Shown here: one piece after another, positions 1-64,000 of the stretch
Position numbering within the stretch: position 1 is the first letter of the stretch
Layout: each line of letters begins with the position of its first letter
Origin: Betaproteobacteria bacterium
GTDB taxonomy: Bacteria > Pseudomonadota > Gammaproteobacteria > Burkholderiales > UBA6910
Assembly: GCA_016183615.1 (NCBI GenBank)
Contig: JACPEG010000003.1
Location: 62,001 to 126,000, forward strand
Direction: 5' to 3'
DNA: 64,000 nucleotides
The notes under the pieces: model-generated
Database searches by the model: none
What the model was told of the DNA's origin: nothing
Seen by the model: only the letters and a program-made list of their open reading frames with translations
Program-made: the position numbers and the translations under genes

Positions 1-1322
1 ACGCATGTCCTGCAGGAGGGTCCGGAAAAATAGTTTCCCGTAAGGAACAGGCCGGGGTACTCCGTTTCAAGCGCTTGAATCCTGCTTAGCCGCTGTGCAT
101 GCGCGAGATCGGGTTGCGGAAGCCCATGCCGCCAGTAACGAACACGAACGAGGCGCGGCCGGACCCGAGCGCCAAGGAGGTCGCTCACCTCCGCATGAAC
201 CAGATCCCCAATCTCGTTTGGCGCCAGCATGGCGAGACCCGGCTGCCGAGCGCCGCCGACAAAGGCGGTGAACGCCACGTGCCCCGTCGGCGCCCGTCCC
301 GAGAACAACGTGGAGGAAAACAGGATCCCCAGCACCTTGCGTCTTTCGGCGGCGGGCGCGAGCAGGCCGATGGCATCCAGGGGGTGGCTGACCGAGCTTG
401 ACCGATAGCCGAGGAACACAACCGCCAGGGGCGGATGACCGATCTCCGAGAGGGTTTCCGCCACCCGCCGGTCGAGGTGCTGCAGAATCCGGGCCGTCGC
501 GTAAGCCGGCAAGGCGACGACTACGCTGTGGGCGATTATCGCGCGCGTGTCCCGGTGGTCCCGCACCCGGACACGGAAACCACCGCCCGCCCGCGGCTGG
601 ACTCCCTCGACGCGGCAGCCGAGGAAAACGCGATCTCGCAACCGTTTCGCCAGTGCAAGCGGCAGCGTATCCAGCCCTTGACGGAAGGAAAACAGTCCGC
701 CGTTGCCGGGACAACGGGCTCCGGCCGTGCCCTTGCCGCGCAAGCGGGACTTGATCGCACCGCCGATTATCGAACCCGATTCACGCTCCAGGCGCTTGAG
801 TTGCGGGAACACCGCCGATGCGCTCAGTCGATCCGGGTCTCCCGCATGGATGCCGCCCACAAGCGGGTTGATGACGTAATCCAGGAACTCGCACCCAAGG
901 CGCCGGCGTACGAAATCGGCGACGGTTTCATCCCGGTGTTCGGCGGGAACAAAGGGTTCCATGAGCATCCGCAAACGGCCCGGCAGCGACAGGAAATTGG
1001 ACAGGAGGAACCGGCCCGGCTGCGGAGGCAGGGTATGAACGCGCCCGTCGCGCACGAGGCATCGGTTGCGGGCAGCGTCGCCGCGAAAAACCTTCTCCTC
1101 GGCAATGCCCAGATCGTCAATCAAGGCTTCGGTGGCCGAGACCGGGGAAATCATGGCGTTCGGCCCGTGCTCCATGAGAAAGCCCGCCACCCGCTCCGAG
1201 TGTATTCGCCCCCCGGGGCGACCGCTTTGTTCCAGAACCGTGACCTCATGCCCCGCTTTCGCCAGCGCATGCGCGGCAGTCAAGCCGGAAATGCCGGCGC
1301 CGATAACAACCACTGTCGCCAT
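1..1322 (-). CDS. hemY: protoporphyrinogen oxidase, FAD-dependent (3' end outside window)
   Basis: Reading the minus strand from the ATG at 1322 gives 440 codons with no stop before the window edge. The N-terminus has a dinucleotide-binding fold (VVVIGAGISGLTAAHAL, residues 4-20), then an acidic residue and the RPGGRI motif of FAD amine-oxidase-type enzymes. Near the cut end YPGLFLTGNY matches the conserved C-terminal FAD motif of HemY-type protoporphyrinogen IX oxidases, which make protoporphyrin IX for haem. Only a few dozen residues should be missing. The start lies 12 bp after the radical SAM gene stop, with GGAG about 9 bases upstream, so it is the last gene visible in the cytochrome operon. 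A related phytoene-desaturase-like oxidase is less likely. Confidence 0.85.
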   Translation of the reverse strand, partial: MATVVVIGAGISGLTAAHALAKAGHEVTVLEQSGRPGGRIHSERVAGFLMEHGPNAMISPVSATEALIDDLGIAEEKVFRGDAARNRCLVRDGRVHTLPPQPGRFLLSNFLSLPGRLRMLMEPFVPAEHRDETVADFVRRRLGCEFLDYVINPLVGGIHAGDPDRLSASAVFPQLKRLERESGSIIGGAIKSRLRGKGTAGARCPGNGGLFSFRQGLDTLPLALAKRLRDRVFLGCRVEGVQPRAGGGFRVRVRDHRDTRAIIAHSVVVALPAYATARILQHLDRRVAETLSEIGHPPLAVVFLGYRSSSVSHPLDAIGLLAPAAERRKVLGILFSSTLFSGRAPTGHVAFTAFVGGARQPGLAMLAPNEIGDLVHAEVSDLLGARVRPRLVRVRYWRHGLPQPDLAHAQRLSRIQALETEYPGLFLTGNYFSGPSCRTC

Positions 1323-1334
1323 GCCGTCTCCGCG

Positions 1335-2606
1335 TTACCCTCCACCGGGCGCGCGCTCCGCCCCCGGCCCCGATACAAGAGAACGGAATGGGCCGGCCGG
1401 CCGGTGGGCCCGCATGAACTCCACGGTGATCCGGGGCACTCCTTCCTTCCCTGCACAATCCTCGAGCCGGGCCCTGACCCTTGCGCGGACAAAACCGGGA
1501 ATCCGTTCCAGTAGCGCCTGTGCCGCCGGATCCCAGCTCACCGCCGGCGCCGTCACCGGCGCAGGCCTTGCTTCGGGGCGGCTGCCCGGCGGCCTCGTAT
1601 AAGTGCACTTGGGATCCTCGGCCATCACATCGCCGTGCTGGGCGAATGCCCGGGCACGGCAGCCGCCACAGCCGTAGCGGAAGTCGCAATCGCCGCACTT
1701 TCCCCCGGGAAGCTCCGTGCGCAGCCGGGCAAAGACCGGAGGTTGCTCCCAGATTTCCCGCAGTGCGGTCTTCCTGAGATCCCCGACCGCTTCCGGGAGG
1801 TAGGGACAGGGCGTCACCTGGCCGTGCGGCGTGATTCGGAAATAGCTGCGGCCTGCCAGGCACGCGCTCGACCATCCGGCATAGCCCCCGGCGCCCTCCC
1901 CGCCATGCAATGCCAGCAGCCGGCGCATATAGGGTGCGCAGCGCGCGCGCATCACCAGTTCGGGGCGTTCTCGCTGCAGCCGGACAATGTCCGCCAAAGT
2001 CTCCTCGTAGGCCGCCGGCGGCAGGTCGGTCCACCTCGCGCCGCGACCGGTGCACACCAGGAAAAAGACATTGAACGCGATCGCCCCGAGGGACTCCGCG
2101 ATGTCCGCGAGGAGGACAAGCTCGCGGCGATTTTCCGCGAACATGGTGGCTTGCAACAGGACCGCCAGGCCGGCGCCGCGGGCGGCGCGGATACCGCGCA
2201 TCGCCCCCTCCCACGCTCCCGCCAGCCCTCGCAGCCGGTCGTGAAAGGCAGGCTCGGCCGAATCGAGGCTGACCCCCACCCCGGCGGCGCCGGCGTCCTT
2301 GAGTTCCGCGGCCCGGCGCGGGTTCAACAAGGTTCCGTTGGTGCCGATCACGGGCATCAGCCCGCGCTTTGCGGCCGCCTTCACCAGCACCGGCAGATCG
2401 CGACGCAACAGCGGCTCGCCGCCGCTGAGCACCAGCATGGCGCCCGGCGCAAGATCGGCGATCTGCTTGACGACACTCAGGGCCTCGAGTGTGTTTAATT
2501 CGTCCGGAGATTCACGCCTGCGCTGCACGGCGTTCAGATAACAATGCCCACACGCAAGATTGCACAGGCGAGTGAGGTTCCATGCAACGATCATGGGCGC
2601 CGTCAT
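1335..2606 (-). CDS. radical SAM/SPASM protein with C-terminal PCP_red-like domain
   Basis: 423 aa. The radical SAM cluster motif CNLACGHC (C15, C19, C22) and the SAM motif SGGEPL are intact. A SPASM-type cysteine set follows (ACLAG, PCPYL, CGDCDFRYGCGGC, KCTY). The last ~65 residues contain a PCP_red-like segment (about 357-401: WDPAAQALLERIPGFVR, then ITVEFM). The core resembles NirJ/AhbC/AhbD-type enzymes that modify haem side chains. Its position just before protoporphyrinogen oxidase supports a tetrapyrrole role, but the substrate is unknown. The start is fixed by a 4-bp ATGA overlap with the preceding Usp gene. It could instead be a peptide-modifying SPASM enzyme. Confidence 0.8.
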   Translation of the reverse strand: MTAPMIVAWNLTRLCNLACGHCYLNAVQRRRESPDELNTLEALSVVKQIADLAPGAMLVLSGGEPLLRRDLPVLVKAAAKRGLMPVIGTNGTLLNPRRAAELKDAGAAGVGVSLDSAEPAFHDRLRGLAGAWEGAMRGIRAARGAGLAVLLQATMFAENRRELVLLADIAESLGAIAFNVFFLVCTGRGARWTDLPPAAYEETLADIVRLQRERPELVMRARCAPYMRRLLALHGGEGAGGYAGWSSACLAGRSYFRITPHGQVTPCPYLPEAVGDLRKTALREIWEQPPVFARLRTELPGGKCGDCDFRYGCGGCRARAFAQHGDVMAEDPKCTYTRPPGSRPEARPAPVTAPAVSWDPAAQALLERIPGFVRARVRARLEDCAGKEGVPRITVEFMRAHRPAGPFRSLVSGPGAERAPGGG

Positions 2607-3892
2607 TTTTTTCGTCGTCCGGCAAGATGGGCGAACGGGCAAACGCCGGCCCCCACACGTTCGTTGCTCGTGTTCCGGGCAACCGCCCCGGCCCGAGCCT
2701 TGTCGCCGCGCGAGGCCATCAAGGATTCGAGGCAAGCGTCGATCAGGTCCGACGTGATCACGGTGTGGCCGCGTTCGACGGCATGCCTGATCACCATCTT
2801 TGCCGCCATGCCGCGCACGGACGGCGGCACGCGTCCCATGCGCGCCGTGGCCTCCCCGGTCCAGGCCACGTTGGTTTCGGCCACCTGGTCCGGCGCCGGC
2901 TCGCAGGTGCGTGCCGACAGCAGCAGATGGCAGCCGGCAAGGCGCAACAGGTTCTCGGTGTTGCTGCCGAGATCCATGCTGCGATCGGAGTGAGCGCCGA
3001 TGCGACCCAGCGCCAGCAGCCAGGGCTCGTGCTGCCGGACGTATTTCAAGATCTGCTCGAAGGTCTTGCCGGCAAGCAGCGTGGTGGGGAGTTCCACGCC
3101 CGCTTCCGAGGCTACCTTGACCGCCAGGTCCAGATGGGCCTGGTAGATCCTGGCCAGACCGTTGTCGATAATCTCCTCGTGCAGCTTTTCCTGCTCCTCG
3201 AACCGGAACACGCTGGCGGCCTCGGCAGACAGCACGCCGGCAATGCGGTGGAAGGCCACGTAGTGGAAGAAGGGATCGAAGACGGAGACGGCCTCCACCG
3301 GCCGGCCGAAGATCCGCCCCAGTTCAAGGGCGGTCTTAAGGGCGCCGTAGGAATGGGCGCTGCCGTCAATGGCCGCCACGATGGCGCCCGGCCGATCCGG
3401 CCCCAGCGATTTCACCGCCAGCAGGTCGCGATCGATACGCCGGGCCACCCGCTCGCACACGCTGCCCAGGAGCGAGGCTTCCACCGCCCCCAATCCCAGC
3501 GCGCCCATAATCACCAGGTCATGACGGGAGGACTGTACATCGTCCGCCAGCTTCTGCCAGTTCCTGCCTTCCAGGGACACCCGCTGGCAGGGGACGCCCG
3601 CCTCCTCGCATTTGCGGCCAAAGACATCCAGGTAGGAATCGGAAACGATCCTGAGGCCGCGCGTGATCAAATCCTCATGGACTTCGCGCTGCTCCTGGAG
3701 TTTTTCTTGTTTCAGGTACCGGTCCGGCAAGCCTCCCTCCATCTGGCGGAAACGCCGGTCGTGCAGCTTGGCGGCGTAGACATGGCTACCGGTCAGGGTG
3801 GCTCCCGTCTGCCTGGCAATAGCGATACCGATATCCACGCCATGCAGCGCATGGGCGGAATTGTCTACGGGGATGTATATGGACCGGTACAC
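2603..3892 (-). CDS. double universal stress (Usp) protein with C-terminal PCP_red-like domain
   Basis: 429 aa from a GTG at 3892 (GAGG about 10 bases upstream). Two Usp domains span roughly 1-150 and 155-310. Each keeps an ATP-binding G-2x-G-9x-GS motif (GALGLGAVEASLLGS and GRIGAHSDRSMDLGS), so both probably bind nucleotide. Residues ~342-392 form a PCP_red-like segment (AWTGEATARMGRVPPSVRG, ITSDLIDA) like those of both neighbours. The gene begins 22 bp after the zinc-ribbon gene and overlaps the radical SAM gene by ATGA, so the three are translated together. The function is unknown; a regulatory or scaffold role in the pathway is inferred only from the shared domain. Confidence 0.8.
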   Translation of the reverse strand: MYRSIYIPVDNSAHALHGVDIGIAIARQTGATLTGSHVYAAKLHDRRFRQMEGGLPDRYLKQEKLQEQREVHEDLITRGLRIVSDSYLDVFGRKCEEAGVPCQRVSLEGRNWQKLADDVQSSRHDLVIMGALGLGAVEASLLGSVCERVARRIDRDLLAVKSLGPDRPGAIVAAIDGSAHSYGALKTALELGRIFGRPVEAVSVFDPFFHYVAFHRIAGVLSAEAASVFRFEEQEKLHEEIIDNGLARIYQAHLDLAVKVASEAGVELPTTLLAGKTFEQILKYVRQHEPWLLALGRIGAHSDRSMDLGSNTENLLRLAGCHLLLSARTCEPAPDQVAETNVAWTGEATARMGRVPPSVRGMAAKMVIRHAVERGHTVITSDLIDACLESLMASRGDKARAGAVARNTSNERVGAGVCPFAHLAGRRKK

Positions 3893-3914
3893 GACGCGCC
3901 CTCTGGCCTGAGTC

Positions 3915-4307
3915 TCAGAACCCCAACCTGGCCCTCGCCTCGTCCATGACTTGCGGCGTAATCTCCCGGTAGCCGCGCTCCCGGGCATAGCGCTCGATGC
4001 TCCCGCGAGCCAGGGGCCGGGCAATCTCGGGCACCCGTTCCAGACGGCTTTGCGCCTCCTCCGTCCACAGGACAACTCCGGTGGCCAGGGTGGTCCGGAT
4101 CAGCTCCAGGGGTTCCGGCGCAACCGCTCGCCCGCCGATCGCCACTCCCAGGCTTCGCACCAGCTGGGTTTCCCAGGGATTCGTCAACAGGGCCACTCGA
4201 TGGCCGCAGCGGGGGCAATGGAACAGCACCGACAGGGAGCCCTCGCGCGGACCTTCCGCCTGCGTGAATTTCATGGCTTCATCACACGCGCCGCAAAGCA
4301 ACTTCAT
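3915..4307 (-). CDS. zinc-ribbon protein with PCP_red-like domain
   Basis: 130 aa. The N-terminus has two CxxC pairs (C5GAC8 and C31PRC34), a probable zinc ribbon. The C-terminal part (~79-130) is a PCP_red-like segment: LWTEEAQSRLERVPEIAR, then an arginine-rich helix and ITPQVMDEAR. This is the clearest and shortest of the three copies in the operon. AGGAG lies just upstream of the ATG, and the start overlaps the stop of the Mrp-like gene as ATGA. No catalytic motif is visible. It may be a metal- or cofactor-delivery adaptor, but that is inference. Confidence 0.8.
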   Translation of the reverse strand: MKLLCGACDEAMKFTQAEGPREGSLSVLFHCPRCGHRVALLTNPWETQLVRSLGVAIGGRAVAPEPLELIRTTLATGVVLWTEEAQSRLERVPEIARPLARGSIERYARERGYREITPQVMDEARARLGF

Positions 4308-5203
4308 CGCCGGCTCTCCTCTTGCGGCAGGCGCTCCTCGATCTTTCGGGCAATCTGGACCATGGCATCGCCGGACCTTGTGTCCGCGTGCCCGATGGCG
4401 AAGGGAACTCCCTGATCGGAACATCCGGCGATCCGCGGGTCGAAGGGGATTCTGCCCAGAAACGCCACGCCGCAGGCCCTTGCCGCCTTCTCCCCATCGC
4501 CCGGGAACAGCTCGCCGAGCGCACCGCATTGGGGGCAGACGTATCCCGCCATGTTTTCAACCAGCCCGAGAAGCTTCACCTTCAGCAACTGAGCCGCCAC
4601 GATGGATCGCTTCACCGCGAGCTGGGCCACTTCCGAGGGAATAGTGACGGCGATCGCGCCGTCCAACTCCGGCAGCACGGCCCACAGGTTGGGCAAGCGT
4701 TCGGCGCCCGGCGGGAGATCGACAAGAAGAACGTCGAGCCCGCCCCAGTCGGTATCGGCGAGGAGCTCTCCCAGGGCACTGGCCTCGATGCTGCCGCGCC
4801 AGACGAAGGCGTGCTGCTGCGTAGGCGCGTCCCACGCCACCGGCGTCGTCTCCTCCCGAGGCAACAGGAGGTCCATGGACATGGCCTTGATACCCAAAGG
4901 CCCGACGGCGGGGATAACACCCCCCGCACCGAGCCCGAGGAGTTGGCCCGATACCCCGAGCATCCTGGCGACCGAGGGCCCGTTGAGGTCCGCGTCCATT
5001 ATCCCCACCTTGCGGCCGCGCATCGCCCAGGTAGCGGCCAGATTCACCGCCACGGCGCTCTTGCCCACGCCGCCCTTGCCGCTCATGACCGCGATCTTGT
5101 GAGCCACCCCTGCCAGACGTGCAAAACGCCGCGTCTGCCGCGCCGTCACCTGGCCGAGAATGTCCGAGCCGCCGTCCCCGGCGATCTCTTGATAGGTCTT
5201 CAT
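4304..5203 (-). CDS. Mrp/NBP35-family P-loop ATPase
   Basis: 299 aa. A deviant Walker A (SGKGGVGKS, ~residues 41-49), DADLNGPSV and LLVDLPPGA are the hallmark motifs of Mrp/ApbC/NBP35 ATPases. The C-terminal CPQC, after ENMAGYV, matches the cysteines that hold a bridging Fe-S cluster in these carriers. There is no N-terminal MIP18 domain. Family members bind and transfer [4Fe-4S] clusters, so a role in maturing the radical SAM protein or a neighbouring redox protein is plausible. GGGAG precedes the ATG. The stop overlaps the start of the zinc-ribbon gene. Confidence 0.87.
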   Translation of the reverse strand: MKTYQEIAGDGGSDILGQVTARQTRRFARLAGVAHKIAVMSGKGGVGKSAVAVNLAATWAMRGRKVGIMDADLNGPSVARMLGVSGQLLGLGAGGVIPAVGPLGIKAMSMDLLLPREETTPVAWDAPTQQHAFVWRGSIEASALGELLADTDWGGLDVLLVDLPPGAERLPNLWAVLPELDGAIAVTIPSEVAQLAVKRSIVAAQLLKVKLLGLVENMAGYVCPQCGALGELFPGDGEKAARACGVAFLGRIPFDPRIAGCSDQGVPFAIGHADTRSGDAMVQIARKIEERLPQEESRR

Positions 5204-5210
5204 TTCGTGA

Positions 5211-5648
5211 TCATCTCCCGCGCTTGGCGAAGAACCATCCTCCCAGACTTGCCCCCACGGTGGCCGTCGCCGCCTGTCCCAGCGGCCAGACGAAATAGAA
5301 CGTCGAGTCTCCGCGCGGCAGCCCCGGCAGCGGGTCGGGCAGCACCGCAAAAAACTCGCCCATGAAGATAACCACCATGATGGTTCCGAAATAGAAAACC
5401 CCGATGAAAACCCCGTTCAGGGGCTCGGCAGCCCTTGCCATGGCCCCCGCCACGAAGCCGCCGACGAACAGGAAAATCATGCTCCAGCCCGCTACCCACC
5501 ACATTCCCTCTTTAAGGATCCAGAGCCCCGAGCCTCCGACGACGAGCGTTCCCAGCAAGGCGATGCCGTAGCCGAGCCAGACCGCACCCCAGGCGATGTC
5601 ACGAGCCCCCGCCGCTTCAAGCTCCGGGCTTCTAGCGACTCTTGCCAT
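5211..5648 (-). CDS. four-helix membrane protein of unknown function
   Basis: 145 aa from the ATG at 5648 (GGAG just upstream). An upstream in-frame TTG at 5660 is possible but less likely. Four hydrophobic stretches are visible, centred near residues 32, 58, 90 and 130, joined by short loops. There are no haem-, copper- or quinone-binding motifs and few polar residues in the helices. The start overlaps the end of the cytochrome c gene by 17 bp, so it belongs to the same operon. It may be an assembly or accessory subunit of the bd-like complex. I do not recognise a characterised family. Confidence 0.7.
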   Translation of the reverse strand: MARVARSPELEAAGARDIAWGAVWLGYGIALLGTLVVGGSGLWILKEGMWWVAGWSMIFLFVGGFVAGAMARAAEPLNGVFIGVFYFGTIMVVIFMGEFFAVLPDPLPGLPRGDSTFYFVWPLGQAATATVGASLGGWFFAKRGR

Positions 5649-6405
5649 CTTGCTCCGCAAGTCCTTTCAGGCCCATCAAGAAAGTCACGAGGTCGTTGAT
5701 CTGCTCATCGCTCAGCCGATCCTTGAACCCGGGGGGCATCAGGGGGGGGTAGGTCCTCGCGGGGTCCGCCGCAGGCAGGCATTCAGCGAGCCCGCTGGCG
5801 GGCAGCGGCGTCAGGCATGCCGCCGGGTTCACGATGGATTCCCGGATGTAATCTTCCGCGGGCGTGCCGGACTTGCGGGCCTCGGCCTGGGCGCCAACCG
5901 CCGAAAGGTCCGGGCCCCGGGTACCGCCCCGAATTCCCAGCGCCTCGATCGAGTGGCAAGCAAAACAATTGGCGGCGGGACTCAGAAAGGCCTGTTTCCC
6001 CCGCTCCTGTGCTCTTGCCTGTTCCACGGCGGGCTTGGGGATCTCAAACTGAGGGTAGTACCAGAGCCCGAAAGACATCACACCCCCGACCGTAGCCCCA
6101 TACACCAGGAAAATGCTCGCAAACGTCGTCAGGGGCGAGCCCGGGGCCGGGATCGGCCCCCAATTGAGCAGGATGAAAAACAGGGCGGAACCGAGCACGG
6201 CCAGGCTGAAGAAAACCCGGTAGGGCGCGCCGAAGCGTATCCCCCAGCTGTCGGACACCATGGGCAGCAAGACCCAGATCGCCGCCAAGCCAGCCAGGGC
6301 GAAGATCCCCGGGCCCTTCACCCGCCGCCACCCGCCTTTGGCTCCAGGCGTCAAAGGCACTGCTTCAATCCTGGCTTCGCGCGGATCGGTTCCGGGATCA
6401 CTCAT
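5632..6405 (-). CDS. membrane-anchored monohaem cytochrome c
   Basis: 257 aa. Three transmembrane segments lie in the first ~125 residues. A soluble cytochrome c domain follows with one CxxCH site (CFACHS) and a probable axial Met in PPLMPPGF. The C-terminal LSDEQINDLVTFLMGL is typical of class I cytochromes c. It overlaps the bd-like gene by 8 bp, which implies a tight partnership: the haem c domain could pass electrons from periplasmic donors (the neighbouring cupredoxins) to the membrane haems. The N-terminal three-helix anchor is unusual and may itself be a structural subunit in place of CydB. Confidence 0.88.
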   Translation of the reverse strand: MSDPGTDPREARIEAVPLTPGAKGGWRRVKGPGIFALAGLAAIWVLLPMVSDSWGIRFGAPYRVFFSLAVLGSALFFILLNWGPIPAPGSPLTTFASIFLVYGATVGGVMSFGLWYYPQFEIPKPAVEQARAQERGKQAFLSPAANCFACHSIEALGIRGGTRGPDLSAVGAQAEARKSGTPAEDYIRESIVNPAACLTPLPASGLAECLPAADPARTYPPLMPPGFKDRLSDEQINDLVTFLMGLKGLAEQDGKSR

Positions 6406-7807
6406 GGGCCTTTCCCATCACGAATCCGACCCAGAACACAAAGACCAGCAACAGAAAGAACGACACCGTGGTGATCGCCGCCATGACGGACGAGTGCCCC
6501 AGGGTCACGACATACCAATACGGGGTCAAGTCCTTGAGGGCGCCATAGACGTGATAGTCCATGCGGGTGAGCGAGCGGATCGCCCCCATCAGCCCCATCA
6601 GGTACACCGCCACCGCCGGAATGAAGATCAGCACGTACTGGGCCATGGGATCGATGCGGCCCCAAACAATTCGGCCCGTGGCCCGCGCCCGCCGGTAGAG
6701 CAGGTAGGTCACGAAAGTCATGATGATGATCGCCGTTACCGCCAGCGCTTTCGCCACCATCAGGCCCAGGAACGCGAAACGCTCGGGGAGAATCAGCGCC
6801 TGCTCGCTCACCCCGGGGGGCGCCTTGCTGAGGAGATCGGGAAAGAAGTTCTGCGGCACCACCCAGATGACGCCCCCTGCCAGGAGCACGCCGAAGACCG
6901 CCTTCATGTGCGGGGCGAACCGCGGACCGCCCTCGATGCGCTGCATGGAAAGCCACATGTAGAAGTTCGCGCCCAGGAACAGCAGCACCACCAGCAGTCC
7001 CTGCATGACGAAATAGCCCGAGAGCTTGTCGGCCATCATGAAGGTGGCGAGCTGCGCGTCGTAAAGAAACAGTTCCTTGGCAAGGACATAGCCCGCCAGC
7101 GGCATGGTCATGAGGGCCCCCACCCCGATGAGATTGCCGATATAGCCCATCCAATCGTAGAACTTCCGGTCTTCCCCGGTTCGGGAGGTCAGGAACATGA
7201 ACGCGGCGAACAGCGCCACCACGAATCCCCCGAAGGTGATGTTGCCGAGAAAACGGTGCAGGTTCAGGGGCCACCACGCGGCATTGTTTACCAGCTCCCA
7301 CAGGGTTGCCGTTTCGATCGCTTTCGGAGGCGTGTTCATGAATCCGGCCACGGCATTCATCAGAAGCATGACGATGGTGCCCAGGACGTTCAAAACGACG
7401 CCGATGCCGATGTGCATCCACTTGCGCACCGTCGTCGCGCTCAGCGGCCCCCAGGTGTACCAGTAGAGGTACATGCAGACGGTTTCCAGCAGGATGAAGA
7501 GCCCGTACAGGGCCCACACCGGATAGAGCGCCCTGAACAGATAATTGGTGAGGAGCTGATAAGGGCCCATGAGCACGAACGCAAACAACACGCCGAAAAC
7601 GGCGGTGAGCGAGTAGGCGATGGCCACCACCTTCATCGTTTCCCTGGCCAGGCGCTCGTATCGCGGGTCCCTGGTTTGCAGCCCGAGCCATTCGCTGATC
7701 ACGATGAAGATCGGCGCGCCGAGCACGAAGGCCGCGAGAAAAAGGTGGATTTGAGCCACCAGCCACAAGGCGGTACGCGCCCCGATCAGCGGGATGTCCA
7801 AAGGCAT
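6398..7807 (-). CDS. cytochrome bd-like oxidase subunit I (CydA family, no quinol loop)
   Basis: 469 aa with about nine or more transmembrane helices. H21 in helix 1 (VAQIHLFLAA), E108 (LLETVCMY) and H184 (LNLHRFLGNITFGG) sit where CydA has its high-spin haem histidine, channel glutamate and b558 histidine. The periplasmic Q-loop with GRQPW is absent, so ubiquinol oxidation in the usual way is unlikely. No cydB lies within the operon; cytochrome c and cupredoxin genes flank it instead. Quinol-loop-less bd-like proteins are known from Nitrospira and other lineages. The reaction (O2, NO or other) is not decidable here. AAGGAGG precedes the ATG, and the gap to the cupredoxin gene is one base. 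Confidence 0.85.
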   Translation of the reverse strand: MPLDIPLIGARTALWLVAQIHLFLAAFVLGAPIFIVISEWLGLQTRDPRYERLARETMKVVAIAYSLTAVFGVLFAFVLMGPYQLLTNYLFRALYPVWALYGLFILLETVCMYLYWYTWGPLSATTVRKWMHIGIGVVLNVLGTIVMLLMNAVAGFMNTPPKAIETATLWELVNNAAWWPLNLHRFLGNITFGGFVVALFAAFMFLTSRTGEDRKFYDWMGYIGNLIGVGALMTMPLAGYVLAKELFLYDAQLATFMMADKLSGYFVMQGLLVVLLFLGANFYMWLSMQRIEGGPRFAPHMKAVFGVLLAGGVIWVVPQNFFPDLLSKAPPGVSEQALILPERFAFLGLMVAKALAVTAIIIMTFVTYLLYRRARATGRIVWGRIDPMAQYVLIFIPAVAVYLMGLMGAIRSLTRMDYHVYGALKDLTPYWYVVTLGHSSVMAAITTVSFFLLLVFVFWVGFVMGKAHE

Positions 7808-7808
7808 C

Positions 7809-8375
7809 TCAACCCTCCTTGGGCTGGGAGGTCACGAGCAGCGTTCCGTGCATCCCGCGCTTGTCGTGGTTGGAGAGGGGACAACTGATCTTGTATTCGC
7901 CTTCTTTCAGCGTGACCTCCAGGCGCACGGTGTTCCCGGGGCCAAACTTGGAAGCGCGGGCATCGACGTCCGGGCCCTCGATGTGGAAGTTATGGGCGAA
8001 GCGCCCCTCGTTGCGCAGGACAAACGTGATCGCGAGCCGCCCGGGTCTGACCCTGATCTTGTCGGGCACCAGCCGGTACTCTTTGAGGGCGATTTTGATT
8101 TCGCCGCCCGCGACCTCCACATAGTCGTCTGCCACCGTGGATTTGTCGGCCGCGGCACGCCCTTCCTCGACAGGGGCCGGGGCCTTTTCGGCCGGTGCGG
8201 ACAGGCTGGGCGCCCGTCGCATGGCGGTTGTTTCGCCCGCGAACCACGAAGGCAGGTCCCCGACCTCGCGAGGCAGACCGGGATGCTCCGCAACTTTGGC
8301 GAGCATCCCGCCCATTAGCGCCACGGTGAGGGAGAGGATCGCCAGAAATGAAGCAAGTGCCGCGAACCTCTTCAC
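7809..8375 (-). CDS. membrane-anchored cupredoxin
   Basis: 188 aa from a GTG start with AAGGAG upstream. An N-terminal hydrophobic segment (~6-27) acts as signal or anchor. An Ala/Pro-rich linker runs to about residue 80. The cupredoxin domain carries a full type-1 copper set: H128 (FAHNFH), C165, H170 and M175 in CPLSNHDKRGM (C-x4-H-x4-M). It should be a periplasmic blue-copper electron carrier. It lies one base from the bd-like gene, which makes it a strong candidate for the direct electron donor. Confidence 0.88.
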   Translation of the reverse strand: MKRFAALASFLAILSLTVALMGGMLAKVAEHPGLPREVGDLPSWFAGETTAMRRAPSLSAPAEKAPAPVEEGRAAADKSTVADDYVEVAGGEIKIALKEYRLVPDKIRVRPGRLAITFVLRNEGRFAHNFHIEGPDVDARASKFGPGNTVRLEVTLKEGEYKISCPLSNHDKRGMHGTLLVTSQPKEG

Positions 8376-8460
8376 TTGTGCCTGCTCCTTCCAGCCGCCA
8401 AAGGAGAGACCCGTAGTCAGGATGCCCCTCCTTCCCGCTTGCCGCAGGCGCCCGGCTGCT

Positions 8461-9084
8461 TTACGGGAGCACCGTCACGTAGCCGACCATCGGACCACTC
8501 AGCGGCTTGCCTTTTTCGTCGTATCCTCTGAGCTCTCCCTTGGGCCCGATGAAAGTGTGCACCTCGCAAATCATGCGATAAGTCCCGGCCTGGTTCGCCT
8601 GGAATTTGAGCACGATTTGTTCGCCGCGAACGAATTCACCATCCTTCAGCCTGGCGGGGTCTTCATACGGGTTGGGATTGGAACGGGCGACGGCTTTTAC
8701 GCCGGTGGGAGCGCCGTTATCATCGACGACCGGGGCCCCCTCGCTGCCGATTTCCGTGCCCTCGATGGTCACATTGTGATGGCTGCCCTTGACGACATGG
8801 ATGCGCAGCACAACGCAATCGCCTCTTTTCACGATGATGACGCCGGGATCAAAGGTGTAGCGTTCGAGCTTCGAGTTGGCCGCCCGCGCCTGTTGCCGGT
8901 CGGTGTAAGGCGCCGGCATCCCGCCGCGTTCCTTGGGGACCGTGTCCCATTCACCGGTGGCAACAAGGAACTCCTTGACGGGCGCCTTGGCCGAACAATT
9001 CGGCGACAGCGGCGCCGCACTCCCTTCCTGCGCCGCTATTGCCGTGGCAGCGAAAACTGCCAGAAACAACGCTGGTTTGAGCAT
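8461..9084 (-). CDS. exported cupredoxin-like protein
   Basis: 207 aa from the ATG at 9084, preceded by AAGGAGGG; a Sec signal peptide covers ~1-23. The domain has H102/H103 (GSHHNVTIEG) and C173-x2-H176 (MICEVHTF), consistent with a mononuclear copper site. No Met follows at the normal axial spacing; M199 near the C-terminus or E184 could substitute. This is the first gene of the presumed cytochrome operon, 85 bp upstream of the second cupredoxin. An electron-carrier role is likely. The unusual ligand spacing leaves open a red-copper or non-blue site. Confidence 0.75.
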   Translation of the reverse strand: MLKPALFLAVFAATAIAAQEGSAAPLSPNCSAKAPVKEFLVATGEWDTVPKERGGMPAPYTDRQQARAANSKLERYTFDPGVIIVKRGDCVVLRIHVVKGSHHNVTIEGTEIGSEGAPVVDDNGAPTGVKAVARSNPNPYEDPARLKDGEFVRGEQIVLKFQANQAGTYRMICEVHTFIGPKGELRGYDEKGKPLSGPMVGYVTVLP

Positions 9085-9260
9085 ATGTCCCTCCTTTCCC
9101 TTTTTCCTGGCACCGCATATCAAGCATGCTTTAGAAGATGCGCTCTGCCCATGGTCCGGGGGCGCGAGTTTGCCGGGCCGGTGGACGCGGAAAATATGGA
9201 CTTTGGTCCCTGGCCCGGTCAGACGTTGGCTGCTAACATCAATAAACGAGACTCGTCTCC

Positions 9261-10670
9261 ATGGTTCGATTCGCCCGTCTTAGCCTCTCCCGCCAGTTCC
9301 TGCTCGCCGGCCTCCCCATCCTGCTGGCGGGGATGCTGGTGATCGGAACGTGGGTGGGAACACAGATCGAAGCCAGCGTGATCCACCGCATCGGCGTGGT
9401 GACCGGGCTGTACGTGAACAGCTTTGTTGCCCCCCATCTGCAGCAGTTGCCCAATTCCGGCCAACTGAACCAGTCGAATCGGACCGCCCTCGATTCGCTC
9501 CTTGGCAGCACCCTGCTCGGGCAGCGCATCGTTGCCTTCAAGATATGGGGGCGGGACGGACGTATCGTGTACAGCACCAATCCGGCCCTCATCGGGCGTA
9601 CGTTCCCGGTTACCCAGCGGCTTGCCTCGGCGTTCTCCGGCGAAGTGCATTCCGGGATTGCCGACCTGAATGAGCCCGAGAACGAATTCGAGCGCCGACA
9701 ATGGTCGCAGCTGATTGAAACCTACGCTCCCGTTCACGCAGACGGGACCGGGGCGATAATCGCCGTTTCGGAGTTTTACCAGTCGACCGACGAGTTGACG
9801 CGGGAAGTGCGGGCGGCGCGGTTTCGCAGCTGGCTGGTGGTGGGCGCCGTAACGCTGCTTACCTACCTGCTGCTGTTCGGACTGGCTGCCCGGGCCAGCA
9901 ACACCATCGACGCCCAGCAGCAGGAGTTGCGCGAGAAAGTCGCCCAACTCACTGCGCTCCTGGACCAGAACCAGCAACTCCACGAGCGGGTGCGGCGTGC
10001 CGCCGCCCGCACCACCGCGCTCAACGAACGTTTCCTGCGCCGCATCTCGGCCGATTTGCACGACGGGCCGGGACAGGATCTGGGATTGGCGCTGATGCGC
10101 ATCGAAGGGCTGGCCGATACCTGCATCAACTGCCCTGAGGCCGTCGACAGGCGGTGCGCCGTGACCGATGATTTTCTCGCAGTCCGCTCGGCGCTTCAGT
10201 CCGCGCTCACCGATCTACGCTCCATTTCCGCCGGACTGCACCTGCCGGAAATCGGCCGGCTTTCCCTCGCCGACACCGCTGCGCGCGCCGTGCGCGATTA
10301 CGAACGCAAGACCAGAACGAATGTTGCGCTTACCGTCGGGAATGTTCCGCCCAGGGCGGCGTTGCCGGTCAAAATCACCCTGTACCGCCTGCTGCAGGAG
10401 TCTCTCGCCAATAGTTTCCGCCACGCCGGCAGTTGCGGTCAGCGTGTGAACATCGACAATGCTGACGGTCAGGTAGTGGTCGAGGTGGCGGATAGCGGCC
10501 CGGGCTTTGATTCGCGGACTTCGGCCGCCGAAGAGCATCTTGGCCTGGCCGGGATTCGGGAAAGAGTCGAGGTCCTGGGCGGGACATTCGAGTTGCACAC
10601 CGCGCCCGGCCAGGGCACCGTGATACGGGTATGCCTGCCGCTGGCCGTGCCCGAGGTGGAAAATGAGTGA
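9261..10670 (+). CDS. NarX-like sensor histidine kinase
   Basis: 469 aa. TM1 (~11-33) and TM2 (~192-214) flank a periplasmic sensor domain of ~155 residues. A coiled-coil segment leads to a HisKA_3 box (ISADLHDGPGQDLG). The HATPase part shows an N box (LLQESLANSFRHAG), DSGPGFDS and a G box (LGLAGIRERVEVLGG). A Cys cluster (CINCPE...C) sits between the two and could sense redox or bind metal. It is transcribed divergently from the bd-like operon and overlaps its response regulator by 8 bp. The signal is unknown; nitrate, nitrite or redox are reasonable guesses. Confidence 0.9.
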   Translation: MVRFARLSLSRQFLLAGLPILLAGMLVIGTWVGTQIEASVIHRIGVVTGLYVNSFVAPHLQQLPNSGQLNQSNRTALDSLLGSTLLGQRIVAFKIWGRDGRIVYSTNPALIGRTFPVTQRLASAFSGEVHSGIADLNEPENEFERRQWSQLIETYAPVHADGTGAIIAVSEFYQSTDELTREVRAARFRSWLVVGAVTLLTYLLLFGLAARASNTIDAQQQELREKVAQLTALLDQNQQLHERVRRAAARTTALNERFLRRISADLHDGPGQDLGLALMRIEGLADTCINCPEAVDRRCAVTDDFLAVRSALQSALTDLRSISAGLHLPEIGRLSLADTAARAVRDYERKTRTNVALTVGNVPPRAALPVKITLYRLLQESLANSFRHAGSCGQRVNIDNADGQVVVEVADSGPGFDSRTSAAEEHLGLAGIRERVEVLGGTFELHTAPGQGTVIRVCLPLAVPEVENE

Positions 10671-11304
10671 GCCGATACGCATCCTGATCGCCGACGACCA
10701 TCCCTTGTTTCGCGAGGGCGTGGTGCACTCGTTCGGATCCGAACCGGATCTCAGCGTCGTCGGGCAGGCCGCCAATGGCGAAGAAGCCCTGCAGTTGGCG
10801 CGCGACCTCCTGCCCGACGTGGCATTGCTTGACATCGGCATGCCGGGGTGGGGCGGACTCGTCACGGCCGAGAAGATCACCACCGCCTGCCCGGCGACCA
10901 GGATCGTCATGCTGACCGTTTTCGAGGATGAGGACAAATTGCTCGCGGCGTTCAAGGCCGGAGCCCGGGGTTACGTTCTCAAGGGCGTATCGGCTCGCGA
11001 GCTGGCGAGCGTGGTTCGTGCCGCGGCCGGCGGCGAGGTCTACGTCTCGCCGTCGCTGGCGGCGGGAATTCTGGTTGCCCTGACCCGCGGGCGCCCCCCT
11101 GACCCGCTGCAGGAACTGACCGACCGCGAACACAGCATCCTCGAGCTGATCGGAGAAGGCTTGACCAACCGTGAGATCGGTGAACGCCTGTATCTCTCTG
11201 AAAAAACGATCAAGCATTACATGACCAATATCCTGCAAAAGCTGCAGGTTCGCAGTCGGGTGGAAGCCGCGTTGTTGGCCGCGCGCTACGGGAAGCAGGA
11301 ATAA
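10663..11304 (+). CDS. NarL/FixJ-type response regulator
   Basis: 213 aa. The receiver domain has the acidic pair in IADDHPLF, a phosphoacceptor Asp in ALLDIGMPG, the switch Thr in MLTVFE and Lys in YVLKGVS. A LuxR-type helix-turn-helix occupies the C-terminus (LTDREHSILELIGEGLTNRE, then LSEKTIKHYMTNILQKL). It pairs with the overlapping histidine kinase. The adjacent divergent cytochrome operon is the most obvious target; the FNR-box genes downstream are another possibility. Confidence 0.92.
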   Translation: MSEPIRILIADDHPLFREGVVHSFGSEPDLSVVGQAANGEEALQLARDLLPDVALLDIGMPGWGGLVTAEKITTACPATRIVMLTVFEDEDKLLAAFKAGARGYVLKGVSARELASVVRAAAGGEVYVSPSLAAGILVALTRGRPPDPLQELTDREHSILELIGEGLTNREIGERLYLSEKTIKHYMTNILQKLQVRSRVEAALLAARYGKQE

Positions 11305-11322
11305 GCCGGAAAAGGTCGGCTT
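11303..11322 (+). terminator. weak hairpin after the response regulator
   Basis: AAGCCG and CGGCTT pair around an 8-base loop right at the stop codon. Only a short, broken T-rich tract follows, so termination here is uncertain. Confidence 0.35.
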
Positions 11323-11444
11323 TGGTTCTAGCAATCGTCAGCAAACGCCATCGCGTTCCTGGCAGGCCATTTTTCACGTTGGTGCGGCGGCCGGCGCCGA
11401 GGTGGACGTTCAGCTCATGGAGGGGCTGATTTAGCCGCCAAAAC

Positions 11445-11515
11445 GTAGGGTGGAATAAGCGCAGCGATTCCACCATGACGGTGGATTCGGCCTGCGGCCT
11501 ATAATTCACCCTACG
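11445..11515. repeat. dispersed palindromic element with GTAGGGTG ends
   Basis: The stretch begins CGTAGGGTGGAATAAGCG and ends with its partial complement CACCCTACG; internal arms (ATTCCACC and GGTGGAT) also pair. It lies between the two-component genes and the convergent cytochrome gene. A related element with the same end motif is at 24099-24154. It looks like a REP/MITE-like intergenic repeat without a coding function. Confidence 0.6.
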
Positions 11516-11570
11516 GGTCCGGAGCAACAGGAGCGGGCGTCCCGCCCCGCTCCCCGTTTCTTCCGGGCAG

Positions 11571-12731
11571 TTACTTGATTTCTGCAGCGGTGATCTCCCC
11601 GGGGCCCTTGCCGATGCTCAGCTTCAGCGGGAAGCTCACCTGATGGAAGCGCGCCGTGACGTTGTCGTCGTGCACCGCCATCCCGATGGGATAGGTCTCG
11701 CCGGCCTTGAGCACGAGGTCGTCCTTGTTGCCGGTGTTCAGCTTGCGGGTCCATAACAGAGTCCAGCCGCCGTTGCCGAAGGTCCCGGCCACCGCGTTGT
11801 CGGCCGCGCTGCCCTCGGGCGTCTCGCTTCCGTATTTCACCATCAGGTCGCCGTTTTTCCACTTGTAGTTCGGGTCGTAGGGCACCCGGTTCTTGGCGCT
11901 GAGCAGCGGCGCCTTGGGATTGCGGAAATCGCTCTCGGTCAGCCCGGCCCGGCCCGGCCCTTGTTCTTCGCCGGGTCGAACATGAAGCGCGGCTCGCTCT
12001 TCGCCCCGTCCCAGTTGTTGAAGAACGGATTTTTCCCGGCGTCGAAGTTCCGGTATTCGAGCACGTAGCCGTCATCGGCCGCCCCCGCCGGATTCGAACG
12101 GTAGGCGCGCCATTGCCAGAGCTCGAGCAACACGCCCTTCGCCTTCAGCGCGTCGGTCTCGTCCTTGGACTTGATCTTGTCCCAGCCTCCCGTCGGACCC
12201 ATGGCGGTGCGGCTTTCGGCAATGTATTTGCGGATGTCATCTTTCTTCATCCCCGCGGCACCGAGAACCGGGTGCGCCTTCACCTCCTCCTTCTTCGCCT
12301 CGTTGGGCATGTAGCGCATGTCGTTGTGGCAGGTGACCCAGCAGCCCTGATTGCTGAACGCCGGCACGCTCTTGCCGTCGCCCAGCATGATGGTGAAGCG
12401 GTCCTCGTAGGAGACCTTCAGTTTCCCGGCGGCAACCGCCGGGTTGTTGCGGTTGGTCGCGTAGGTTTCCCACTTGCCGTCCTTGTACACGGTGTATTCA
12501 TGAAAGGCATCGGCTTCCTTCGCCGGCGAGCACCCCCTTGGCGCCGCCCTTGCGGTGCTCCTTACCGGTCACGAACTGCAGCGATGCCTGCCCGGGATAG
12601 AACAGCACCACTTCGGATTTGGGAACCCCCGACCAGTCGATCTTCTTCGGGTCCGCCGCGGAAGCAATGCCCGGTACCAATAATGCAGATGCAATAGCGG
12701 CTGCCAGCCCTGCACCGATGGAACGTCTCAT
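11571..12731 (-). pseudogene. ethylbenzene-dehydrogenase-type haem protein gene with two frame disruptions
   Basis: Three consecutive minus-strand frames (12731-12498, 12490-11939, 11885-11571) together make one ~385-residue exported protein. The signal peptide is at the start and GCWVTCHNDMRYMP sits in the middle. The C-terminal part (NGGWTLLWTRKL, YPIGMAVHDDN) resembles EB_dh-type haem-binding domains. Removing one A near 12516-12521 and one of the tandem 5-base GGGCC units near 11941-11956 restores a continuous frame. The changes (+1 and +5) sum to +6, so the first and last parts share a frame. The gene may be a recent pseudogene or carry assembly errors. It is divergent from the DsrE-like gene across an FNR box. 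Confidence 0.75.
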
Positions 12732-12833
12732 GGTTACCTCCAGAGTGTGAATTGATGAACAGCGCCCATCGTGACGGCAGAGCGCTCCGGAACTCTAATG
12801 GTGTTAACATACTGCCTGCGTAGGCGCCGCTTG

Positions 12834-12847
12834 TTGATCCGGATCAA
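12834..12847. promoter_or_regulatory. FNR/ANR-type box, perfect palindrome
   Basis: TTGATCCGGATCAA fits TTGAT-N4-ATCAA exactly. It lies 51 bp before the DsrE-like start (plus) and 102 bp before the cytochrome start (minus), consistent with a class II site (centre near -41.5) for either promoter. It predicts oxygen-responsive control. Confidence 0.8.
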
Positions 12848-12898
12848 ACAGCGTGCGGGCGCACCGGCGGCGCACATCGCCATTGGGGAGACATTGCC

Positions 12899-13432
12899 AT
12901 GCGCTCTTTTAATCACTTCTTTGCCGTTTTCATTTCCCTGGCACTGGCGTCCGCGACCCAGCCGGCGCTCGGCGCCGCGCCCGACCCTTTCGCGCTGAAA
13001 CAGCCACAAGTTATCAGCATAGCCAAGCGCGCCGGCGTTCGCGTCGCCTACGACGTCAAGGACGACGTGTGGGACGCGGGCATCGGCAAAGGGCTCTATT
13101 ACGTGCGCGGGCTGCTGGAATCCTACAAGGCCCTGGGGGTCGCGCCGAAGAACCTGAAGATCAGCATCGTGCTCCACGGCAACTCCGCCTACTGGCTGCT
13201 GAACGAAACCGCCTACCGGCAGCACAAGAACGATCCCTTCGATTTCAATCCCAACGAGAAGGTGGTGGAGGAACTGCTGGCCCACGGCGTGAGCGTGGAG
13301 ATCTGCGGCTCCACCATGAGGAGCAAGGGCTGGGTGGCCGAGGACCTGCTGCCCGGCGTGACGATCGTGCGCGACGCCTACACCCGCCTCATCGATCTGC
13401 AGCAGCGGGGCTACGCCTACATCCGGTTCTAG
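12899..13432 (+). CDS. exported DsrE/DsrF-like protein
   Basis: 177 aa. A signal peptide covers ~1-26 (ends GAAPDPF). The fold resembles the DsrE/F family: VRVAYDVKDD, then YYVRGLLESYKALG, then KISIVLHGNSAYWLL. A single conserved cysteine appears in VEICGSTMRSKGW, the position used by sulfur-carrying relatives. Exported DsrE-like proteins are common in sulfur- or nitrate-respiring betaproteobacteria, but their role is poorly known. The promoter region carries the perfect FNR box, so expression under low oxygen is likely. Confidence 0.8.
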   Translation: MRSFNHFFAVFISLALASATQPALGAAPDPFALKQPQVISIAKRAGVRVAYDVKDDVWDAGIGKGLYYVRGLLESYKALGVAPKNLKISIVLHGNSAYWLLNETAYRQHKNDPFDFNPNEKVVEELLAHGVSVEICGSTMRSKGWVAEDLLPGVTIVRDAYTRLIDLQQRGYAYIRF

Positions 13433-13487
13433 CAGCCTGTCGGACTTCGGATCGTGTTTCCTCCGGGACGCCCTGTCAGCAATGCAG

Positions 13488-13519
13488 AAAAAAAAAGCCC
13501 GCCCCATTGCGGGGCGGGC
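13488..13519 (-). terminator. intrinsic terminator of the formate dehydrogenase operon
   Basis: On the minus strand a 9-bp GC stem (GCCCGCCCC with GGGGCGGGC, 5-base loop) is followed by nine T. It lies 35 bp beyond the stop of the small Ala/Pro-rich protein. Confidence 0.92.
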
Positions 13520-13554
13520 CTCGAGTCCAATCTTGTCGGTTGGACTGCCGCCTG

Positions 13555-13872
13555 CTATTTCTTCGCCGGTGCCGCGGCGGTCTTGGCGGGCGCCGCCGGT
13601 GCCGCCCCCGGCGCAGCGCCGGGATCCTGGCAGGCCGGCGTGTCGGTGGGTTTCACCGTTTTGCCTTTCGCCTTCTGCTCCTTGATGTGCTTCTCCGCAA
13701 CATTGTTCATCGACAGGCAGAGCTTGTAGGCGGCCACCTTGTTGCCATGGTCGGCTTTCGCCTTGGCTTCCGCCGCCTTGGCCTTGGCCTCCTCCGAGGG
13801 CGGCGGCAGCTTGGCGAAGGCCGCGCCCGAAACTGCAAGCATCAACGCTGAAACCAGTGCGATTTTGTTCAT
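13555..13872 (-). CDS. small exported Ala/Lys/Pro-rich protein of the FDH operon
   Basis: 105 aa; start at 13872 with AAGGGG upstream. A signal peptide covers 1-20 (GAAFA-K). The mature part is a charged helix (EEAKAKAAEAKAKADHG), a central segment with two cysteines (YKLCLSMNN, TPACQDPG) and an Ala/Pro tail ending in KK. The two cysteines could form a periplasmic disulfide. It is the last gene before the operon terminator, 14 bp after the cytochrome b subunit. I recognise no characterised family. Confidence 0.75.
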   Translation of the reverse strand: MNKIALVSALMLAVSGAAFAKLPPPSEEAKAKAAEAKAKADHGNKVAAYKLCLSMNNVAEKHIKEQKAKGKTVKPTDTPACQDPGAAPGAAPAAPAKTAAAPAKK

Positions 13873-13886
13873 GGATTTCCCCTTGA

Positions 13887-14954
13887 TTAACGGCCGGCCT
13901 GGGGCACCTGGCCGGCGCCGGCCACCCCTGCCGCAGCCTTCTGCCCGGTCCTGTCCGCCTTGACGTCCTCGTACCAGTAGCCGTGGTGTTCCTTGGCCCA
14001 GGCCTCGTCCACCTGGCCGTTGGTGCGCATGGAGTCGTAGGCGCCCTCGACGCCGATGGTGCCCATGTAGATGTGGCCCAGGGACAGCGCCATGTAGAGG
14101 ATCGCCGCGATGGCGTGAACCACGTTGGCCTGCTGCATGATGGCCCGCCCCTGCTCGAAGTTGGGGAAGTCCAGGATGAGCCCGGTCACGGCCACGATGA
14201 TGGTCAGAACGAACAGCCCCAACCAGAACCACACCTTCTCACCGGCGTTGAACTTGCCGGAGGGAATGTGCTCGCCGCCCAGCATCCCGCCCATGTTCTT
14301 GAACCAGCGGAAGTCATAGGACTTCCACAGATTGTCCTTGACGTAGGTGACGAACATGACGAGGGCGGAAAAGATGAACAGCGGTCCCACGAAGTTGTGC
14401 AGATTCTTGCTGAGGATCGCCAGCCACGAGAACAGCGTGTGGCCGATGATGGGCAGCAGCACGTTCTTTCCGAACAGGATGATGAGCCCCGAGATCGCCA
14501 GGATGCAGAATGTGATGGCGACCGACCAGTGGACCCAGCGCTCCCAGTCGTTGAAGCGCTGGATCATCTTCCCGGCGGGCGGACTCGTTACCTTGATGCT
14601 GCCATGCATCACGTGGAACAGCAGGATGATGGCGGCGATCGCCACCAGCAGCAGTCCCCCGATCAGCGACACCGGGCCGTTGCGCAGTTCACGCCAGGTC
14701 TCGCCCCCCGACTGCACCAGCACCCCGGTCTCGATGCCGCGGACCTGGGTCTGGTGCTCCCGCTCGGAGCGCACGTCGCGCCACATGGGCGCGTTGTTGT
14801 AGGGCTGGGCCTGCTGCCTTTGAGCCTGCTCCCTGGCGGATTCAGGACTCGATGGCGGCACGAACGGCTGCGGCGCCGCCGCCGCGAGCCCCGGCGCCAG
14901 GAGCGCCAGCAGCAGGAACAGGCGCCAGACGAAACTGCCGTGACTTGTCCTCAT
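13887..14954 (-). CDS. fdhC: formate dehydrogenase gamma subunit, cytochrome b556
   Basis: 355 aa from ATG 14954 (AGGAGG nine bases upstream). An in-frame GTG at 14972 overlaps the previous stop but has no better site. After a signal-like N-terminus and a periplasmic stretch, several transmembrane helices carry histidines in the positions of FdnI-type haem b ligands (RWVHWSVAIT, LHNFVGPLF, VVHAIAAI, LGHIYMG). This subunit anchors FdhAB and passes electrons from formate to the quinone pool. The N-terminal periplasmic extension of ~100 residues is longer than in E. coli FdnI, as is common in betaproteobacterial FDH. Confidence 0.92.
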   Translation of the reverse strand: MRTSHGSFVWRLFLLLALLAPGLAAAAPQPFVPPSSPESAREQAQRQQAQPYNNAPMWRDVRSEREHQTQVRGIETGVLVQSGGETWRELRNGPVSLIGGLLLVAIAAIILLFHVMHGSIKVTSPPAGKMIQRFNDWERWVHWSVAITFCILAISGLIILFGKNVLLPIIGHTLFSWLAILSKNLHNFVGPLFIFSALVMFVTYVKDNLWKSYDFRWFKNMGGMLGGEHIPSGKFNAGEKVWFWLGLFVLTIIVAVTGLILDFPNFEQGRAIMQQANVVHAIAAILYMALSLGHIYMGTIGVEGAYDSMRTNGQVDEAWAKEHHGYWYEDVKADRTGQKAAAGVAGAGQVPQAGR

Positions 14955-14968
14955 GGCGGCTGTCCTCC

Positions 14969-15202
14969 TCACTTGGAATGGGCTACACGGGCATACTCGT
15001 TCTGGGCCACGCTACGGTCCTTGATGGCCTTTTCCCAGGCGTTCCTGTCACCCTTGAAGCGCTCGTTGTCCCAGGGCTGGCTGTCGGCCTTGCCCTGGTA
15101 TTTTCCCGCTTTGTAGACGGTGACCGGCTTTTCGCCACAACCGGCGACGAGGCCCAACGGCACCAGGGCCGCCGCCGTCATCAACCATGTTCTCCTCTTC
15201 AT
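14969..15202 (-). CDS. small lipoprotein of the FDH operon
   Basis: 77 aa. The N-terminus MKRRTWLMTAAALVPL leads to a lipobox ending LVAGC, so it is probably a lipoprotein. The mature part is short and charged (DNERFKGDRNAWEKAIKDRS). The start overlaps the fdhB stop as ATGA, and its own stop abuts the cytochrome b gene, so it is translated within the complex operon. A structural or assembly role is inferred from position only. Confidence 0.8.
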   Translation of the reverse strand: MKRRTWLMTAAALVPLGLVAGCGEKPVTVYKAGKYQGKADSQPWDNERFKGDRNAWEKAIKDRSVAQNEYARVAHSK

Positions 15203-15834
15203 GATTTGGCTCCTTGTGCGGCAGGTTGTTGTTGCGGTTGCTGCTTCTCGGGCTTGCCGTAGGCGGTGCCCCAGCCCCAGACCTCGGAGCCCTTGCCCCG
15301 GAACACCACGCGGTTGCGGTAGATGTCCGCAATCACGTCGCCGTCGCCGCCCAGCAGCGCCTTGGTGGAGCACATCTCGGCGCAGGCCGGGAGCTTGCCC
15401 TCGGAAATCCGGTTGCGGCCGTACTTCTTGAACTCGGCCTCCGAGCCGTCGGCCTCGGGGCCGCCGGCGCAGAAGGTGCACTTGTCCATCTTGCCGCGCA
15501 GTCCGAACGCCCCGTCCTGCGGGAACTGGGGCGCCCCGAACGGGCAGGCATAGAAGCAGTAGCCGCAGCCGATGCACAGGTCCTTGTCGTGCAGCACGAT
15601 GCCCTCGGTGGTCTTGTAGATCGTATCCACCGGACACACCGCTATGCAGGGCGCATCGGAGCAGTGCATGCACGCCACCGAAATGGACCGCTCGCCCGGG
15701 ATGCCATCATCGATGGTCACCACCCGGCGCCGGTTCACGCCCCAGGGGATTTCATGCTCGTTCTTGCAGGCCGTAACGCAGCCGTTGCACTCGATGCAGC
15801 GCTCGGCGTCACTGATGAATTTCATTCGTGCCAT
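15199..15834 (-). CDS. fdhB: formate dehydrogenase beta subunit, four [4Fe-4S]
   Basis: 211 aa. Four cysteine groups of the FdnH/HybA type are present: CIECNGCVTACK, CMHCSDAPCIAVCP, CIGCGYCFYACP, and CTFC paired with CAEMCSTKA. The protein transfers electrons from the molybdenum subunit to cytochrome b. It has no C-terminal transmembrane helix, unlike E. coli FdnH, and ends in a Gln-rich tail. It is 21 bp downstream of fdhA and overlaps the lipoprotein gene by 4 bp. Confidence 0.94.
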   Translation of the reverse strand: MARMKFISDAERCIECNGCVTACKNEHEIPWGVNRRRVVTIDDGIPGERSISVACMHCSDAPCIAVCPVDTIYKTTEGIVLHDKDLCIGCGYCFYACPFGAPQFPQDGAFGLRGKMDKCTFCAGGPEADGSEAEFKKYGRNRISEGKLPACAEMCSTKALLGGDGDVIADIYRNRVVFRGKGSEVWGWGTAYGKPEKQQPQQQPAAQGAKS

Positions 15835-15855
15835 GGTTGGCCTCCTCCGGTGTCG

Positions 15856-18759
15856 TTACGCCTTGGCGATCTTGCAAAGGGTGGTCTTGGTTTCCTGCAT
15901 CATGGTCACGGAGTCGTAACCATAGGTGGTCGCGGTATTGACCGCCTCACCCCGCACGATCGGCGCAGACCCCGGCGGGTAGTACTCGAGCATGTCCTTG
16001 CCCATCCACCATCCTGAGAAGTGGAACGGCAGGAATACAGTGCCCGCACCCACCCGCTCTGTGACCTGGGCCTTGACCTTGAGCCGGGCCTTGGTAGGCG
16101 TCTCGACCCACACGTAGTCGCCGGCCTTCACGCCGCGGTCGTTGGCGTCCTTGGGGTTGATCTCCACGAACATGTCCTGCTGCAACTCGGCGAGCCACGG
16201 GTTGGAGCGCTGCTCCTCGCCGCCGCCCTCGTACTCCACCAGCCGCCCGCTGGTCATGATCAGCGGATACTCCTTGGAAATGTCTTTGTTGGCCTGCTGG
16301 ATGGTCTTGTACAAGGTGGGCAGCCGCCAGAACGCCTTTTTATCGTCATGGGTCGGGTACTTGTCGACCAGGTCCGGCCGCGGCGAGTACAGGGGTTCGC
16401 GGTGCTGCGGGATGGGATCCGGGAAGTTCCACACCACTGCCCGGGCCTTGGCGTTGCCGAAGGGATGGCAGCCGTGGTTCTTCATCGTCACGCGGATAAT
16501 CCCGCCCGACAGGTCGGTTTTCCAGTTCTTGCCCTCGGCCTCCTTCTTTTCGGCCTCGGTGAGATCATCCCACCACCCGAGCTTCTTCAGCAGCAGGTGG
16601 TCGAACTCGGGATAGCCGAACTGGAGATCGGCGCCCTTGGAAGCCGAGCCGTCCTCCGCCAGCAGGTTCACCCCGTCCTTTTCCACGCCGAAGTTGGCGC
16701 GGAAGTTGCCGCCGCCGTCCATGACGTGCTTGGAGGTGTCATAAAGGTGAGGCGTGCCGGGGTGCTTCATCTCCGGCGTCCCGTAGCACGGCCACGGCAG
16801 ACCATAGTAGTCGCCATCGCAGGGTCCGCCCTTGGCACGCAGGGTCTTCACATCGAAGGTGTGCTGGTTCTTCATGTGCAGCTTCAGCCGCTCCGGCGAC
16901 TGGCCGGTGTAGCCGATGGTCCAGACCCCGCGGTTGATTTCCCGCAGGATGGACTCGGGCTCGGGTTCGTCCCACCCATCCTTGTCCTTGACGATCTTGT
17001 AGTTCTTGGCGAGCTCCTTGTCGAAGCCGAACTTCTTGGCAAAGGCCAGCATGAGGGTGTGGTCAGGCTTGGACTCGAACAGCGGCTCGATCGCCCTCTC
17101 CCGCCATTGCAGCGAACGGCCGGATGCCGTCACCGAGCCGGAAGTCTCGTACTGGGTGCAGGCCGGCAGCAGGTAAACGCCGTCCTGGCGCACCATCGCC
17201 GCCATGGCCGCGGTGGCGGAAGGATACGGGTCGATCACCACCAGCAGGTCGAGCTTCTTCATGGCCTCGACCATTTCCTTGCCCCGGGTCTGGCTGTTGG
17301 GGGCATGGCCCCAGTACACCACCGCCCTGAGGTTCGAATCCTGGTCGATGTTCTCGTTCTTTTCCAGTACGCCATCGATCCAGCGCGATACCGTGATGCC
17401 CGGCTTGGTCATCATGGCGGGCGAAGCGAACTGCTTCTTCACCCACTCGAAGTCCACGCCCCAGACGCGGCACCAGTACTTCCAGGAGCCTTCGACGATG
17501 CCGTAGTAGCCCGGCAGGGAGTCGGGGTTCGGGCCCACGTCGGTCGCGCCCTGGACATTGTCGTGGCCGCGGTAGATGTTGGTGCCGCCACCCGATTTGC
17601 CGACGTTGCCCAGCGCCAGCTCCAGAATGCAGGAAGCCCGCACCACGGCGTTGCCGTTGCTGTGCTGGGTCTGGCCCATGGCCCACACAATGGTGGAGGG
17701 CCGGTTCTCGGAGATCATCTTCGCGACCGTGTACACCTGCTCTTCCGGGACGCCGGTCACGTCCTGGACCTTGTCGGGCGTCCACTTGGCCATGACCTCT
17801 TCCTTCACCTTGTCCATCCCGTAGACCCGCTGGCGGATGTACTCCTTGTCCTCCCACCCGTTCTTGAAGATGTGGTGGAGCAGGCCGAAAATGAACGCCA
17901 CGTCGCCGCCGGAGCGGATGCGCACGAAGTAATCGGCCTTGGCCGCCGTGCGGGTAAAACGCGGGTCGCAGACGATGATCTTGGCCCCGTTCTCCTTGGC
18001 ATGCAGGGTGTGCAGCATCGACACCGGGTGCGCCTCGCAGGCATTGCTCCCCAGGAACAGGATCGCCTTGGAGTTCTGCATGTCGTTGTAGGAGTTGGTC
18101 ATGGCGCCGTAGCCCCAGGTATTCGCCACCCCCGCCACCGTGGTGGAATGGCAAATCCGGGCCTGGTGGTCGCAGTTGTTGGTGCCCCAGAAGGACACGA
18201 ACTTGCGCATCAGATAGGCCTGTTCGTTGGAGTGCTTGGAGGAACCGATCCAGTAAACCGCATCCGGCCCGCTGTCCTTGCGGATGGCGAGCATCTTGTC
18301 GGTCACTTCCTTCATGGCCTGGTCCCAGCTGAGCTTCTTCCACTTTCCGCCTTCCAGCTTCATCGGGTACTTCAGCCGGGCCGAATGGTCGGTCATGCCA
18401 TGCTCGCGCGCGGCTGCGCCCTTGGCACAGTGGGCCCCCAGGTTGAGGGGCGAATCAAACACCGGCTCCTGGCGCACCCACACGCCGTTCTGCACATGGG
18501 CGTCAATGGAGCAGCCTACGGAGCAGTGGGTACAGACGGTGCGCGCGACCCTGGTTTCGCCGCCGCCCTGCTTCGCGGCCTCCGCCTTGTCGATCATGGC
18601 GAACGGCAACTGGGTGGCGAACGCGCCCGCCCCCACCGCCAGACCCGAGCGTTTCAGGAAGGCCCGGCGGTCCAGGGTGTTGCCCAGGTATCCGGCCACC
18701 TGGCGGCTCAGCCGCCCGCGGGTTCCGGCTTGGCTCGATGCTTTCTTGGTCAGCAACAT
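15856..18759 (-). CDS. fdhA: formate dehydrogenase alpha subunit, Cys-type molybdoenzyme
   Basis: 967 aa. A twin-arginine signal (RRAFLKRSGLAVGAG) is followed by the N-terminal [4Fe-4S] motif (CTHCSVGCS...C) and the molybdopterin oxidoreductase fold. The metal ligand is Cys in ARICHSTTVAG, where E. coli FdnG has selenocysteine; no in-frame TGA occurs. The C-terminal molydopterin dinucleotide-binding domain (FLPFHFSGW, NTATTYGYDS) is complete. It oxidises formate in the periplasm. Context is a full structural operon with chaperone and accessory genes. Confidence 0.95.
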   Translation of the reverse strand: MLLTKKASSQAGTRGRLSRQVAGYLGNTLDRRAFLKRSGLAVGAGAFATQLPFAMIDKAEAAKQGGGETRVARTVCTHCSVGCSIDAHVQNGVWVRQEPVFDSPLNLGAHCAKGAAAREHGMTDHSARLKYPMKLEGGKWKKLSWDQAMKEVTDKMLAIRKDSGPDAVYWIGSSKHSNEQAYLMRKFVSFWGTNNCDHQARICHSTTVAGVANTWGYGAMTNSYNDMQNSKAILFLGSNACEAHPVSMLHTLHAKENGAKIIVCDPRFTRTAAKADYFVRIRSGGDVAFIFGLLHHIFKNGWEDKEYIRQRVYGMDKVKEEVMAKWTPDKVQDVTGVPEEQVYTVAKMISENRPSTIVWAMGQTQHSNGNAVVRASCILELALGNVGKSGGGTNIYRGHDNVQGATDVGPNPDSLPGYYGIVEGSWKYWCRVWGVDFEWVKKQFASPAMMTKPGITVSRWIDGVLEKNENIDQDSNLRAVVYWGHAPNSQTRGKEMVEAMKKLDLLVVIDPYPSATAAMAAMVRQDGVYLLPACTQYETSGSVTASGRSLQWRERAIEPLFESKPDHTLMLAFAKKFGFDKELAKNYKIVKDKDGWDEPEPESILREINRGVWTIGYTGQSPERLKLHMKNQHTFDVKTLRAKGGPCDGDYYGLPWPCYGTPEMKHPGTPHLYDTSKHVMDGGGNFRANFGVEKDGVNLLAEDGSASKGADLQFGYPEFDHLLLKKLGWWDDLTEAEKKEAEGKNWKTDLSGGIIRVTMKNHGCHPFGNAKARAVVWNFPDPIPQHREPLYSPRPDLVDKYPTHDDKKAFWRLPTLYKTIQQANKDISKEYPLIMTSGRLVEYEGGGEEQRSNPWLAELQQDMFVEINPKDANDRGVKAGDYVWVETPTKARLKVKAQVTERVGAGTVFLPFHFSGWWMGKDMLEYYPPGSAPIVRGEAVNTATTYGYDSVTMMQETKTTLCKIAKA

Positions 18760-18775
18760 GGTCGTCTCCTAAGAA

Positions 18776-18973
18776 TTACACCCGGGCGGTCCGGTAATAG
18801 TCCTGGATGTGCTCGGTCAGCCGGTAGCCGCCGGGCTTGCCGGCTTCCGCGGCCTTCTTCGCCCCCTGCTTGTTCTGCGAGGTCTGCACCGTCACTGCCG
18901 CCGCCGCGGCGGCCGTGGCGCCGAGCCCCATCGCCATCATGAATTTCCTGCGGCCTGGCTTCGTCGTGCCCAT
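18776..18973 (-). CDS. formate dehydrogenase-region TAT-target small protein
   Basis: 65 aa. A twin-arginine-like N-terminus (GRRKFMMAMGLGATAAAAA) is followed by a short tail ending in LTEHIQDYYRTARV. This size, signal and place (immediately before fdhA) match the small TAT-target peptide regularly found in such FDH loci. Its function is unknown; a piggyback or assembly factor for FdhA is a reasonable guess. Confidence 0.87.
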   Translation of the reverse strand: MGTTKPGRRKFMMAMGLGATAAAAAAVTVQTSQNKQGAKKAAEAGKPGGYRLTEHIQDYYRTARV

Positions 18974-18989
18974 CCTGATCCTCCTTTAT

Positions 18990-19631
18990 CTACTCTAGTT
19001 CAATTTCAAACGACTGGGTTTCCACATCAAAGAATGCCTGGGCCAGCCTGCCCACGATCCGATAGAAATCCGCCCCTTGTGCGCCCGCGATGTCGGCCAT
19101 CAGGAGCTGGTACGCGGGCCGGACGAAGCGGGCGAAGAAATCCTGCTGGGCCCCGAGACCCGATTCGGCGCCCGCAATCAGCATGCGCATCACGTCGCAT
19201 AGCGCCGAAATGTGATCCTCCGGCTCTCCGGCTCCCGCGCGCCGCGAAAATCCCAGCCGCGCCAGCTCGTCGCGGATCGCCACCAGCGCCTGGCTCCCGT
19301 CCACGTTGCGCAGGTAGTGGGACATGTAGAGCGTCACCGGCGCCTTGCCCACGGCAACGAACAGGCGCTCGTATTCGTCGCGCACCGCGTCCGGATCGGC
19401 GACAGCCGCTGCTCTTTGCAGCTCGCGCCAGGCTTGGGCAAGCGAGGCGTCCTCCGCTTCTCCCTCCGCCGACGGTGCCTGCACGATGGCTCTCAGCAGA
19501 TTCGCGTCCGGCGCCCCGTAAAACAGGCTCGCAATCAGCGCATACATGTCGGCGCGCGCCCGGTCTTCCGGTGCGATCGCTTCCGCCTTGGTCACTGCCT
19601 GGGTGCGGACGGTTTCCACGTTCGGGTTCAT
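18990..19631 (-). CDS. TorD/DmsD-family molybdoenzyme chaperone
   Basis: 213 aa, predicted all-helical and soluble. RARADMYALIASLFYGAPD at the start and DEYERLFVAVGKAPVTLYMS in the middle resemble the conserved regions of TorD-like chaperones, which bind the TAT signal and apo-form of molybdoenzymes. The ATG overlaps the polyferredoxin stop (ATGA), and the TAT-peptide and fdhA genes follow. It probably proofreads FdhA export. Confidence 0.88.
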   Translation of the reverse strand: MNPNVETVRTQAVTKAEAIAPEDRARADMYALIASLFYGAPDANLLRAIVQAPSAEGEAEDASLAQAWRELQRAAAVADPDAVRDEYERLFVAVGKAPVTLYMSHYLRNVDGSQALVAIRDELARLGFSRRAGAGEPEDHISALCDVMRMLIAGAESGLGAQQDFFARFVRPAYQLLMADIAGAQGADFYRIVGRLAQAFFDVETQSFEIELE

Positions 19632-21709
19632 ACGTCAAAAATCGTGACTTCCTTCTTGGCCTTCATCATGTCGATGACCCGGCAGTCGGCGCACATTTTC
19701 AGCCGTTCCAGCGCGCCGGGCTCCGAAAACATCGAGTGACCGGCGAGGCTGCCGAGCATCTTGTCCAGCATCTGTTTCGTGCCGAGGGGCTTGCCGCAGC
19801 GGATGCAATTCACCACCTCGGCTTCGTTCAGCACCCGCGGGGCCTTCCATTCCTTGGTGAGCAGCAGCCGCGGCTGCAGCGCGATCGCGTTCTCCGGACA
19901 GGTATTGCGGCACAGCCCGCACTGCACGCAGTTCGCCTCCACGAAGCGCAGCTGGGGCATTTCCTTGTTGTCGAGCAGCGCCTTCTCGGGGCAGGCCCCG
20001 ACGCAGGCGAGACACATGGTGCAGGCCTGCTTGTCGATCAGAAGCGCTCCGTAGGGTGCCTCCGCTGCAAGCGCTATTTCCGCCTGCGGCGCCGGCCCGT
20101 GCTTCGCCAGGTGTTCGATCGCGAATTCCAGGGTGGCGCGCTTTTCGTTGAGCAGGTTGAAGCTGGCGGGCTGGCAGCCGCCGGCGGGCGCCAGCGCCCA
20201 GACCTGTTTTTCCAGCTCCGTCCAGTCGGCCGATTCCAGCAGCGCAAAGTGAGTGCCGCTGTAGCCCAGGCCCTGCAGGATCTGCTCGCCAAAGCCCATC
20301 TGGGCTTTCAGCGCCGCGAGATACTCCGGCGCCTCGGCTCCGGTGGAAGCGATCACGAATTGGGATGCGCCCAGCGCCACCGCGCCCAGCATCAGATCCA
20401 GCCCCAAAGGCCCCACGTGGAACACTTCCACCGGGATTACGCGCGCCGGCAGTCCCTGCCCGCGCCGGCCGAGTTTCGCGATCAACTCGCGCCCGTCGGT
20501 CGCATTGTGGAACAGCAGGCACGCCTCCTCGCCTCCGGCCTCCCGATAGGTTGTCAGCAAGGCTTTCACGCGCTTGCCCAGATCCGACACCCTGGGATAG
20601 GCATAGGTGAGGGCCCCGGAGGGGCAGACCGTGGTGCAGCCGCCGCAACCCATGCACAGGTGGGGGTCCACCCGGATGTGGTCGCCATCCTCTAAAATCG
20701 CGGAAGTGGAGCATACGTCCAGGCACTTGGTGCAGCCGGTGATCTCGGACCGGCTGTGGGCGCAGATGCTTTCTTTGTAGACGAAAAATTTCGGCTTTTC
20801 GAATTCCCCCACCATTTGCGCGAGTTGCTGCACCGCAAGCGCCTGCTCCAGGGGGTCCTTCCCGGGGGCGAAATAGCCCTGGGGCGGCTGGCGCATGGTG
20901 AACAGCGGCTTGTCGCCGAAATCGAGGACGAGATCGAAGCGGTCGCTTCGGGCGGTGTCGCGGCGGTTGAAGTCGATGGCCCGGACCTCACCGCATGCCG
21001 CCACGCACTGGCGGTGGGCCTTGCATTTGTCGAGATTGATCTGGTAGCTGTAATCAATGGCGTTCTCGGGACAGACCTCGATGCAGGCATTGCAGCGGGT
21101 ACAGGCGTCGAGATCGATGGGATTCGCCTGCTCCCATTCCACGTCGAAGGCGCCCAGATGGCCCTTGGCGCTTCCGACCTTGCCGGAATAGATCGGGTAA
21201 CGACGGATCGCGGGGAGTTCCGCACCGCCCGCCGCGCTGGTGATCAACACCGCGACATCGAGCTGATCCGCAAGCCGCTCGGCCCAGTCGAGCGCCACCG
21301 CCGCCTGGCCGATGATCAGCAGCGCGCCTTCCGATTTGTAGGCAACGCCGGTGGTGGGTTCCGGTTCGGGGAGGGCCGCCGCGGCAAGAATCGCGGCGAT
21401 CTTTGGCGTGGCGGTCCTCGCCTCCTTCGACCAGCCCGCGGTTTCGCGGATGTTGACGAACCTGACCGAGGCGTGGGGGCTCGCCGTCTCGGCAATTTCA
21501 CCGAACAGCGGCGCCTCCTGGGTACAGGCCACCAGCAGCTCGTCGCCGCTCTTCACCGCCGCCTCGAAGGCCCCGATCTCGCGCCGGCACAGTTCCGTGT
21601 GCACCGTCGCCGGAGTTCGCTCCTTCAATGCCTTGGCCAAGGCCGCCCCATCCAGGGGCATGGTCCGATTGCAGCTGCAGACCTTGAGATTTTTGCCTTC
21701 CGTTGCCAT
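19628..21709 (-). CDS. multi-[4Fe-4S] polyferredoxin, FDH accessory
   Basis: 693 aa. At least five cluster motifs are visible (CTRCNACIEVCP, CTKCLDVCS, CMGCGGCTTVCP, CTMCLACVGACP, CVQCGLCRNTCP), plus a degenerate set in CKAHRQCVAACG. There are extra Cys pairs near the C-terminus (CIRCG, CADC) and at the start (CSCN). No transmembrane segment or signal peptide is seen, so it is cytoplasmic. It is a constant partner of TorD, DUF3305 and DUF3306 in betaproteobacterial FDH loci. It may supply electrons or sulfur chemistry for FdhA maturation, but the function is not established. Confidence 0.85.
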   Translation of the reverse strand: MATEGKNLKVCSCNRTMPLDGAALAKALKERTPATVHTELCRREIGAFEAAVKSGDELLVACTQEAPLFGEIAETASPHASVRFVNIRETAGWSKEARTATPKIAAILAAAALPEPEPTTGVAYKSEGALLIIGQAAVALDWAERLADQLDVAVLITSAAGGAELPAIRRYPIYSGKVGSAKGHLGAFDVEWEQANPIDLDACTRCNACIEVCPENAIDYSYQINLDKCKAHRQCVAACGEVRAIDFNRRDTARSDRFDLVLDFGDKPLFTMRQPPQGYFAPGKDPLEQALAVQQLAQMVGEFEKPKFFVYKESICAHSRSEITGCTKCLDVCSTSAILEDGDHIRVDPHLCMGCGGCTTVCPSGALTYAYPRVSDLGKRVKALLTTYREAGGEEACLLFHNATDGRELIAKLGRRGQGLPARVIPVEVFHVGPLGLDLMLGAVALGASQFVIASTGAEAPEYLAALKAQMGFGEQILQGLGYSGTHFALLESADWTELEKQVWALAPAGGCQPASFNLLNEKRATLEFAIEHLAKHGPAPQAEIALAAEAPYGALLIDKQACTMCLACVGACPEKALLDNKEMPQLRFVEANCVQCGLCRNTCPENAIALQPRLLLTKEWKAPRVLNEAEVVNCIRCGKPLGTKQMLDKMLGSLAGHSMFSEPGALERLKMCADCRVIDMMKAKKEVTIFDV

Positions 21710-21793
21710 TCAGCGTCTTGTGTCGGAAAAGCTCAGATGAAACCTTAATACCTGACTGCAAGATCCAAACCAATATTTCCGGGAAATTCCACC

Positions 21794-21807
21794 TTGATAG
21801 TCCTCAA
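21794..21807. promoter_or_regulatory. FNR-like box upstream of the polyferredoxin
   Basis: TTGATAGTCCTCAA matches TTGAT-N4-ATCAA with one mismatch. It is centred 91 bp before the ATG at 21709, compatible with an FNR-activated promoter with a ~50-base leader on the minus strand. Weaker than the box at 12834. Confidence 0.45.
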
Positions 21808-21836
21808 TTGTCCTAGATCCCACCCACTGCCTTGGG

Positions 21837-22370
21837 TCAGGTCTGCTTTGGGCGTCGGACCTGCGACAAATTGTCTCGATTCGATGGGTCAGAAACGGTT
21901 TCGGGCACACCGCCATCCGCATTCGGGCCGCTCAAGGCGGGCGCTTCCGACACTGCCAATGCTGGAGGCGTTTCTTTCGGTTTCTCAGGCTGTTGGTCCT
22001 GTTTCTCCCCTGCCTTTTCTCCACCCTGGACCAGTTCGATGTACTGGTTAAGCTTCTTCAGCATCTCCGGCGGGATCGGATCGGCCTGACTGTAGTCGTC
22101 GATATACACGTCCAGCCCGTCCATGACATTGAACCGGGGGTCGGAAAACAGCTTCTTCAGCGCAGCGCGGCGGATTTTTTCGTCCACCTTGGGATGCAGG
22201 AAACCCGAAAAATCGGATTCGGGGGTCAGGCTTTCCACCGGCGGCAGCTTGGGCGGGGGCTCGTCCTTCACCTCCGGCCTGGGCGGCTCCGGCTGCCGGG
22301 TTTCGGCGTCCTTTTTAAGGCGCGACCAGCGCGAGAGAAAGTCCTCTTTTTTCTTGTCTTCGATAGCCAT
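21837..22370 (-). CDS. DUF3306 protein
   Basis: 177 aa, hydrophilic and Pro/Lys/Glu-rich. The family core is recognisable: FLSRWSRLK at the N-terminus, then DFSGFLHPKVDEKIRRAALK and FNVMDGLDVYIDDY. The C-terminal third is low-complexity (Glu/Pro/Ala). It is always found near formate dehydrogenase genes with DUF3305. It sits 13 bp after the DUF3305 gene. Function unknown. Confidence 0.88.
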   Translation of the reverse strand: MAIEDKKKEDFLSRWSRLKKDAETRQPEPPRPEVKDEPPPKLPPVESLTPESDFSGFLHPKVDEKIRRAALKKLFSDPRFNVMDGLDVYIDDYSQADPIPPEMLKKLNQYIELVQGGEKAGEKQDQQPEKPKETPPALAVSEAPALSGPNADGGVPETVSDPSNRDNLSQVRRPKQT

Positions 22371-22383
22371 CGTCAGCGGCCTG

Positions 22384-22821
22384 CTAGGTCCGTTTGCGCT
22401 TGAACTTGGGTTCGGGCCGGTAGTTCTCTTCGACGTAGGCCCCCACCCAGGCCAGGATTTCGGCGGGCATCGGGACGCCGTCCACGTTGTGGTCCGCGTC
22501 CATCCAGCGCGCCGCCTCGCCGTAGCTCACGGTGAGAAGCTCGGGCAGGGCTCGCTCCCCGTCCATGCGCCAGCGCACGAACACCCGCGGCTCGGGGGAC
22601 GTGAGGTTCAGGTAATAGCCTTCCGCCTCGTCCCGGTGAAGGCTGATTTCATGGCCGGGAAACAGGATGTGCATCCGCCGGTCGTCCTGGTAAATGACCC
22701 GCCCGGCCGCCCCGGGCACGTCGGGAACGACCCCATGAGCCTCCCATTTCTCGGCGGCCCACCGGTTATCCAGGAGGATCCGCTCCATGATGACCGCGAC
22801 GGGAAAGCTGTTGGCGCCCAT
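22384..22821 (-). CDS. DUF3305 protein
   Basis: 145 aa, soluble. FPVAVIMERILLDNRWA at the N-terminus and a WMD-x-GVPMP stretch near the C-terminus fit DUF3305. It starts the FDH accessory operon, about 80 bp below a near-consensus FNR box, and is followed closely by DUF3306. Function unknown; the association with FDH implies a role in enzyme maturation. Confidence 0.87.
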   Translation of the reverse strand: MGANSFPVAVIMERILLDNRWAAEKWEAHGVVPDVPGAAGRVIYQDDRRMHILFPGHEISLHRDEAEGYYLNLTSPEPRVFVRWRMDGERALPELLTVSYGEAARWMDADHNVDGVPMPAEILAWVGAYVEENYRPEPKFKRKRT

Positions 22822-22900
22822 GTGTTCGTGAACCGGCTCGATGAACCCAATCTAACACATTCAACTTTAACGCAAAACCACGGTCAAAAGGCTGCAAGGC

Positions 22901-22914
22901 TTGATGGTGGTCAA
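22901..22914. promoter_or_regulatory. FNR-like box between DUF3305 and moaA
   Basis: TTGATGGTGGTCAA fits TTGAT-N4-(A/G)TCAA with one mismatch. Its centre is 86 bp from the DUF3305 start (minus) and 168 bp from moaA (plus), so DUF3305 is the likelier target. Confidence 0.55.
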
Positions 22915-23075
22915 CGCCCGGCACTGTTATTTTGTGTAATACTTTTCCTGAAACCCCGCCACCCGCGCCGGAATGGTCCATGCTTGCGCTGGTTGCGGTT
23001 GTAGAATCCGCTGCCGGTCTTTTGCGGCCGGCGAGGATGGCGAACCCATCCTAACGCGGTTCCACCCATGAGGAG

Positions 23076-24086
23076 ATGATGTCCGTCACCGATACTTTCG
23101 GCAGGCCGCTGCGGGACCTGCGGATTTCCGTCACCGACCGTTGCAACTTCCGGTGCATCTACTGCATGCCGAAGGAAGTGTTCGGGCGCGATTTCCAGTT
23201 CCTGGATCGCAAGGAACTGCTCACCTTCGAGGAAATCTCCCGTGTGGCCCGCCTGTTTCACGACCGCTTCGGGGTGAAGAAGCTGCGGCTCACCGGCGGC
23301 GAGCCCCTGGTGCGCCGGAACCTGGAGCGGCTGATCGCCCAGCTGGCCGCAATTCCCGAGGTCGATCTCACGCTCACCACCAACGGCTCGCTGCTGGTGG
23401 AGAAGGCCCGGGCCCTCAGGGACGCGGGTCTCACCCGCATCACCGTGAGCCTCGACTCCCTCGACGACAAGGTGTTCCGCGCCATGAACGACGTGGACTT
23501 CCCCGTCGCCACGGTGCTGGAGGGCATCGAGGCCGCGGACAAGGCCGGCCTCCGGCCCATCAAGATCAACATGGTGGTGAAGCGCGGCGTGAACGACGAT
23601 TCAGTCGTGCCCATGGCGCGTTTCTTCCGCGGCACCGGCCACATTCTGCGTTTCATCGAATACATGGACGTGGGCGCCACCAACGGCTGGCGCATGGACG
23701 ACGTGGTGCCGGCGAAGGAGATCATCGCCCGCATCGACGCCGAGCTGCCCCTGGAACCGGCCCATCCCAATTACCGCGGCGAGGTGGCCAAGCGCTGGCG
23801 CTACAAGGACGGTCAGGGCGAGATCGGCGTCATTTCCTCGGTCACCCAGGCCTTCTGCCGGGACTGCACCCGCATCCGTCTGTCCGCCGAAGGCTCCCTC
23901 TACACCTGTCTCTTCGCCACCCAGGGCTTCGACCTCAAGCCGCTGGTGCGGGGCGGCCGCTCGGACGCGGAAATCGTGGAAGCCGTCGAGGCCCTGTGGC
24001 GGGTGCGCGAGGACCGCTATTCCGAGATCCGCACCGCCGGTACCGCAGGGCTGAAGAAGGTCGAGATGTCCTACATCGGAGGGTAG
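23076..24086 (+). CDS. moaA: GTP 3',8-cyclase MoaA
   Basis: 336 aa. The N-terminal radical SAM motif is CNFRCIYC, with TGGEPL following. The C-terminal cluster has the MoaA cysteines ([13 protein letters not shown]...C), and the end is [12 protein letters not shown]; typical MoaA ends GG, as here. It performs the first step of molybdopterin synthesis, required by the FDH and nitrate reductase in this window. Two consecutive ATGs (23076 and 23079) lie just after AGGAG, so the second may be used. Confidence 0.95.
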
Positions 24087-24098
24087 AAACCGACCACG

Positions 24099-24154
24099 CG
24101 TAGGATGCGTCCCACGCACCGTCACCGCGGAATGGTGCGCAGGGCGCACCCTAC
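24099..24154. repeat. palindromic element with GTAGGATG/CACCCTAC ends
   Basis: Starts CGTAGGATGCGTCCCACGC and ends GGGCGCACCCTAC, with nested complementary arms. It fills the moaA-fdhD gap and shares end sequences with the element at 11445-11515. Confidence 0.55.
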
Positions 24155-24169
24155 TCATCCTTCTTTACA

Positions 24170-25012
24170 ATGACCGCCTCCTACCGCCCCCAGATCACCA
24201 ACGCCTCCCGCCCCGCCACCTTCACGGTGCCGGCAGTGGACGAGCACGGCGAGGCGGCGCCCCACTCCATCGCCGCGGAAAACCCCCTCACCCTCTACGT
24301 GGACAAGCGGGAAGTGGTGACGCTGATGACACTGGGCTGCGCGCCGGAGGCGCTGGCCATCGGCTACCTGCGCAACCAGCGGCTGGTGAAGAGCATCGAG
24401 GACATCGTCGCGGTGCAGGTGGACTGGGAGACCGAGGCCTGCGCCGTCACCACCCGCTCCGGCATCGAGGACCTGGACGGCAAGCTGGAAAAGCGCACCG
24501 TCACCACCGGCTGCGGCCAGGGCACCGTGTTCGGCGACCTGATGGAGGAAATCGACCAGGTCCGGCTTCCCGCCGACGCCGTCCTCGACGAGGACACCTA
24601 CTTCGCGCTGATGGACCGCATCCGCGTCCACGACACCATCTACAAGGCGGCCGGCGCGGTGCACGGCTGCGCCTTGGCCAAGGGCCCCGAGATTCTCTAT
24701 TTCGTGGAGGACGTGGGGCGCCACAACGCGGTGGACGCCATCGCCGGGAAGATGTGGCTCGACCACGTGGAAGGCCGCGACAAGATTTTCTACACCACCG
24801 GGCGGCTCACCTCCGAGATGGTGATCAAGTGCGCCCAGATGGAAATCCCGTTCCTGGTTTCCCGCTCGGGGCTCACCCAGATGGGCTACGAGATCGCAAA
24901 GAAGGTGGGCCTCACCATGATCGGCCGCGCCGCCGGCAAGCATTACCTGCTGTTCACCGGCCACCAACGCTTCCTGCGGCGGGAGCCGGTCGCCGCCGCC
25001 GGCACGCCCTAG
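24170..25012 (+). CDS. fdhD: formate dehydrogenase sulfurtransferase FdhD
   Basis: 280 aa. Conserved FdhD blocks are present: ENPLTLYVDKREV, TLGCAPEALAIGYL, AAGAVHGCALA, EDVGRHNAVDAIAGK, FYTTGRLTSEMV. The loop cysteine region reads TTGCGQGTV, with one Cys where E. coli FdhD has CxxC. FdhD delivers sulfur to the molybdenum cofactor of FDH. The ATG at 24170 has no clear ribosome-binding site. Confidence 0.94.
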   Translation: MTASYRPQITNASRPATFTVPAVDEHGEAAPHSIAAENPLTLYVDKREVVTLMTLGCAPEALAIGYLRNQRLVKSIEDIVAVQVDWETEACAVTTRSGIEDLDGKLEKRTVTTGCGQGTVFGDLMEEIDQVRLPADAVLDEDTYFALMDRIRVHDTIYKAAGAVHGCALAKGPEILYFVEDVGRHNAVDAIAGKMWLDHVEGRDKIFYTTGRLTSEMVIKCAQMEIPFLVSRSGLTQMGYEIAKKVGLTMIGRAAGKHYLLFTGHQRFLRREPVAAAGTP

Positions 25013-25100
25013 GACCGTCCGGCGCGCGACCGCGCCGCCGCCGGGACAGATTGTCGTCCGGAGTTTGCAGTTCCAAACAAACAGAAGACTGGAGGATCTC

Positions 25101-26282
25101 ATGGAAATCCAGGTTGACCGGGCATCATCCGCCCCATCGCAACCGGCGAGAAATCGCTTCGACCGCCTGGAATGGGCCGGCGCCTTCGGCGATCTCGGCA
25201 CGCTGATTCCCTTCGTCGTCGCCTACATCTCGCTCCTCAAGCTCGATCCCTTCGGCGTGCTGTTCGCGTTCGGCGCGACCATGATCGCCTGCGGCATCTA
25301 TTACCGTACTCCGTTCCCGGTGCAGCCCATGAAGGCCATCGGCGTGGCCGCCACCGGGCAGGCGATCCCGATTCTTCCGGTCACGCCGGGAGCCGTGTAC
25401 GGTGCCGGGCTCATCACCGGCCTGGTCTGGTTCGTACTCGGCGTCACCGGCAGCGCCCGGAAGGTCGCGCAAGTCATCACCCGCCCGGTGGCCCTCGGCA
25501 TCATCATGGGCCTCGGGCTCACGTTCGCGCTGGAAGGCATCAAGTTGATGGCGGGCGGCTGGGTCATCTCGGCCATCGGATTTTCCATCGCCCTGCTGCT
25601 GCTGACCAACCGGCAGATTCCCGCCATGTTCCTGCTGCTGCTTTTCGGAGCGGTGGCGGCGGTGGTGCAGAACCCCGCGCTGCTCGAGGAACTCGCCGGC
25701 ATGCGCATCGACCTGCGGCTGCCCACCTGGGCCCTGGGAAGCATGTCCTGGAGCGACCTCGTCGTCGGCGCCCTGGTGCTGGCGTTGCCCCAGATCCCGC
25801 TCACCCTGGGCAACGCGGTCATCGCCATCACCGAGGAAAACAACCGCTTGTTCCCCGACCGCCGCGTCAATGAAAACGGCGTGGCGACCTCCACCGGACT
25901 CATGAACCTGTTCGGCCCCCTCGTGGGAGGTGTGCCCATGTGCCACGGCGCGGGCGGCATGGCCGGGCACGTGCGCTTCGGCGCCCACACCGGCGGCGCC
26001 ACCATCATCCTGGGCAGCGTTCTGGTGCTTGCCGCCGTTTTCCTGAGCGGTTCCATCGAAACCCTGTTCCGGATATTCCCCCAGCCGGTGCTCGGCGTCA
26101 TCCTGTTCCTCACCGGGATCCAGCTCGCCCTGGGCGGCACCTGCGACTTCAAGAAGGTCACCAAGGAAGACCGCTTCGCCCACATCACCACCGCCGCCCT
26201 GGCCATGTGGAACATCGGGGCCGCCTTCGTGCTGGGCGTCGCCCTGCACCACCTGATGAAGCGGGGCGTCATCAAAATATGA
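25101..26282 (+). CDS. MOT1-type molybdate/sulfate permease
   Basis: 393 aa from the ATG at 25101 (GGAGG five bases upstream). Ten or more hydrophobic helices. The signatures GAFGDLGTLIPFVVAY at the N-terminus, PFPVQPMKAIG and VPMCHGAGGMAGH are those of the MOT1 family within the sulfate permease superfamily. Position between fdhD and mobA, with a 4-bp overlap into mobA, points to molybdate uptake for cofactor synthesis. Confidence 0.88.
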   Translation: MEIQVDRASSAPSQPARNRFDRLEWAGAFGDLGTLIPFVVAYISLLKLDPFGVLFAFGATMIACGIYYRTPFPVQPMKAIGVAATGQAIPILPVTPGAVYGAGLITGLVWFVLGVTGSARKVAQVITRPVALGIIMGLGLTFALEGIKLMAGGWVISAIGFSIALLLLTNRQIPAMFLLLLFGAVAAVVQNPALLEELAGMRIDLRLPTWALGSMSWSDLVVGALVLALPQIPLTLGNAVIAITEENNRLFPDRRVNENGVATSTGLMNLFGPLVGGVPMCHGAGGMAGHVRFGAHTGGATIILGSVLVLAAVFLSGSIETLFRIFPQPVLGVILFLTGIQLALGGTCDFKKVTKEDRFAHITTAALAMWNIGAAFVLGVALHHLMKRGVIKI

Positions 26283-26869
26283 GCACCGGCGTCACCGGGC
26301 TGATCCTCGCCGGCGGGATGGGCCGCCGCATGGGCCATGCCGACAAGGGACTCAAGCTTCTGCACGGCAAGCCCATGGTGCGCCGGGTGTGGGAGCGGAT
26401 TTCGCCCCAGGTGGACGAAGTGCTGGTGAACGCCAACCGCAACCTGGAGGAGTACGCGAAACTGGGCTGCCGGGTGGTGTCCGATGAAGTGGGCGGGTTC
26501 GCCGGGCCGCTGGCGGGGCTGGAGCGGGGCCTGGCGCTCGCCGCTCACCCGCTGGTGGCGACCGTTCCCTGCGACTCGCCCTTTCTGCCCCTCGACCTGG
26601 TAGCGCGGCTGCGCGACGGTCTGGAAATACAGCACGCGCAGCTTGCGGTAGCCCGCACTTTCGACCAGGCGCACCCGGTGTTCTGCCTGGTGCGCAAGGA
26701 CGTCCACGGCCATCTCAAGCGGTTTCTCGAAGGCGGCGGGCGCAAGATCGACGCCTGGTACGCCTCCCTCGAGGTCATCGAAGTGCCGTTCGATGACGAA
26801 GCGCAGGCCTTCGACAACATCAACACCGCCGACGAGCTGGCCGCCTCGGAAGCGAGGACCGGATCATGA
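26279..26869 (+). CDS. mobA: molybdenum cofactor guanylyltransferase MobA
   Basis: 196 aa. The nucleotidyltransferase signature LILAGGMGRRMGHADKGL is at the start; VATVPCDSPFLP carries the catalytic metal-binding Asp; FDNINTADEL is the usual C-terminal motif. It attaches GMP to molybdopterin to form MGD, used by FdhA and NasA. It overlaps the permease stop and the next start by 4 bp each. Confidence 0.95.
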   Translation: MSTGVTGLILAGGMGRRMGHADKGLKLLHGKPMVRRVWERISPQVDEVLVNANRNLEEYAKLGCRVVSDEVGGFAGPLAGLERGLALAAHPLVATVPCDSPFLPLDLVARLRDGLEIQHAQLAVARTFDQAHPVFCLVRKDVHGHLKRFLEGGGRKIDAWYASLEVIEVPFDDEAQAFDNINTADELAASEARTGS

Positions 26870-27789
26870 AGCACGAAGCCGCGCCCGAACTGACCGGCGA
26901 CAGCTACCTCACGGTGCGTGAGGTGGCGGCCTACCTGCACCTCAACGAAAAAAAAATCTATGCCCTGGTAAAGGACGGCGCGATTCCCGCCACCAAGGCC
27001 GCGGGCAAGTGGCTTTTCCCCCGGCGCCTGGTGGATGAGTGGCTGATGGAGTCCACCCACGGCGGCGTGCTTACCGATCGCCTCATCGTCACCGGCAGCG
27101 ACGATCCGCTGCTGGCCACCGCGGTGGCGCTGCTCGCCGCGGAAGTCGGGCACACGGCGCTGATTTCGATTTGCCCCACCGGTACCCGCATGGGACTGGA
27201 ATTGCTGTCGCGACGCCGGGCGAATCTCTGCGCCATTCACTGGGGCCAGGACACGCTCGCCGACCGCCTGCATACCCAGATCGTGCGCCAGTACCCGGGA
27301 CATACCAGCTGGGCGCTGGTGCGCATGGCGCGGCGCGAGCAGGGGGTCATGGTACGTCCCGATCTCATGGGCACCGGCGTCACGCTTGACGAGCTGATCG
27401 GGGGAAAGCAGCGCTGGGCGTTCCGCCAGGAAGGTTCCGGCTCCCAGCATTTTTTCCAGACCGCCCTCTTCAACCAGCAGGTGACGCTCGACGGGAAAGC
27501 GGTGGTCGCCACTGCCCTTTCCGAGCGCCACTCAGCGTCGCTGATCGTCCAGGGCCAGGCCGACTGCGCCCCCGGCGTTCGAAGTGCCGCCAGCGAGTTC
27601 GGCCTCAAGTTCCTGCCGCTGGGATGGGAGTGCTTCGACCTGGTGCTGCCCCAGGGGGTGTATTTTCGCAACCTGTTCCAGCAGCTGCTCGCGGTGCTGG
27701 GAGGCCAGACCCTGCGCGACATCGCCGCGAGCCTCCACGGCTACGACCTGGAGCTGCTGGGGCGGGTGATCAGCATCCCCTCGGACTGA
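26866..27789 (+). CDS. HTH-PBP_like one-component regulator, putative molybdate/tungstate sensor
   Basis: 307 aa. Residues ~13-60 form an excisionase/MerR-type helix-turn-helix (YLTVREVAAYLHLNEKKIYA, then GAIPATKAAGKWLFPRRLVD). Residues ~68-300 are a PBP_like domain (GSDDPLLATAVALLA, RQEGSGSQHFF, DCAPGVRSAASEFGL), related to periplasmic molybdate/tungstate-binding proteins but cytoplasmic here. ATGA overlap with mobA. It may repress or activate the molybdenum genes in response to the oxyanion; the ligand is inferred from context. Confidence 0.8.
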   Translation: MKHEAAPELTGDSYLTVREVAAYLHLNEKKIYALVKDGAIPATKAAGKWLFPRRLVDEWLMESTHGGVLTDRLIVTGSDDPLLATAVALLAAEVGHTALISICPTGTRMGLELLSRRRANLCAIHWGQDTLADRLHTQIVRQYPGHTSWALVRMARREQGVMVRPDLMGTGVTLDELIGGKQRWAFRQEGSGSQHFFQTALFNQQVTLDGKAVVATALSERHSASLIVQGQADCAPGVRSAASEFGLKFLPLGWECFDLVLPQGVYFRNLFQQLLAVLGGQTLRDIAASLHGYDLELLGRVISIPSD

Positions 27790-28290
27790 AAGTCCCCCCG
27801 GCTTCTGGCCGCCGGTCGGCAATCCTTGCCGAAACATCCCCTCAGGTTTTCCCTGAGCATGCATCCGGAATTCTCCGATGGCGGGGGGAACCGGTCCGCT
27901 TGATACTTCCCACAGGGACCGCCGACCGGCGGAAATCCGGAAACCCCCGGGCCTTCGGGGGCGGATTCTCGTCCAGGGCTTCAGGCGCCCTGATCGCGCT
28001 TCCAGAAAAAAGGCATTGAACCTATAAACCTCAGTTCAACCACGGGGAACACGGGGAGCACGGGGAAATTCAATGTATTACGAATACGCATCGACTCACC
28101 CGCTCGGTGAGACGCAAGGTTTCTACACTGGATTGTGTTCCCTTGCTTTTCCCCGTGTTCCCCGTGGTTAACTGCTTTTTTCAGGTTCATTCGCCTTCAC
28201 GCTAGCCCCCCTCATCGATGGGGACGGAACATACCTCCGGGCGTTTGGGGATAGATATCGGAGTTCAAGGTCCGGAACAGAGCCTTTCTG
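27790..28290. other. gene-free stretch with dispersed repeat
   Basis: 501 bp between the HTH-PBP regulator and the nhaA stop. No credible coding frame. The central part is occupied by the inverted repeat at 28034-28174. Several short GC-rich palindromes occur before it (for example CCCCCGGGCCTTCGGGGG near 27945). No T-run terminator is seen. Confidence 0.6.
28034..28174. repeat. inverted pair of ACCACGGGGAACACGGGGA repeats
   Basis: Left arm (28034-28067) reads ACCACGGGGAACACGGGGAG plus a further CACGGGGAAA. Right arm (28146-28174) is the reverse complement (TTCCCCGTGTTCCCCGTGGT). They enclose ~78 bp. This GGGGAACACGGGG motif is a common intergenic repeat in proteobacterial genomes. No terminal duplication or transposase is present. 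Confidence 0.7.
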
Positions 28291-29622
28291 TTACGCAGAC
28301 GGTTCCGGCGGCGCGGTTCTCAGGATCGCCCAGCCTGCAATTCCCGCGATGAGCGAGGCGGCCAGGATCCCGAACTTCGCCGCAGCCAACGGCGGCGCGT
28401 CGCCGAAGCTCAGCCCCGCGATGAACAGGGACATGGTGAAGCCGATGCCCGCCAGCCAGCTCGCCCCGTAGATCTGCCGCCAGGTAATCCCGGCCGGCAG
28501 GTCGGCCAATTCGGTCTTGACGGCCAGCCAGACAAAAGCCGTGACTCCCATCTGCTTGCCGATGACGAGACCGGTCAGAACGCCCAGGCTCACCGGATGG
28601 ACAAGAACCGAAGAAAGTCCATCGCCGAGGGTGACGCCGGCGTTGGCCAGGGCGAAAACCGGCATGATCAGAAACGCAACCCAAGGGTGCAATGCGTGTT
28701 CCATGCGCTGAAGGGGAGCTTCGGCATGCTGAACCGTCGCTTCCAGCGCCTGCAGCGCCGCCTGCTGGGTTTCATTGGTTTCCTGGCTTCCGGCGCGGGC
28801 CGCTTCGAATTCCTCCAGTATGGCCCTGCTGTGCCTTGCGAATTCCAGACTGTCGATGCGGGCCCTGGACGGTATGGTTATCGCGAGCAACACGCCTGCT
28901 ATCGTGGCGTGAACGCCCGATTTGAGGAATGCCACCCAAAGACCGATTCCCAACAGGCCATAGACCAACGGATGGCGAATGCCCAGCCGATTGGCCGCTG
29001 CCAGCAGGAGCAGGAAAACCGCGGCAACTGCCAGGCTCGGCGCGGCGATTTCCGCCGTGTAGAAAAGCGCAATCACCAGCACCGCGCCGATGTCGTCGAC
29101 GATGGCGAGCGCGGCAAGAAATACTCTCAACGCAACAGGCGCGCGCTTTCCCAGCAGGGCCAGCACGCCGAGTGCAAAGGCGATGTCGGTGGCCATCGGG
29201 ATTCCCCACCCGGGAGCGCCCGCGCCGCCGGCATTGAAGGCGGCGTAAATCAGCGCAGGAACCGCCATGCCGCCGATCGCGGCAACGATGGGCAGTGCGG
29301 CCCGCCTGAGGGAAGCCAATTCGCCGACCAATACTTCACGCTTGATTTCCAGGCCGACGACAAAGAAAAAAATCGCCATCAGCCCGTCATTGATCCACAG
29401 CAACAGCGGCTTGGCGAGCGTGACATCGCCGTAACCAACGGTCAGCCGGGTCTGCCAGAGGCGGCTGTAGGCGTCGGCCCAGGGCGAATTGGCCCAAACC
29501 AGCGCGGCGACGGTGCAGGCCAGCAGCAGGACGCCGCTCGAGGCCTCCTGCCGCAAGAACTCCTGAAACGGATGCAAAAGGCGCTCAACTGGAGTAGGAG
29601 GGATCTCGCGAGCCTTCGCCAT
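28291..29622 (-). CDS. nhaA: Na+/H+ antiporter NhaA
   Basis: 443 aa from the ATG at 29622; an in-frame TTG at 29634 is possible. Twelve-helix NhaA family protein with the core motifs FFFVVGLEIKRE, ATDIAFALGV and ALAIVDDIGAVLVIA, the last carrying the paired Asp residues that bind Na+/H+. A hydrophilic insert (~252-300) between the middle helices is longer than in E. coli NhaA (388 aa). Role: pH and sodium homeostasis. No operon partners. Confidence 0.95.
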   Translation of the reverse strand: MAKAREIPPTPVERLLHPFQEFLRQEASSGVLLLACTVAALVWANSPWADAYSRLWQTRLTVGYGDVTLAKPLLLWINDGLMAIFFFVVGLEIKREVLVGELASLRRAALPIVAAIGGMAVPALIYAAFNAGGAGAPGWGIPMATDIAFALGVLALLGKRAPVALRVFLAALAIVDDIGAVLVIALFYTAEIAAPSLAVAAVFLLLLAAANRLGIRHPLVYGLLGIGLWVAFLKSGVHATIAGVLLAITIPSRARIDSLEFARHSRAILEEFEAARAGSQETNETQQAALQALEATVQHAEAPLQRMEHALHPWVAFLIMPVFALANAGVTLGDGLSSVLVHPVSLGVLTGLVIGKQMGVTAFVWLAVKTELADLPAGITWRQIYGASWLAGIGFTMSLFIAGLSFGDAPPLAAAKFGILAASLIAGIAGWAILRTAPPEPSA

Positions 29623-29682
29623 GTGATTCGCCAATGAAACTGTCAGGAAGCCTCGCGCCGATGCCGGAGCGTGCCGGTCCGT

Positions 29683-30510
29683 CTAGAACCCGCCCGTTAG
29701 CTTCAGTATGCGGCCCGTCCCGGTTTCCGCGACGTACAGGTTGCCCGACTTATCGAAGGCCGGATCCCGCGGACCGTCCAGGCCCTCGCGCAGGATCGCG
29801 TGGCTTCCGTCGGGCTTGATCCGCAACACCTTCCCGAGTTTGGGCTGGGCCACGTAGAAGCTTCCCGAGGGGCCGATGGCGATGCCCACGCCCCGCCCCA
29901 CTTCGGCGAAGGTCTGCGTCGCGCCATCTCGCCCGACCCTGATGACGCGGCCGCCCTGATTTTCGTTGATGTAGGTTTCGCCGGACTTTCCGAAGGCGAG
30001 GCCATGAGGCCACTTGAGGCCGGAGGCGACCACCCGCGCGGGCTTTCCGCGCGCGAAGGCGGCCACCCTGCCCTTGTGCAGCTCGCAGACCAGCAGCTCC
30101 CCCTGCGGATTGAAATCCAGGTCCACGGGGAATTCCACGCCGCCGATGTGGGTCGTGACCTTCCCCGAAGGATGAATCTTCGCCACCCGGTTCGCTCCGC
30201 TGTCCGCCACGTACAGATTGCCCCTGGTATCCCGTGCCACGTCATGGGGATCGGACAAACCCGTCGCCAGGCGCGTCACCTGCCCATCCGGCGTAATCCG
30301 CGCCACGCTGCCGCCCGACTGCTCGACCACGTAGAGTTCTCCCGCAGGACCGAACAACAGCCCCCGCGGTCCAGCAAGGCCAGAGACGAACACGGTGTAG
30401 GCGGGTTCCGAAGCCGGCGCGGCGGGCTTTTCCGGGTCCGCGGCAAAACCGGATTGCGCTGCCAGAACGAGCGCCAGCAAGACTACGACGAACAGGCGAC
30501 GGTCAATCAT
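29683..30510 (-). CDS. exported NHL/SMP-30-like beta-propeller protein
   Basis: 275 aa from ATG 30510 (AGGAG 7 bases upstream). A signal peptide covers ~1-23. Repeated blades follow with the pattern GP-G-LYV-E--G--V-RI-PDG (LYVVEQSGGSVARI, LYVADSGANRVAKI, FYVAQPKLGKVLRI, LYVAETGTGRILKL), six blades in all. It resembles NHL or virginiamycin B lyase-type propellers, but no catalytic set is evident. Function unknown. Confidence 0.82.
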   Translation of the reverse strand: MIDRRLFVVVLLALVLAAQSGFAADPEKPAAPASEPAYTVFVSGLAGPRGLLFGPAGELYVVEQSGGSVARITPDGQVTRLATGLSDPHDVARDTRGNLYVADSGANRVAKIHPSGKVTTHIGGVEFPVDLDFNPQGELLVCELHKGRVAAFARGKPARVVASGLKWPHGLAFGKSGETYINENQGGRVIRVGRDGATQTFAEVGRGVGIAIGPSGSFYVAQPKLGKVLRIKPDGSHAILREGLDGPRDPAFDKSGNLYVAETGTGRILKLTGGF

Positions 30511-30725
30511 GATTCTTCTCCTCGACAAGGATGGAATCGCACGCCCTTTGCATCACAAGGCAATTCGACTCCGGTACCCGAGGTTTATGCGGCACCTTCG
30601 GTCAACGTCTCGCGCCCACAGGGCGCACAAGCGCCCTCAATGCGGGGCATATCGGCCGGAGAGCCAATATCCATGCGGCTTTCGGGCCGATCTGACTCTC
30701 ATATATGCCCAGCACCGGGCGTCCT

Positions 30726-31709
30726 TCAGGTGCTCTCGCCGGCACCCCGCGCCGCCCCCAGCAATCCCACCTTCGGATTCATCACCACCCGCACCGGAAT
30801 CTGCCTCAGCAGCGCCGCGTAGCGCCCCTTGTCGCAGAAGGCGCTGATGAAGGCGCCGCTTTTCAGCTTCTCGATGATCTTCGGCGCAATGCCGCCTGCC
30901 ACGTACACGCCGCCGCGGGTCAGACCGGCGAGCGCCAGGTTTCCGGCAAAGGCGCCGTAACATTCCACGAACAGCTGCAGCGCCTTGATGGCGATGGGGT
31001 GCTTGTGCTGGAGCGCGAGCTCGGTAATCCGGCGGGCACCGCTCTCCTGGTCCACGTCCACCAGCTCCAGGCCCGATCCGTCGCCGACGCCCGTTTGCAG
31101 GAAGCGGAAGATTTCCACCAGCCCCGGGCCGGACACCACCCGTTCCCAGGAGACGTGGCCGTGCTTGTGCTGCAGGTGGTTGAGCAGTCCCGCCTGCAGG
31201 TCGTTCGCCGGCCCGAAGTCCAGGTGCCCCGCTTCAGTGGCGAGGGGAACATAATGTTCGCCCTGCCACACCAGCCATGCGACGCCCATGCCGGTTCCGG
31301 CACCCAGCACCACGCGGGGCGCGCCGGCGATGGGCGTGCCCGCCTGCAGGGTGACCAGGTCTTTGCTGCCGAGGGCATCGATCCCGAGGGCGATGCCTTC
31401 GAAGTCGTTGATGAGGCGTACGCTGCCGATGCCGAGCTGGGATTCCAGCGCCCGGGCATCGATTTCCCAGGCGAGGTTGGTCATGCTCACCCGGTCGCCC
31501 TGGATGGGGCCAGCGACCGCGAAGCAGGCGCGATCCACGGTCGCCAGCCCGGCCTGCTGAAGAAAATCGGAAAGGGCGGAAGCAAAATCGGGGAAGGCGC
31601 GGCTGTCCAGTTCGCGATCGAACAGGACACGGGAGCCGCCGTCGGTCTGCTGCGTGGCCTGAAGCAGGGTCTTGGTGCCGCCAAGGTCGCCGGCAAGGAT
31701 TATGGGCAT
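30726..31709 (-). CDS. glk: glucokinase
   Basis: 327 aa. The ATP-binding phosphate-1 motif LAGDLGGTKTLL is at the N-terminus, with LINDFEGIALG (catalytic Asp), GAGTGMGVAWL, and TEAGHLDFGP (glucose-binding Glu/His) in ROK/glucokinase order; YVAGGIAPKI lies near the end. It phosphorylates glucose to glucose-6-phosphate. Single gene, flanked by repeats on the left side of the HIG1-like gene. Confidence 0.94.
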   Translation of the reverse strand: MPIILAGDLGGTKTLLQATQQTDGGSRVLFDRELDSRAFPDFASALSDFLQQAGLATVDRACFAVAGPIQGDRVSMTNLAWEIDARALESQLGIGSVRLINDFEGIALGIDALGSKDLVTLQAGTPIAGAPRVVLGAGTGMGVAWLVWQGEHYVPLATEAGHLDFGPANDLQAGLLNHLQHKHGHVSWERVVSGPGLVEIFRFLQTGVGDGSGLELVDVDQESGARRITELALQHKHPIAIKALQLFVECYGAFAGNLALAGLTRGGVYVAGGIAPKIIEKLKSGAFISAFCDKGRYAALLRQIPVRVVMNPKVGLLGAARGAGEST

Positions 31710-31805
31710 GTTTTTCCGGGACAGTTCTTAAAAGCAGATTCCTCGCGTTGCTCGGAAGGACAATACTGGATTCCCGCCTTTGCGGGAATCACGGAATTCC
31801 AGTCA

Positions 31806-31895
31806 CGCCCACCCCAACCCTCCCCCTCACCCCCGGCCCCTCTCCACCCAGTGGAGAGGGGAGGTTCGAATCTCTTCTCCCGCGAGCGGGAGAAG
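31806..31895. repeat. C-rich dispersed repeat with two hairpins
   Basis: The segment opens with CCCTCCCCCTCACCCCCGG. It has a hairpin CCCCTCTCCAC/GTGGAGAGGGG (31837-31861) and a second CTTCTCCCGC/CGGGAGAAG (31874-31894). A shorter related copy is at 32350-32432. This is a common REP-like intergenic repeat; no T-run follows. Confidence 0.6.
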
Positions 31896-31990
31896 GATTA
31901 GAGACGATGGAGGGGGAGGGAGTCAATTCACCAGCCCCGCCGCCGGGCGCTCCCAGTAAAAACAATTCTCCTTTGCGCCATGCGGGTCTG

Positions 31991-32004
31991 TTGATCCATG
32001 TCAA
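31991..32004. promoter_or_regulatory. FNR-like box upstream of the HIG1-like gene
   Basis: TTGATCCATGTCAA differs from TTGAT-N4-ATCAA at one base. Its centre lies 85 bp before the ATG at 32083, placing a start site near 32039. Confidence 0.6.
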
Positions 32005-32082
32005 AACAGCAGCAGCCGAACTGGCGTCTGATGGTAATTGTCGCGGGGGCAGAGCCCCGGACCAAAGGCAAGGAGGAGGCGT

Positions 32083-32277
32083 ATGACGGTATTTACGTTC
32101 CTGGTGATGCTGGGCATGCTGGCGACGGTTGTGGTGCTGTTCCGCGGCATCGGCTCGATGGCGCAGGGCGGCGAGTACGATTTCGAGCATAGCCATCACT
32201 ACATGTTCGCGCGGGTCGGGCTGCAGCTGGTCACGGTTGCGCTGGTGCTGCTCGCCCTGCTGCTCCAGGTCAAGTAA
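32083..32277 (+). CDS. HIG1-like small twin-TM protein
   Basis: 64 aa, ATG 32083 with AGGAGGAGG upstream. Two hydrophobic helices (~2-22 and ~42-62) flank a polar loop (GGEYDFEHSHHYMFAR). The layout matches the HIG_1_N/twin-transmembrane family, whose mitochondrial members associate with respiratory complexes. The FNR-like box upstream suggests expression at low oxygen. A terminator follows directly. Confidence 0.8.
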   Translation: MTVFTFLVMLGMLATVVVLFRGIGSMAQGGEYDFEHSHHYMFARVGLQLVTVALVLLALLLQVK

Positions 32278-32293
32278 CAAGGAGTAAGGGAGG

Positions 32294-32341
32294 AACCCGC
32301 CTTCAGGCCCGAAAAGGCCTGAGGGTGGGTTTCGTATTTTT
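32294..32341. terminator. intrinsic terminator after the HIG1-like gene
   Basis: A 16-bp stem with wobbles (AACCCGCCTTCAGGCC with GGCCTGAGGGTGGGTT, 6-base loop) is followed by TTCGTATTTTT on the plus strand. Confidence 0.75.
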
Positions 32342-32349
32342 CGCTTGCC

Positions 32350-32432
32350 AATCCCGTCTCCCCCACCCCAGCCCTCCCCACCGAGGGGGAGGGAGCGATA
32401 ATTCCGTGCTCCCCGATCGAGGGGGAGGGTGT
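32350..32432. repeat. second copy of the C-rich hairpin repeat
   Basis: CCCTCCCC and GGGGAGGG arms repeat in opposite orientation, related to 31806-31895. It lies just past the end of the GGDEF/EAL gene. Confidence 0.5.
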
Positions 32433-32440
32433 CATGTTCC

Positions 32441-34240
32441 TCACGCCGCCGGGCGTGTTGCCGCGCCAGCCGGGACCTGGAGCGGCTCGGGGCCGCCCAC
32501 CGCGTCGCCCTGGGCGTAGTCCACGCCCAGCTCCCTGACCTTCGCCAGGGTTTCCCCATCCTCCACGTACTCCGCCACGGTCTCGATGCCCAGGGCGTGG
32601 GCAATGCGATTGATGGCCTCGACGATGGCCGCGTCCATGGGGTTGCGAGCCATGTCGCGCACAAACGCGCCGTCGATCTTCAGAAAATCCACCGGCAGGT
32701 GCTTGAGGTAGGCGAACGAGGACATGCCGATGCCGAAGTCGTCCAGCGCAAAGCGGCACCCCAGGGCCTTCATCTCGTGCATCAGCTCGGCCGCCTTGGT
32801 GAGATTGGAGATCGCAGTGGTTTCGGTGATCTCGAAGCACAGGCGCGATGCATTCACGTGGTGTTCGCCGATCTCGCGGCGCAGAAAGTCGGCGAAGGTG
32901 CTGTCGTTGATGCTGCCCCCGGAAAGGTTGATTGCGAAGCAGGTTTCGCCCCGCCCTCCTTCCGCCCCGGCGTGGCGGCGCAGGAATTCGAGCAGCGTGG
33001 TAATCACCCAGCGGTCGAGCAGGGACTGAAGCTTGTAGCGCTCCGCCGTCGGGAGGAACGCGGTGGGGGACAGCAGCTGGCCCGCGCTGTCCACCATGCG
33101 CACCAGGATTTCGTGATGCGCCTCGCGCCCCGCGGCGAGCGGCAGGATCTGCTGCTGGAACAGCCGGAAGCTGCCCTTTTCGAAGGCCTCGTGGATCGCG
33201 GTCAGGAGTTGCAGTTCCCCTTCCCGGCTGTCGCGCCGGCTTTCCTCGCTGTGGTAGACCTCGAGCCGGTTGCGGCCCTTGCCCTTGGCGGCGTAGCAGG
33301 AGGCATCGGCCGCTGCGAGCACCTGTTCCGGGTAGCCGCTCGATGAATCGAGAGGCACCAGCCCGATGCTCACGCCCACGCTCAAGGACTTGCCCTGCCA
33401 GTCGAAGCGGAAGTCGCGCACGGTCTCCAGCAGGTTATTGGCGATGCGGATCGCCTGCTCCAGCGGGCAGGCCTCCAGCAGCACGCCGAACTCGTCGCCC
33501 CCCAGGCGCGCCAGCGTGTCACTGCCCCGGATCTTGATCTGCATCGCGGAAGCCAGCTGGCGCAGCAGCTCGTCGCCCGCCAGGTGGCCGCAGGAATCGT
33601 TCACCGCCTTGAAGTCGTCGAGATCGAGATAGAGCAGGGCGTGGCGCTTGTCCTGAGTGCGGATGGTTTCCAGCAACTCGCCCAGCATGCGCTCGAACTC
33701 ACGCCGGTTCACCAGTCCGGTGAGCGCGTCGTGGCTCGCCTGCCACGAGAGCTGCTGGGCCATGGCCTGGATGCGGGAGACGTCCCGGAACACCACCACG
33801 GTGCCCATTACCTCGCCCGCCGCATCCCGCAACGGGCTCAGGCTGTCCTCCACCGGGATCTCGCGGCCGCTGCGGTTGACCAGCCGCACCAGCCGCTTGC
33901 GCTCCTTGGACGCGCCACCGCCCTCGATGGCCCATTCCAGGCCGGCCAGCGGCTGGCGGGTGTGCTCGTCCATCACCGTGTACACCATTGACAGCGGCAT
34001 GCCCTCGGCCTCCCGGGCGCTCCAGCCGGTGAGGGATTCGGCCACGGGGTTGAGGTACTCCACGATGCCCCGCGGATCGGTGGTGATCACGCCGTCGGCG
34101 ATGGAATGCAGTGTCACCTGGGCTCGCTCCTTTTCCCGATGCAGGCCGCGCTCCGCCCGCAGCGTCCGGCGCAGAAGTGCCAGGGCGATGAGAAGCAGCG
34201 CCCCCGCGAACAGAATGGGAATGAGCTGGAGATAGGCCAC
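32441..34240 (-). CDS. membrane PAS-GGDEF-EAL protein
   Basis: 599 aa from GTG 34240. One N-terminal transmembrane helix (~4-23), a PAS domain (~40-160), a GGDEF domain with intact RLGGDEFGVL, and an EAL domain. In the EAL domain the signature reads EILVRM instead of EALVR. Later motifs are present (NLSGGSIND, FEITETTAI, DDFGIGMSSF, LKIDGAFV), so phosphodiesterase activity may remain. It could make or degrade cyclic di-GMP, with PAS sensing. It begins one base after the mtfA stop, so the two are co-transcribed. Confidence 0.93.
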   Translation of the reverse strand: MAYLQLIPILFAGALLLIALALLRRTLRAERGLHREKERAQVTLHSIADGVITTDPRGIVEYLNPVAESLTGWSAREAEGMPLSMVYTVMDEHTRQPLAGLEWAIEGGGASKERKRLVRLVNRSGREIPVEDSLSPLRDAAGEVMGTVVVFRDVSRIQAMAQQLSWQASHDALTGLVNRREFERMLGELLETIRTQDKRHALLYLDLDDFKAVNDSCGHLAGDELLRQLASAMQIKIRGSDTLARLGGDEFGVLLEACPLEQAIRIANNLLETVRDFRFDWQGKSLSVGVSIGLVPLDSSSGYPEQVLAAADASCYAAKGKGRNRLEVYHSEESRRDSREGELQLLTAIHEAFEKGSFRLFQQQILPLAAGREAHHEILVRMVDSAGQLLSPTAFLPTAERYKLQSLLDRWVITTLLEFLRRHAGAEGGRGETCFAINLSGGSINDSTFADFLRREIGEHHVNASRLCFEITETTAISNLTKAAELMHEMKALGCRFALDDFGIGMSSFAYLKHLPVDFLKIDGAFVRDMARNPMDAAIVEAINRIAHALGIETVAEYVEDGETLAKVRELGVDYAQGDAVGGPEPLQVPAGAATRPAA

Positions 34241-34241
34241 G

Positions 34242-35018
34242 TCAGGATTCCTGGCGCGCCGCCGGGTCCTGGCGGTAGAACGCGCAGAGCTGCTCGTACA
34301 CTGCGGGGTAGCCTTCCTTCACTTTCCGGGGCGTCTCGAAAAAAGCTTCGGTCAGGACCGCGAAAAATTCCCCGGGAGATTCGGCCGCGTAGGGATCGAT
34401 CTCCGTGTACCGGTGCCGGTCCACCCGCCGGCAGAAATCATCAAAGGCTTCGCCGAACACACGGCTCCAGGTCTCGCGGCTCATGCCGGGCTGCAGCGGC
34501 GGGAAACCGTTCGCGTCGCCGCCGTTCAGCATGTCGAGCTTGTGGGCGAACTCGTGCATCACCACGTTGAAGCCCTCGTCGCGCCCGCCGTAGGCGACGT
34601 CGGCCCAGGACAGGATAACCGGCCCCGCCAGCCAGGCCTCGCCCGCCAGGGGCTCGCGCACCACATGCACCACGCCGTCGGCGTCGGCATATTCATGCTC
34701 GGGGACGAACTCGTCGGGATACACGATCACTTCCACCCAGCCGCCGTAGTAGTCCAGGTCCAGGTTGAGAATCAGGATACAGGCCTGGACAGCAATCGAG
34801 ACCTTCATTTCCTCGGTGAGTTCCAGCTCCCCCGCGGCGTAGATCTGCTTCTCGCCCATGAACAGGATAACGAGCCGGCGCAGCCGCTCCAGGTCTTCCC
34901 GGGAAAGTCCGCGCAGAAAACCGAAGCGACCGGTCACCCGCTCCCACAGTCCGGGGTCGAGCGTGACCTTTTCCAGGGTGCGCCTGCGGCGCCAGGCTTT
35001 AAGGCTCCATGCCGCCAT
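34242..35018 (-). CDS. mtfA: MtfA-family zinc peptidase
   Basis: 258 aa. A zinc-metallopeptidase motif MHEFAHKLDMLNG carries HExxH-like ligands (H-E-x-x-H), and YAAESPGEFFAVLTEAFFE carries the downstream Glu. YYGGWVEVIVYPDEFVP is also typical of MtfA. In E. coli MtfA binds Mlc and links to glucose uptake control; the glk gene is 3 kb away here. Cytoplasmic. It is followed directly by the GGDEF/EAL gene. Confidence 0.9.
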   Translation of the reverse strand: MAAWSLKAWRRRRTLEKVTLDPGLWERVTGRFGFLRGLSREDLERLRRLVILFMGEKQIYAAGELELTEEMKVSIAVQACILILNLDLDYYGGWVEVIVYPDEFVPEHEYADADGVVHVVREPLAGEAWLAGPVILSWADVAYGGRDEGFNVVMHEFAHKLDMLNGGDANGFPPLQPGMSRETWSRVFGEAFDDFCRRVDRHRYTEIDPYAAESPGEFFAVLTEAFFETPRKVKEGYPAVYEQLCAFYRQDPAARQES

Positions 35019-35081
35019 CTTCGTTGAAACCGAAATTCACTTCTCGATCGCCGTAGGGCCGGACTCATTCGGCTGTGGTGT

Positions 35082-35161
35082 GCGAATGAATTCGCACCTA
35101 TTGCGTGGGTGGTAGGAGGGGATTCATCCCCGACAAAGGTCGCGAATGAATTCGCTCCTAC
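35082..35161. repeat. dispersed GTAGGAG-type palindromic repeat
   Basis: Contains GCGAATGAATTCGC twice (near 35082 and 35141) and GGGGATTCATCCCC, ending TCGCTCCTAC. This family of 50-80-bp palindromes is common between genes of beta- and gammaproteobacteria. Its right end supplies the last bases and TAG stop of rmuC. Confidence 0.7.
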
Positions 35162-36513
35162 TCCCCCGATTCCAGCAGCCGGGCCGGCGTTCCGTGCTGC
35201 TCCCCCAGATCCACCGCTTCGATCTGCTGGAAGCGCCGGGTGATGGCCTTGCTGGAAATCTGCACCTGCTCCGCGTCCTGGTTGGCCTGGCGGATGTGGT
35301 CGGCCAGTTTCCTCATGCGCTCGTCGAAGCGGCCGAAATCCTTGCCAAGCTTGCCCAGCTCGTCCTTGATGATGTGGACCTGCTTGCGGGTCTCCACGTC
35401 CTTGATGACGGCCCGCGCCGTGTTGAGGATCGCCATCAGGGTGGTCGGCGACACGATCCACACCCGCTTCTGCATGGCGTAGTCCACGAGATCGGGATGG
35501 TAGGCGTGGATCTCCGCGAACACCGCCTCCGCCGGCAGGAACATCACCGCGCCGTCGGAGGTTTCCCCGGGAATGATGTACTTGGTGCAGATGTCGTCCA
35601 GATGCTTCTTCACGTCCTGCTTGAACAGCTTCTGGGCCGCCGCCCGGTCCGCCTCGCCGATGCCGGGCGCGAACATCCTGCGGTAGTTCTCCAGGGGGAA
35701 CTTGGAATCCACCGCCACGTTCCCCGTCGGCTCCGGGAGCTTCAGGATGCAGTCCGCCCGGTACTTGTTGGAAAGCGTGGCCTGGAGCTCGTAGGCCGTG
35801 GGCGGAAGCGTGTTGCGCACCAGGTTTTCGAGCTGCACTTCGCCGAAGGCGCCGCGGGCGCGCTTGTCCCCCAGCAACTCCTGCAGGCTCACCACGTTGG
35901 TGGTGAGCCCGTCGATCTTCTTCTGGGCCTCGTCGATGGTGGCGAGCCGCGCCATCACGCTGACGAAGGTCTCGTTGGTCTTCTTGAAGCCCTCTTCCAG
36001 GCGCTCGGTCACCTTGCCGCTGATTTCGTTGAGCCGCGAGTCCGTGGTCTTGGTGAGGCTCTCGATGGTGGCGATGAGCTGCTGGGAGGTGTTCCGGAGC
36101 GTGGTCTGGATCAGCTCCTGGTCGGCCCTGCCCTGCTCGGCGAGCCGGGTCTGCAGCGTGATCGCCAATTCCGAGAGCCTGCCAATCATGGCCTCGCGGG
36201 TGTCGGCAAGACCCCGGCCCTGCGTGACCTGCAGCTGCTGCAGCGCGTCCCGGGCCTGGCGCAACTCGTCGCCCACCAGCGCCCGCAGCCGCTCCGACGA
36301 ATCGGCGAGGGCGGTGGAGAGGCGATCGCCCTGGCGCTCGAGTCCCTCGTGCAGATCGGAAAGCATCAGCCGGTGCTTTTCCTCCAGCAGGATCGCTTGG
36401 CGCTCGGAATGCTCTCCAATGGTGCGGGCAATGCTCCCGATCCGTGCAAAAACAATGCCGAATCCGGCGATCACCAGCAGTGCCAAGGCTCCGGCCAGCA
36501 TTTCCAGGGTCAT
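35158..36513 (-). CDS. rmuC: DNA recombination protein RmuC
   Basis: 451 aa. One N-terminal transmembrane segment (~5-25), a long coiled coil (~35-200), then the RmuC nuclease-like core: RGAFGEVQLENLV, ADCILKLPEP, VAVDSKFPLENY, MFLPAEAVFAEIHAY, WIVSPTTLMAIL. RmuC limits inversions at short inverted repeats. AAGGAG precedes the ATG. The last codons and the stop lie in a dispersed repeat, so the C-terminus may be slightly altered. Confidence 0.94.
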   Translation of the reverse strand: MTLEMLAGALALLVIAGFGIVFARIGSIARTIGEHSERQAILLEEKHRLMLSDLHEGLERQGDRLSTALADSSERLRALVGDELRQARDALQQLQVTQGRGLADTREAMIGRLSELAITLQTRLAEQGRADQELIQTTLRNTSQQLIATIESLTKTTDSRLNEISGKVTERLEEGFKKTNETFVSVMARLATIDEAQKKIDGLTTNVVSLQELLGDKRARGAFGEVQLENLVRNTLPPTAYELQATLSNKYRADCILKLPEPTGNVAVDSKFPLENYRRMFAPGIGEADRAAAQKLFKQDVKKHLDDICTKYIIPGETSDGAVMFLPAEAVFAEIHAYHPDLVDYAMQKRVWIVSPTTLMAILNTARAVIKDVETRKQVHIIKDELGKLGKDFGRFDERMRKLADHIRQANQDAEQVQISSKAITRRFQQIEAVDLGEQHGTPARLLESGE

Positions 36514-36638
36514 GGATTATCTCCTTGCTGATTCGAGTATACCCCATCGACCTGGAATCCTCAGCGAGGGGCATCCCGCTGGCTGGAAAAGGGAAATCGC
36601 CAAACTGATCGGCTCTCCCGCGACTCCGGGGAGGTGAC

Positions 36639-36654
36639 TGGCATGGAGATTGCT
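36639..36654 (+). promoter_or_regulatory. sigma-54 promoter of nasT
   Basis: TGGCATGGAGATTGCT has GG (36640-36641) and GC (36652-36653) exactly 10 bases apart, the -24/-12 pattern of RpoN promoters. It lies 27 bp upstream of the nasT start. Confidence 0.82.
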
Positions 36655-36680
36655 AATCATTCCCACCAAAGGATTTGCAC

Positions 36681-37274
36681 ATGGAGATGGGCCGCGTCTT
36701 ACGCGTCATGCTGGTGGATGGCACGCCGCGCCGGGTGAGTTCGCTGCGGAATGCGCTGGACGCGGCGGAAATCTCCGTCGCTGCACGGCTGAGTTCGACA
36801 GCGGACTGGCAAGCCCAGGTGGCGAGCGTCCGGCCCGATGTGATCATCATTCACACCGAGTCGCCGAGCCGCGGCGTGCTGGAGCGGATCGCTGCGACGA
36901 GCCGCGGCGGGCCGCCGCCGATGGTGATGTTCACAGGCGATGACAGCAGCGAATCCATCCAGGCTGCGATCGGCGCGGGCGTCGCGGCCTATGTGGTGGA
37001 CAGGAATCTTGAGCCGGGCCGCATCCGGTCCATTCTGCAAGTCGCGATGGTGCGCTTCCAGCAGGAACAGGCCCTGCGCAGCCGCCTCGCCGATGCGGAG
37101 TCGCGGCTCGCGGAGCGCAAGCTCACCGAGCGCGCCAAGGGCATCATCATGGAGAAGCGCGGCGTGAACGAGGCGGAGGCCTACCGGCTGTTGCGGAAGA
37201 TGGCGATGGACCGCAACCAGCGGCTTGCCGAGGTGGCCCGGCAGATCATCTCGGTGGCCGATGTTTTCGGCTGA
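36681..37274 (+). CDS. nasT: NasT-like ANTAR antiterminator regulator
   Basis: 197 aa from ATG 36681 (AAGGA ~8 bases upstream). The receiver-like domain starts VMLVDGTPRR. At the phosphoacceptor position it reads IIIHTESPS, His58 instead of the usual Asp. The C-terminal ANTAR RNA-binding domain is canonical (TERAKGIIMEKRGVNEAEAY, then LLRKMAMDRNQRLAEVARQI). Such proteins bind paired hexaloop hairpins and prevent termination in nitrate-assimilation leaders. Two matching leaders occur in this window (37402, 42229). No nasS sensor gene is adjacent, which is unusual. Confidence 0.92.
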   Translation: MEMGRVLRVMLVDGTPRRVSSLRNALDAAEISVAARLSSTADWQAQVASVRPDVIIIHTESPSRGVLERIAATSRGGPPPMVMFTGDDSSESIQAAIGAGVAAYVVDRNLEPGRIRSILQVAMVRFQQEQALRSRLADAESRLAERKLTERAKGIIMEKRGVNEAEAYRLLRKMAMDRNQRLAEVARQIISVADVFG

Positions 37275-37347
37275 CGACGCGACCATCGATGGTGCATCGC
37301 GCATTCGGAGCGCACCAATCAGGCGCATGAATTTTGTTTTGTGGATG

Positions 37348-37363
37348 TGGTAAGTATTCAGCA
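37348..37363 (+). promoter_or_regulatory. possible sigma-54 promoter before the flavoprotein leader
   Basis: TGGTAAGTATTCAGCA has GG (37349-37350) and GC (37361-37362) 10 bases apart, but the -12 element is CAGCA rather than TTGCW. A start near 37373 would place both ANTAR hairpins in the transcript. Weaker than the other four sigma-54 sites. Confidence 0.45.
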
Positions 37364-37401
37364 GGTCGGATCTTAGCGATCCGTTAGCAGGAAGGCGCGA
37401 C

Positions 37402-37450
37402 GCCGCCACCGACGGTGGCCTAGCGCGGCGATGGGGCCAAGGATGGCCCC
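37402..37450 (+). promoter_or_regulatory. ANTAR two-hairpin antiterminator leader (copy 1)
   Basis: Hairpin P1 is GCCGCC-ACCGAC-GGTGGC (37402-37419) and P2 is GGGGCC-AAGGAT-GGCCCC (37433-37450). Both have 6-bp stems and 6-base loops with A at position 1 and G at position 4, the hallmark of ANTAR RNA targets. A strong terminator follows 15 bases later, then the flavoprotein gene. NasT is encoded directly upstream. Confidence 0.87.
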
Positions 37451-37464
37451 GCATTGGGACAACG

Positions 37465-37508
37465 GGGTCCAATCCCGCCGGAGACGGCGGGATTGGACCC
37501 ATTTTTTT
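37465..37508 (+). terminator. leader terminator controlled by ANTAR hairpins
   Basis: A perfect 15-bp stem (GGGTCCAATCCCGCC with its complement), loop GGAGAC, then seven T. It lies just ahead of the flavoprotein start at 37521, so transcription needs antitermination. Confidence 0.93.
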
Positions 37509-37520
37509 GGGGTTATCCGT

Positions 37521-39503
37521 TTGGTTGCCGTACTCGACGATTTGCGGAATCACGCCCGGGACGAAGTGCCGGTAGTGGTGATCGGCGCCGGCCCGGTGGG
37601 CGTGCGCGTCGCCCAGGAGCTGCGGCGCCGCGCGCCTGCGCTCCCGGTCGTGATCTACGGCGCCGAGCCCTGGGCACCTTACAACCGCGTGCGCCTGTCC
37701 TCCGCCTTGGCCGGGGAAATGCAGTGGGCGGAAGTGACGCGCGACGTCGCGCTGCCTCCCGACGCCGCCACCATGACCCGCTTCGGGTGCAGCGTGACCG
37801 CCATTCAGCGGGAAATCCGCTGCGTGGTGGACCGGACAGGCCGGGTCCAGCCTTATTCCCGGCTGGTGCTGGCAACGGGATCGACGCCCCACGTGCCCGA
37901 CATCCCCGGGATCGCCATGTCCGGCGTGTTCACCTTCCGCGACTGGAACGACGCGCAGCAGTTGGCGGCGCGCCTGGTGCGGAGCCGCGCCACGGTCGTC
38001 CTCGGCGGCGGCCTGCTGGGGCTGGAGGCGGCCCGGGCCATGCGCCGCTTCCATACCCGGGTAACGGTCGTCGAGCACTGCGACCGCCTCATGGCGCGCC
38101 AGCTCGATCATGGCGGCGCAGAGCTGCTGCGCCTCCAGGTCGAAGAATCGGGCATCGCCGTGGTGCTGGAGGACGGCGTCACCCGCGTGCTGGGGGCGGG
38201 CCGGGTGGAAGGGGTGCGGCTGCGCGGCGGGCGCGAGATCGCCTGTGACACCCTGGTCGTCGCCACCGGCATCCGCCCCAACCTGCAGCTTGCCCTGCAG
38301 GCGGGCCTGTCCATCGGCCGCGGCATCCGGGTAAACGACCGGATGCAGACCACCGATAACCTGATCTACGCCGCGGGCGAATGTGCCGAGCATCGGGGCG
38401 CCGTTTACGGCGTCGTCGCGCCGGGCCTGGAGCAGGCCGCGGTGGCCGCCCACAACATCGCCGGCGGCGATGCCCAATACACCGGATCGGCGGTGGCCAC
38501 CCGGCTCAAGGTGATGCGGTTTCCCGTTTTCAGCGTCGGGGAATTCGCCGGCGACGAACTGCCGGAGCTGGCGCGCGAGCAGGTCTTCCACCGTCCCGCC
38601 GAGGCGCTCTACCGCAAGATCGTCATCCGCCGCGGCCGGATCATCGGCGCCATTGCCGTGGGCGAATGGGACGAGCTGGCACGGGTTCAGGAAGCCGTGG
38701 CCCGGGGCCGCAAGCTCCATCCCTGGAACCGCTGGCGCTTCGCCCGCAGCGGCGGGCTGTGGCCCGCGGCGGCCGGCACCGGCGTTGCGCACTGGCCCCA
38801 GCACACCGCCGTGTGCAACTGCACGGGCATCACGCGCGGCTGTCTCACCGAGGCAATCGATGCCGGCTGCGGGACAGTCGAGCAACTCGCCGCCGCCACC
38901 GGCGCGTCGACCGTCTGCGGCTCCTGCCGTCCCCTGCTTGCCCAGCTCTGCGGAAGCGCCGCTGCGCGGGAGCCGGTGCCTCACTTCCGGGCCCTGTTCG
39001 TGCTGGCCATCGCCGCCCTGGGGCTGGGACTCGCGGCGGGGCTCCTGCCCTCGATTCCTTATGCCTCCACGGTCCAGCTTCCCCTGCGCTGGGACGTCCT
39101 GTGGCGGGAGAGCCTGTGGAAGCAGGTGAGCGGTTTCTCGCTTCTGGCGCTGGCCGTGGCGCTGGCCGTGCTCGGCCTGCGCAAGCGCTGGCGCCGCTTC
39201 AGCCTCGGAGAGTATGCCGGGTGGCGGCTGGTACATGTGGCGATCGGCACCGGTGCGCTCGCGCTGCTCTTCGTTCACACCGGCGGGCGCCTCGGTGATC
39301 ACCTGAACCTGGCATTGAGCGGGTCGATGGTGGGGCTTGCCCTGGTCGGCGCGGTAGCCGGCGGGGTCATTTCCCGCGAGCACGCCCTCGAAGGCCCCGG
39401 GGCCAAAAAGCTGAAGGACACCTCGCTGCGGCTGCACGTGCTGTTCCTGTGGCCGCTGCCGGTGCTGCTGGCGTTCCACGTGCTGAAGACCTACTGGTAC
39501 TGA
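37521..39503 (+). CDS. NirB-like flavoprotein/BFD [2Fe-2S] fused to b-type membrane domain
   Basis: About 660 aa from a TTG at 37521 (GGGG ~8 bases upstream). The in-frame ATG at 37431 is inside the leader hairpins and is rejected. Residues ~15-400 form a NirB/NasB-type FAD and NAD(P)H reductase (VVVIGAGPVGVRVA, VVLGGGLLGLEAA, AAGECAEHRGAVYG). A BFD-like [2Fe-2S] motif follows (C432xC434, C466xxC469). From ~488 on there are five transmembrane helices with histidines in paired positions (WRLVHVAIG, FVHTGG, RLHVLFL, AFHVL), suggesting two b haems. No sirohaem domain is present, so it is not a nitrite reductase. It precedes the 11-haem cytochrome by 9 bp. Confidence 0.82.
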   Translation: MVAVLDDLRNHARDEVPVVVIGAGPVGVRVAQELRRRAPALPVVIYGAEPWAPYNRVRLSSALAGEMQWAEVTRDVALPPDAATMTRFGCSVTAIQREIRCVVDRTGRVQPYSRLVLATGSTPHVPDIPGIAMSGVFTFRDWNDAQQLAARLVRSRATVVLGGGLLGLEAARAMRRFHTRVTVVEHCDRLMARQLDHGGAELLRLQVEESGIAVVLEDGVTRVLGAGRVEGVRLRGGREIACDTLVVATGIRPNLQLALQAGLSIGRGIRVNDRMQTTDNLIYAAGECAEHRGAVYGVVAPGLEQAAVAAHNIAGGDAQYTGSAVATRLKVMRFPVFSVGEFAGDELPELAREQVFHRPAEALYRKIVIRRGRIIGAIAVGEWDELARVQEAVARGRKLHPWNRWRFARSGGLWPAAAGTGVAHWPQHTAVCNCTGITRGCLTEAIDAGCGTVEQLAAATGASTVCGSCRPLLAQLCGSAAAREPVPHFRALFVLAIAALGLGLAAGLLPSIPYASTVQLPLRWDVLWRESLWKQVSGFSLLALAVALAVLGLRKRWRRFSLGEYAGWRLVHVAIGTGALALLFVHTGGRLGDHLNLALSGSMVGLALVGAVAGGVISREHALEGPGAKKLKDTSLRLHVLFLWPLPVLLAFHVLKTYWY

Positions 39504-39512
39504 GGCGGCGCG

Positions 39513-40949
39513 ATGAGCAGGCACTGGAGATCCTGGTTACTGTGGGGCGTCCTCTCGGCGGCGCTGGCGGGCGTTTTCGCCGCGGGCCTGACCGTGGACA
39601 GCGCGCAGGGCAGCAGCTGGCGCGCGGAGGTGCGCAGCCTGTTCCTGCCCGGGGCCACCAGCCACGGCCACTACCAGATCGAGCTGAAGTGCAACGCCTG
39701 TCACGGCGCGGCCTTCGGCGGCCGCGAGGCGCTGCAGGAAGCGTGCGTCAAATGCCACGGCGCAGAACTCAAGGCGGCGGACGACAAACACCCGAAGAGC
39801 AAGTTCACCGATCCGCGCAACGCGGACCGCGCCGCGCTGCTGGACGCCACGCAGTGCGTGACCTGCCACGTGGAGCACCGGCCGGGAATCACGCGCTTCG
39901 CCGGCGTCACCCTTTCCGACGACTACTGCGCCATCTGCCACCGGGACATCGGCAAGGACCGGCCCACTCACCAGGGGCTGGCGTTTACCACCTGCGCCTC
40001 GAGCGGCTGCCACAATTTCCACGACAACCGGGCCCTGTACGAGGATTTCCTGCTGAAGCACGCCGCCGAGCCGGCGCTGCTGGAGCAGCCCGCGCTGCCC
40101 GAGCGCAATTTTGCGAAGGTGCTGGAAGACCTGGGCAGCTATCCCCATGACCGGTACCCGGTAAAGCCGCTCGGGCGCGACGCCATCGACGCGGGATCGA
40201 ATCTCAAGGCCCCCGCCCCGGTAGTGGACGACTGGCTGGCGACCGCCCACGCGAAGGCGGGCGTCAATTGCAGCGCCTGTCACCGGGAAAAGGAACCGGC
40301 GGGAGAACACGCCTGGGTGGAACGCCCGTCCCACAAGGTTTGCACCACCTGTCACGAGCCGGAAGTGAAGGGTTTCCTCGCCGGCAAGCACGGGATGCGG
40401 CTGGTCCAGGACCTGGAACCCATGCGCCCCGCCTTGGCCCGGCTTCCCATGAAGCATGACGCCGGCGACAAGCCGCTCACCTGCATCGCCTGTCACGGCG
40501 CCCACCGCTTCGACACCCGGGCCGCCGCGGTCGAGGGCTGCCTCGCCTGCCACGACGATACCCACAGCCGCGCCTTCAAGGCCTCGCTCCATTACGCCCT
40601 GTGGCAGAAGGAATCGAAGGGCGAGCTACCGGCGGGCAGCGGGGTGTCCTGCACCACCTGCCACATGCCGCGGGTTTCCCACCGCACTCCGGATGACGTC
40701 ACCCGCATCCTGGTCCAGCACAACCAGAACGACACTCTGCGCCCCAACGAAAAGATGATCCGTAGCGCCTGCCTGCATTGTCACGGCCTGCAGTTCAGCC
40801 TGGATGCCCTCGCCGAGCCGAAGCTCGCCGCAGCGAACTTCAAGGGCCAGCCGGCGAAGCGGATCGAAAGCATCGATATGGCCAAACGGGCGGAAGCCCG
40901 GGCCGAAGGATCCCGCCGCAAGGCAAAGGATAGGGGCCAAGGCGGCTGA
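39513..40949 (+). CDS. membrane-anchored 11-haem c-type cytochrome
   Basis: 478 aa. One N-terminal signal/anchor helix (~6-26). Ten CxxCH motifs (CNACH, CVKCH, CVTCH, CAICH, CSACH, CTTCH, CIACH, CLACH, CTTCH, CLHCH) plus one CX4CH (CASSGCH) give 11 likely haems. The second half, with KHGM, CIACHGAHRFD and CTTCHMPR, is reminiscent of NrfA/hydroxylamine-oxidoreductase-type multihaem proteins, but I cannot assign an active site. It is 9 bp downstream of the flavoprotein and under the same ANTAR leader. It is probably periplasmic and exchanges electrons with the b-type membrane domain. Confidence 0.88.
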   Translation: MSRHWRSWLLWGVLSAALAGVFAAGLTVDSAQGSSWRAEVRSLFLPGATSHGHYQIELKCNACHGAAFGGREALQEACVKCHGAELKAADDKHPKSKFTDPRNADRAALLDATQCVTCHVEHRPGITRFAGVTLSDDYCAICHRDIGKDRPTHQGLAFTTCASSGCHNFHDNRALYEDFLLKHAAEPALLEQPALPERNFAKVLEDLGSYPHDRYPVKPLGRDAIDAGSNLKAPAPVVDDWLATAHAKAGVNCSACHREKEPAGEHAWVERPSHKVCTTCHEPEVKGFLAGKHGMRLVQDLEPMRPALARLPMKHDAGDKPLTCIACHGAHRFDTRAAAVEGCLACHDDTHSRAFKASLHYALWQKESKGELPAGSGVSCTTCHMPRVSHRTPDDVTRILVQHNQNDTLRPNEKMIRSACLHCHGLQFSLDALAEPKLAAANFKGQPAKRIESIDMAKRAEARAEGSRRKAKDRGQGG

Positions 40950-41004
40950 TCCGCCGGCCCGACCAAGCAGTTTTTTGTCAACCACCCCGAAAGGAGATTG
41001 CACC

Positions 41005-41580
41005 ATGAAACCCATGAATCCCCTGATCAGACCCCTGGTGGCCGGCGGCATCGCGCTGGCCGCGCTCACTGCAGCGGCCGCGGAGGCACCCAGCGGCTGG
41101 AGCTACAAGGAAATCGCCGACGCGCTTCACGCCATCATGGAGTCCGACCGCACCGTGTACACGCGCAACGTGGTGAACCGCCTCCAGAACGAGGAGAAGG
41201 TCATCAAGGCGAGCGAGCACTGGAAGGACGACAAGGCCCTGCCCCTGCCGGCCCAGATGTTCCGTTACGGCGCCGAGATGGTCGCGGAAAAGAATGCGGG
41301 GTTCACTTACTCCCTGCTTTCGTTGTGGCCGGTGAACAAGCAGAACGCCGCCAAGACGGCCGTCGAGAAGGAAGGCCTGGAGGCGGTGGCGAAGAGCGGC
41401 CAGCCCTATTACAAGGAGGAAACCCTCGGCGGCAAGAAGTACTACACGGCGGTCTATCCCGACAAGGCCGTGGCCAAGGCCTGCATCGCCTGCCACAACG
41501 ACCACAAGGACACGCCGCGCCGGGATTTCAAGATGGGCGACGTGATGGGCGGAGTGGTGCTCCGCATTCCGATGAAATAG
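41005..41580 (+). CDS. periplasmic DUF3365-like monohaem cytochrome
   Basis: 191 aa from ATG 41005 with AAGGAG upstream. A signal peptide covers ~1-26. The DUF3365/Tll0287-like sensor fold is recognisable (ADALHAIMESDRTVYTRNVV, FTYSLLSLWPVNKQN, TAVYPDKAVAKACIACHNDH, MGDVMGGVVLRIPM), with one haem site CIACH. Such domains often sense redox state or small gases. It lies 55 bp downstream of the 11-haem gene and 71 bp ahead of the globin gene, so it is likely in the same operon. Confidence 0.84.
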   Translation: MKPMNPLIRPLVAGGIALAALTAAAAEAPSGWSYKEIADALHAIMESDRTVYTRNVVNRLQNEEKVIKASEHWKDDKALPLPAQMFRYGAEMVAEKNAGFTYSLLSLWPVNKQNAAKTAVEKEGLEAVAKSGQPYYKEETLGGKKYYTAVYPDKAVAKACIACHNDHKDTPRRDFKMGDVMGGVVLRIPMK

Positions 41581-41651
41581 ACCCTCGCCGAGGTGAAGGC
41601 CACGGTGGATTACATCATTGAACTGGTAACTCAGACCGAAAGGAGCAAGTC

Positions 41652-42065
41652 ATGACCCCGAAGCAAATCGAGCTGGTGCAGTCCACCTGGCAAGCCGTGA
41701 TCCCCATCAAGGACCAGGCGGCGAAGCTGTTCTACGGCCGGCTGTTCGAACTGGACCCTGCGCTGAAGCCCCTGTTCAAGGGCGACATGGCGGAACAGGG
41801 CCGCAAGCTCACCGCCATGATCAACACGGCGGTGACCGGCCTGTCGCGTCTCGACGAGATCGTTCCTGCGGTGCAGGACCTGGGCCGGCGCCACGTCGCC
41901 TACGGCGTGACCGGCGCCCACTACGACACGGTGGGCGCGGCGCTGCTGTGGACCCTGGAAAAGGGCCTGGGGGACGCCTTCACGCCGCCGGTTGCAGAAG
42001 CCTGGGCCACGGTCTACGGCGTCCTCGCAAGCACGATGAAGGAAGCGGCAGCAACGACCGTTTAG
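41652..42065 (+). CDS. single-domain haemoglobin (Vitreoscilla-type globin)
   Basis: 137 aa. The globin fold is clear: residues 1-45 with the CD-corner Phe, H81 as proximal histidine (LGRRHVAYGV) and Q49 near the distal site as in Vitreoscilla haemoglobin. No reductase domain is fused. Such globins bind O2 and detoxify NO with a partner reductase. In this operon it may protect against NO formed from nitrite; the upstream flavoprotein is a candidate partner. AAGGAG precedes the start. Confidence 0.93.
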   Translation: MTPKQIELVQSTWQAVIPIKDQAAKLFYGRLFELDPALKPLFKGDMAEQGRKLTAMINTAVTGLSRLDEIVPAVQDLGRRHVAYGVTGAHYDTVGAALLWTLEKGLGDAFTPPVAEAWATVYGVLASTMKEAAATTV

Positions 42066-42228
42066 CGCCGGCTTCGCATCCGGCAGCACGGAAACAGTGC
42101 CGCCCGAGGCTTCCGCGCACGCAGCTGGTGCAGCTCCATGCCATTTGGGACCGTAAATGGGCCTGCCACAAGCCTTATTGCGCCCATTCCGGATCTTGGC
42201 ATGGCAGTTGCTTATAGGTCGGTAAGCG
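42066..42228. other. promoter region between globin and nrtA leader
   Basis: Part of a 350-bp gap (42066-42415). It contains a sigma-54 promoter at 42197. No open frame is convincing. GCTGGTGCAGCTCCATGCC near 42121 is a weak NtrC-like half-site pair. Confidence 0.5.
42197..42212 (+). promoter_or_regulatory. sigma-54 promoter of the nrtA operon
   Basis: TGGCATGGCAGTTGCT has GG (42198-42199) and GC (42210-42211) spaced by 10. The predicted start (~42222) is just before the first ANTAR hairpin. Confidence 0.85.
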
Positions 42229-42277
42229 CGGAAGCCAACGGCGGCTTCCGGAGGATTCAGGGCCCGCAAGGCAGCGG
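42229..42277 (+). promoter_or_regulatory. ANTAR two-hairpin antiterminator leader (copy 2)
   Basis: P1 is CGGAAGCC-AACGGC-GGCTTCCG (8-bp stem, 42229-42250). P2 is CCGC-AAGGCA-GCGG (42264-42277). Both loops are six bases with A1 and G4. An intrinsic terminator follows at 42293. The arrangement matches the leader at 37402 although the stems differ in sequence. Confidence 0.85.
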
Positions 42278-42292
42278 CTAGCGTAGACAACC

Positions 42293-42340
42293 GCGTCCTT
42301 GGGTCAGGTCTCTCGGCTTGGCCTTGGACGCTGTTTTTTT
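42293..42340 (+). terminator. leader terminator ahead of nrtA
   Basis: GCGTCC (42293-42298) pairs with GGACGC (42326-42331). An inner imperfect stem (GGTCAG/CTTGGCC) extends it, and TGTTTTTTT follows. It would block nrtA transcription unless antiterminated. Confidence 0.75.
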
Positions 42341-42415
42341 GGCGGTGCGCTCGGCCCGGGAGATTTGGGCAGGCGCAGACGAATTCATTTTATTGAACAG
42401 AGGAGTAAGCGTTTC

Positions 42416-43822
42416 ATGAAACGATTTTCACTAAAGAGGAATTTTCCCGGCCGCGCGGCAAGCTTCGCCCAGGCCACGGTGGTATCGGTGGCGCTGGCGC
42501 TGCAAATGCTGAGCGCGCCGGCCATGGCCGCAAAGCAGGTGGAGAAGCCGGACCTCAAGTTCGGCTTCATCAAGCTCACCGACATGGTGCCGCTGGCCAT
42601 TGCCAAGGAGAAAGGCTTCTTCGAAGACGAGGGCCTGTTCGTCACCCTGGAGGCGCAGGCCAACTGGAAAGTGCTGCTCGACCGCGTGATCGGCGGGGAG
42701 TTGGACGGCGCCCATATGCTGTCCGGCCAGCCGCTCGGCGCAACCATCGGCTTCGGCACCAAGGCCGACGTCATCACCGCCTTCACCATGGATCTGAACG
42801 GCAACGCCTGCACCGTTTCCAACGCCGTCTGGTCGGAGATGAAAAAGAACCTGCCGATGAAGGATGGCAAGCCCGTGCACCCGAACAAGGCGGACGCCCT
42901 CAAGCCGGTGATCAAGGCCTTCCGCGACAAGGGGACGCCCTTCAAGATGGGCATGGTGTTCCCGGTCTCCACCCACAATTACGAGCTGCGCTACTGGCTC
43001 GCCGCCGGCGGCGTTCACCCGGGCTACTACGCGCCGGACAAGGGCGACATCACCGGCCAGATCAACGCCGATGTGCTGATCTCGGTCACGCCGCCGCCGC
43101 AGATGCCCGCCACCCTGGACTCCGGAACCATCCACGGCTATTGCGTGGGCGAGCCCTGGAACCAGCAGGCGGTGTTCAAGGGCATCGGCGTGCCGGTGGT
43201 GACCGATTACGACATCCGCAACAACGTCTCGGAGAAGGTGTTCGGCGTCACCAAGGCCTGGGCGGAGAAGTATCCGAAGACCCATATCGCCGTGGTCAAG
43301 GCGCTGATTCGCGCGGGCAAGTGGCTGGACGCGGAAAACAACAAGAACCGTGCCGAAGCGGCGAAGATCATCTCGAAATCGAACTATGTCGGCGCCGACT
43401 TCGACGTCATCGACAACAGCATGACCGGCAAATTCGAGTTCGAGAAAGGCGACGTGCGTCCGGCGCCCGACTTCAATGTCTTCTTCCGCTACAACGCCAC
43501 CTATCCGTATTACTCGGATGCGGTCTGGTACCTCACGCAGATGCGCCGCTGGGGTCAGATTCCGGAGGCGAAGCCCGACAGCTGGTACATGGACATCGCG
43601 AAGAAGGTGTATCGCGCGGACATCTATCAGCAGGCGGCAAACGAGCTGATCGCCGAGGGCAAGATGACCGCGGCCGATTTCCCCGACTTCGCCAAGGAAA
43701 CCGGGTTCCGCCCGCTGCAGCACACGAAGTTCATCGACGGCATCGTTTTCGACGGCCGCAAGCCCAATGCCTACATCGACAGCTTCAAGATCGGGCTGAA
43801 GGGCAAGGAGAAGGCGAAGTAG
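42416..43822 (+). CDS. nrtA: nitrate ABC transporter substrate-binding protein
   Basis: 468 aa from ATG 42416 (AGGAG 10 bases upstream). A long signal peptide ends near SAPAMA-AKQ. The NrtA/CmpA-type fold is clear: [20 protein letters not shown], then [25 protein letters not shown]. It binds nitrate or nitrite in the periplasm. Its gene follows the ANTAR leader and starts nrtABCD. A secreted NrtA relative can resemble NasS, but the signal peptide argues against a cytoplasmic sensor role. Confidence 0.93.
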
Positions 43823-43930
43823 GAGCGCTCCGAGAGGGCGGCGGGCGCCTCGCGCCTGCCGCCGCTCCAGCAAAGAAGCTGGCCCGCTCGGGGCATTGCA
43901 TCGATCGTTTTGACTGATAGGTGAATTGCC

Positions 43931-44947
43931 ATGCTCAACCAAACGGCGAATATTCTGGGCAAGACCGGATTAACCTGGTTCGTGCCATTTGTCCGGCTGA
44001 TGGCGGGAGAAGATCCGCGCCAGCAGATTCGGGAAATCCTGCTTCAAATCGGGGTGCCGGTGCTGGCCTTCGCGCTGTTCCTTGCCGTGTGGAACGGGCT
44101 CGCTTCCGGCGTGCAAACCAGCCTGGGCGCCATCCCCGGGCCGGCACAGGTTCTCGAGGAGGCCAAGGGACTCGCCGCCGAGCACTTCAGCGAACGCGAA
44201 CAGGCGGCCGCATTCCACCAGCGGCAGCAGGAGCGCAACGCCAAGCTGCTGGCCGAAGACCCCAGGGCCGAAGTCACCATCCGGCCCTGGACCGGCAAGC
44301 CCACCTATTTCGACCAGATCATGACCAGCCTCAATACCGTGTTTACGGGATTCGCCCTGGCCACGCTGGTCGCGGTGCCGCTCGGAATCCTGTGCGGCCT
44401 GAGCCGGACCATCCAGATCGCGCTCAATCCCCTGATCCAGATTTTCCGGCCGGTCTCGCCGCTCGCCTGGCTGCCGATCGTGACCCTGGTGGTGAGCGCG
44501 GTCTACATTTCGGCGAATCCGATGTTCCAGAAGTCATTCATCATTTCGGCGATCACGGTAACCCTGTGCTCCCTGTGGCCGACGCTGATCAACACGGCGG
44601 TGGGCGTGTCGTCCATCGACAAGGATCTGATCAACGTCTCCAGGGTATTGCGGCTCAACGTGTTCACCAAGGTGACCAAGATCGTCATCCCCTCCTCGCT
44701 GAAGCTGATCTTCACGGGGCTGCGCCTGTCGCTGGGCGTGGGCTGGATGGTGCTGATTGCCGCCGAGATGCTGGCCCAGAATCCGGGGCTCGGGAAGTTC
44801 GTCTGGGATGAGTTCCAGAACGGCAGCTCCAACTCTCTCGGACGGATCATGGTAGCGGTGTTCACCATCGGCTTCGTCGGATTCCTGCTCGACCGGATTA
44901 TGCTGACTCTGCAGCAGCTGGTGAGTTTCGGCGAAAACGCCCATTAA
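43931..44947 (+). CDS. nrtB: nitrate ABC transporter permease
   Basis: 338 aa. One N-terminal helix (~40-62), a periplasmic insert of ~80 residues, then the BPD_transp_1 domain with five helices and the EAA-like loop (DLINVSRVLRLNVFTKVTKI). The C-terminal AAEMLAQNPGLGKFVW is typical of NrtB/TauC-type permeases. It homodimerises in the membrane with the fused ATPase. It lies 108 bp after nrtA and 15 bp before nrtCD. Confidence 0.94.
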   Translation: MLNQTANILGKTGLTWFVPFVRLMAGEDPRQQIREILLQIGVPVLAFALFLAVWNGLASGVQTSLGAIPGPAQVLEEAKGLAAEHFSEREQAAAFHQRQQERNAKLLAEDPRAEVTIRPWTGKPTYFDQIMTSLNTVFTGFALATLVAVPLGILCGLSRTIQIALNPLIQIFRPVSPLAWLPIVTLVVSAVYISANPMFQKSFIISAITVTLCSLWPTLINTAVGVSSIDKDLINVSRVLRLNVFTKVTKIVIPSSLKLIFTGLRLSLGVGWMVLIAAEMLAQNPGLGKFVWDEFQNGSSNSLGRIMVAVFTIGFVGFLLDRIMLTLQQLVSFGENAH

Positions 44948-44962
44948 GCAGGGGAAGGAACC

Positions 44963-46732
44963 ATGGCCGTGCATCAGTTGAAGATTGCAGAGAAGCCCGC
45001 TCTCCTGTTTGCCGAGCGTGCCGCGAGCCCGGGATTTGGGCAGCCGGCAGTCGCCGCCGGTAACACCTGTCTCGAGGTCAGGAACCTGAGCAAGGCCTAC
45101 GGGACGGGCGCCGCCAGAACCCACGTCCTGCAGGACATCAACCTGCAGATCCGGGAGGGAGAGTTCGTTGCCATCGTCGGCTTCTCGGGCAGCGGCAAGA
45201 CGACGCTGATTTCGCTGATGGCCGGACTGATTGCTCCCGATGAAGGCGCGGTGCTGGTCAACGGCAAGCCGGTTGCCGGGCCGGGGCCGGACCGCGGCGT
45301 GGTGTTCCAGAGCTACTCCCTCATGCCCTGGATGACGGTGCGCCAGAACGTCGCCCTCGCCGTGGACCAGGTATTCAAGGCGCTGCCCAGGAAAGAACGA
45401 AGGGCGCAGGTGGAGAAGTACGTCGAGATGGTCAATCTCACCCCGGCCATGGACAAGCGTCCCGCGGAACTCTCCGGCGGCATGCGCCAGCGGGTGGCCG
45501 TGGCGCGGGCGCTTTCCGCCAATCCCGACATCCTGCTGCTCGACGAGCCCCTGAGCGCCCTCGATGCCCTCACCCGCGCCAACCTTCAGGATGAAATCCT
45601 CCGGATCTGGAGCCGGGAAAAGAAGACGGTGGTGCTCATCACCAACGACGTGGACGAGGGCATCATGATGGCGGATCGCATCATCCCGCTCAGACCCGGA
45701 CCCGGCGCGACCTTCGGCCCCGAGTTTCCGGCCACCCTGGCGCGGCCGCGGGATCGCAAGGAGATGAACCACGACCGGGAATTCAAGCGCATCCGCAAGG
45801 AGGTCACCCAATACCTGATGCAGGTCGGCTCCGAGCGGACCGGCGGCGCCCAGGACAAGGTGATCGTCCTGCCGACGGTGGTGCCCAATACCAGTCAAGA
45901 GCATCAGGCCGCCAGGAAGCCCGCGGGCGCGAAGCAAAAAACGCCGGCGCACCCGGAGCGCTACGTGGAGTTCTCCCAGATATCGAAAATCTATCCCACC
46001 CGCAAGGGGCCGGTGAAGGTGGTCGAAGAGTTCGACCTCAAGATCCGCAAGGGGGAATTCGTCTCGATCATCGGCCACTCCGGCTGCGGCAAGTCGACCG
46101 TGCTATCGATGGTCGCGGGCCTCAACGACGTCAGCGAGGGCGCCATCATTCTCGACGGCCGCGAAGTCGCCACGGCGGGACCCGACCGCGGCATCGTGTT
46201 CCAAGCCCCGAGCCTGGTGCCCTGGCTCACCGCCTACGAGAACGTGGCGCTGGGGGTCGAGCAGGTTTTCCCCCACGCCAGCAGGCAGGAGCGCCGCGAC
46301 ATCGTCAAACACTACCTGAGCCGGGTCGGTCTCTCGGACTCGGCCCACAAAAACGCCTTCGATCTCTCCAACGGCATGAAGCAGCGGGTGGGCATCGCGC
46401 GAGCCTTCGCACTCTCCCCGAAACTCCTGCTGCTGGACGAGCCGTTCGGCATGCTCGATTCGCTCACCCGGTGGGAGCTCCAGGAAGTGCTGATGGAAGT
46501 GTGGTCACGAATCAAGCTGACCGCCATCATGGTTACCCACGACGTGGACGAAGCGATCCTGCTTGCCGACCGGGTGGTCATGATGACCAACGGGCCGCGC
46601 GCCAGGGTCGGCAAAATCCTGGAAATCGATCTGCCGCGCCCGCGGACCCGGAAGATGCTGCTCGAGCATCCCGACTACTACGCCTTGCGGGAGGAGTTGC
46701 TCAGCTTCCTGGCCGACTGCGAACACGGATAG
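44963..46732 (+). CDS. nrtCD: fused tandem ABC ATPase of nitrate transporter (NrtC-NrtD-like)
   Basis: 589 aa with two ATP-binding cassettes (~36-270 and ~330-585). NBD1 has Walker [10 protein letters not shown], signature LSGGMRQRV and Walker [13 protein letters not shown], but the switch region reads ITNDVDEG, Asn in place of the H-loop His. NBD2 has [21 protein letters not shown] and a proper H-loop THDVDEA, but signature LSNGMKQRV. The two sites are therefore asymmetric. Cyanobacterial NrtC and NrtD are separate; here they are one chain. They energise nitrate uptake with NrtA/NrtB. Confidence 0.93.
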
Positions 46733-46924
46733 GGCGGGGGGTTAACCCCGGAAACAGACGGAGCAGGATCAGGATCGAAATTCGAGGCTGGAGTCGAAAA
46801 CGCGGGGGCGAGTCTATTTCATCGCCCGTCGGATGAGAGGTCCGACTCGCTCCGGATCGGCACGGTGCGCTGTGGCTCGCTGATGGTGCGCGTGCTCCGC
46901 ACCGGTGCGGGATGTGGTCCGTGC

Positions 46925-46939
46925 GCACCAGCGTGATGC
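46925..46939. promoter_or_regulatory. NtrC-like enhancer site
   Basis: GCACCAGCGTGATGC matches GCACCA-N3-TGGTGC with one mismatch. It lies ~115 bp upstream of the predicted sigma-54 start of the transporter gene. Confidence 0.5.
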
Positions 46940-47026
46940 AAAGGACGGTGAATTCCAGGCCCTCGTACCCGTCATTGGTTGCGCCATAAGCTGGAAACCC
47001 GTGTCCTGACGGCAAGTTAGGACGCG

Positions 47027-47042
47027 TGGCATGTTTGTTGCT
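47027..47042 (+). promoter_or_regulatory. sigma-54 promoter of the narK-type gene
   Basis: TGGCATGTTTGTTGCT has GG (47028-47029) and GC (47040-47041) with 10-base spacing. It lies 42 bp before the ATG at 47084. Confidence 0.85.
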
Positions 47043-47083
47043 AAAGCTCGTCCGCAGACGATTCTTATTTGGAGGAGGCTGCG

Positions 47084-48295
47084 ATGAAGACGAGTTTCTG
47101 GAAAGCGGGGCACCCACCGACCCTGTTTTCGGCATTCCTGTACTTTGACCTGAGCTTCATGGTGTGGGTGATCCTGGGGCCGCTCGCGGTCCAGATCGCG
47201 GCGGACCTTCATCTCACGCCTGCCCAGAAGGGCCTCATGGTGGCCACCCCGGTGCTTGCCGGGGCGCTGCTGCGCCCCATCATGGGCGTGCTGGTGGATC
47301 ACCTGAAGCCCAGGATGGCGGGGCTCATCGGGCAGGTCATCGTTCTCGCGGCCCTCGCCCTCGCCTGGTACGGCGGGGTCGAGACCTATCGCCAGGTGCT
47401 CGCCCTTGGCGCCGCGCTGGGTGTCGCCGGCGCTTCCTTCGCCGTCGCCCTGCCGCTGGCCTCGCGCTGGTATCCGCCGGAGCACCAGGGCGCCGCCATG
47501 GGCATCGCCGGCGCCGGCAACTCGGGCACGGTGCTCGCGGCCCTGTTTGCCCCGACCCTCGCCGCCTGGTACGGCTGGAACAACGTGTTCGGGCTCGCCG
47601 TTATTCCTCTCGCCGTGGCCTTCGTCATCTATACGGTGTATGCCAAGGACAGCCCCGAGTGCCCGCCGGCCAAGTCGCTGCATCACTATCTCGCGGTGCT
47701 GAAGGACCGGGACGCCTGGTGGTTCATGTTCTTCTACAGCGTCACCTTCGGCGGCTTCGTGGGGCTGGCCCAGTCGCTCACCATCTACTTCAACGACCAG
47801 TACGGGCTCGATGCGGTGACCGCCGGCTACTTCACCGCCGCCTGCGTATTTGCCGGGTCGCTGGTGCGCCCCTTGGGGGGCATGGTGGCCGACCGCACCG
47901 GCGGCATCCGCACCCTGCTTTTCATGTACACCGCGGCGGCCCTGCTCATTTTCATCGTCAGTTTCGGGCTCAAGGACAAATTCATGGCCCTATCCATCCT
48001 GGTGGGGGGCATGCTGGCCCTGGGCATGGGCAACGGCGCCGTGTTTCAGCTGGTGCCCCAGCGCTTCCGCAAGGAAATCGGGGTCATGACCGGGTTGGTG
48101 GGCATGGCAGGCGGGATCGGCGGGTTCTACCTCGCCTCGAGCCTCGGCTATTCCAAGCAACTCACGGGCAGCTACCAGCTCGGCCTGCTGATCTTCGCCT
48201 CGCTCGCGGTGCTGGCCCTGGTTGGATTGTCCGGCGTGAAGAGCCGCTGGCGCACCACGTGGGGCTCGGCTGCCGTCACCGCCGCCCGGGTGTGA
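47084..48295 (+). CDS. narK: MFS nitrate/nitrite transporter (NarK/NasA type)
   Basis: 403 aa from ATG 47084 (GGAGGAGG upstream). Twelve helices; nitrate signature regions are GIAGAGNSGTVLAALFAPTL and GMGNGAVFQLVPQRFRKEIG (the glycine-rich helices of NarK-type porters). Charged residues LVDHLKPRMAG follow helix 2. It has its own sigma-54 promoter and lies between the nrt ABC genes and the kinase/NirB group. The cell thus has two nitrate uptake systems in one island. P. aeruginosa has a similar transporter-kinase-reductase order. Confidence 0.93.
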   Translation: MKTSFWKAGHPPTLFSAFLYFDLSFMVWVILGPLAVQIAADLHLTPAQKGLMVATPVLAGALLRPIMGVLVDHLKPRMAGLIGQVIVLAALALAWYGGVETYRQVLALGAALGVAGASFAVALPLASRWYPPEHQGAAMGIAGAGNSGTVLAALFAPTLAAWYGWNNVFGLAVIPLAVAFVIYTVYAKDSPECPPAKSLHHYLAVLKDRDAWWFMFFYSVTFGGFVGLAQSLTIYFNDQYGLDAVTAGYFTAACVFAGSLVRPLGGMVADRTGGIRTLLFMYTAAALLIFIVSFGLKDKFMALSILVGGMLALGMGNGAVFQLVPQRFRKEIGVMTGLVGMAGGIGGFYLASSLGYSKQLTGSYQLGLLIFASLAVLALVGLSGVKSRWRTTWGSAAVTAARV

Positions 48296-48435
48296 CCGCG
48301 GGGGCCTGCGCGAACGGCAGTCGATGAACGGGAAACGGTGAATCGGGCCTCCCGCCGGTTCGCCGTTCACTGTTTACTGTTGGCCACTTAGCGTTTACTG
48401 TTTCCCGCTAACGCCCGATCGGGAGAACATCCATA

Positions 48436-50133
48436 ATGCCCGTGCTCGAGGTCCACGTCGGAAAGGCCAGTGCACCCGGGCCCCGGCCCCGCAACGAGGA
48501 TTATTGCGGGTTCAGCACGCCTAACGGCGAGGAACGCAGCACCAAGGGCATCCTGCTGGCGGTGGCGGACGGCGTCGGCGGCCAGGCGGGCGGGCGCGAA
48601 GCCTCCGAAGCCGCGGTCCGCGGCGTGCTCTCCGACTACTACGCAACTCCCGACACCTGGGAGATTTCCTTCGCGCTGGACAAGGTGGTGGACGCCATCA
48701 ACGGCTGGGTTCACTCCCACAGCGCCGCCCACCGGGAACTCGCCGGGATGGCCACCACCCTTTCGGCGCTGGTGTTGCGCGGGCAGCGCTACCACATCGC
48801 CCATGTCGGCGACACGCGGGTCTATCGGCTGCGGGACGGCACCCTGGAACGGCTCACCACGGATCACGTGTGGGACGCACCGGAAATGCAGCACGTTCTG
48901 AAGCGCGCGGTAGGCCTCGACCGGCATATCGCCGTGGATTACAGCGATGGCGAGGCGAAACCCGGCGACGTGTTTCTGCTGGCCAGCGACGGGGTGTGGA
49001 ATCCCCTCGGCGATGCCTCCATTGCCAACCTGCTGATCGAGCACCGGGAGCCTCAGGCGGCCGCCCAGGCCCTGGTCTCGGGCGCGTTTGCCGCCAACGG
49101 CCAGGACAACGCCACCGCCCTGGTGGTGCGGGTGGACAGCGTGGGCGACGAGCGCCTGACCGACGCGATTTCGCGGGGACAATCCCTGCCGATACCGCCG
49201 CGCCTGAAGCCTGGTCATCGCCTCGATGGCTTCGAAGTCCTGCAACTGCGCCACGAGTCCCGCGCCACCCTGCTCTACAAGGTACGCGATATCCCCACTG
49301 GACAGCTTTGCGCGCTGAAAACTCTGCAGCCCGCGCTTGCCGACGATGCGGCAAGCCGCGAGAGTCTGCTCAACGAGGAATGGCTGGCGAAGCGGCTGGT
49401 GGCCTCCCGCTTCCCGCAAGTGCTTCCGGTGCCCATGGAACGCCGCAGCGCCCTCTATTACGTCATGACCTACCACGAGGGCGAAACCCTGCAGCAGAAG
49501 CTGGACCGGGGCCATCACTTTCCGAGCGCCGACGTGGCCTGGGTCGGCATCAACCTGCTCAAGGGCCTGGGTGCCCTGCACCGGCTGCACGTGGTGCACC
49601 GGGACATCAAGCCCGCCAATCTTCACCTCGGCGAGGATGGGCAGCTGCGGATCCTGGACCTGGGCGTGGCGAGCAACGTGGAGGACGGCAAGTCGGTGGA
49701 TTCGCGGGCCGCCGGAACGCCCAGCTTCATGGCGCCGGAAATGCTATCCGGCGAGCCCGCATCGGTGGCGAGCGATCTGTATGCCGCAGGCGTGACGCTC
49801 TATCACCTGCTCACCCGCCGCTATCCCTATGGTGAGGTCGAGCCGTTCCAGCACCCGCGTTTCGGCGATCCCACGCCACCCACCCGCTATCGGCCCGACA
49901 TCCCCCAGTGGCTGGAAAACATCCTCCTGAAGGCCGTGGCCCGGGACAAGGAAGGCCGGTTTGAGACCGCGGAGGAAATGCTGCTGGCCCTGGAGCACGG
50001 GGAAGCGCGGCCCCTCAACCGGCCCCGCCCCACGCCGCTTGCGAGCCGCAACCCGGTGCTGCTCTGGCAGGGCATCGCGGCGCTGGCCATTCTCCTCAAC
50101 ATCCTGCTCGCTTACCTGCTCATCATCGGCTGA
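48436..50133 (+). CDS. PP2C phosphatase-Ser/Thr kinase fusion with C-terminal TM
   Basis: 565 aa. Residues ~1-235 form a PP2C phosphatase (PRPRNEDYCG, ADGVGGQAGGREAS, HVGDTRVYRL, ASDGVWN, NGQDNATALV). Residues ~245-520 form a protein kinase (HRDIKPANLHLG, DLGVAS in place of DFG, GTPSFMAPEM, ASDLYAAGVTLY). The glycine-rich loop is not evident. One C-terminal transmembrane helix (~540-562). Similar fusions sit beside nitrate assimilation genes in Pseudomonas. It may control transporter or NirB activity by phosphorylation; substrates are unknown. Confidence 0.9.
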   Translation: MPVLEVHVGKASAPGPRPRNEDYCGFSTPNGEERSTKGILLAVADGVGGQAGGREASEAAVRGVLSDYYATPDTWEISFALDKVVDAINGWVHSHSAAHRELAGMATTLSALVLRGQRYHIAHVGDTRVYRLRDGTLERLTTDHVWDAPEMQHVLKRAVGLDRHIAVDYSDGEAKPGDVFLLASDGVWNPLGDASIANLLIEHREPQAAAQALVSGAFAANGQDNATALVVRVDSVGDERLTDAISRGQSLPIPPRLKPGHRLDGFEVLQLRHESRATLLYKVRDIPTGQLCALKTLQPALADDAASRESLLNEEWLAKRLVASRFPQVLPVPMERRSALYYVMTYHEGETLQQKLDRGHHFPSADVAWVGINLLKGLGALHRLHVVHRDIKPANLHLGEDGQLRILDLGVASNVEDGKSVDSRAAGTPSFMAPEMLSGEPASVASDLYAAGVTLYHLLTRRYPYGEVEPFQHPRFGDPTPPTRYRPDIPQWLENILLKAVARDKEGRFETAEEMLLALEHGEARPLNRPRPTPLASRNPVLLWQGIAALAILLNILLAYLLIIG

Positions 50134-50165
50134 GCACGCCGCCCGGCGTTTCGGGGTCCGCCATG

Positions 50166-50180
50166 GCACCACAATGGAGC
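50166..50180. promoter_or_regulatory. NtrC-like enhancer site upstream of nirB
   Basis: GCACCACAATGGAGC fits GCACCA-N3-TGGTGC with one mismatch. It lies ~135 bp before the predicted sigma-54 start. Confidence 0.55.
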
Positions 50181-50287
50181 AAGCGCGCCCTTCCCTGCAC
50201 ATGAATCGGGCAGATTCACCGTGCTGAAGCATCGATCCACACCCATTTCCCGAGGTATTTCCCCATGCCAGCCAACGACATGGAACG

Positions 50288-50303
50288 TGGCATGGCTATT
50301 GCT
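50288..50303 (+). promoter_or_regulatory. sigma-54 promoter of nirB-nirD-nasA
   Basis: TGGCATGGCTATTGCT has GG (50289-50290) and GC (50301-50302) spaced by 10. The start lies ~54 bases before nirB; the short leader has no ANTAR hairpins or terminator. Confidence 0.85.
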
Positions 50304-50366
50304 TCTCATTTGGCCAGAAAGTCCCAACCTTCCAGTACTACCGGACCTGGCAGTGAGGAGTGAGCA

Positions 50367-52823
50367 ATGCGCAAGATGAAGCTGGTGATGGTCGGCAACG
50401 GCATGGCCGGGGTGCGCACCCTGGAAGAGCTGCTCAAGCTCGCCCCCGATCTCTATGACATCACGGTGTTCGGGGCGGAGCCCCATCCCAACTACAACCG
50501 CATCCTGCTCTCTCCGGTGCTCTCCGGCGAGCAGACCGTCAACGACATCATTCTCAACGACCTCGACTGGTACCGGGCCCATGGCATCCGGCTCCACCTC
50601 AACAAGAAGGTAACCCGCATCGACCGCGTCAGGCGCCGTGTCTACGCCGAAGACGGCACCGAGGCCGAATACGACCGCCTGCTGCTGGCCACCGGCTCGA
50701 ATCCGGTGATTCTCCCGGTTCCCGGCAAGGAACTGAAGGGCGTCATCACCTATCGCGACATCGCCGACACCGACGCCATGATCGAGGCTGCCGCGAAATT
50801 CAGGCATGCGGTGGTGATCGGCGGCGGGCTGCTGGGCTTGGAAGCGGCCAACGGCCTCAGGGTCCGCGGCATGGAGGTCACGGTGGTGCACCTCATGCCC
50901 TGGCTCATGGAACGGCAACTGGACGAGACTGCCGGGCGACTGCTGCAGCAGTCGCTGGAAAAGCGGGGACTCAAATTCCTGCTGCCGAAGGAAACGGAGT
51001 GTCTGGTGGGCGGCGCCGTTGGCCGCGTGAAGGCGGTGCGCTTCAAGCCTGCCCCGGGCTCCGCCCCGGGGGAGGGAACGGAGATTCCCGCCGACCTGGT
51101 GGTCATGGCGGTCGGCATCCGGCCCAACACCGAGCTCGCCGAGTCCGCGGGCCTGCACTGCAACCGCGGCATCGTGGTGAACGACACCATGCAGACCTTC
51201 GACCCGCGCATCTACGCTGTCGGCGAATGCGTGCGGCACCGGGGCGTGGCCTACGGGCTGGTGGCGCCCCTGTTCGAAATGGGCAAGGTCTGCGCCAACC
51301 ACCTCGCCCACATGGGCATCGGCCGCTACGCCGGCTCGGTCACCTCCACCAAGCTCAAGGTGACGGGGATCGACCTGTTTTCCGCCGGCGATTTCCAGGG
51401 CGGGAACGACAGCGAGGAAATCGTGCTCAAGGACGCCTCCTCGGGCGTGTACAAGAAGCTCGTCATCCGCGACAACAAGCTGGTGGGAGGCGTGCTCTAC
51501 GGCGACACCGTGGACGGCGCCTGGTATTTCCAGCTGCTGAAGGATGGCCAGAGCGTCGCCGACCTCCGCGATCACCTGATGTTCGGCCAGACCCATCTCG
51601 GCAACACCGGCCACGCCGGCCAGAACAAGGCCGCCGCCATGACCGACGCGATGGAGGTGTGCGGCTGCAACGGCGTGTGCAAGGGCACCATCGTCAAGGC
51701 CATCAAGGAAAAGGGCCTGTTCACCCTGGACGACGTGCGCAAGCACACCAAGGCCTCCAGCTCCTGCGGCTCCTGCACCGGCCTGGTGGAGCAGATTCTC
51801 GCCTCCACCGTGGGCGGCGCCTACGCGCCCCAGTCGAACACGGCCAAGCCCCTGTGCGGCTGCACCGAGCTCACCCACGAGGAGGTGCGCAAGGCAATCC
51901 GGGAGGAGAAGCTGCTGTCGATTCCCGAGGTCATGGAATTCCTCAACTGGCGCACCCCCAACGGCTGCGCCACCTGCCGCCCGGCGCTGAACTACTACCT
52001 GGTCTGCGCCTGGCCCCACGAGGCGAAGGACGATCCGCAATCGCGCTTCATCAACGAGCGCGCCCACGCCAACATCCAGAAGGACGGCACCTACTCGGTG
52101 ATTCCCCGCATGTACGGCGGCGTGACCAATCCCGACCAGTTGCGGCGCATCGCCGACGTGGCCGACAAATACCGGATTCCGACGGTGAAGGTGACCGGCG
52201 GCCAGCGCATCGACCTGCTGGGGGTGAAGAAGGAGGACCTGCCCAGGGTGTGGGCGGATCTCGCCATGCCCTCGGGCTACGCCTACGGCAAGGCGCTGCG
52301 CACCGTGAAAACCTGCGTCGGGAGCGAGTGGTGCCGCTTCGGCGTGCAGGACTCCACCAACATGGGCATCGAGCTGGAAAAGGCGTTCGACCGCATGTGG
52401 GCGCCCCACAAGGTGAAGATGGCCGTCTCCGGCTGTCCCCGCAACTGCGCCGAATCCGGCATCAAGGACGTGGGCGTGATCGGCGTGGACTCCGGCTGGG
52501 AAATCTACGTGGCGGGCAACGGCGGCATCAAGACGGAAGTCGCCCAGTTCCTCGCCAAGGTGAAGACCCGCGAGGAAGTGCTCGAGTACTGCGGCGCGTT
52601 CATCCAGATCTATCGCGAGGAAGCGCGCTACCTGGACCGCACCGTGCACTGGGTGAACCGGGTGGGACTGGATTACGTGAAAAAGCGCATACTGGACGAT
52701 CACGAAGGCCGCAAGGCCCTCTACGAACGCCTGCTCTATGCGCTGCAGGGCGAAAAGGACCCCTGGCAGGAGCGGGCCGCCAAGGGTGTCGCCAGGCATG
52801 AATTCGAGAGCCTGAGCGTATGA
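50367..52823 (+). CDS. nirB: assimilatory nitrite reductase large subunit
   Basis: 818 aa with the complete NirB layout. FAD and NADH domains (VMVGNGMAGVRT, VVIGGGLLGLEAA) run to ~400. Two BFD-like [2Fe-2S] segments follow (CGCNGVCKG with CGSCTG; CGCTELTHEEV with CATCRPAL). The sirohaem-[4Fe-4S] domain has TCVGSEWCRFG and SGCPRNCAES. It reduces nitrite to ammonium with NADH. GAGGAG is 8 bases upstream. It overlaps nirD by 4 bp. Confidence 0.97.
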   Translation: MRKMKLVMVGNGMAGVRTLEELLKLAPDLYDITVFGAEPHPNYNRILLSPVLSGEQTVNDIILNDLDWYRAHGIRLHLNKKVTRIDRVRRRVYAEDGTEAEYDRLLLATGSNPVILPVPGKELKGVITYRDIADTDAMIEAAAKFRHAVVIGGGLLGLEAANGLRVRGMEVTVVHLMPWLMERQLDETAGRLLQQSLEKRGLKFLLPKETECLVGGAVGRVKAVRFKPAPGSAPGEGTEIPADLVVMAVGIRPNTELAESAGLHCNRGIVVNDTMQTFDPRIYAVGECVRHRGVAYGLVAPLFEMGKVCANHLAHMGIGRYAGSVTSTKLKVTGIDLFSAGDFQGGNDSEEIVLKDASSGVYKKLVIRDNKLVGGVLYGDTVDGAWYFQLLKDGQSVADLRDHLMFGQTHLGNTGHAGQNKAAAMTDAMEVCGCNGVCKGTIVKAIKEKGLFTLDDVRKHTKASSSCGSCTGLVEQILASTVGGAYAPQSNTAKPLCGCTELTHEEVRKAIREEKLLSIPEVMEFLNWRTPNGCATCRPALNYYLVCAWPHEAKDDPQSRFINERAHANIQKDGTYSVIPRMYGGVTNPDQLRRIADVADKYRIPTVKVTGGQRIDLLGVKKEDLPRVWADLAMPSGYAYGKALRTVKTCVGSEWCRFGVQDSTNMGIELEKAFDRMWAPHKVKMAVSGCPRNCAESGIKDVGVIGVDSGWEIYVAGNGGIKTEVAQFLAKVKTREEVLEYCGAFIQIYREEARYLDRTVHWVNRVGLDYVKKRILDDHEGRKALYERLLYALQGEKDPWQERAAKGVARHEFESLSV

Positions 52824-53152
52824 CGAGGGTGGAAACCGAAATGTGGGTCCGGGTCGCTGCCCTGGAGGAAATTCCCCGGCTGGGGGCGCGGGTGGTGAAA
52901 AGCCCGCTTGGCGATATCGCCGTATTCCGGAATAACCAGGACGAAGTGTTCGCGCTGCGGGACAAGTGCCCCCACAAGGGCGGGCCCCTGTCCCAGGGCA
53001 TCGTGTTCGAGCGCAAGGTCACCTGCCCGCTCCACGGCTGGACCACCCACCTGGACTCGGGGCAGGCGGTGGCCCCCGACGAGGGCTGCACCGCGACCTT
53101 TCCCGTCAAGGTGGAGGGTGGAGAGGTATACCTGCAACTGGAGCGTCCGTGA
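52820..53152 (+). CDS. nirD: nitrite reductase small subunit, Rieske-type
   Basis: 110 aa. The Rieske fold keeps all four ligands: CPHKGG (C, H) and CPLHGW (C, H), so it should bind a [2Fe-2S] cluster. The E. coli NirD lacks these residues, so this is the cluster-binding variant found in many assimilatory NirD proteins. It overlaps nirB and abuts nasA (stop and ATG adjacent). Confidence 0.95.
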   Translation: MTRVETEMWVRVAALEEIPRLGARVVKSPLGDIAVFRNNQDEVFALRDKCPHKGGPLSQGIVFERKVTCPLHGWTTHLDSGQAVAPDEGCTATFPVKVEGGEVYLQLERP

Positions 53153-55849
53153 ATGCCCGCGGTCCGGTCCACCTGCTGCTATTGCGGGGTCGGCTGCGGA
53201 GTCGTGATTGAAACGGCCGCTGACCGCATCACCGCGGTAAAGGGCGACCCGGACCATCCCGCGAATTTCGGCCGGCTCTGCACCAAGGGCTCGACCCTGC
53301 ATCTCACGGCCTCTCCCGAAGGCCGGGCCCTTTACCCCGAGCTGCGCCGCGCCCGCGGCGAGCCCAGGGAACGCACCACCTGGAACCATGCGCTGGATTT
53401 CGCGGCGGAGCGCTTCGCCGCCATCATCCGCGAGCACGGCCCCGACGCCGTCGCCTTCTACATTTCCGGCCAGCTCCTCACCGAGGATTATTACGTCTTC
53501 AACAAGCTCGCCAAGGGACTCGTCGGCACCAACAACGTGGACACCAACTCGCGGCTATGCATGTCCTCGGCGGTCGCGGGCTACAAGGCGACCCTCGGCG
53601 CCGACTCGGTCCCCACCTGCTACGAGGACATCGATCACGCCGTATGCATTCTGATCGCCGGCTCCAACACCGCCTACGCCCACCCGGTGCTGTTCCGCCG
53701 CATCGAGGACGCCCGCGCGAAAAACCCCGATCTCAGGCTGATCGTGATCGACCCCCGGGCCACCGATACCGCTTCATTGGCGGACCTGCACCTGCCCGTG
53801 CTGCCGGGCACCGACGTGGCGCTGTTCAACGCCATGCTTCACGTGCTGGTGTGGGACGGCCTGGTGGACCAGCAGTTCATCCGCGCCCACACCACCGGTT
53901 TCGACGTCCTCAAGGAGGCGGTGCGGGAATACACCCCCCAGGCCGCGTCCGACATCTGCGGGGTGCCCGCGGAAGACATCGTGCTCGCCGCCCGCTGGTT
54001 CGGCTCGTCCAATGCCTCGCTCTCGCTGTACTGCCAGGGACTCAACCAGTCCACCCACGGCACCGACAGCAATGCGACCCTCATCAACCTGCACCTGGCG
54101 ACCGGGCATATCGGCAAGCCCGGCGCCGGACCGTTCTCCCTCACCGGCCAGCCCAACGCCATGGGCGGCCGCGAGGTGGGCGGCATGGCCAACCTGCTTT
54201 CGGCCCACCGCAACCTGGCGGACGCCGGGCACCGCGCCGAGGTCGCGCGGCTGTGGGGCATTGACACCGTGCCGGACAAGCCCGGCAAGACCGCGGTGGA
54301 GCTGTTCGACGCGGTGGCGAAGGGTGAAGTAAAGGCCATCTGGATTTCCTGCACCAATCCGGCCCACTCCATGCCCGACGCGGCCCGGGTGCGGGAGGCG
54401 CTCAAGAAAGCGGAGCTGGTGGTGGTGCAGGAAGCCTACCGCCACACCGACACCACGGCGTTCGCCGACGTGCTGTTGCCCGCCTCGAGCTGGGGCGAGA
54501 AGGAAGGAACCGTCACCAACTCTGAACGCCGCATCTCGCGGGTGCGCAAGGCCGTTCCTGCACCGGGCGAAGCGCGGCCCGACTGGGAAGCCGCGACTGC
54601 GTTTGCGAGGCGTCTCGAAGAGCGGCTGCGCTCCGGGCGCCCCACCCTGTTTCCCTACCGCTCTCCCGAAGATGTATTCAACGAGCACCGGGAAACCACC
54701 CGCGGCCGCGACCTCGACATCACGGGGCTGTCCTACGGGCTGCTGGAATCCCGCGGCCCGCAGCAATGGCCGTTTCCCGAGGGCGCGGAGAGCGGAAAGC
54801 CGAGGCTGTTCGAAGACGGCGAATTCCCCACCCCCGACGGTCGCGCCCGCTTCGCGATCGCGGGCTACCGTCCTCCGGCGGAAAAGACCGATGCCCGCTA
54901 TCCCCTGCGCCTCAACACCGGGCGCCTGCGGGACCATTGGCACGGCATGAGCCGCTCGGGGCAGGTGCCGCAGCTTTTCGACCACGGCGGCGAGCCCGCC
55001 GCCTACCTGCACCCGGAGGACATGCTCCGGCGCGGCGTGAAAAACGGTGATTTCGTCCGCATCTCGAGCCGGCGCGGGAGCCTGACCCTGGCGGCGGCGG
55101 AATCCATCGAAGTGCGTCCGGGACACGTATTCGTGCCGATGCACTGGAACAGCCAGTTCCTCAAGGGCCACGGCCCCAACGCCCTGACCATCAGCGCCTA
55201 CGATCCGGTCTCGAAGCAGCCGGAACTCAAACATGCCGCAGTGCGGCTGGAAAAGGCGGACCTGCCCTGGCGCATGGTCGCCATGGCCACCGGGAGCTCT
55301 GCGGCGCGCCGGGAAGCGCTGCAGCCGTTGCTGGAGCAGTTCGACTTCGCGAGTTGCGTGCCCTTCGGGCGGGAGCGCGACGCCGTGCTGTTTCGGGCGG
55401 CCTCCCGGGAGCCGGCCGCCGCGGAATTGCTCGCGCGGATCGACCATATCCTGGGCCTGGATGACGAAAGCGAAACGATCCGCTACCTGGATTCGCGCCG
55501 GAATATTTCCAAGTCGGTGCGCATTCACGGGGAAGCACTGGTAGCGGTGCGGCTTTGCGGGGAAACGGCCGCCTGCGACTGGCTGAAGGACACCATGGCC
55601 GGCGCGGTCAGCCTGGGGGACCTCAGGCGCTGGGTGCTGGCGCCCATGGCCCGCCCGCCAGCCGGCTTCGCGCCCCAGGGCCGCGTCGTATGCAACTGCC
55701 TGAACGTCTCGGAGCACGCGATCCGGCAGGCCCTCGACGGCGGAGCCGACCTGTCCGCGCTTCAGGCCAGGCTCAAGTGCGGCACCGAATGCGGCTCCTG
55801 CCTGCCGGAGATCAAGCGCATGGTGGCGGCCCGACCCCAGGCGGCATAA
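53153..55849 (+). CDS. nasA: assimilatory nitrate reductase catalytic subunit with C-terminal BFD
   Basis: 898 aa. N-terminal [4Fe-4S] ligands C8, C11, C15 (CCYCGVGC) and a fourth in RLCTKGS. The Mo-bisMGD fold has the Mo-ligand Cys in NSRLCMSSAV and QPNAMGGREVGGMANL. A dinucleotide-binding domain ends near 700. The last ~65 residues add a BFD-like [2Fe-2S] site (VCNCLNVSE, CGTECGSC), as in NasA of Klebsiella type. It reduces nitrate to nitrite in the cytoplasm. No separate NasC/B reductase lies downstream, so electrons may come from NirB or the flavoprotein at 37521. Confidence 0.96.
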   Translation: MPAVRSTCCYCGVGCGVVIETAADRITAVKGDPDHPANFGRLCTKGSTLHLTASPEGRALYPELRRARGEPRERTTWNHALDFAAERFAAIIREHGPDAVAFYISGQLLTEDYYVFNKLAKGLVGTNNVDTNSRLCMSSAVAGYKATLGADSVPTCYEDIDHAVCILIAGSNTAYAHPVLFRRIEDARAKNPDLRLIVIDPRATDTASLADLHLPVLPGTDVALFNAMLHVLVWDGLVDQQFIRAHTTGFDVLKEAVREYTPQAASDICGVPAEDIVLAARWFGSSNASLSLYCQGLNQSTHGTDSNATLINLHLATGHIGKPGAGPFSLTGQPNAMGGREVGGMANLLSAHRNLADAGHRAEVARLWGIDTVPDKPGKTAVELFDAVAKGEVKAIWISCTNPAHSMPDAARVREALKKAELVVVQEAYRHTDTTAFADVLLPASSWGEKEGTVTNSERRISRVRKAVPAPGEARPDWEAATAFARRLEERLRSGRPTLFPYRSPEDVFNEHRETTRGRDLDITGLSYGLLESRGPQQWPFPEGAESGKPRLFEDGEFPTPDGRARFAIAGYRPPAEKTDARYPLRLNTGRLRDHWHGMSRSGQVPQLFDHGGEPAAYLHPEDMLRRGVKNGDFVRISSRRGSLTLAAAESIEVRPGHVFVPMHWNSQFLKGHGPNALTISAYDPVSKQPELKHAAVRLEKADLPWRMVAMATGSSAARREALQPLLEQFDFASCVPFGRERDAVLFRAASREPAAAELLARIDHILGLDDESETIRYLDSRRNISKSVRIHGEALVAVRLCGETAACDWLKDTMAGAVSLGDLRRWVLAPMARPPAGFAPQGRVVCNCLNVSEHAIRQALDGGADLSALQARLKCGTECGSCLPEIKRMVAARPQAA

Positions 55850-55939
55850 GAGCAGTAAACAGTAAACAGTGGGCGCGGTGCGCGGGAGGCACCCTATGTG
55901 CTCGGCACCGTACTGTTCACTGTTCACCGTTCACGACCT

Positions 55940-58432
55940 CTATCCCGATTCCTGCAGCGTCGCCACCGGCGGCGCATTGCGCGCGGCGCGGGTGCCGACG
56001 AGACCTGCCAGCGTCACGCCCACCATCCCCGCAACGACGCCTACCCACCACACGCTCGTATTCCCTCTGTAGGCCACGTGCAGCACTTCGCTCGCGAGCA
56101 CATGCCCGAGCGCCGTCGCCCCCGCGGCGGCAAGGAGCCCTGAAAGCAGCCCCAGCACCACGAACTCCGCGCCGTGGGCAAGGATGAGCTGGCGGCGGCT
56201 GGCGCCGAGCGTGCGATACACCGCTGCTTCATGCACCCGCTCGTCCTGGGTGGCAGCGATCGCCGCGTATAGCACCACGACCCCGGCAGCCACGGTGAAC
56301 AGGAACACGAATTCCACCGCCCGGGTGACCTGGTCCATGACGGTCTGCACCTGGGCGATGATGGCCGCCACGTCGATCACCAGGAAATTGGGGAATGCCT
56401 TCACCAGCTCGGTCATGACGGCGTTGCGCTGCGCCGGGAGGTGGAAGCTCGTGACGTAGCTCACCGGGTAGCCCTCCAGCAGGCCCGGCGGGGCAATCAC
56501 GAAGAAGTTGACCCGGAAGGTGTCCCAGTCCACGTGGCGCAGGCTCGCCACTTTCGCCGAGAACCGCGCCCCCGCCACGTCGTAGCTGAGCGTGTCGCCC
56601 AGGGCGATGCCCAGCGTCTGGGCGATCCCCTGCTCCACCGACAGCAGCGCCCGGCCCCGGTCGGTCGGGGCGAACCACTCCCCCTGCACGATCCGGTTGT
56701 CCGTCTGCAGCACTTCGCCCCAGGAGAGATTGAACTCCCGCTCCGCCAGGCGCCGGGCTCGCGGATCCGGATAGTCCGACGGCGACACCGGCCGCTCATT
56801 GATGGCCACCAGCCGGCCCCGCACCATCGGGAACACCGGCGGCTGCGGAACCTCATGGCGCCGGAAGAATCCCTCCAGCGCCCCGAGCTGGTCGGGCTGG
56901 ATGCTAACCAGGAAGCGGTTGGGCGCTTGCGGCGGGAGCGTCTCCCGCCAGTTCCTCAGGAGTTCGCCGCGGATCAGAGTGAGGGACAGCAGCGCCATGA
57001 TTCCCAGGGCCAGCGCCACGGTCTGAATCACGCTGCCGGCCGCCCGGCGCGAGAGCGCCGCGAGCCCCAGCCGCCAGGCCCCGCCCGCGCCGCGCCGCGC
57101 GCCCACCGAGATCCGCACCGCCAGCCACGCCAGGCCGCCGAAGGCGCCCATGGCGAGCGTGAAGCCGATGAGCACGATTAACCCGAGATTGAACTCGTTC
57201 GCCTTCCAGAACACGAGCCCCGCGACCATCGCGTACCCCGCCCCGTATCCCGCAATCCCGAATGCCCGGGGCGGACCGATCTCCCGCCGCATCACCCGCA
57301 GCGTGGAAACCTGCCGCAGGTTCATCACCGGAGGCAGCGCGAACCCGACGAGCAGCGCCAGTCCGGCCAGAAATCCCTGAGCCGAAGGCGCCAGGCCGGG
57401 CTGGGGCAAGGCCTCGCCCACCAGGGGCCGCAGCAGCCAGGCCAGCGCTTCCTGGCCCAGGTAGCCGATGGCGCAGCCGGTGGCGCTGGCGGCGGCGCCC
57501 ACGGCGAGGAAATGGTACAGATACAGCTTCAGGATGTCGGCCTGGCTCGCCCCCAGGCAGCGCATCATGGCGCAGCCGTCCAGGTGCCGCAGCATGAAGC
57601 GCCGGGCCGCCAGCGCCACCGCCGCCGCCGCCAGCACCACGGTCACCAGCGAGGCGAGGCCCAGGTATTTTTCCGCACGCTCCAGCGCCGCCTTCATCTC
57701 GGGACGCGCATCGCCGATGGCCTCCAGGTGCTCGCCCCGGGCCAGCCGGGGCTGGATCCAGCCGCGGAACGCGTCCACGGTCCCCGCCGCTCCCGCCACC
57801 ATCAGCCGGTAGCTGATGCGGCTGCCCGGCTGCACCAGCCCGGTGGCAGGAAGATCGTCGAGATTGACGATGAGCCGCGGTCCGAGACTCAGAAAACGGA
57901 TGGTCATGTCCGGCTCCTGCACCACCCGCGCGGCAATTCTCAGGCGCGTGTTGCCGATCTGGAGCGCATCGCCGAGCCGCAACTCCAGCTGATTGAGCAG
58001 GCGATCGTCCACCCAGACGGTTCCGGGAACGGGAATGCCGGTGGCGTCCGCCACGGGGCCCTCGGGGCTGGTCACGATGCGAATCCGGCCCCGCAGCGGA
58101 TACCCTGTGTTTACCGCCTTGACCTCGGACAGCACGCTGCGCCCATCGGCGGCCACCATGCTCGGAAATTTCAGCGACCGGGATGTTTGCAGGCCCTGCG
58201 CGCGTGCCTGCCGCTCGTAGTCCACTCCCAAGGGCCGATCGGCGGCGATGATGAGATCGGCGCCCAGCAACTGGTTGCCCTGGCGCGTGAGGCCCTGCTT
58301 CACGCGTTCCGCAAAGAACCCCACCGTGGTGACGCTCGCCACCGCAATGACGAGCGCCGCCGCGAGCGCGCGCAGCTCGCCCGCCCGCCAGTCACGGGCG
58401 AGCATGCGGGAGGAAAGCCGGAGGATGTTCAT
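55940..58432 (-). CDS. ybbP: FtsX-like ABC transporter permease (YbbP)
   Basis: 830 aa. Membrane helix 1 (~19-40), a large periplasmic MacB-like region, three FtsX-type helices (~255-390), another extracytoplasmic part and a second FtsX block near the C-terminus (YAAIAATQDERVHEAAVYRT LGAS region). Size and layout fit YbbP. The partner ATPase gene lies 52 bp upstream. The substrate is unknown; a link with lysophospholipid/fatty-acid handling is suggested by the conserved tesA neighbour. Confidence 0.93.
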   Translation of the reverse strand: MNILRLSSRMLARDWRAGELRALAAALVIAVASVTTVGFFAERVKQGLTRQGNQLLGADLIIAADRPLGVDYERQARAQGLQTSRSLKFPSMVAADGRSVLSEVKAVNTGYPLRGRIRIVTSPEGPVADATGIPVPGTVWVDDRLLNQLELRLGDALQIGNTRLRIAARVVQEPDMTIRFLSLGPRLIVNLDDLPATGLVQPGSRISYRLMVAGAAGTVDAFRGWIQPRLARGEHLEAIGDARPEMKAALERAEKYLGLASLVTVVLAAAAVALAARRFMLRHLDGCAMMRCLGASQADILKLYLYHFLAVGAAASATGCAIGYLGQEALAWLLRPLVGEALPQPGLAPSAQGFLAGLALLVGFALPPVMNLRQVSTLRVMRREIGPPRAFGIAGYGAGYAMVAGLVFWKANEFNLGLIVLIGFTLAMGAFGGLAWLAVRISVGARRGAGGAWRLGLAALSRRAAGSVIQTVALALGIMALLSLTLIRGELLRNWRETLPPQAPNRFLVSIQPDQLGALEGFFRRHEVPQPPVFPMVRGRLVAINERPVSPSDYPDPRARRLAEREFNLSWGEVLQTDNRIVQGEWFAPTDRGRALLSVEQGIAQTLGIALGDTLSYDVAGARFSAKVASLRHVDWDTFRVNFFVIAPPGLLEGYPVSYVTSFHLPAQRNAVMTELVKAFPNFLVIDVAAIIAQVQTVMDQVTRAVEFVFLFTVAAGVVVLYAAIAATQDERVHEAAVYRTLGASRRQLILAHGAEFVVLGLLSGLLAAAGATALGHVLASEVLHVAYRGNTSVWWVGVVAGMVGVTLAGLVGTRAARNAPPVATLQESG

Positions 58433-58484
58433 CGTCGTTTACCGGAAGTCGGCAGAGGATTGCCGACGTGCAGCTGTCCACCGT

Positions 58485-59177
58485 TCACCGCTCACCCCTC
58501 ACCAGCCTGCCGCCCTCCAGGAACAACCTGCGCCCGCAGTGGGCCGCAAGCGCCTCGTCGTGGGTCACCAGGATCAGCGTCGTGTCCCGTTCCCGGTTCA
58601 GCTCGAACATGAGCTCGATGATCTGAGCACCGGTGACGGAATCGAGATTGCCGGTGGGCTCATCGGCGAACAGCAGGCGCGGTTCGCCGGCGAAAGCCCG
58701 GGCGATGGCCACCCGCTGCTGTTCGCCCCCCGAGAGCTGGCGCGGGTAATGCCCGAGTCTTGCCTCGAGACCCACCCGCAGGAGCAAACGCTCGGCCTGC
58801 CCCCGCGCATCCTTCCCGCCATTGAGCTCCAGCGGAAGCATGACGTTCTCCAGCGCGGTGAGCGCGGGCAGCAGCTGGAACGACTGGAACACGAATCCCG
58901 CCAGGCCGCCCCGCAGCTTGGCCCGGGCGTCCTCGTCGAGGGAATACAGGTCCACGCCGTTGAGGGCCACGCGGCCGGCGCTGGGCGTGTCGAGACCCGC
59001 AAGCAGGCCCAGAAGCGTGGATTTGCCCGAGCCGGACGGCCCGAGGATCGCCACCGCCTCTCCCGGACCCACTTCGAAGCTCACGTCCGAAAGAATGGTG
59101 AGGGTCTCGGCCCCGGTGCGCACTTGCTTGGTGAGCCCCCGGGCCTGCACAATCGGGGCCATGCGCTGGTCCGACAT
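58485..59177 (-). CDS. ybbA: ABC transporter ATPase (YbbA)
   Basis: 230 aa from ATG 59177 (AAGGA upstream); other starts at 59162 (ATG) and 59186 (TTG) are possible. Walker [11 protein letters not shown]-loop FQSFQLLP, signature [15 protein letters not shown], Walker [13 protein letters not shown] and H-loop VTHDEAL are all present: a LolD/MacB-type ATPase. It partners with the FtsX-like permease. Its 5' end overlaps the divergent tesA gene. Confidence 0.95.
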
Positions 59178-59802
59178 CGTCAGCAAGATCCTTCTTGTTG
59201 TTGCATTCTGCGTGTCTGCATCGGCCGCCGCGGCGCCGACGCTTCTGATTTTCGGCGACAGCCTGTCGTCGGGCTACGGGCTGGCCCTGGAAAAATCCTG
59301 GGTCGGCCTGCTCAGGGAGCGCCTGCAGCGATCGGGCTATCCCCACGAGGTGGTCAACGCCAGCCTGACCGGCGAAACCACACTGGGGGGCAAGAGCCGC
59401 ATTGACAACCTGCTCAGACGCCACCGGCCCCAGATCGTCATCCTGGAACTCGGCGGCAACGACGGCCTGCGGGGACTGCCGCCCGAAACCACGCAGCAGA
59501 ACCTGGAGGCCATCATCAAGGCCTGTCGCCGGGCGGGGGCCCGGGTGCTGCTGGTGGGCATGCAGCTGCCGCCCAATTACGGCACAGCATACACCGAAAA
59601 GTTCCGCGAGATTTTCCCCCGGCTGGCAAAGCGCTACCGGTTGCCGCTGGTGCCATTCCTGCTGGAGGGCATCGGCCACGACCTGCAGTGGTTCCAGCCC
59701 GATGGCATACATCCCGTCCTGGAGGCCCAGCCGCGCATTCTCGAAAACGTGTGGCCCCATCTGCGGCCCCTGCTCGCCCCGGGCGGAAAGAAGGGTTCGT
59801 GA
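59161..59802 (+). CDS. tesA: TesA-like GDSL esterase/thioesterase I
   Basis: 213 aa from ATG 59161. A signal peptide (~1-25, ends ASAAAA-P) exports it. SGNH-hydrolase blocks: nucleophile S34 in IFGDSLSSGYG, glycine block SLTGETT, GGNDGLRG and the Asp/His pair in PDGIHPVLEAQP. It is a periplasmic arylesterase, lysophospholipase or thioesterase. Divergent from ybbA with overlapping 5' ends, as in many proteobacteria. Confidence 0.94.
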   Translation: MRWSDIVSKILLVVAFCVSASAAAAPTLLIFGDSLSSGYGLALEKSWVGLLRERLQRSGYPHEVVNASLTGETTLGGKSRIDNLLRRHRPQIVILELGGNDGLRGLPPETTQQNLEAIIKACRRAGARVLLVGMQLPPNYGTAYTEKFREIFPRLAKRYRLPLVPFLLEGIGHDLQWFQPDGIHPVLEAQPRILENVWPHLRPLLAPGGKKGS

Positions 59803-59867
59803 TGCATTTCACATTGATCGCGGATAAAGCCTGATAGAATTGTTCGCGTTTCCTGCACCGCCCAGCC

Positions 59868-62723
59868 ATGAATTTCGCATTCGGTGTCATTCTTGCCTAC
59901 CTGCTGGCGTCGTTCCTGTGGATCCTCGGATCCGACCGCCTGCTGCTTGGCGTCGCGCAGACGTCCGAGCAGATCACGCTGCTGCAGACCGCAAAGGGCT
60001 TCCTGTTCGCGGCGGCGAGCGGGCTGCTCATGTATTGGCTGGTGGCGCGGGAACGGCGCGCCGGCGGCCGCCAGGAAGGCACGGCGTCCACTGCCGTGCC
60101 GGTTCCGTTCGTCTCGCCGCGCCCGTTCCTGCTGGCAGGTGTCGTATTCATGCTCTCCCTCGGGGTCGGCGGACTGATCATTCACCTCGCCGAGCAGAGT
60201 CGCGTGCTCACCAAGAAGCAGCACGCCCATGCGACAGCCAGCGACCACGCCCGTGCGCTTGAGGAGCAGATCTACCGGTCGCTTTCGGCCACTTATGCGC
60301 TGGCCGCCGTGCTGCGCCAGGGCCATGGCGAAATCCTGAACTTCGAAACCCTCGCCCAGGAGATGCTTCCGCTCTATCCGGGAGTGAGCGCCCTGCAACT
60401 CGCCCCGGGGGGCGTGATCCAGAAAAGCGTCCCGCTCAAGGGCAACGAAAAGGCCATCGGCCACGATCTGCTCAAGGACCCCAAGCGCAACAAGGAGGCC
60501 TTCCTCGCCGTAGAAACCCGCAAGCTGACCCTGGCCGGCCCGTTCGAGCTGCTGCAGGGCGGCGTCGCGGTCATCGGACGCCTGCCGGTGTTCCTCACCG
60601 ACCGCGACCGGCGGGACCGATTCTGGGGGTTCGCCACCTCTCTCATCCGCATCGAAAATCTGCTCGCCGCCAGCCATCTCGACGATTTGGTCAACGACGG
60701 CTATGACTACAATCTGTGGCGCATCCATCCCGACACCGGCCAGAAGCAGATTTTCGCGTTTTCAACCCAGGCGGAGCTGGTGGAACCGATCTCCAACCAA
60801 TTCGAAGTCCCGAACGGCAAATGGACATTGAGCGTGGCGCCGAAGGCGGGATGGCATTCTCCCCAATCCCTGGGTTTCGAGGCCGCCCTGGTGTTTCTGG
60901 GCGCCCTGTTTGCAACCATCGTGACTTACCATGTGACCCGCCAGCCCGAAAAACTCCAGCGGCTGGTGGAGGAACGCACCCTGCAACTGGGAGCGGCCAA
61001 CGTGCGCCTGGGCGAGGCCATGCGGGTGCAGCAGGAAGCCGCGGAGCGCGTGCGCAAGCTGTCCCGCGCGGTCGAGCAGAGCGCCAACGCCGTGGTGATC
61101 ACCGACCTCAAGGGCGACATCGAATACGTCAATCCCAAGTTCTGCGAGCTGACCGGTTACGGCCCGGATGAAGTGATGGGCCGCAATCCCCGCCTGCTCA
61201 AGTCCGGAGAAACGCCGCCCGAGGTGTATCGGGAAATGTGGGAAACCCTGCTCGCCGGCAGAGAGTGGTTCGGCGAATTCCACAACCGGAAGAAGAACGG
61301 CGAGCTGTTCTGGTGCCTGGAATCGATCTCCCCGATCAAGGACGACCAGGGCGCCATCACCCATTTCGTCTCCGTCACCGAGGACATCAGCAGCCGCAAG
61401 CTGGCGGAATCCACGATCCGTCAGCTCGCCTACCACGACGTTCTCACGGGGCTGCCCAACCGGCGCCTGTTCCGGGACCGGCTGGAGCAGGCCGCCGCCA
61501 ACGCCCGCCGCAGCGGCCATTCGCTGGCGCTGCTGTATCTCGACCTGGACCGCTTCAAGAACATCAACGATACCCTTGGCCATTCGGTGGGGGACGCCCT
61601 GCTCAAGGCGGTCGCCGACCGGATCACCGGCACCGTGCGCCATGAGGACACGGTGGCGCGGCTGGAGGGTGACGAGTTCGCCATCCTGCTCTCCGATATC
61701 CACAACGTGGAAAACGCCGCCCGTGTCGCGGAGAAGCTGGCGCGCTCCCTGAAGCAGCCGTTCCACGTTCCGGGCCACGAGTTGTTCGTGACCGCGAGCA
61801 TCGGCATCAGCCTCTACCCCCAGGACACCGAGGACCTGGACACCCTCAACCAGAACGCCGATCTGGCCCTGCACCGGGCCAAGGAGCTGGGCGACAACTT
61901 CGGCTTTTTCACCGCCGACATGAACGCCACGGTGCTGCAGCACCTCACCCTGGAAAACAGCCTGCGCCGGGCTCTGGAGCGCGAGGAACTGGTGCTGCAC
62001 TTCCAGCCCCAGGTGGATATCGCGACCCGCCGCATCAGCGGAGCCGAGGCCCTGGTGCGCTGGCAGCACCCGGACCTGGGTCTGATTGCGCCCGTCCGGT
62101 TCATTCCGCTGGCGGAGGAAACCGGCCTCATCGTCCCCATCGGTGAGTGGGTGCTTCGCGAGGCCTGCGCCCAGGCGCAATCCTGGCAACGCGAAGGACG
62201 GCTGCCGCTGCGGGTCGCCGTCAACCTGTCGGTGCGGCAGTTCCGCGACAAGGGGCTGGTCGATACCGTCGCTGCGGTCCTGGCGCAGACCGGACTGCCG
62301 CCGAGTCTGCTGGAGCTGGAAATCACCGAGAGCATGCTGATGGAGCGCAGCGGCGAGGCGCTGGAGAAGCTGCGCCAGCTCGGCGCCATGGGACTCACCA
62401 TCGCCATCGACGATTTCGGCACCGGCTACTCCTCGCTGGGCTACCTGAAGCGCCTGCCGATCCAGGTGCTGAAGATCGACCAGTCCTTCGTGCAGGACAT
62501 CGGCACCGACCCCGACGACCGCGCCATCGTGTCGGCGGTGGTGGCGCTGGCGCACATGCTCAAGCTGAAGGTGATCGCGGAGGGGGTTGAGACCCGGGAG
62601 CAACTCGAATTCCTGCGTTCCCTGAGTTGCGACAACCTCCAGGGGTATCTTTACAGCCACCCCCTGGAGGCGTCGGCATTCAGGGCCATGCTGGACGAGG
62701 GACGCACCCCGCAATTGCAGTAG
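59868..62723 (+). CDS. CHASE-like/PAS/GGDEF/EAL signalling protein
   Basis: 951 aa. Several N-terminal helices (~4-24, ~40-58, ~88-108), a periplasmic CHASE-like domain (~120-330) and another helix (~345-362). Then a PAS/PAC domain (~400-520), a GGDEF domain with RLEGDEFAIL (Glu at the first Gly) and a complete EAL domain (EALVRW, NLSVRQFRD, EITESMLME, DDFGTGYSSLGYL, EGVET). The phosphodiesterase part looks active; the cyclase motif EGDEF is non-consensus. It regulates cyclic di-GMP. Confidence 0.95.
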   Translation: MNFAFGVILAYLLASFLWILGSDRLLLGVAQTSEQITLLQTAKGFLFAAASGLLMYWLVARERRAGGRQEGTASTAVPVPFVSPRPFLLAGVVFMLSLGVGGLIIHLAEQSRVLTKKQHAHATASDHARALEEQIYRSLSATYALAAVLRQGHGEILNFETLAQEMLPLYPGVSALQLAPGGVIQKSVPLKGNEKAIGHDLLKDPKRNKEAFLAVETRKLTLAGPFELLQGGVAVIGRLPVFLTDRDRRDRFWGFATSLIRIENLLAASHLDDLVNDGYDYNLWRIHPDTGQKQIFAFSTQAELVEPISNQFEVPNGKWTLSVAPKAGWHSPQSLGFEAALVFLGALFATIVTYHVTRQPEKLQRLVEERTLQLGAANVRLGEAMRVQQEAAERVRKLSRAVEQSANAVVITDLKGDIEYVNPKFCELTGYGPDEVMGRNPRLLKSGETPPEVYREMWETLLAGREWFGEFHNRKKNGELFWCLESISPIKDDQGAITHFVSVTEDISSRKLAESTIRQLAYHDVLTGLPNRRLFRDRLEQAAANARRSGHSLALLYLDLDRFKNINDTLGHSVGDALLKAVADRITGTVRHEDTVARLEGDEFAILLSDIHNVENAARVAEKLARSLKQPFHVPGHELFVTASIGISLYPQDTEDLDTLNQNADLALHRAKELGDNFGFFTADMNATVLQHLTLENSLRRALEREELVLHFQPQVDIATRRISGAEALVRWQHPDLGLIAPVRFIPLAEETGLIVPIGEWVLREACAQAQSWQREGRLPLRVAVNLSVRQFRDKGLVDTVAAVLAQTGLPPSLLELEITESMLMERSGEALEKLRQLGAMGLTIAIDDFGTGYSSLGYLKRLPIQVLKIDQSFVQDIGTDPDDRAIVSAVVALAHMLKLKVIAEGVETREQLEFLRSLSCDNLQGYLYSHPLEASAFRAMLDEGRTPQLQ

Positions 62724-62767
62724 GGTAGAATTCGCGGCACGCAACCGACAAGCGCGGAGATGGCACC

Positions 62768-62956
62768 ATGGGCAAGGACAAGGACACGCCACCGGTCTAC
62801 GACGTCGAATTTATTCCGGTAGAGCGTCGGTTGAACGACCGGCGCAAGCCCGGTGAGGCCCCGCCAGCCGGGGCGGATCGACGCAATCTCGGCCGGCGCA
62901 AAACCGACGTGCTGCCCGCGGACCCGGCCCGGGTCAGGACGGTCAAGCGGAAATAG
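62768..62956 (+). CDS. small Arg-rich protein
   Basis: 62 aa; GGAGATGG lies ~8 bases before the ATG. Highly charged with repeated RR motifs (ERRLNDRRKPG, ADRRNLGRRK) and no cysteine, signal peptide or TM helix. It lies between the EAL protein and selD. I recognise no family. The frame is GC-rich and could be non-coding, but start, spacing and downstream stop are orderly. Confidence 0.55.
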   Translation: MGKDKDTPPVYDVEFIPVERRLNDRRKPGEAPPAGADRRNLGRRKTDVLPADPARVRTVKRK

Positions 62957-62963
62957 CGCGGGC

Positions 62964-64000
62964 TTACGCCACCCGCACCTTCGGTTCGCCCCGGACCATG
63001 GTGCCGATGCGCGCCGCGGCGTCAAAACCGTCGCGGCGAAACTGGTCCAGCACTTGCTCCACGGCACCCGCATCGCAGGCGACCAGCAGGCCACCGCTGG
63101 TCTGGGGATCGGTGAGCAGCTTCTTCTGCCACTCCGGCATGCCTTCCGGCAACACCACGTCCTGCCCGTAGCTCGCCCAATTGCGGTCCGATGCTCCGGT
63201 GGCAAAGCCGTGCTGGGCGAGTTCCAGGGCCGTCCCGAGGACCGGAAGCCGCTGCCAGTCCACACTGGCGCCGAGCCCGGAGCCGCGGCAAATCTCCAGC
63301 AGATGGCCCAGCAGCCCGAAACCGGTGACGTCGGTCAGGGCATGGACGCCCTCCATCTCGGCCAGCACGGCTCCCGGCGTATTGAGGCGGGTGGTGACCT
63401 CGATCATTTCCCCGTACCCCGCATCGGAAAGCCGGCCCTTTTTGAGGGCGGCGCTGAGGATGCCGACGCCCAGGCCTTTTCCGAGAATCAGGGCGTCGCC
63501 CGGGCGCGCCCGGTTGTTGCGCTTCACCTTGTCCGGATGCACCAGGCCCAGGGCCACCAGCCCGTAGATCGGCTCCGGAGAATCGATGGAGTGCCCCCCC
63601 GCCACCGGGATGCCGGCTGCCTTGCACACGCTCGCTCCCCCGGCCAGGATGTCCTGGATAATTTCCACCGGGAGCTTGCCCACCGGCATGCCGACGATGG
63701 CGAGCGCCATGATGGGCGTTGCCCCCATGGCATACACGTCGGAGAGCGCATTGGTGGCGGCGATACGGCCGAAGTCGTAGGGGTCGTCCACGATGGGCAT
63801 GAAGAAATCGGTGGTGGCGACGATGGCCTGGCGTTCATTCAGGCGGTAGACCGCCGCGTCGTCCGAGGACTCGGTGCCCACCAGCAGGTCCGGGTGCAGG
63901 GTGGCTGCCGGCGACTTGGCCAGGATTTCGGACAGAACGGCGGGCGCGATCTTGCAACCGCAGCCTCCGCCGTGGCTGTACTGGGTAAGCTTTATGGCTG
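62964..64000 (-). CDS. selD: selenide, water dikinase (5' end outside window)
   Basis: 345 codons are visible; the frame is open to the window edge. Near the cut end [16 protein letters not shown] has the SelD active-site Cys-Gly-Cys-Lys, Cys rather than Sec type. It is followed by [30 protein letters not shown] (metal and nucleotide binding) and [10 protein letters not shown]. It makes selenophosphate. Only the first few residues should be missing. The FdhA in this window is the Cys form, so selenium here may serve tRNA modification or another protein. Confidence 0.95.

Follow-up and report, generated by a model that had tools for sequence, protein, structure and literature searches.

What route do electrons take at a locus where a NirB-like flavoprotein is fused to a membrane domain and followed by an 11-haem cytochrome, and what purpose does the route serve? 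In the stretch analysed here (64,000 nucleotides, hereafter the window), the fusion gene (FUS) precedes genes for the cytochrome (CYT), a Tll0287-type haem protein (TLL) and a single-domain globin (GLB), with nitrate transport and assimilation genes farther on (Table 1). Our preferred answer, to which we give an even chance, is that FUS, CYT and TLL form a conduit that would carry electrons from NADH to the periplasm, bypassing quinone, and would serve the handling of a nitrogen oxide, probably NO. In this proposal we infer that the cofactor sites are occupied, which way the electrons flow and where they end up.

Table 1. Features of the locus and its surroundings, in window positions.
Feature	Position	Strand	Description
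ANTAR protein	36675..37274	+	response-regulator-like protein with ANTAR domain (NasT-like antiterminator), likely regulator; Pfam ANTAR 1e-20, 73.5 bits
Leader hairpin 1	37402..37419	+	hexaloop ACCGAC, A at 1, G at 4
Leader hairpin 2	37432..37451	+	hexaloop AAGGAT, A at 1, G at 4
Intrinsic terminator	37465..37508	+	16-bp stem, T7; directly 5' of the fusion gene
FUS	37521..39503	+	NirB-like NAD(H)/FAD and BFD [2Fe-2S] head, then five-helix dihaem-b-type membrane domain (predicted); start TTG
CYT	39513..40949	+	11-haem c-type cytochrome, putatively membrane-anchored; 10 CxxCH and 1 CX4CH
TLL	41005..41580	+	periplasmic one-haem Tll0287/DUF3365 (sCache_heme) protein; PF11845 7e-22
GLB	41652..42065	+	single-domain globin, flavohaemoglobin/Bjgb type; PF00042 9e-16, Hmp model 2e-21
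nrtA, nrtB, nrtCD	42416..46732	+	ABC-type nitrate transporter; NMT1_2 4e-92
nirB, nirD, nasA	50367..55849	+	complete nitrate/nitrite assimilation set; nirD at 52820-53152

The reading frame of FUS is open from 37431 to its stop at 39503; because a start at 37431 would fall within the leader hairpins, the TTG at 37521 is the better choice. Residues 1 to about 480 form the head, in which Pfam recognizes Pyr_redox_2 (3e-56), Rubredoxin_C (3e-12) and Fer2_BFD (7e-9), and residues 487 to 660, approximately, form the membrane domain. The NirB model TIGR02374 matches FUS below its cut-off (379 versus 578 bits) and solely over profile positions 1-469 of 794, and therefore the sirohaem half is absent; searches with Pfam and TIGR02374 profiles likewise found no sirohaem domain in FUS, where the membrane domain takes its place. 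The BFD cysteines Cys432, Cys434, Cys466 and Cys469 are kept in at least 22 of 23 homologues. FUS shares its FAD/NAD(H) head with BFD [2Fe-2S] with NirB and also with Klebsiella-type NasC, an electron-transfer flavoprotein, but differs from both in having no sirohaem half and a C-terminal membrane domain of predicted dihaem-b type; in a tree, the FUS sequences form one clade apart from NirB (support 100/100). An AlphaFold model of FUS reached a pLDDT of 60 and gave helices only.

Five hydrophobic segments are predicted in FUS, and its positive loops lie on the side of the NADH domain, which by the positive-inside rule suggests five transmembrane helices with the NADH head inside and the C-terminus outside. 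His572 and His586 are located in TM3 and His639 and His653 in TM5, with a spacing of 14 residues within each pair. The preliminary description had let its proposal stand or fall with paired histidines, and all four are invariant in 23 of 23 FUS homologues. Two conserved transmembrane pairs at matching depth are what marks dihaem cytochromes b, and by this functional analogy the membrane domain is predicted to carry two b haems. The layout first proposed, leading from NAD(P)H through FAD, [2Fe-2S] and haem b to a multihaem protein, is thereby supported by domain searches and conserved ligands. Among known kinds of system, DUF4405 haem-b proteins and the Bradyrhizobium narK-bjgb-flp-nasC unit considered below come nearest. 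Eight of ten members resemble DUF4405 (PF14358) in the FUS membrane domain, the best with an E-value of 1.5e-4; the two bit scores on record, 15.2 and 17.2, fall short of the cut-off of 26.7 bits, and the window's own FUS sequence gave no PF14358 match. Haem b binding has been shown for DUF4405 proteins (PMC11334425). Besides the weak Pfam similarity, they have in common with FUS conserved transmembrane histidines and a proposed role in transmembrane electron transfer, but they possess six helices and flavinylated partners, whereas FUS has five helices and a multihaem c partner (PMC11334425).

CYT starts after a gap of nine bases. The histidines of its haem motifs, including the CX4CH motif CASSGCH, are all invariant in 24 of 24 sequences; of the distal histidines, ten are invariant in the same 24, an eleventh is kept in 23 and one more, a spare, in 21, and in each half of the protein the conserved distal histidines match the haems in number. 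Since there are as many of them as haems, no vacant catalytic haem is evident, and judged by its sequence CYT more probably conducts or stores electrons than reduces nitrite. A hydrophobic segment near the N-terminus (about residues 8-28) points to a membrane-anchored, periplasm-facing protein, a description that would be more precise than the earlier term 'periplasmic'. The N-terminal half is of c3 type, and parts of the C-terminal half resemble octahaem nitrite reductase, NrfA and DmsE. Searched against the PDB, the CYT-family profile matched octahaem nitrite reductase (8e-10, in the C-terminal part of CYT) and NrfA (6e-8), the matches including a CxxCHMP...H stretch, and His360 presumably falls about where the active-site histidine of NrfA does. 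Together with the nitrate or nitrite gene context at many loci, these matches would suit a CYT that is itself a periplasmic reductase of nitrite, hydroxylamine or NO, kin to octahaem nitrite reductase and NrfA, with FUS as its dedicated NADH-linked donor. We regard this as unlikely. The catalytic haem of these enzymes has an open site, with the proximal Lys of a CXXCK motif and a pocket of Tyr, His and Arg. The similarity extends over pieces of about 40-75 residues only; CYT, with 11 haems and a membrane anchor, contains no CXXCK haem and has distal histidines enough to fill every haem; and nirB is also present. The nitrite or hydroxylamine reductase site suggested at the outset has accordingly lost ground, the match of 8e-10 notwithstanding. 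AlphaFold modelling of CYT with six sequences yielded a pLDDT of 42, unusable for haem packing or ligation.

The FUS-CYT pair was found in 25 loci. CYT and TLL occur in all 25 and FUS, complete or partial, in 24, a count that takes in a fragment at a contig end; the remaining locus is itself cut by a contig end. Among 146 genomes of one order, 15 encode CYT and 15 the membrane domain, and in 14 the two are shared and adjacent, a linkage far beyond chance. No confident homologue of the membrane domain was found without CYT, as the idea of a constant cytochrome partner had predicted. The FUS and CYT trees contain the same main clades, and the order FUS-CYT-TLL is common to many genera. That the genes are chance neighbours without joint function has nothing for it beyond general possibility, and in view of the retained order, matching presence and matching trees we find it scarcely credible. 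Plasmid records gave no match.

CbcL-type and Mtr/DmsE conduits, which take electrons from quinol, resemble FUS-CYT in that a membrane electron step feeds a periplasm-facing multihaem cytochrome; the head of FUS, in contrast, is an NAD(H) flavoprotein. The profile similarity of CYT to the DmsE and MtrC/MtrF families raises the alternative of an overflow valve or extracellular electron transfer, in which CYT would pass the electrons of NADH on to cytochrome c, to oxidases or to acceptors outside the cell for redox balance, the nitrogen genes being incidental. The ten-haem DmsE family TIGR03508 scores 48 bits against the 11-haem CYT, with a cut-off of 192. Small cytochromes c were matched in 16 of 25 stretches, and six of 25 have a porin-like gene, as a valve would lead one to expect, but this porin belongs to the alginate-export type and accompanies nrt genes only. 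The clusters contained no recognizable MtrB-like barrel and no recognizable multihaem protein of the outer membrane, and the globin and nitrate links recur in many genera; we consider the valve improbable. An 11-haem cytochrome is likewise part of the undecahaem Uet complex, whose porin, PPIase, NHL and tri/tetrahaem proteins as described (PMC10734462) are absent from the conserved neighbours here.

TLL matches PF11845 with 79 bits (cut-off 24), and its CxxCH is present in 23 of 23 homologues. The characterized stand-alone Tll0287-type protein ligates its haem by Cys/His (PMC12889525), but TLL lacks such an axial cysteine: beyond the haem pair no cysteine is common to the mature TLL domains, extra ones occurring near the N-terminus only. 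Tll0287-type signalling domains bind NO, in favour of a link to nitrogen oxides, but the stand-alone protein bound it only weakly, which counts against one (PMC12889525). A globin gene is found in 20 of 25 clusters; one locus without globin has a hemerythrin, and four of 25, which speak against the link, have neither. Tyr28, Gln49, His81 and Tyr91 of GLB, which we take to be Tyr B10, Gln E7, His F8 and Tyr G5, are invariant in 15 of 15 sequences, and with the PF00042 match these four key residues place GLB in the flavohaemoglobin/Bjgb type. The preliminary description had made no use of the globin and Tll0287-like neighbours.

That description had also tied the module to nitrate assimilation. 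NrtA is found near 11 of 25 loci and nitrate-transport genes in about half, compared with the globin near 20 and the Tll0287-like protein near all 25, so an exclusive tie is not supported. No terminal reductase is constant across the clusters, a point against the conduit that we prefer. Across the order of G417, NasA was matched in 12 of 15 genomes with CYT and 67 of 131 others, some matches probably being other molybdoenzymes, and the co-occurrence is a weak link. NirS, tried as a marker of denitrification, gave strong matches in only six of 20 CYT genomes; the module is not tied to denitrification. In the window, nirBD-nasA are complete, as had been stated, and feeding of NasA is possible; as a requirement it fails, nas genes being absent from the vicinity of several loci.

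In Bradyrhizobium, NO is detoxified by a globin and a flavoprotein that the nitrate operon encodes (PMC4724949). Its narK-bjgb-flp-nasC unit resembles the window in combining nitrate transport and reduction genes, a single-domain globin, an NAD(P)H flavoprotein and ANTAR-type NasT control, but Flp is reported to be an NAD(P)H-dependent oxidoreductase of the cytoplasm, and the account of the transcription unit mentions neither a membrane domain nor an 11-haem cytochrome nor a Tll0287 protein (PMC4724949). Bradyrhizobium requires Flp, whose gene has neighbours like those of FUS, for growth on nitrate and for protection from NO (PMC4724949), and a globin lies near most of our loci. FUS might by this comparison feed mainly the cytoplasm, as an Flp-type reductase of NasA and the globin, with the membrane domain and CYT adding electrons from the quinol pool or periplasm. 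This is improbable in our opinion: at several loci nas genes and globin are both missing from the neighbourhood, cytoplasmic acceptors would hardly account for a periplasm-facing 11-haem partner in 25 of 25, and electrons from the periplasm would have to flow uphill to the level of NADH.

In the conduit that we favour, the cytoplasmic NirB-like head would oxidize NADH at its FAD and pass the electrons via the BFD [2Fe-2S] centre to two stacked b haems, that of His572/His639 near the inside and that of His586/His653 near the outside. From there they would reach CYT, acting as wire and electron store, and then small periplasmic haem proteins, namely TLL, joined in many relatives by a one-haem cytochrome c. 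The module may handle nitrogen oxides during growth on nitrate, its most likely task being to clear NO, or a reactive nitrogen species akin to it, from the periplasmic side, while the cytoplasmic globin would cover the inside against NO. Electrons moving outward from NADH to the periplasm run strongly downhill at the cost of membrane potential, like those in NOX and ferric reductases; inward transfer to NADH is steeply uphill. A real caveat to NADH as donor is the homologue in G733 (L059), where GPP34 is joined to the membrane domain in place of the NADH module; there the electron source must therefore be another, such as quinol, which also fits the reading of FUS as a feeder of the cytoplasm.

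The FUS-CYT-TLL gene set seems to be previously undescribed: no description of the module was found in a literature search that covered few subscription papers. It could, though we put this at somewhat below even, represent a new class of conduit from NADH to a periplasmic cytochrome, independent of quinone (flavin-[2Fe-2S]-dihaem b-11 haem c), which together with the Tll0287 protein and globin makes up a two-sided system of defence against, or reduction of, NO and nitrogen oxides in nitrate-using bacteria. Bacterial multihaem conduits are usually thought to be quinol-fed, and the module would add a second entry point, from NADH directly to a periplasm-facing cytochrome. Tll0287-type haem proteins and single-domain globins would, moreover, have a common redox partner, and NO handling by nitrate-using cells on the outer face of the membrane would become directly testable.

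In this genome an ANTAR antiterminator would control expression through the two-hexaloop leader. Two hairpins with A1/G4 hexaloops, then a terminator, precede the fusion gene, with an ANTAR gene nearby, which is the anatomy of an ANTAR/NasR-type attenuator and agrees with the control initially proposed. The leader folds with z = -4.9; by chance, 14% of mono-shuffled leaders are expected to contain at least one such hexaloop. The receiver domain of the ANTAR protein scores below its Pfam cut-off, and Rfam reported for the leader RsmW only, sub-threshold (33 versus 52 bits) and overlying the hairpins. Beyond the window and the relative G001, the layout of two hexaloops and terminator was absent from all other leaders scanned. 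ANTAR homologues occur in eight of 25 loci, and in G001 two hexaloops and a terminator also precede the fusion gene, so that the leader sequences support ANTAR control of FUS in both genomes.

The fusion protein of the window (FUS) joins a NirB-like head to a dihaem-b-type membrane domain of five helices. The head contains an FAD site (GAGPVG, residue 22), an NAD site (GGGLLGLE, residue 162) and a BFD [2Fe-2S] site made up of Cys432, Cys434, Cys466 and Cys469; domain and NirB-model searches detected no sirohaem half of NirB. Glu185, which ends the strand after the NAD site, presumably favours NADH. All four transmembrane His residues are invariant in the 23 homologues, and the BFD Cys residues are present in at least 22 of these, the exception being a variant (L059, G733) in which a GPP34 (Golgi phosphoprotein 3-like) domain (match 2e-33) replaces the whole NADH head. 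FUS heads form one clade separate from NirB (support 100/100), and the FUS tree shares its main clades with that of the adjoining cytochrome (CYT).

CYT has a hydrophobic N-terminal segment and 11 haem motifs, including one CX4CH, whose His residues are invariant in all 24 sequences. Five further His in the five-haem N-terminal half (53, 93, 122, 153 and 170) and five in the six-haem C-terminal half (246, 293, 351, 360 and 403) are equally invariant; His331 is kept in 23/24 sequences and His183 in 21/24. With His183 counted as spare, conserved non-motif His thus equal the haems in each half. This match argues against a vacant catalytic haem site, but is not decisive, because one of these His might instead belong to an active site, as in NrfA.

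Features of the window (G000:C61:62001-126000; genome size 3.74 Mb) and of homologous loci, each in its own coordinates
Feature	Locus	Position	Strand
NHL-repeat-like secreted protein (by eye)	window	29683-30528	-
ANTAR regulator	window	36675-37274	+
RsmW match	window	37384-37505	
Leader, two hexaloop hairpins and terminator	window	37402-37508	+
FUS	window	37521-39503	+
CYT	window	39513-40949	+
TLL	window	41005-41580	+
Globin	window	41652-42065	+
PP2C phosphatase-Ser/Thr kinase-type protein (by eye)	window	48436-50133	+
NasA	window	53153-55849	+
Fusion with FNR-type insertion	L030 (G436)	1-1692	
GPP34 fusion	L059 (G733)	10504-11673	
Hemerythrin-domain gene	L029 (G417)	14316-14849	
Alginate_exp-type porin	L056	6202-7446	
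Alginate_exp-type porin	L017	13394-14701	
Fer2-FAD-NAD ferredoxin reductase	L056	12940-13914	
Fer2-FAD-NAD ferredoxin reductase	L058	6947-7936	
PilJ-type N-terminal domain protein	L055	2968-3792	
PilJ-type N-terminal domain protein	L060	7295-7756	
ORF, nine CxxCH motifs	L017	2195-6082	

The set recurs in two genomes from the window's family, one more from its order, five gammaproteobacterial MAGs (three labelled Thiogranum), two more genomes of the phylum and 14 genomes from the order of one of those two. Across 25 loci, the window's own counted, CYT and the one-haem Tll0287/DUF3365 protein (TLL) are always present; FUS occurs in 23; in one more a contig end leaves a fragment of it, and the remaining locus is also cut off by a contig end. 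Of these loci, 20 have a globin nearby, either single-domain or truncated; a small cytochrome c match occurs in 16, nrtA in 11 and ANTAR in 8. The observation in the preliminary description is sound, and the module is real and conserved. It is also uncommon (3/398 genomes drawn from the phylum and 4/300 of the window's order, own genome included in both; 15/146 of another order), and undescribed in the literature searched. In the 146-genome order the membrane-domain profile matches 15 genomes; 14 of these also have CYT, next to the domain; two other matches (G762:C3, 1e-8; G793, 1e-7) are weak and partial. At L017, a 1296-residue ORF is encoded on the strand opposite to the fusion gene, ~2.4 kb upstream of it.

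The cofactor order predicts a wire from cytoplasm to periplasm, and the reading of FUS and CYT as an electron conduit in the preliminary description is supported. On general bioenergetic grounds, electrons leaving NADH for the periplasm run steeply downhill at the expense of membrane potential, and the opposite course, ending at NAD+, would demand much energy; energy conservation is therefore a less plausible role than detoxification or assimilation. The L030 variant is compatible with NAD(P)H as the donor: its gene, truncated by the contig start, has an additional FNR-type FAD/NAD unit inserted between the BFD site and the membrane domain. This donor does not fit the GPP34 fusion, which likewise adjoins CYT and TLL and may receive electrons from quinol or another donor.

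The neighbours, NO-active-type globins and, at many loci, nitrate genes and ANTAR regulators, point to nitrogen oxides. Globin residues Tyr28, Gln49, His81 and Tyr91, the NO-active type, are invariant, and in a Bradyrhizobium nitrate operon a globin and a flavoprotein protect against NO (PMC4724949). The proposed tie to nitrate assimilation covers only part of the pattern, TLL and globin being the more constant companions. Tll0287-type domains fused to signalling modules bind NO, and a stand-alone protein with Cys/His ligation appeared redox-active (PMC12889525). The only Cys residues that TLL proteins have in common in the mature domain are the haem pair, and therefore neither property can be assumed for them. 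About half, including those of L048, L053 and L056, have a lipobox-like N-terminal Cys, which suggests membrane-anchored lipoproteins in that clade. The globin-less locus L029 has a hemerythrin-domain gene 5' of the fusion gene and in the same orientation. Clusters L056 and L058, with a ferredoxin reductase and a truncated globin, resemble the Legionella glbN-ferredoxin reductase pair, for which NO oxidation was proposed (PMC1274295). PilJ-type proteins 3' of the globin in L055 and L060 are perhaps nitrate/nitrite sensors.

In the window the ANTAR gene lies 5' of a leader with hexaloops ACCGAC and AAGGAT and a terminator (16-bp stem, T7) whose stem ends 20 bases 5' of the start. The G001 leader has the same arrangement, which was not seen in the remaining leaders scanned. 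Its occurrence in two genomes points to ANTAR-type control, as suggestive evidence rather than proof, since ~14% of shuffled leaders should contain one hexaloop or more. A sub-threshold RsmW (Rfam) match (33 versus 52 bits) coincides with these hairpins and is most likely a look-alike.

The globin is followed, on the plus strand, by nrtA, nrtB, nrtCD, an MFS carrier, a PP2C-kinase-type protein, nirB, nirD and nasA. The PP2C-kinase-type and MFS genes stay together in G001, G003 and G235, and the former possibly encodes a regulator of nitrate transport. NasA has a C-terminal BFD-like [2Fe-2S] stretch (CNCLNVSEH...CGTECGSC, read by eye); NirB or FUS may therefore act as its electron donor. Alongside nrt genes, 6/25 clusters, among them L056 and L017, contain a gene for an Alginate_exp-type outer-membrane porin. 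The NHL-repeat-like protein of the window is probably unrelated.
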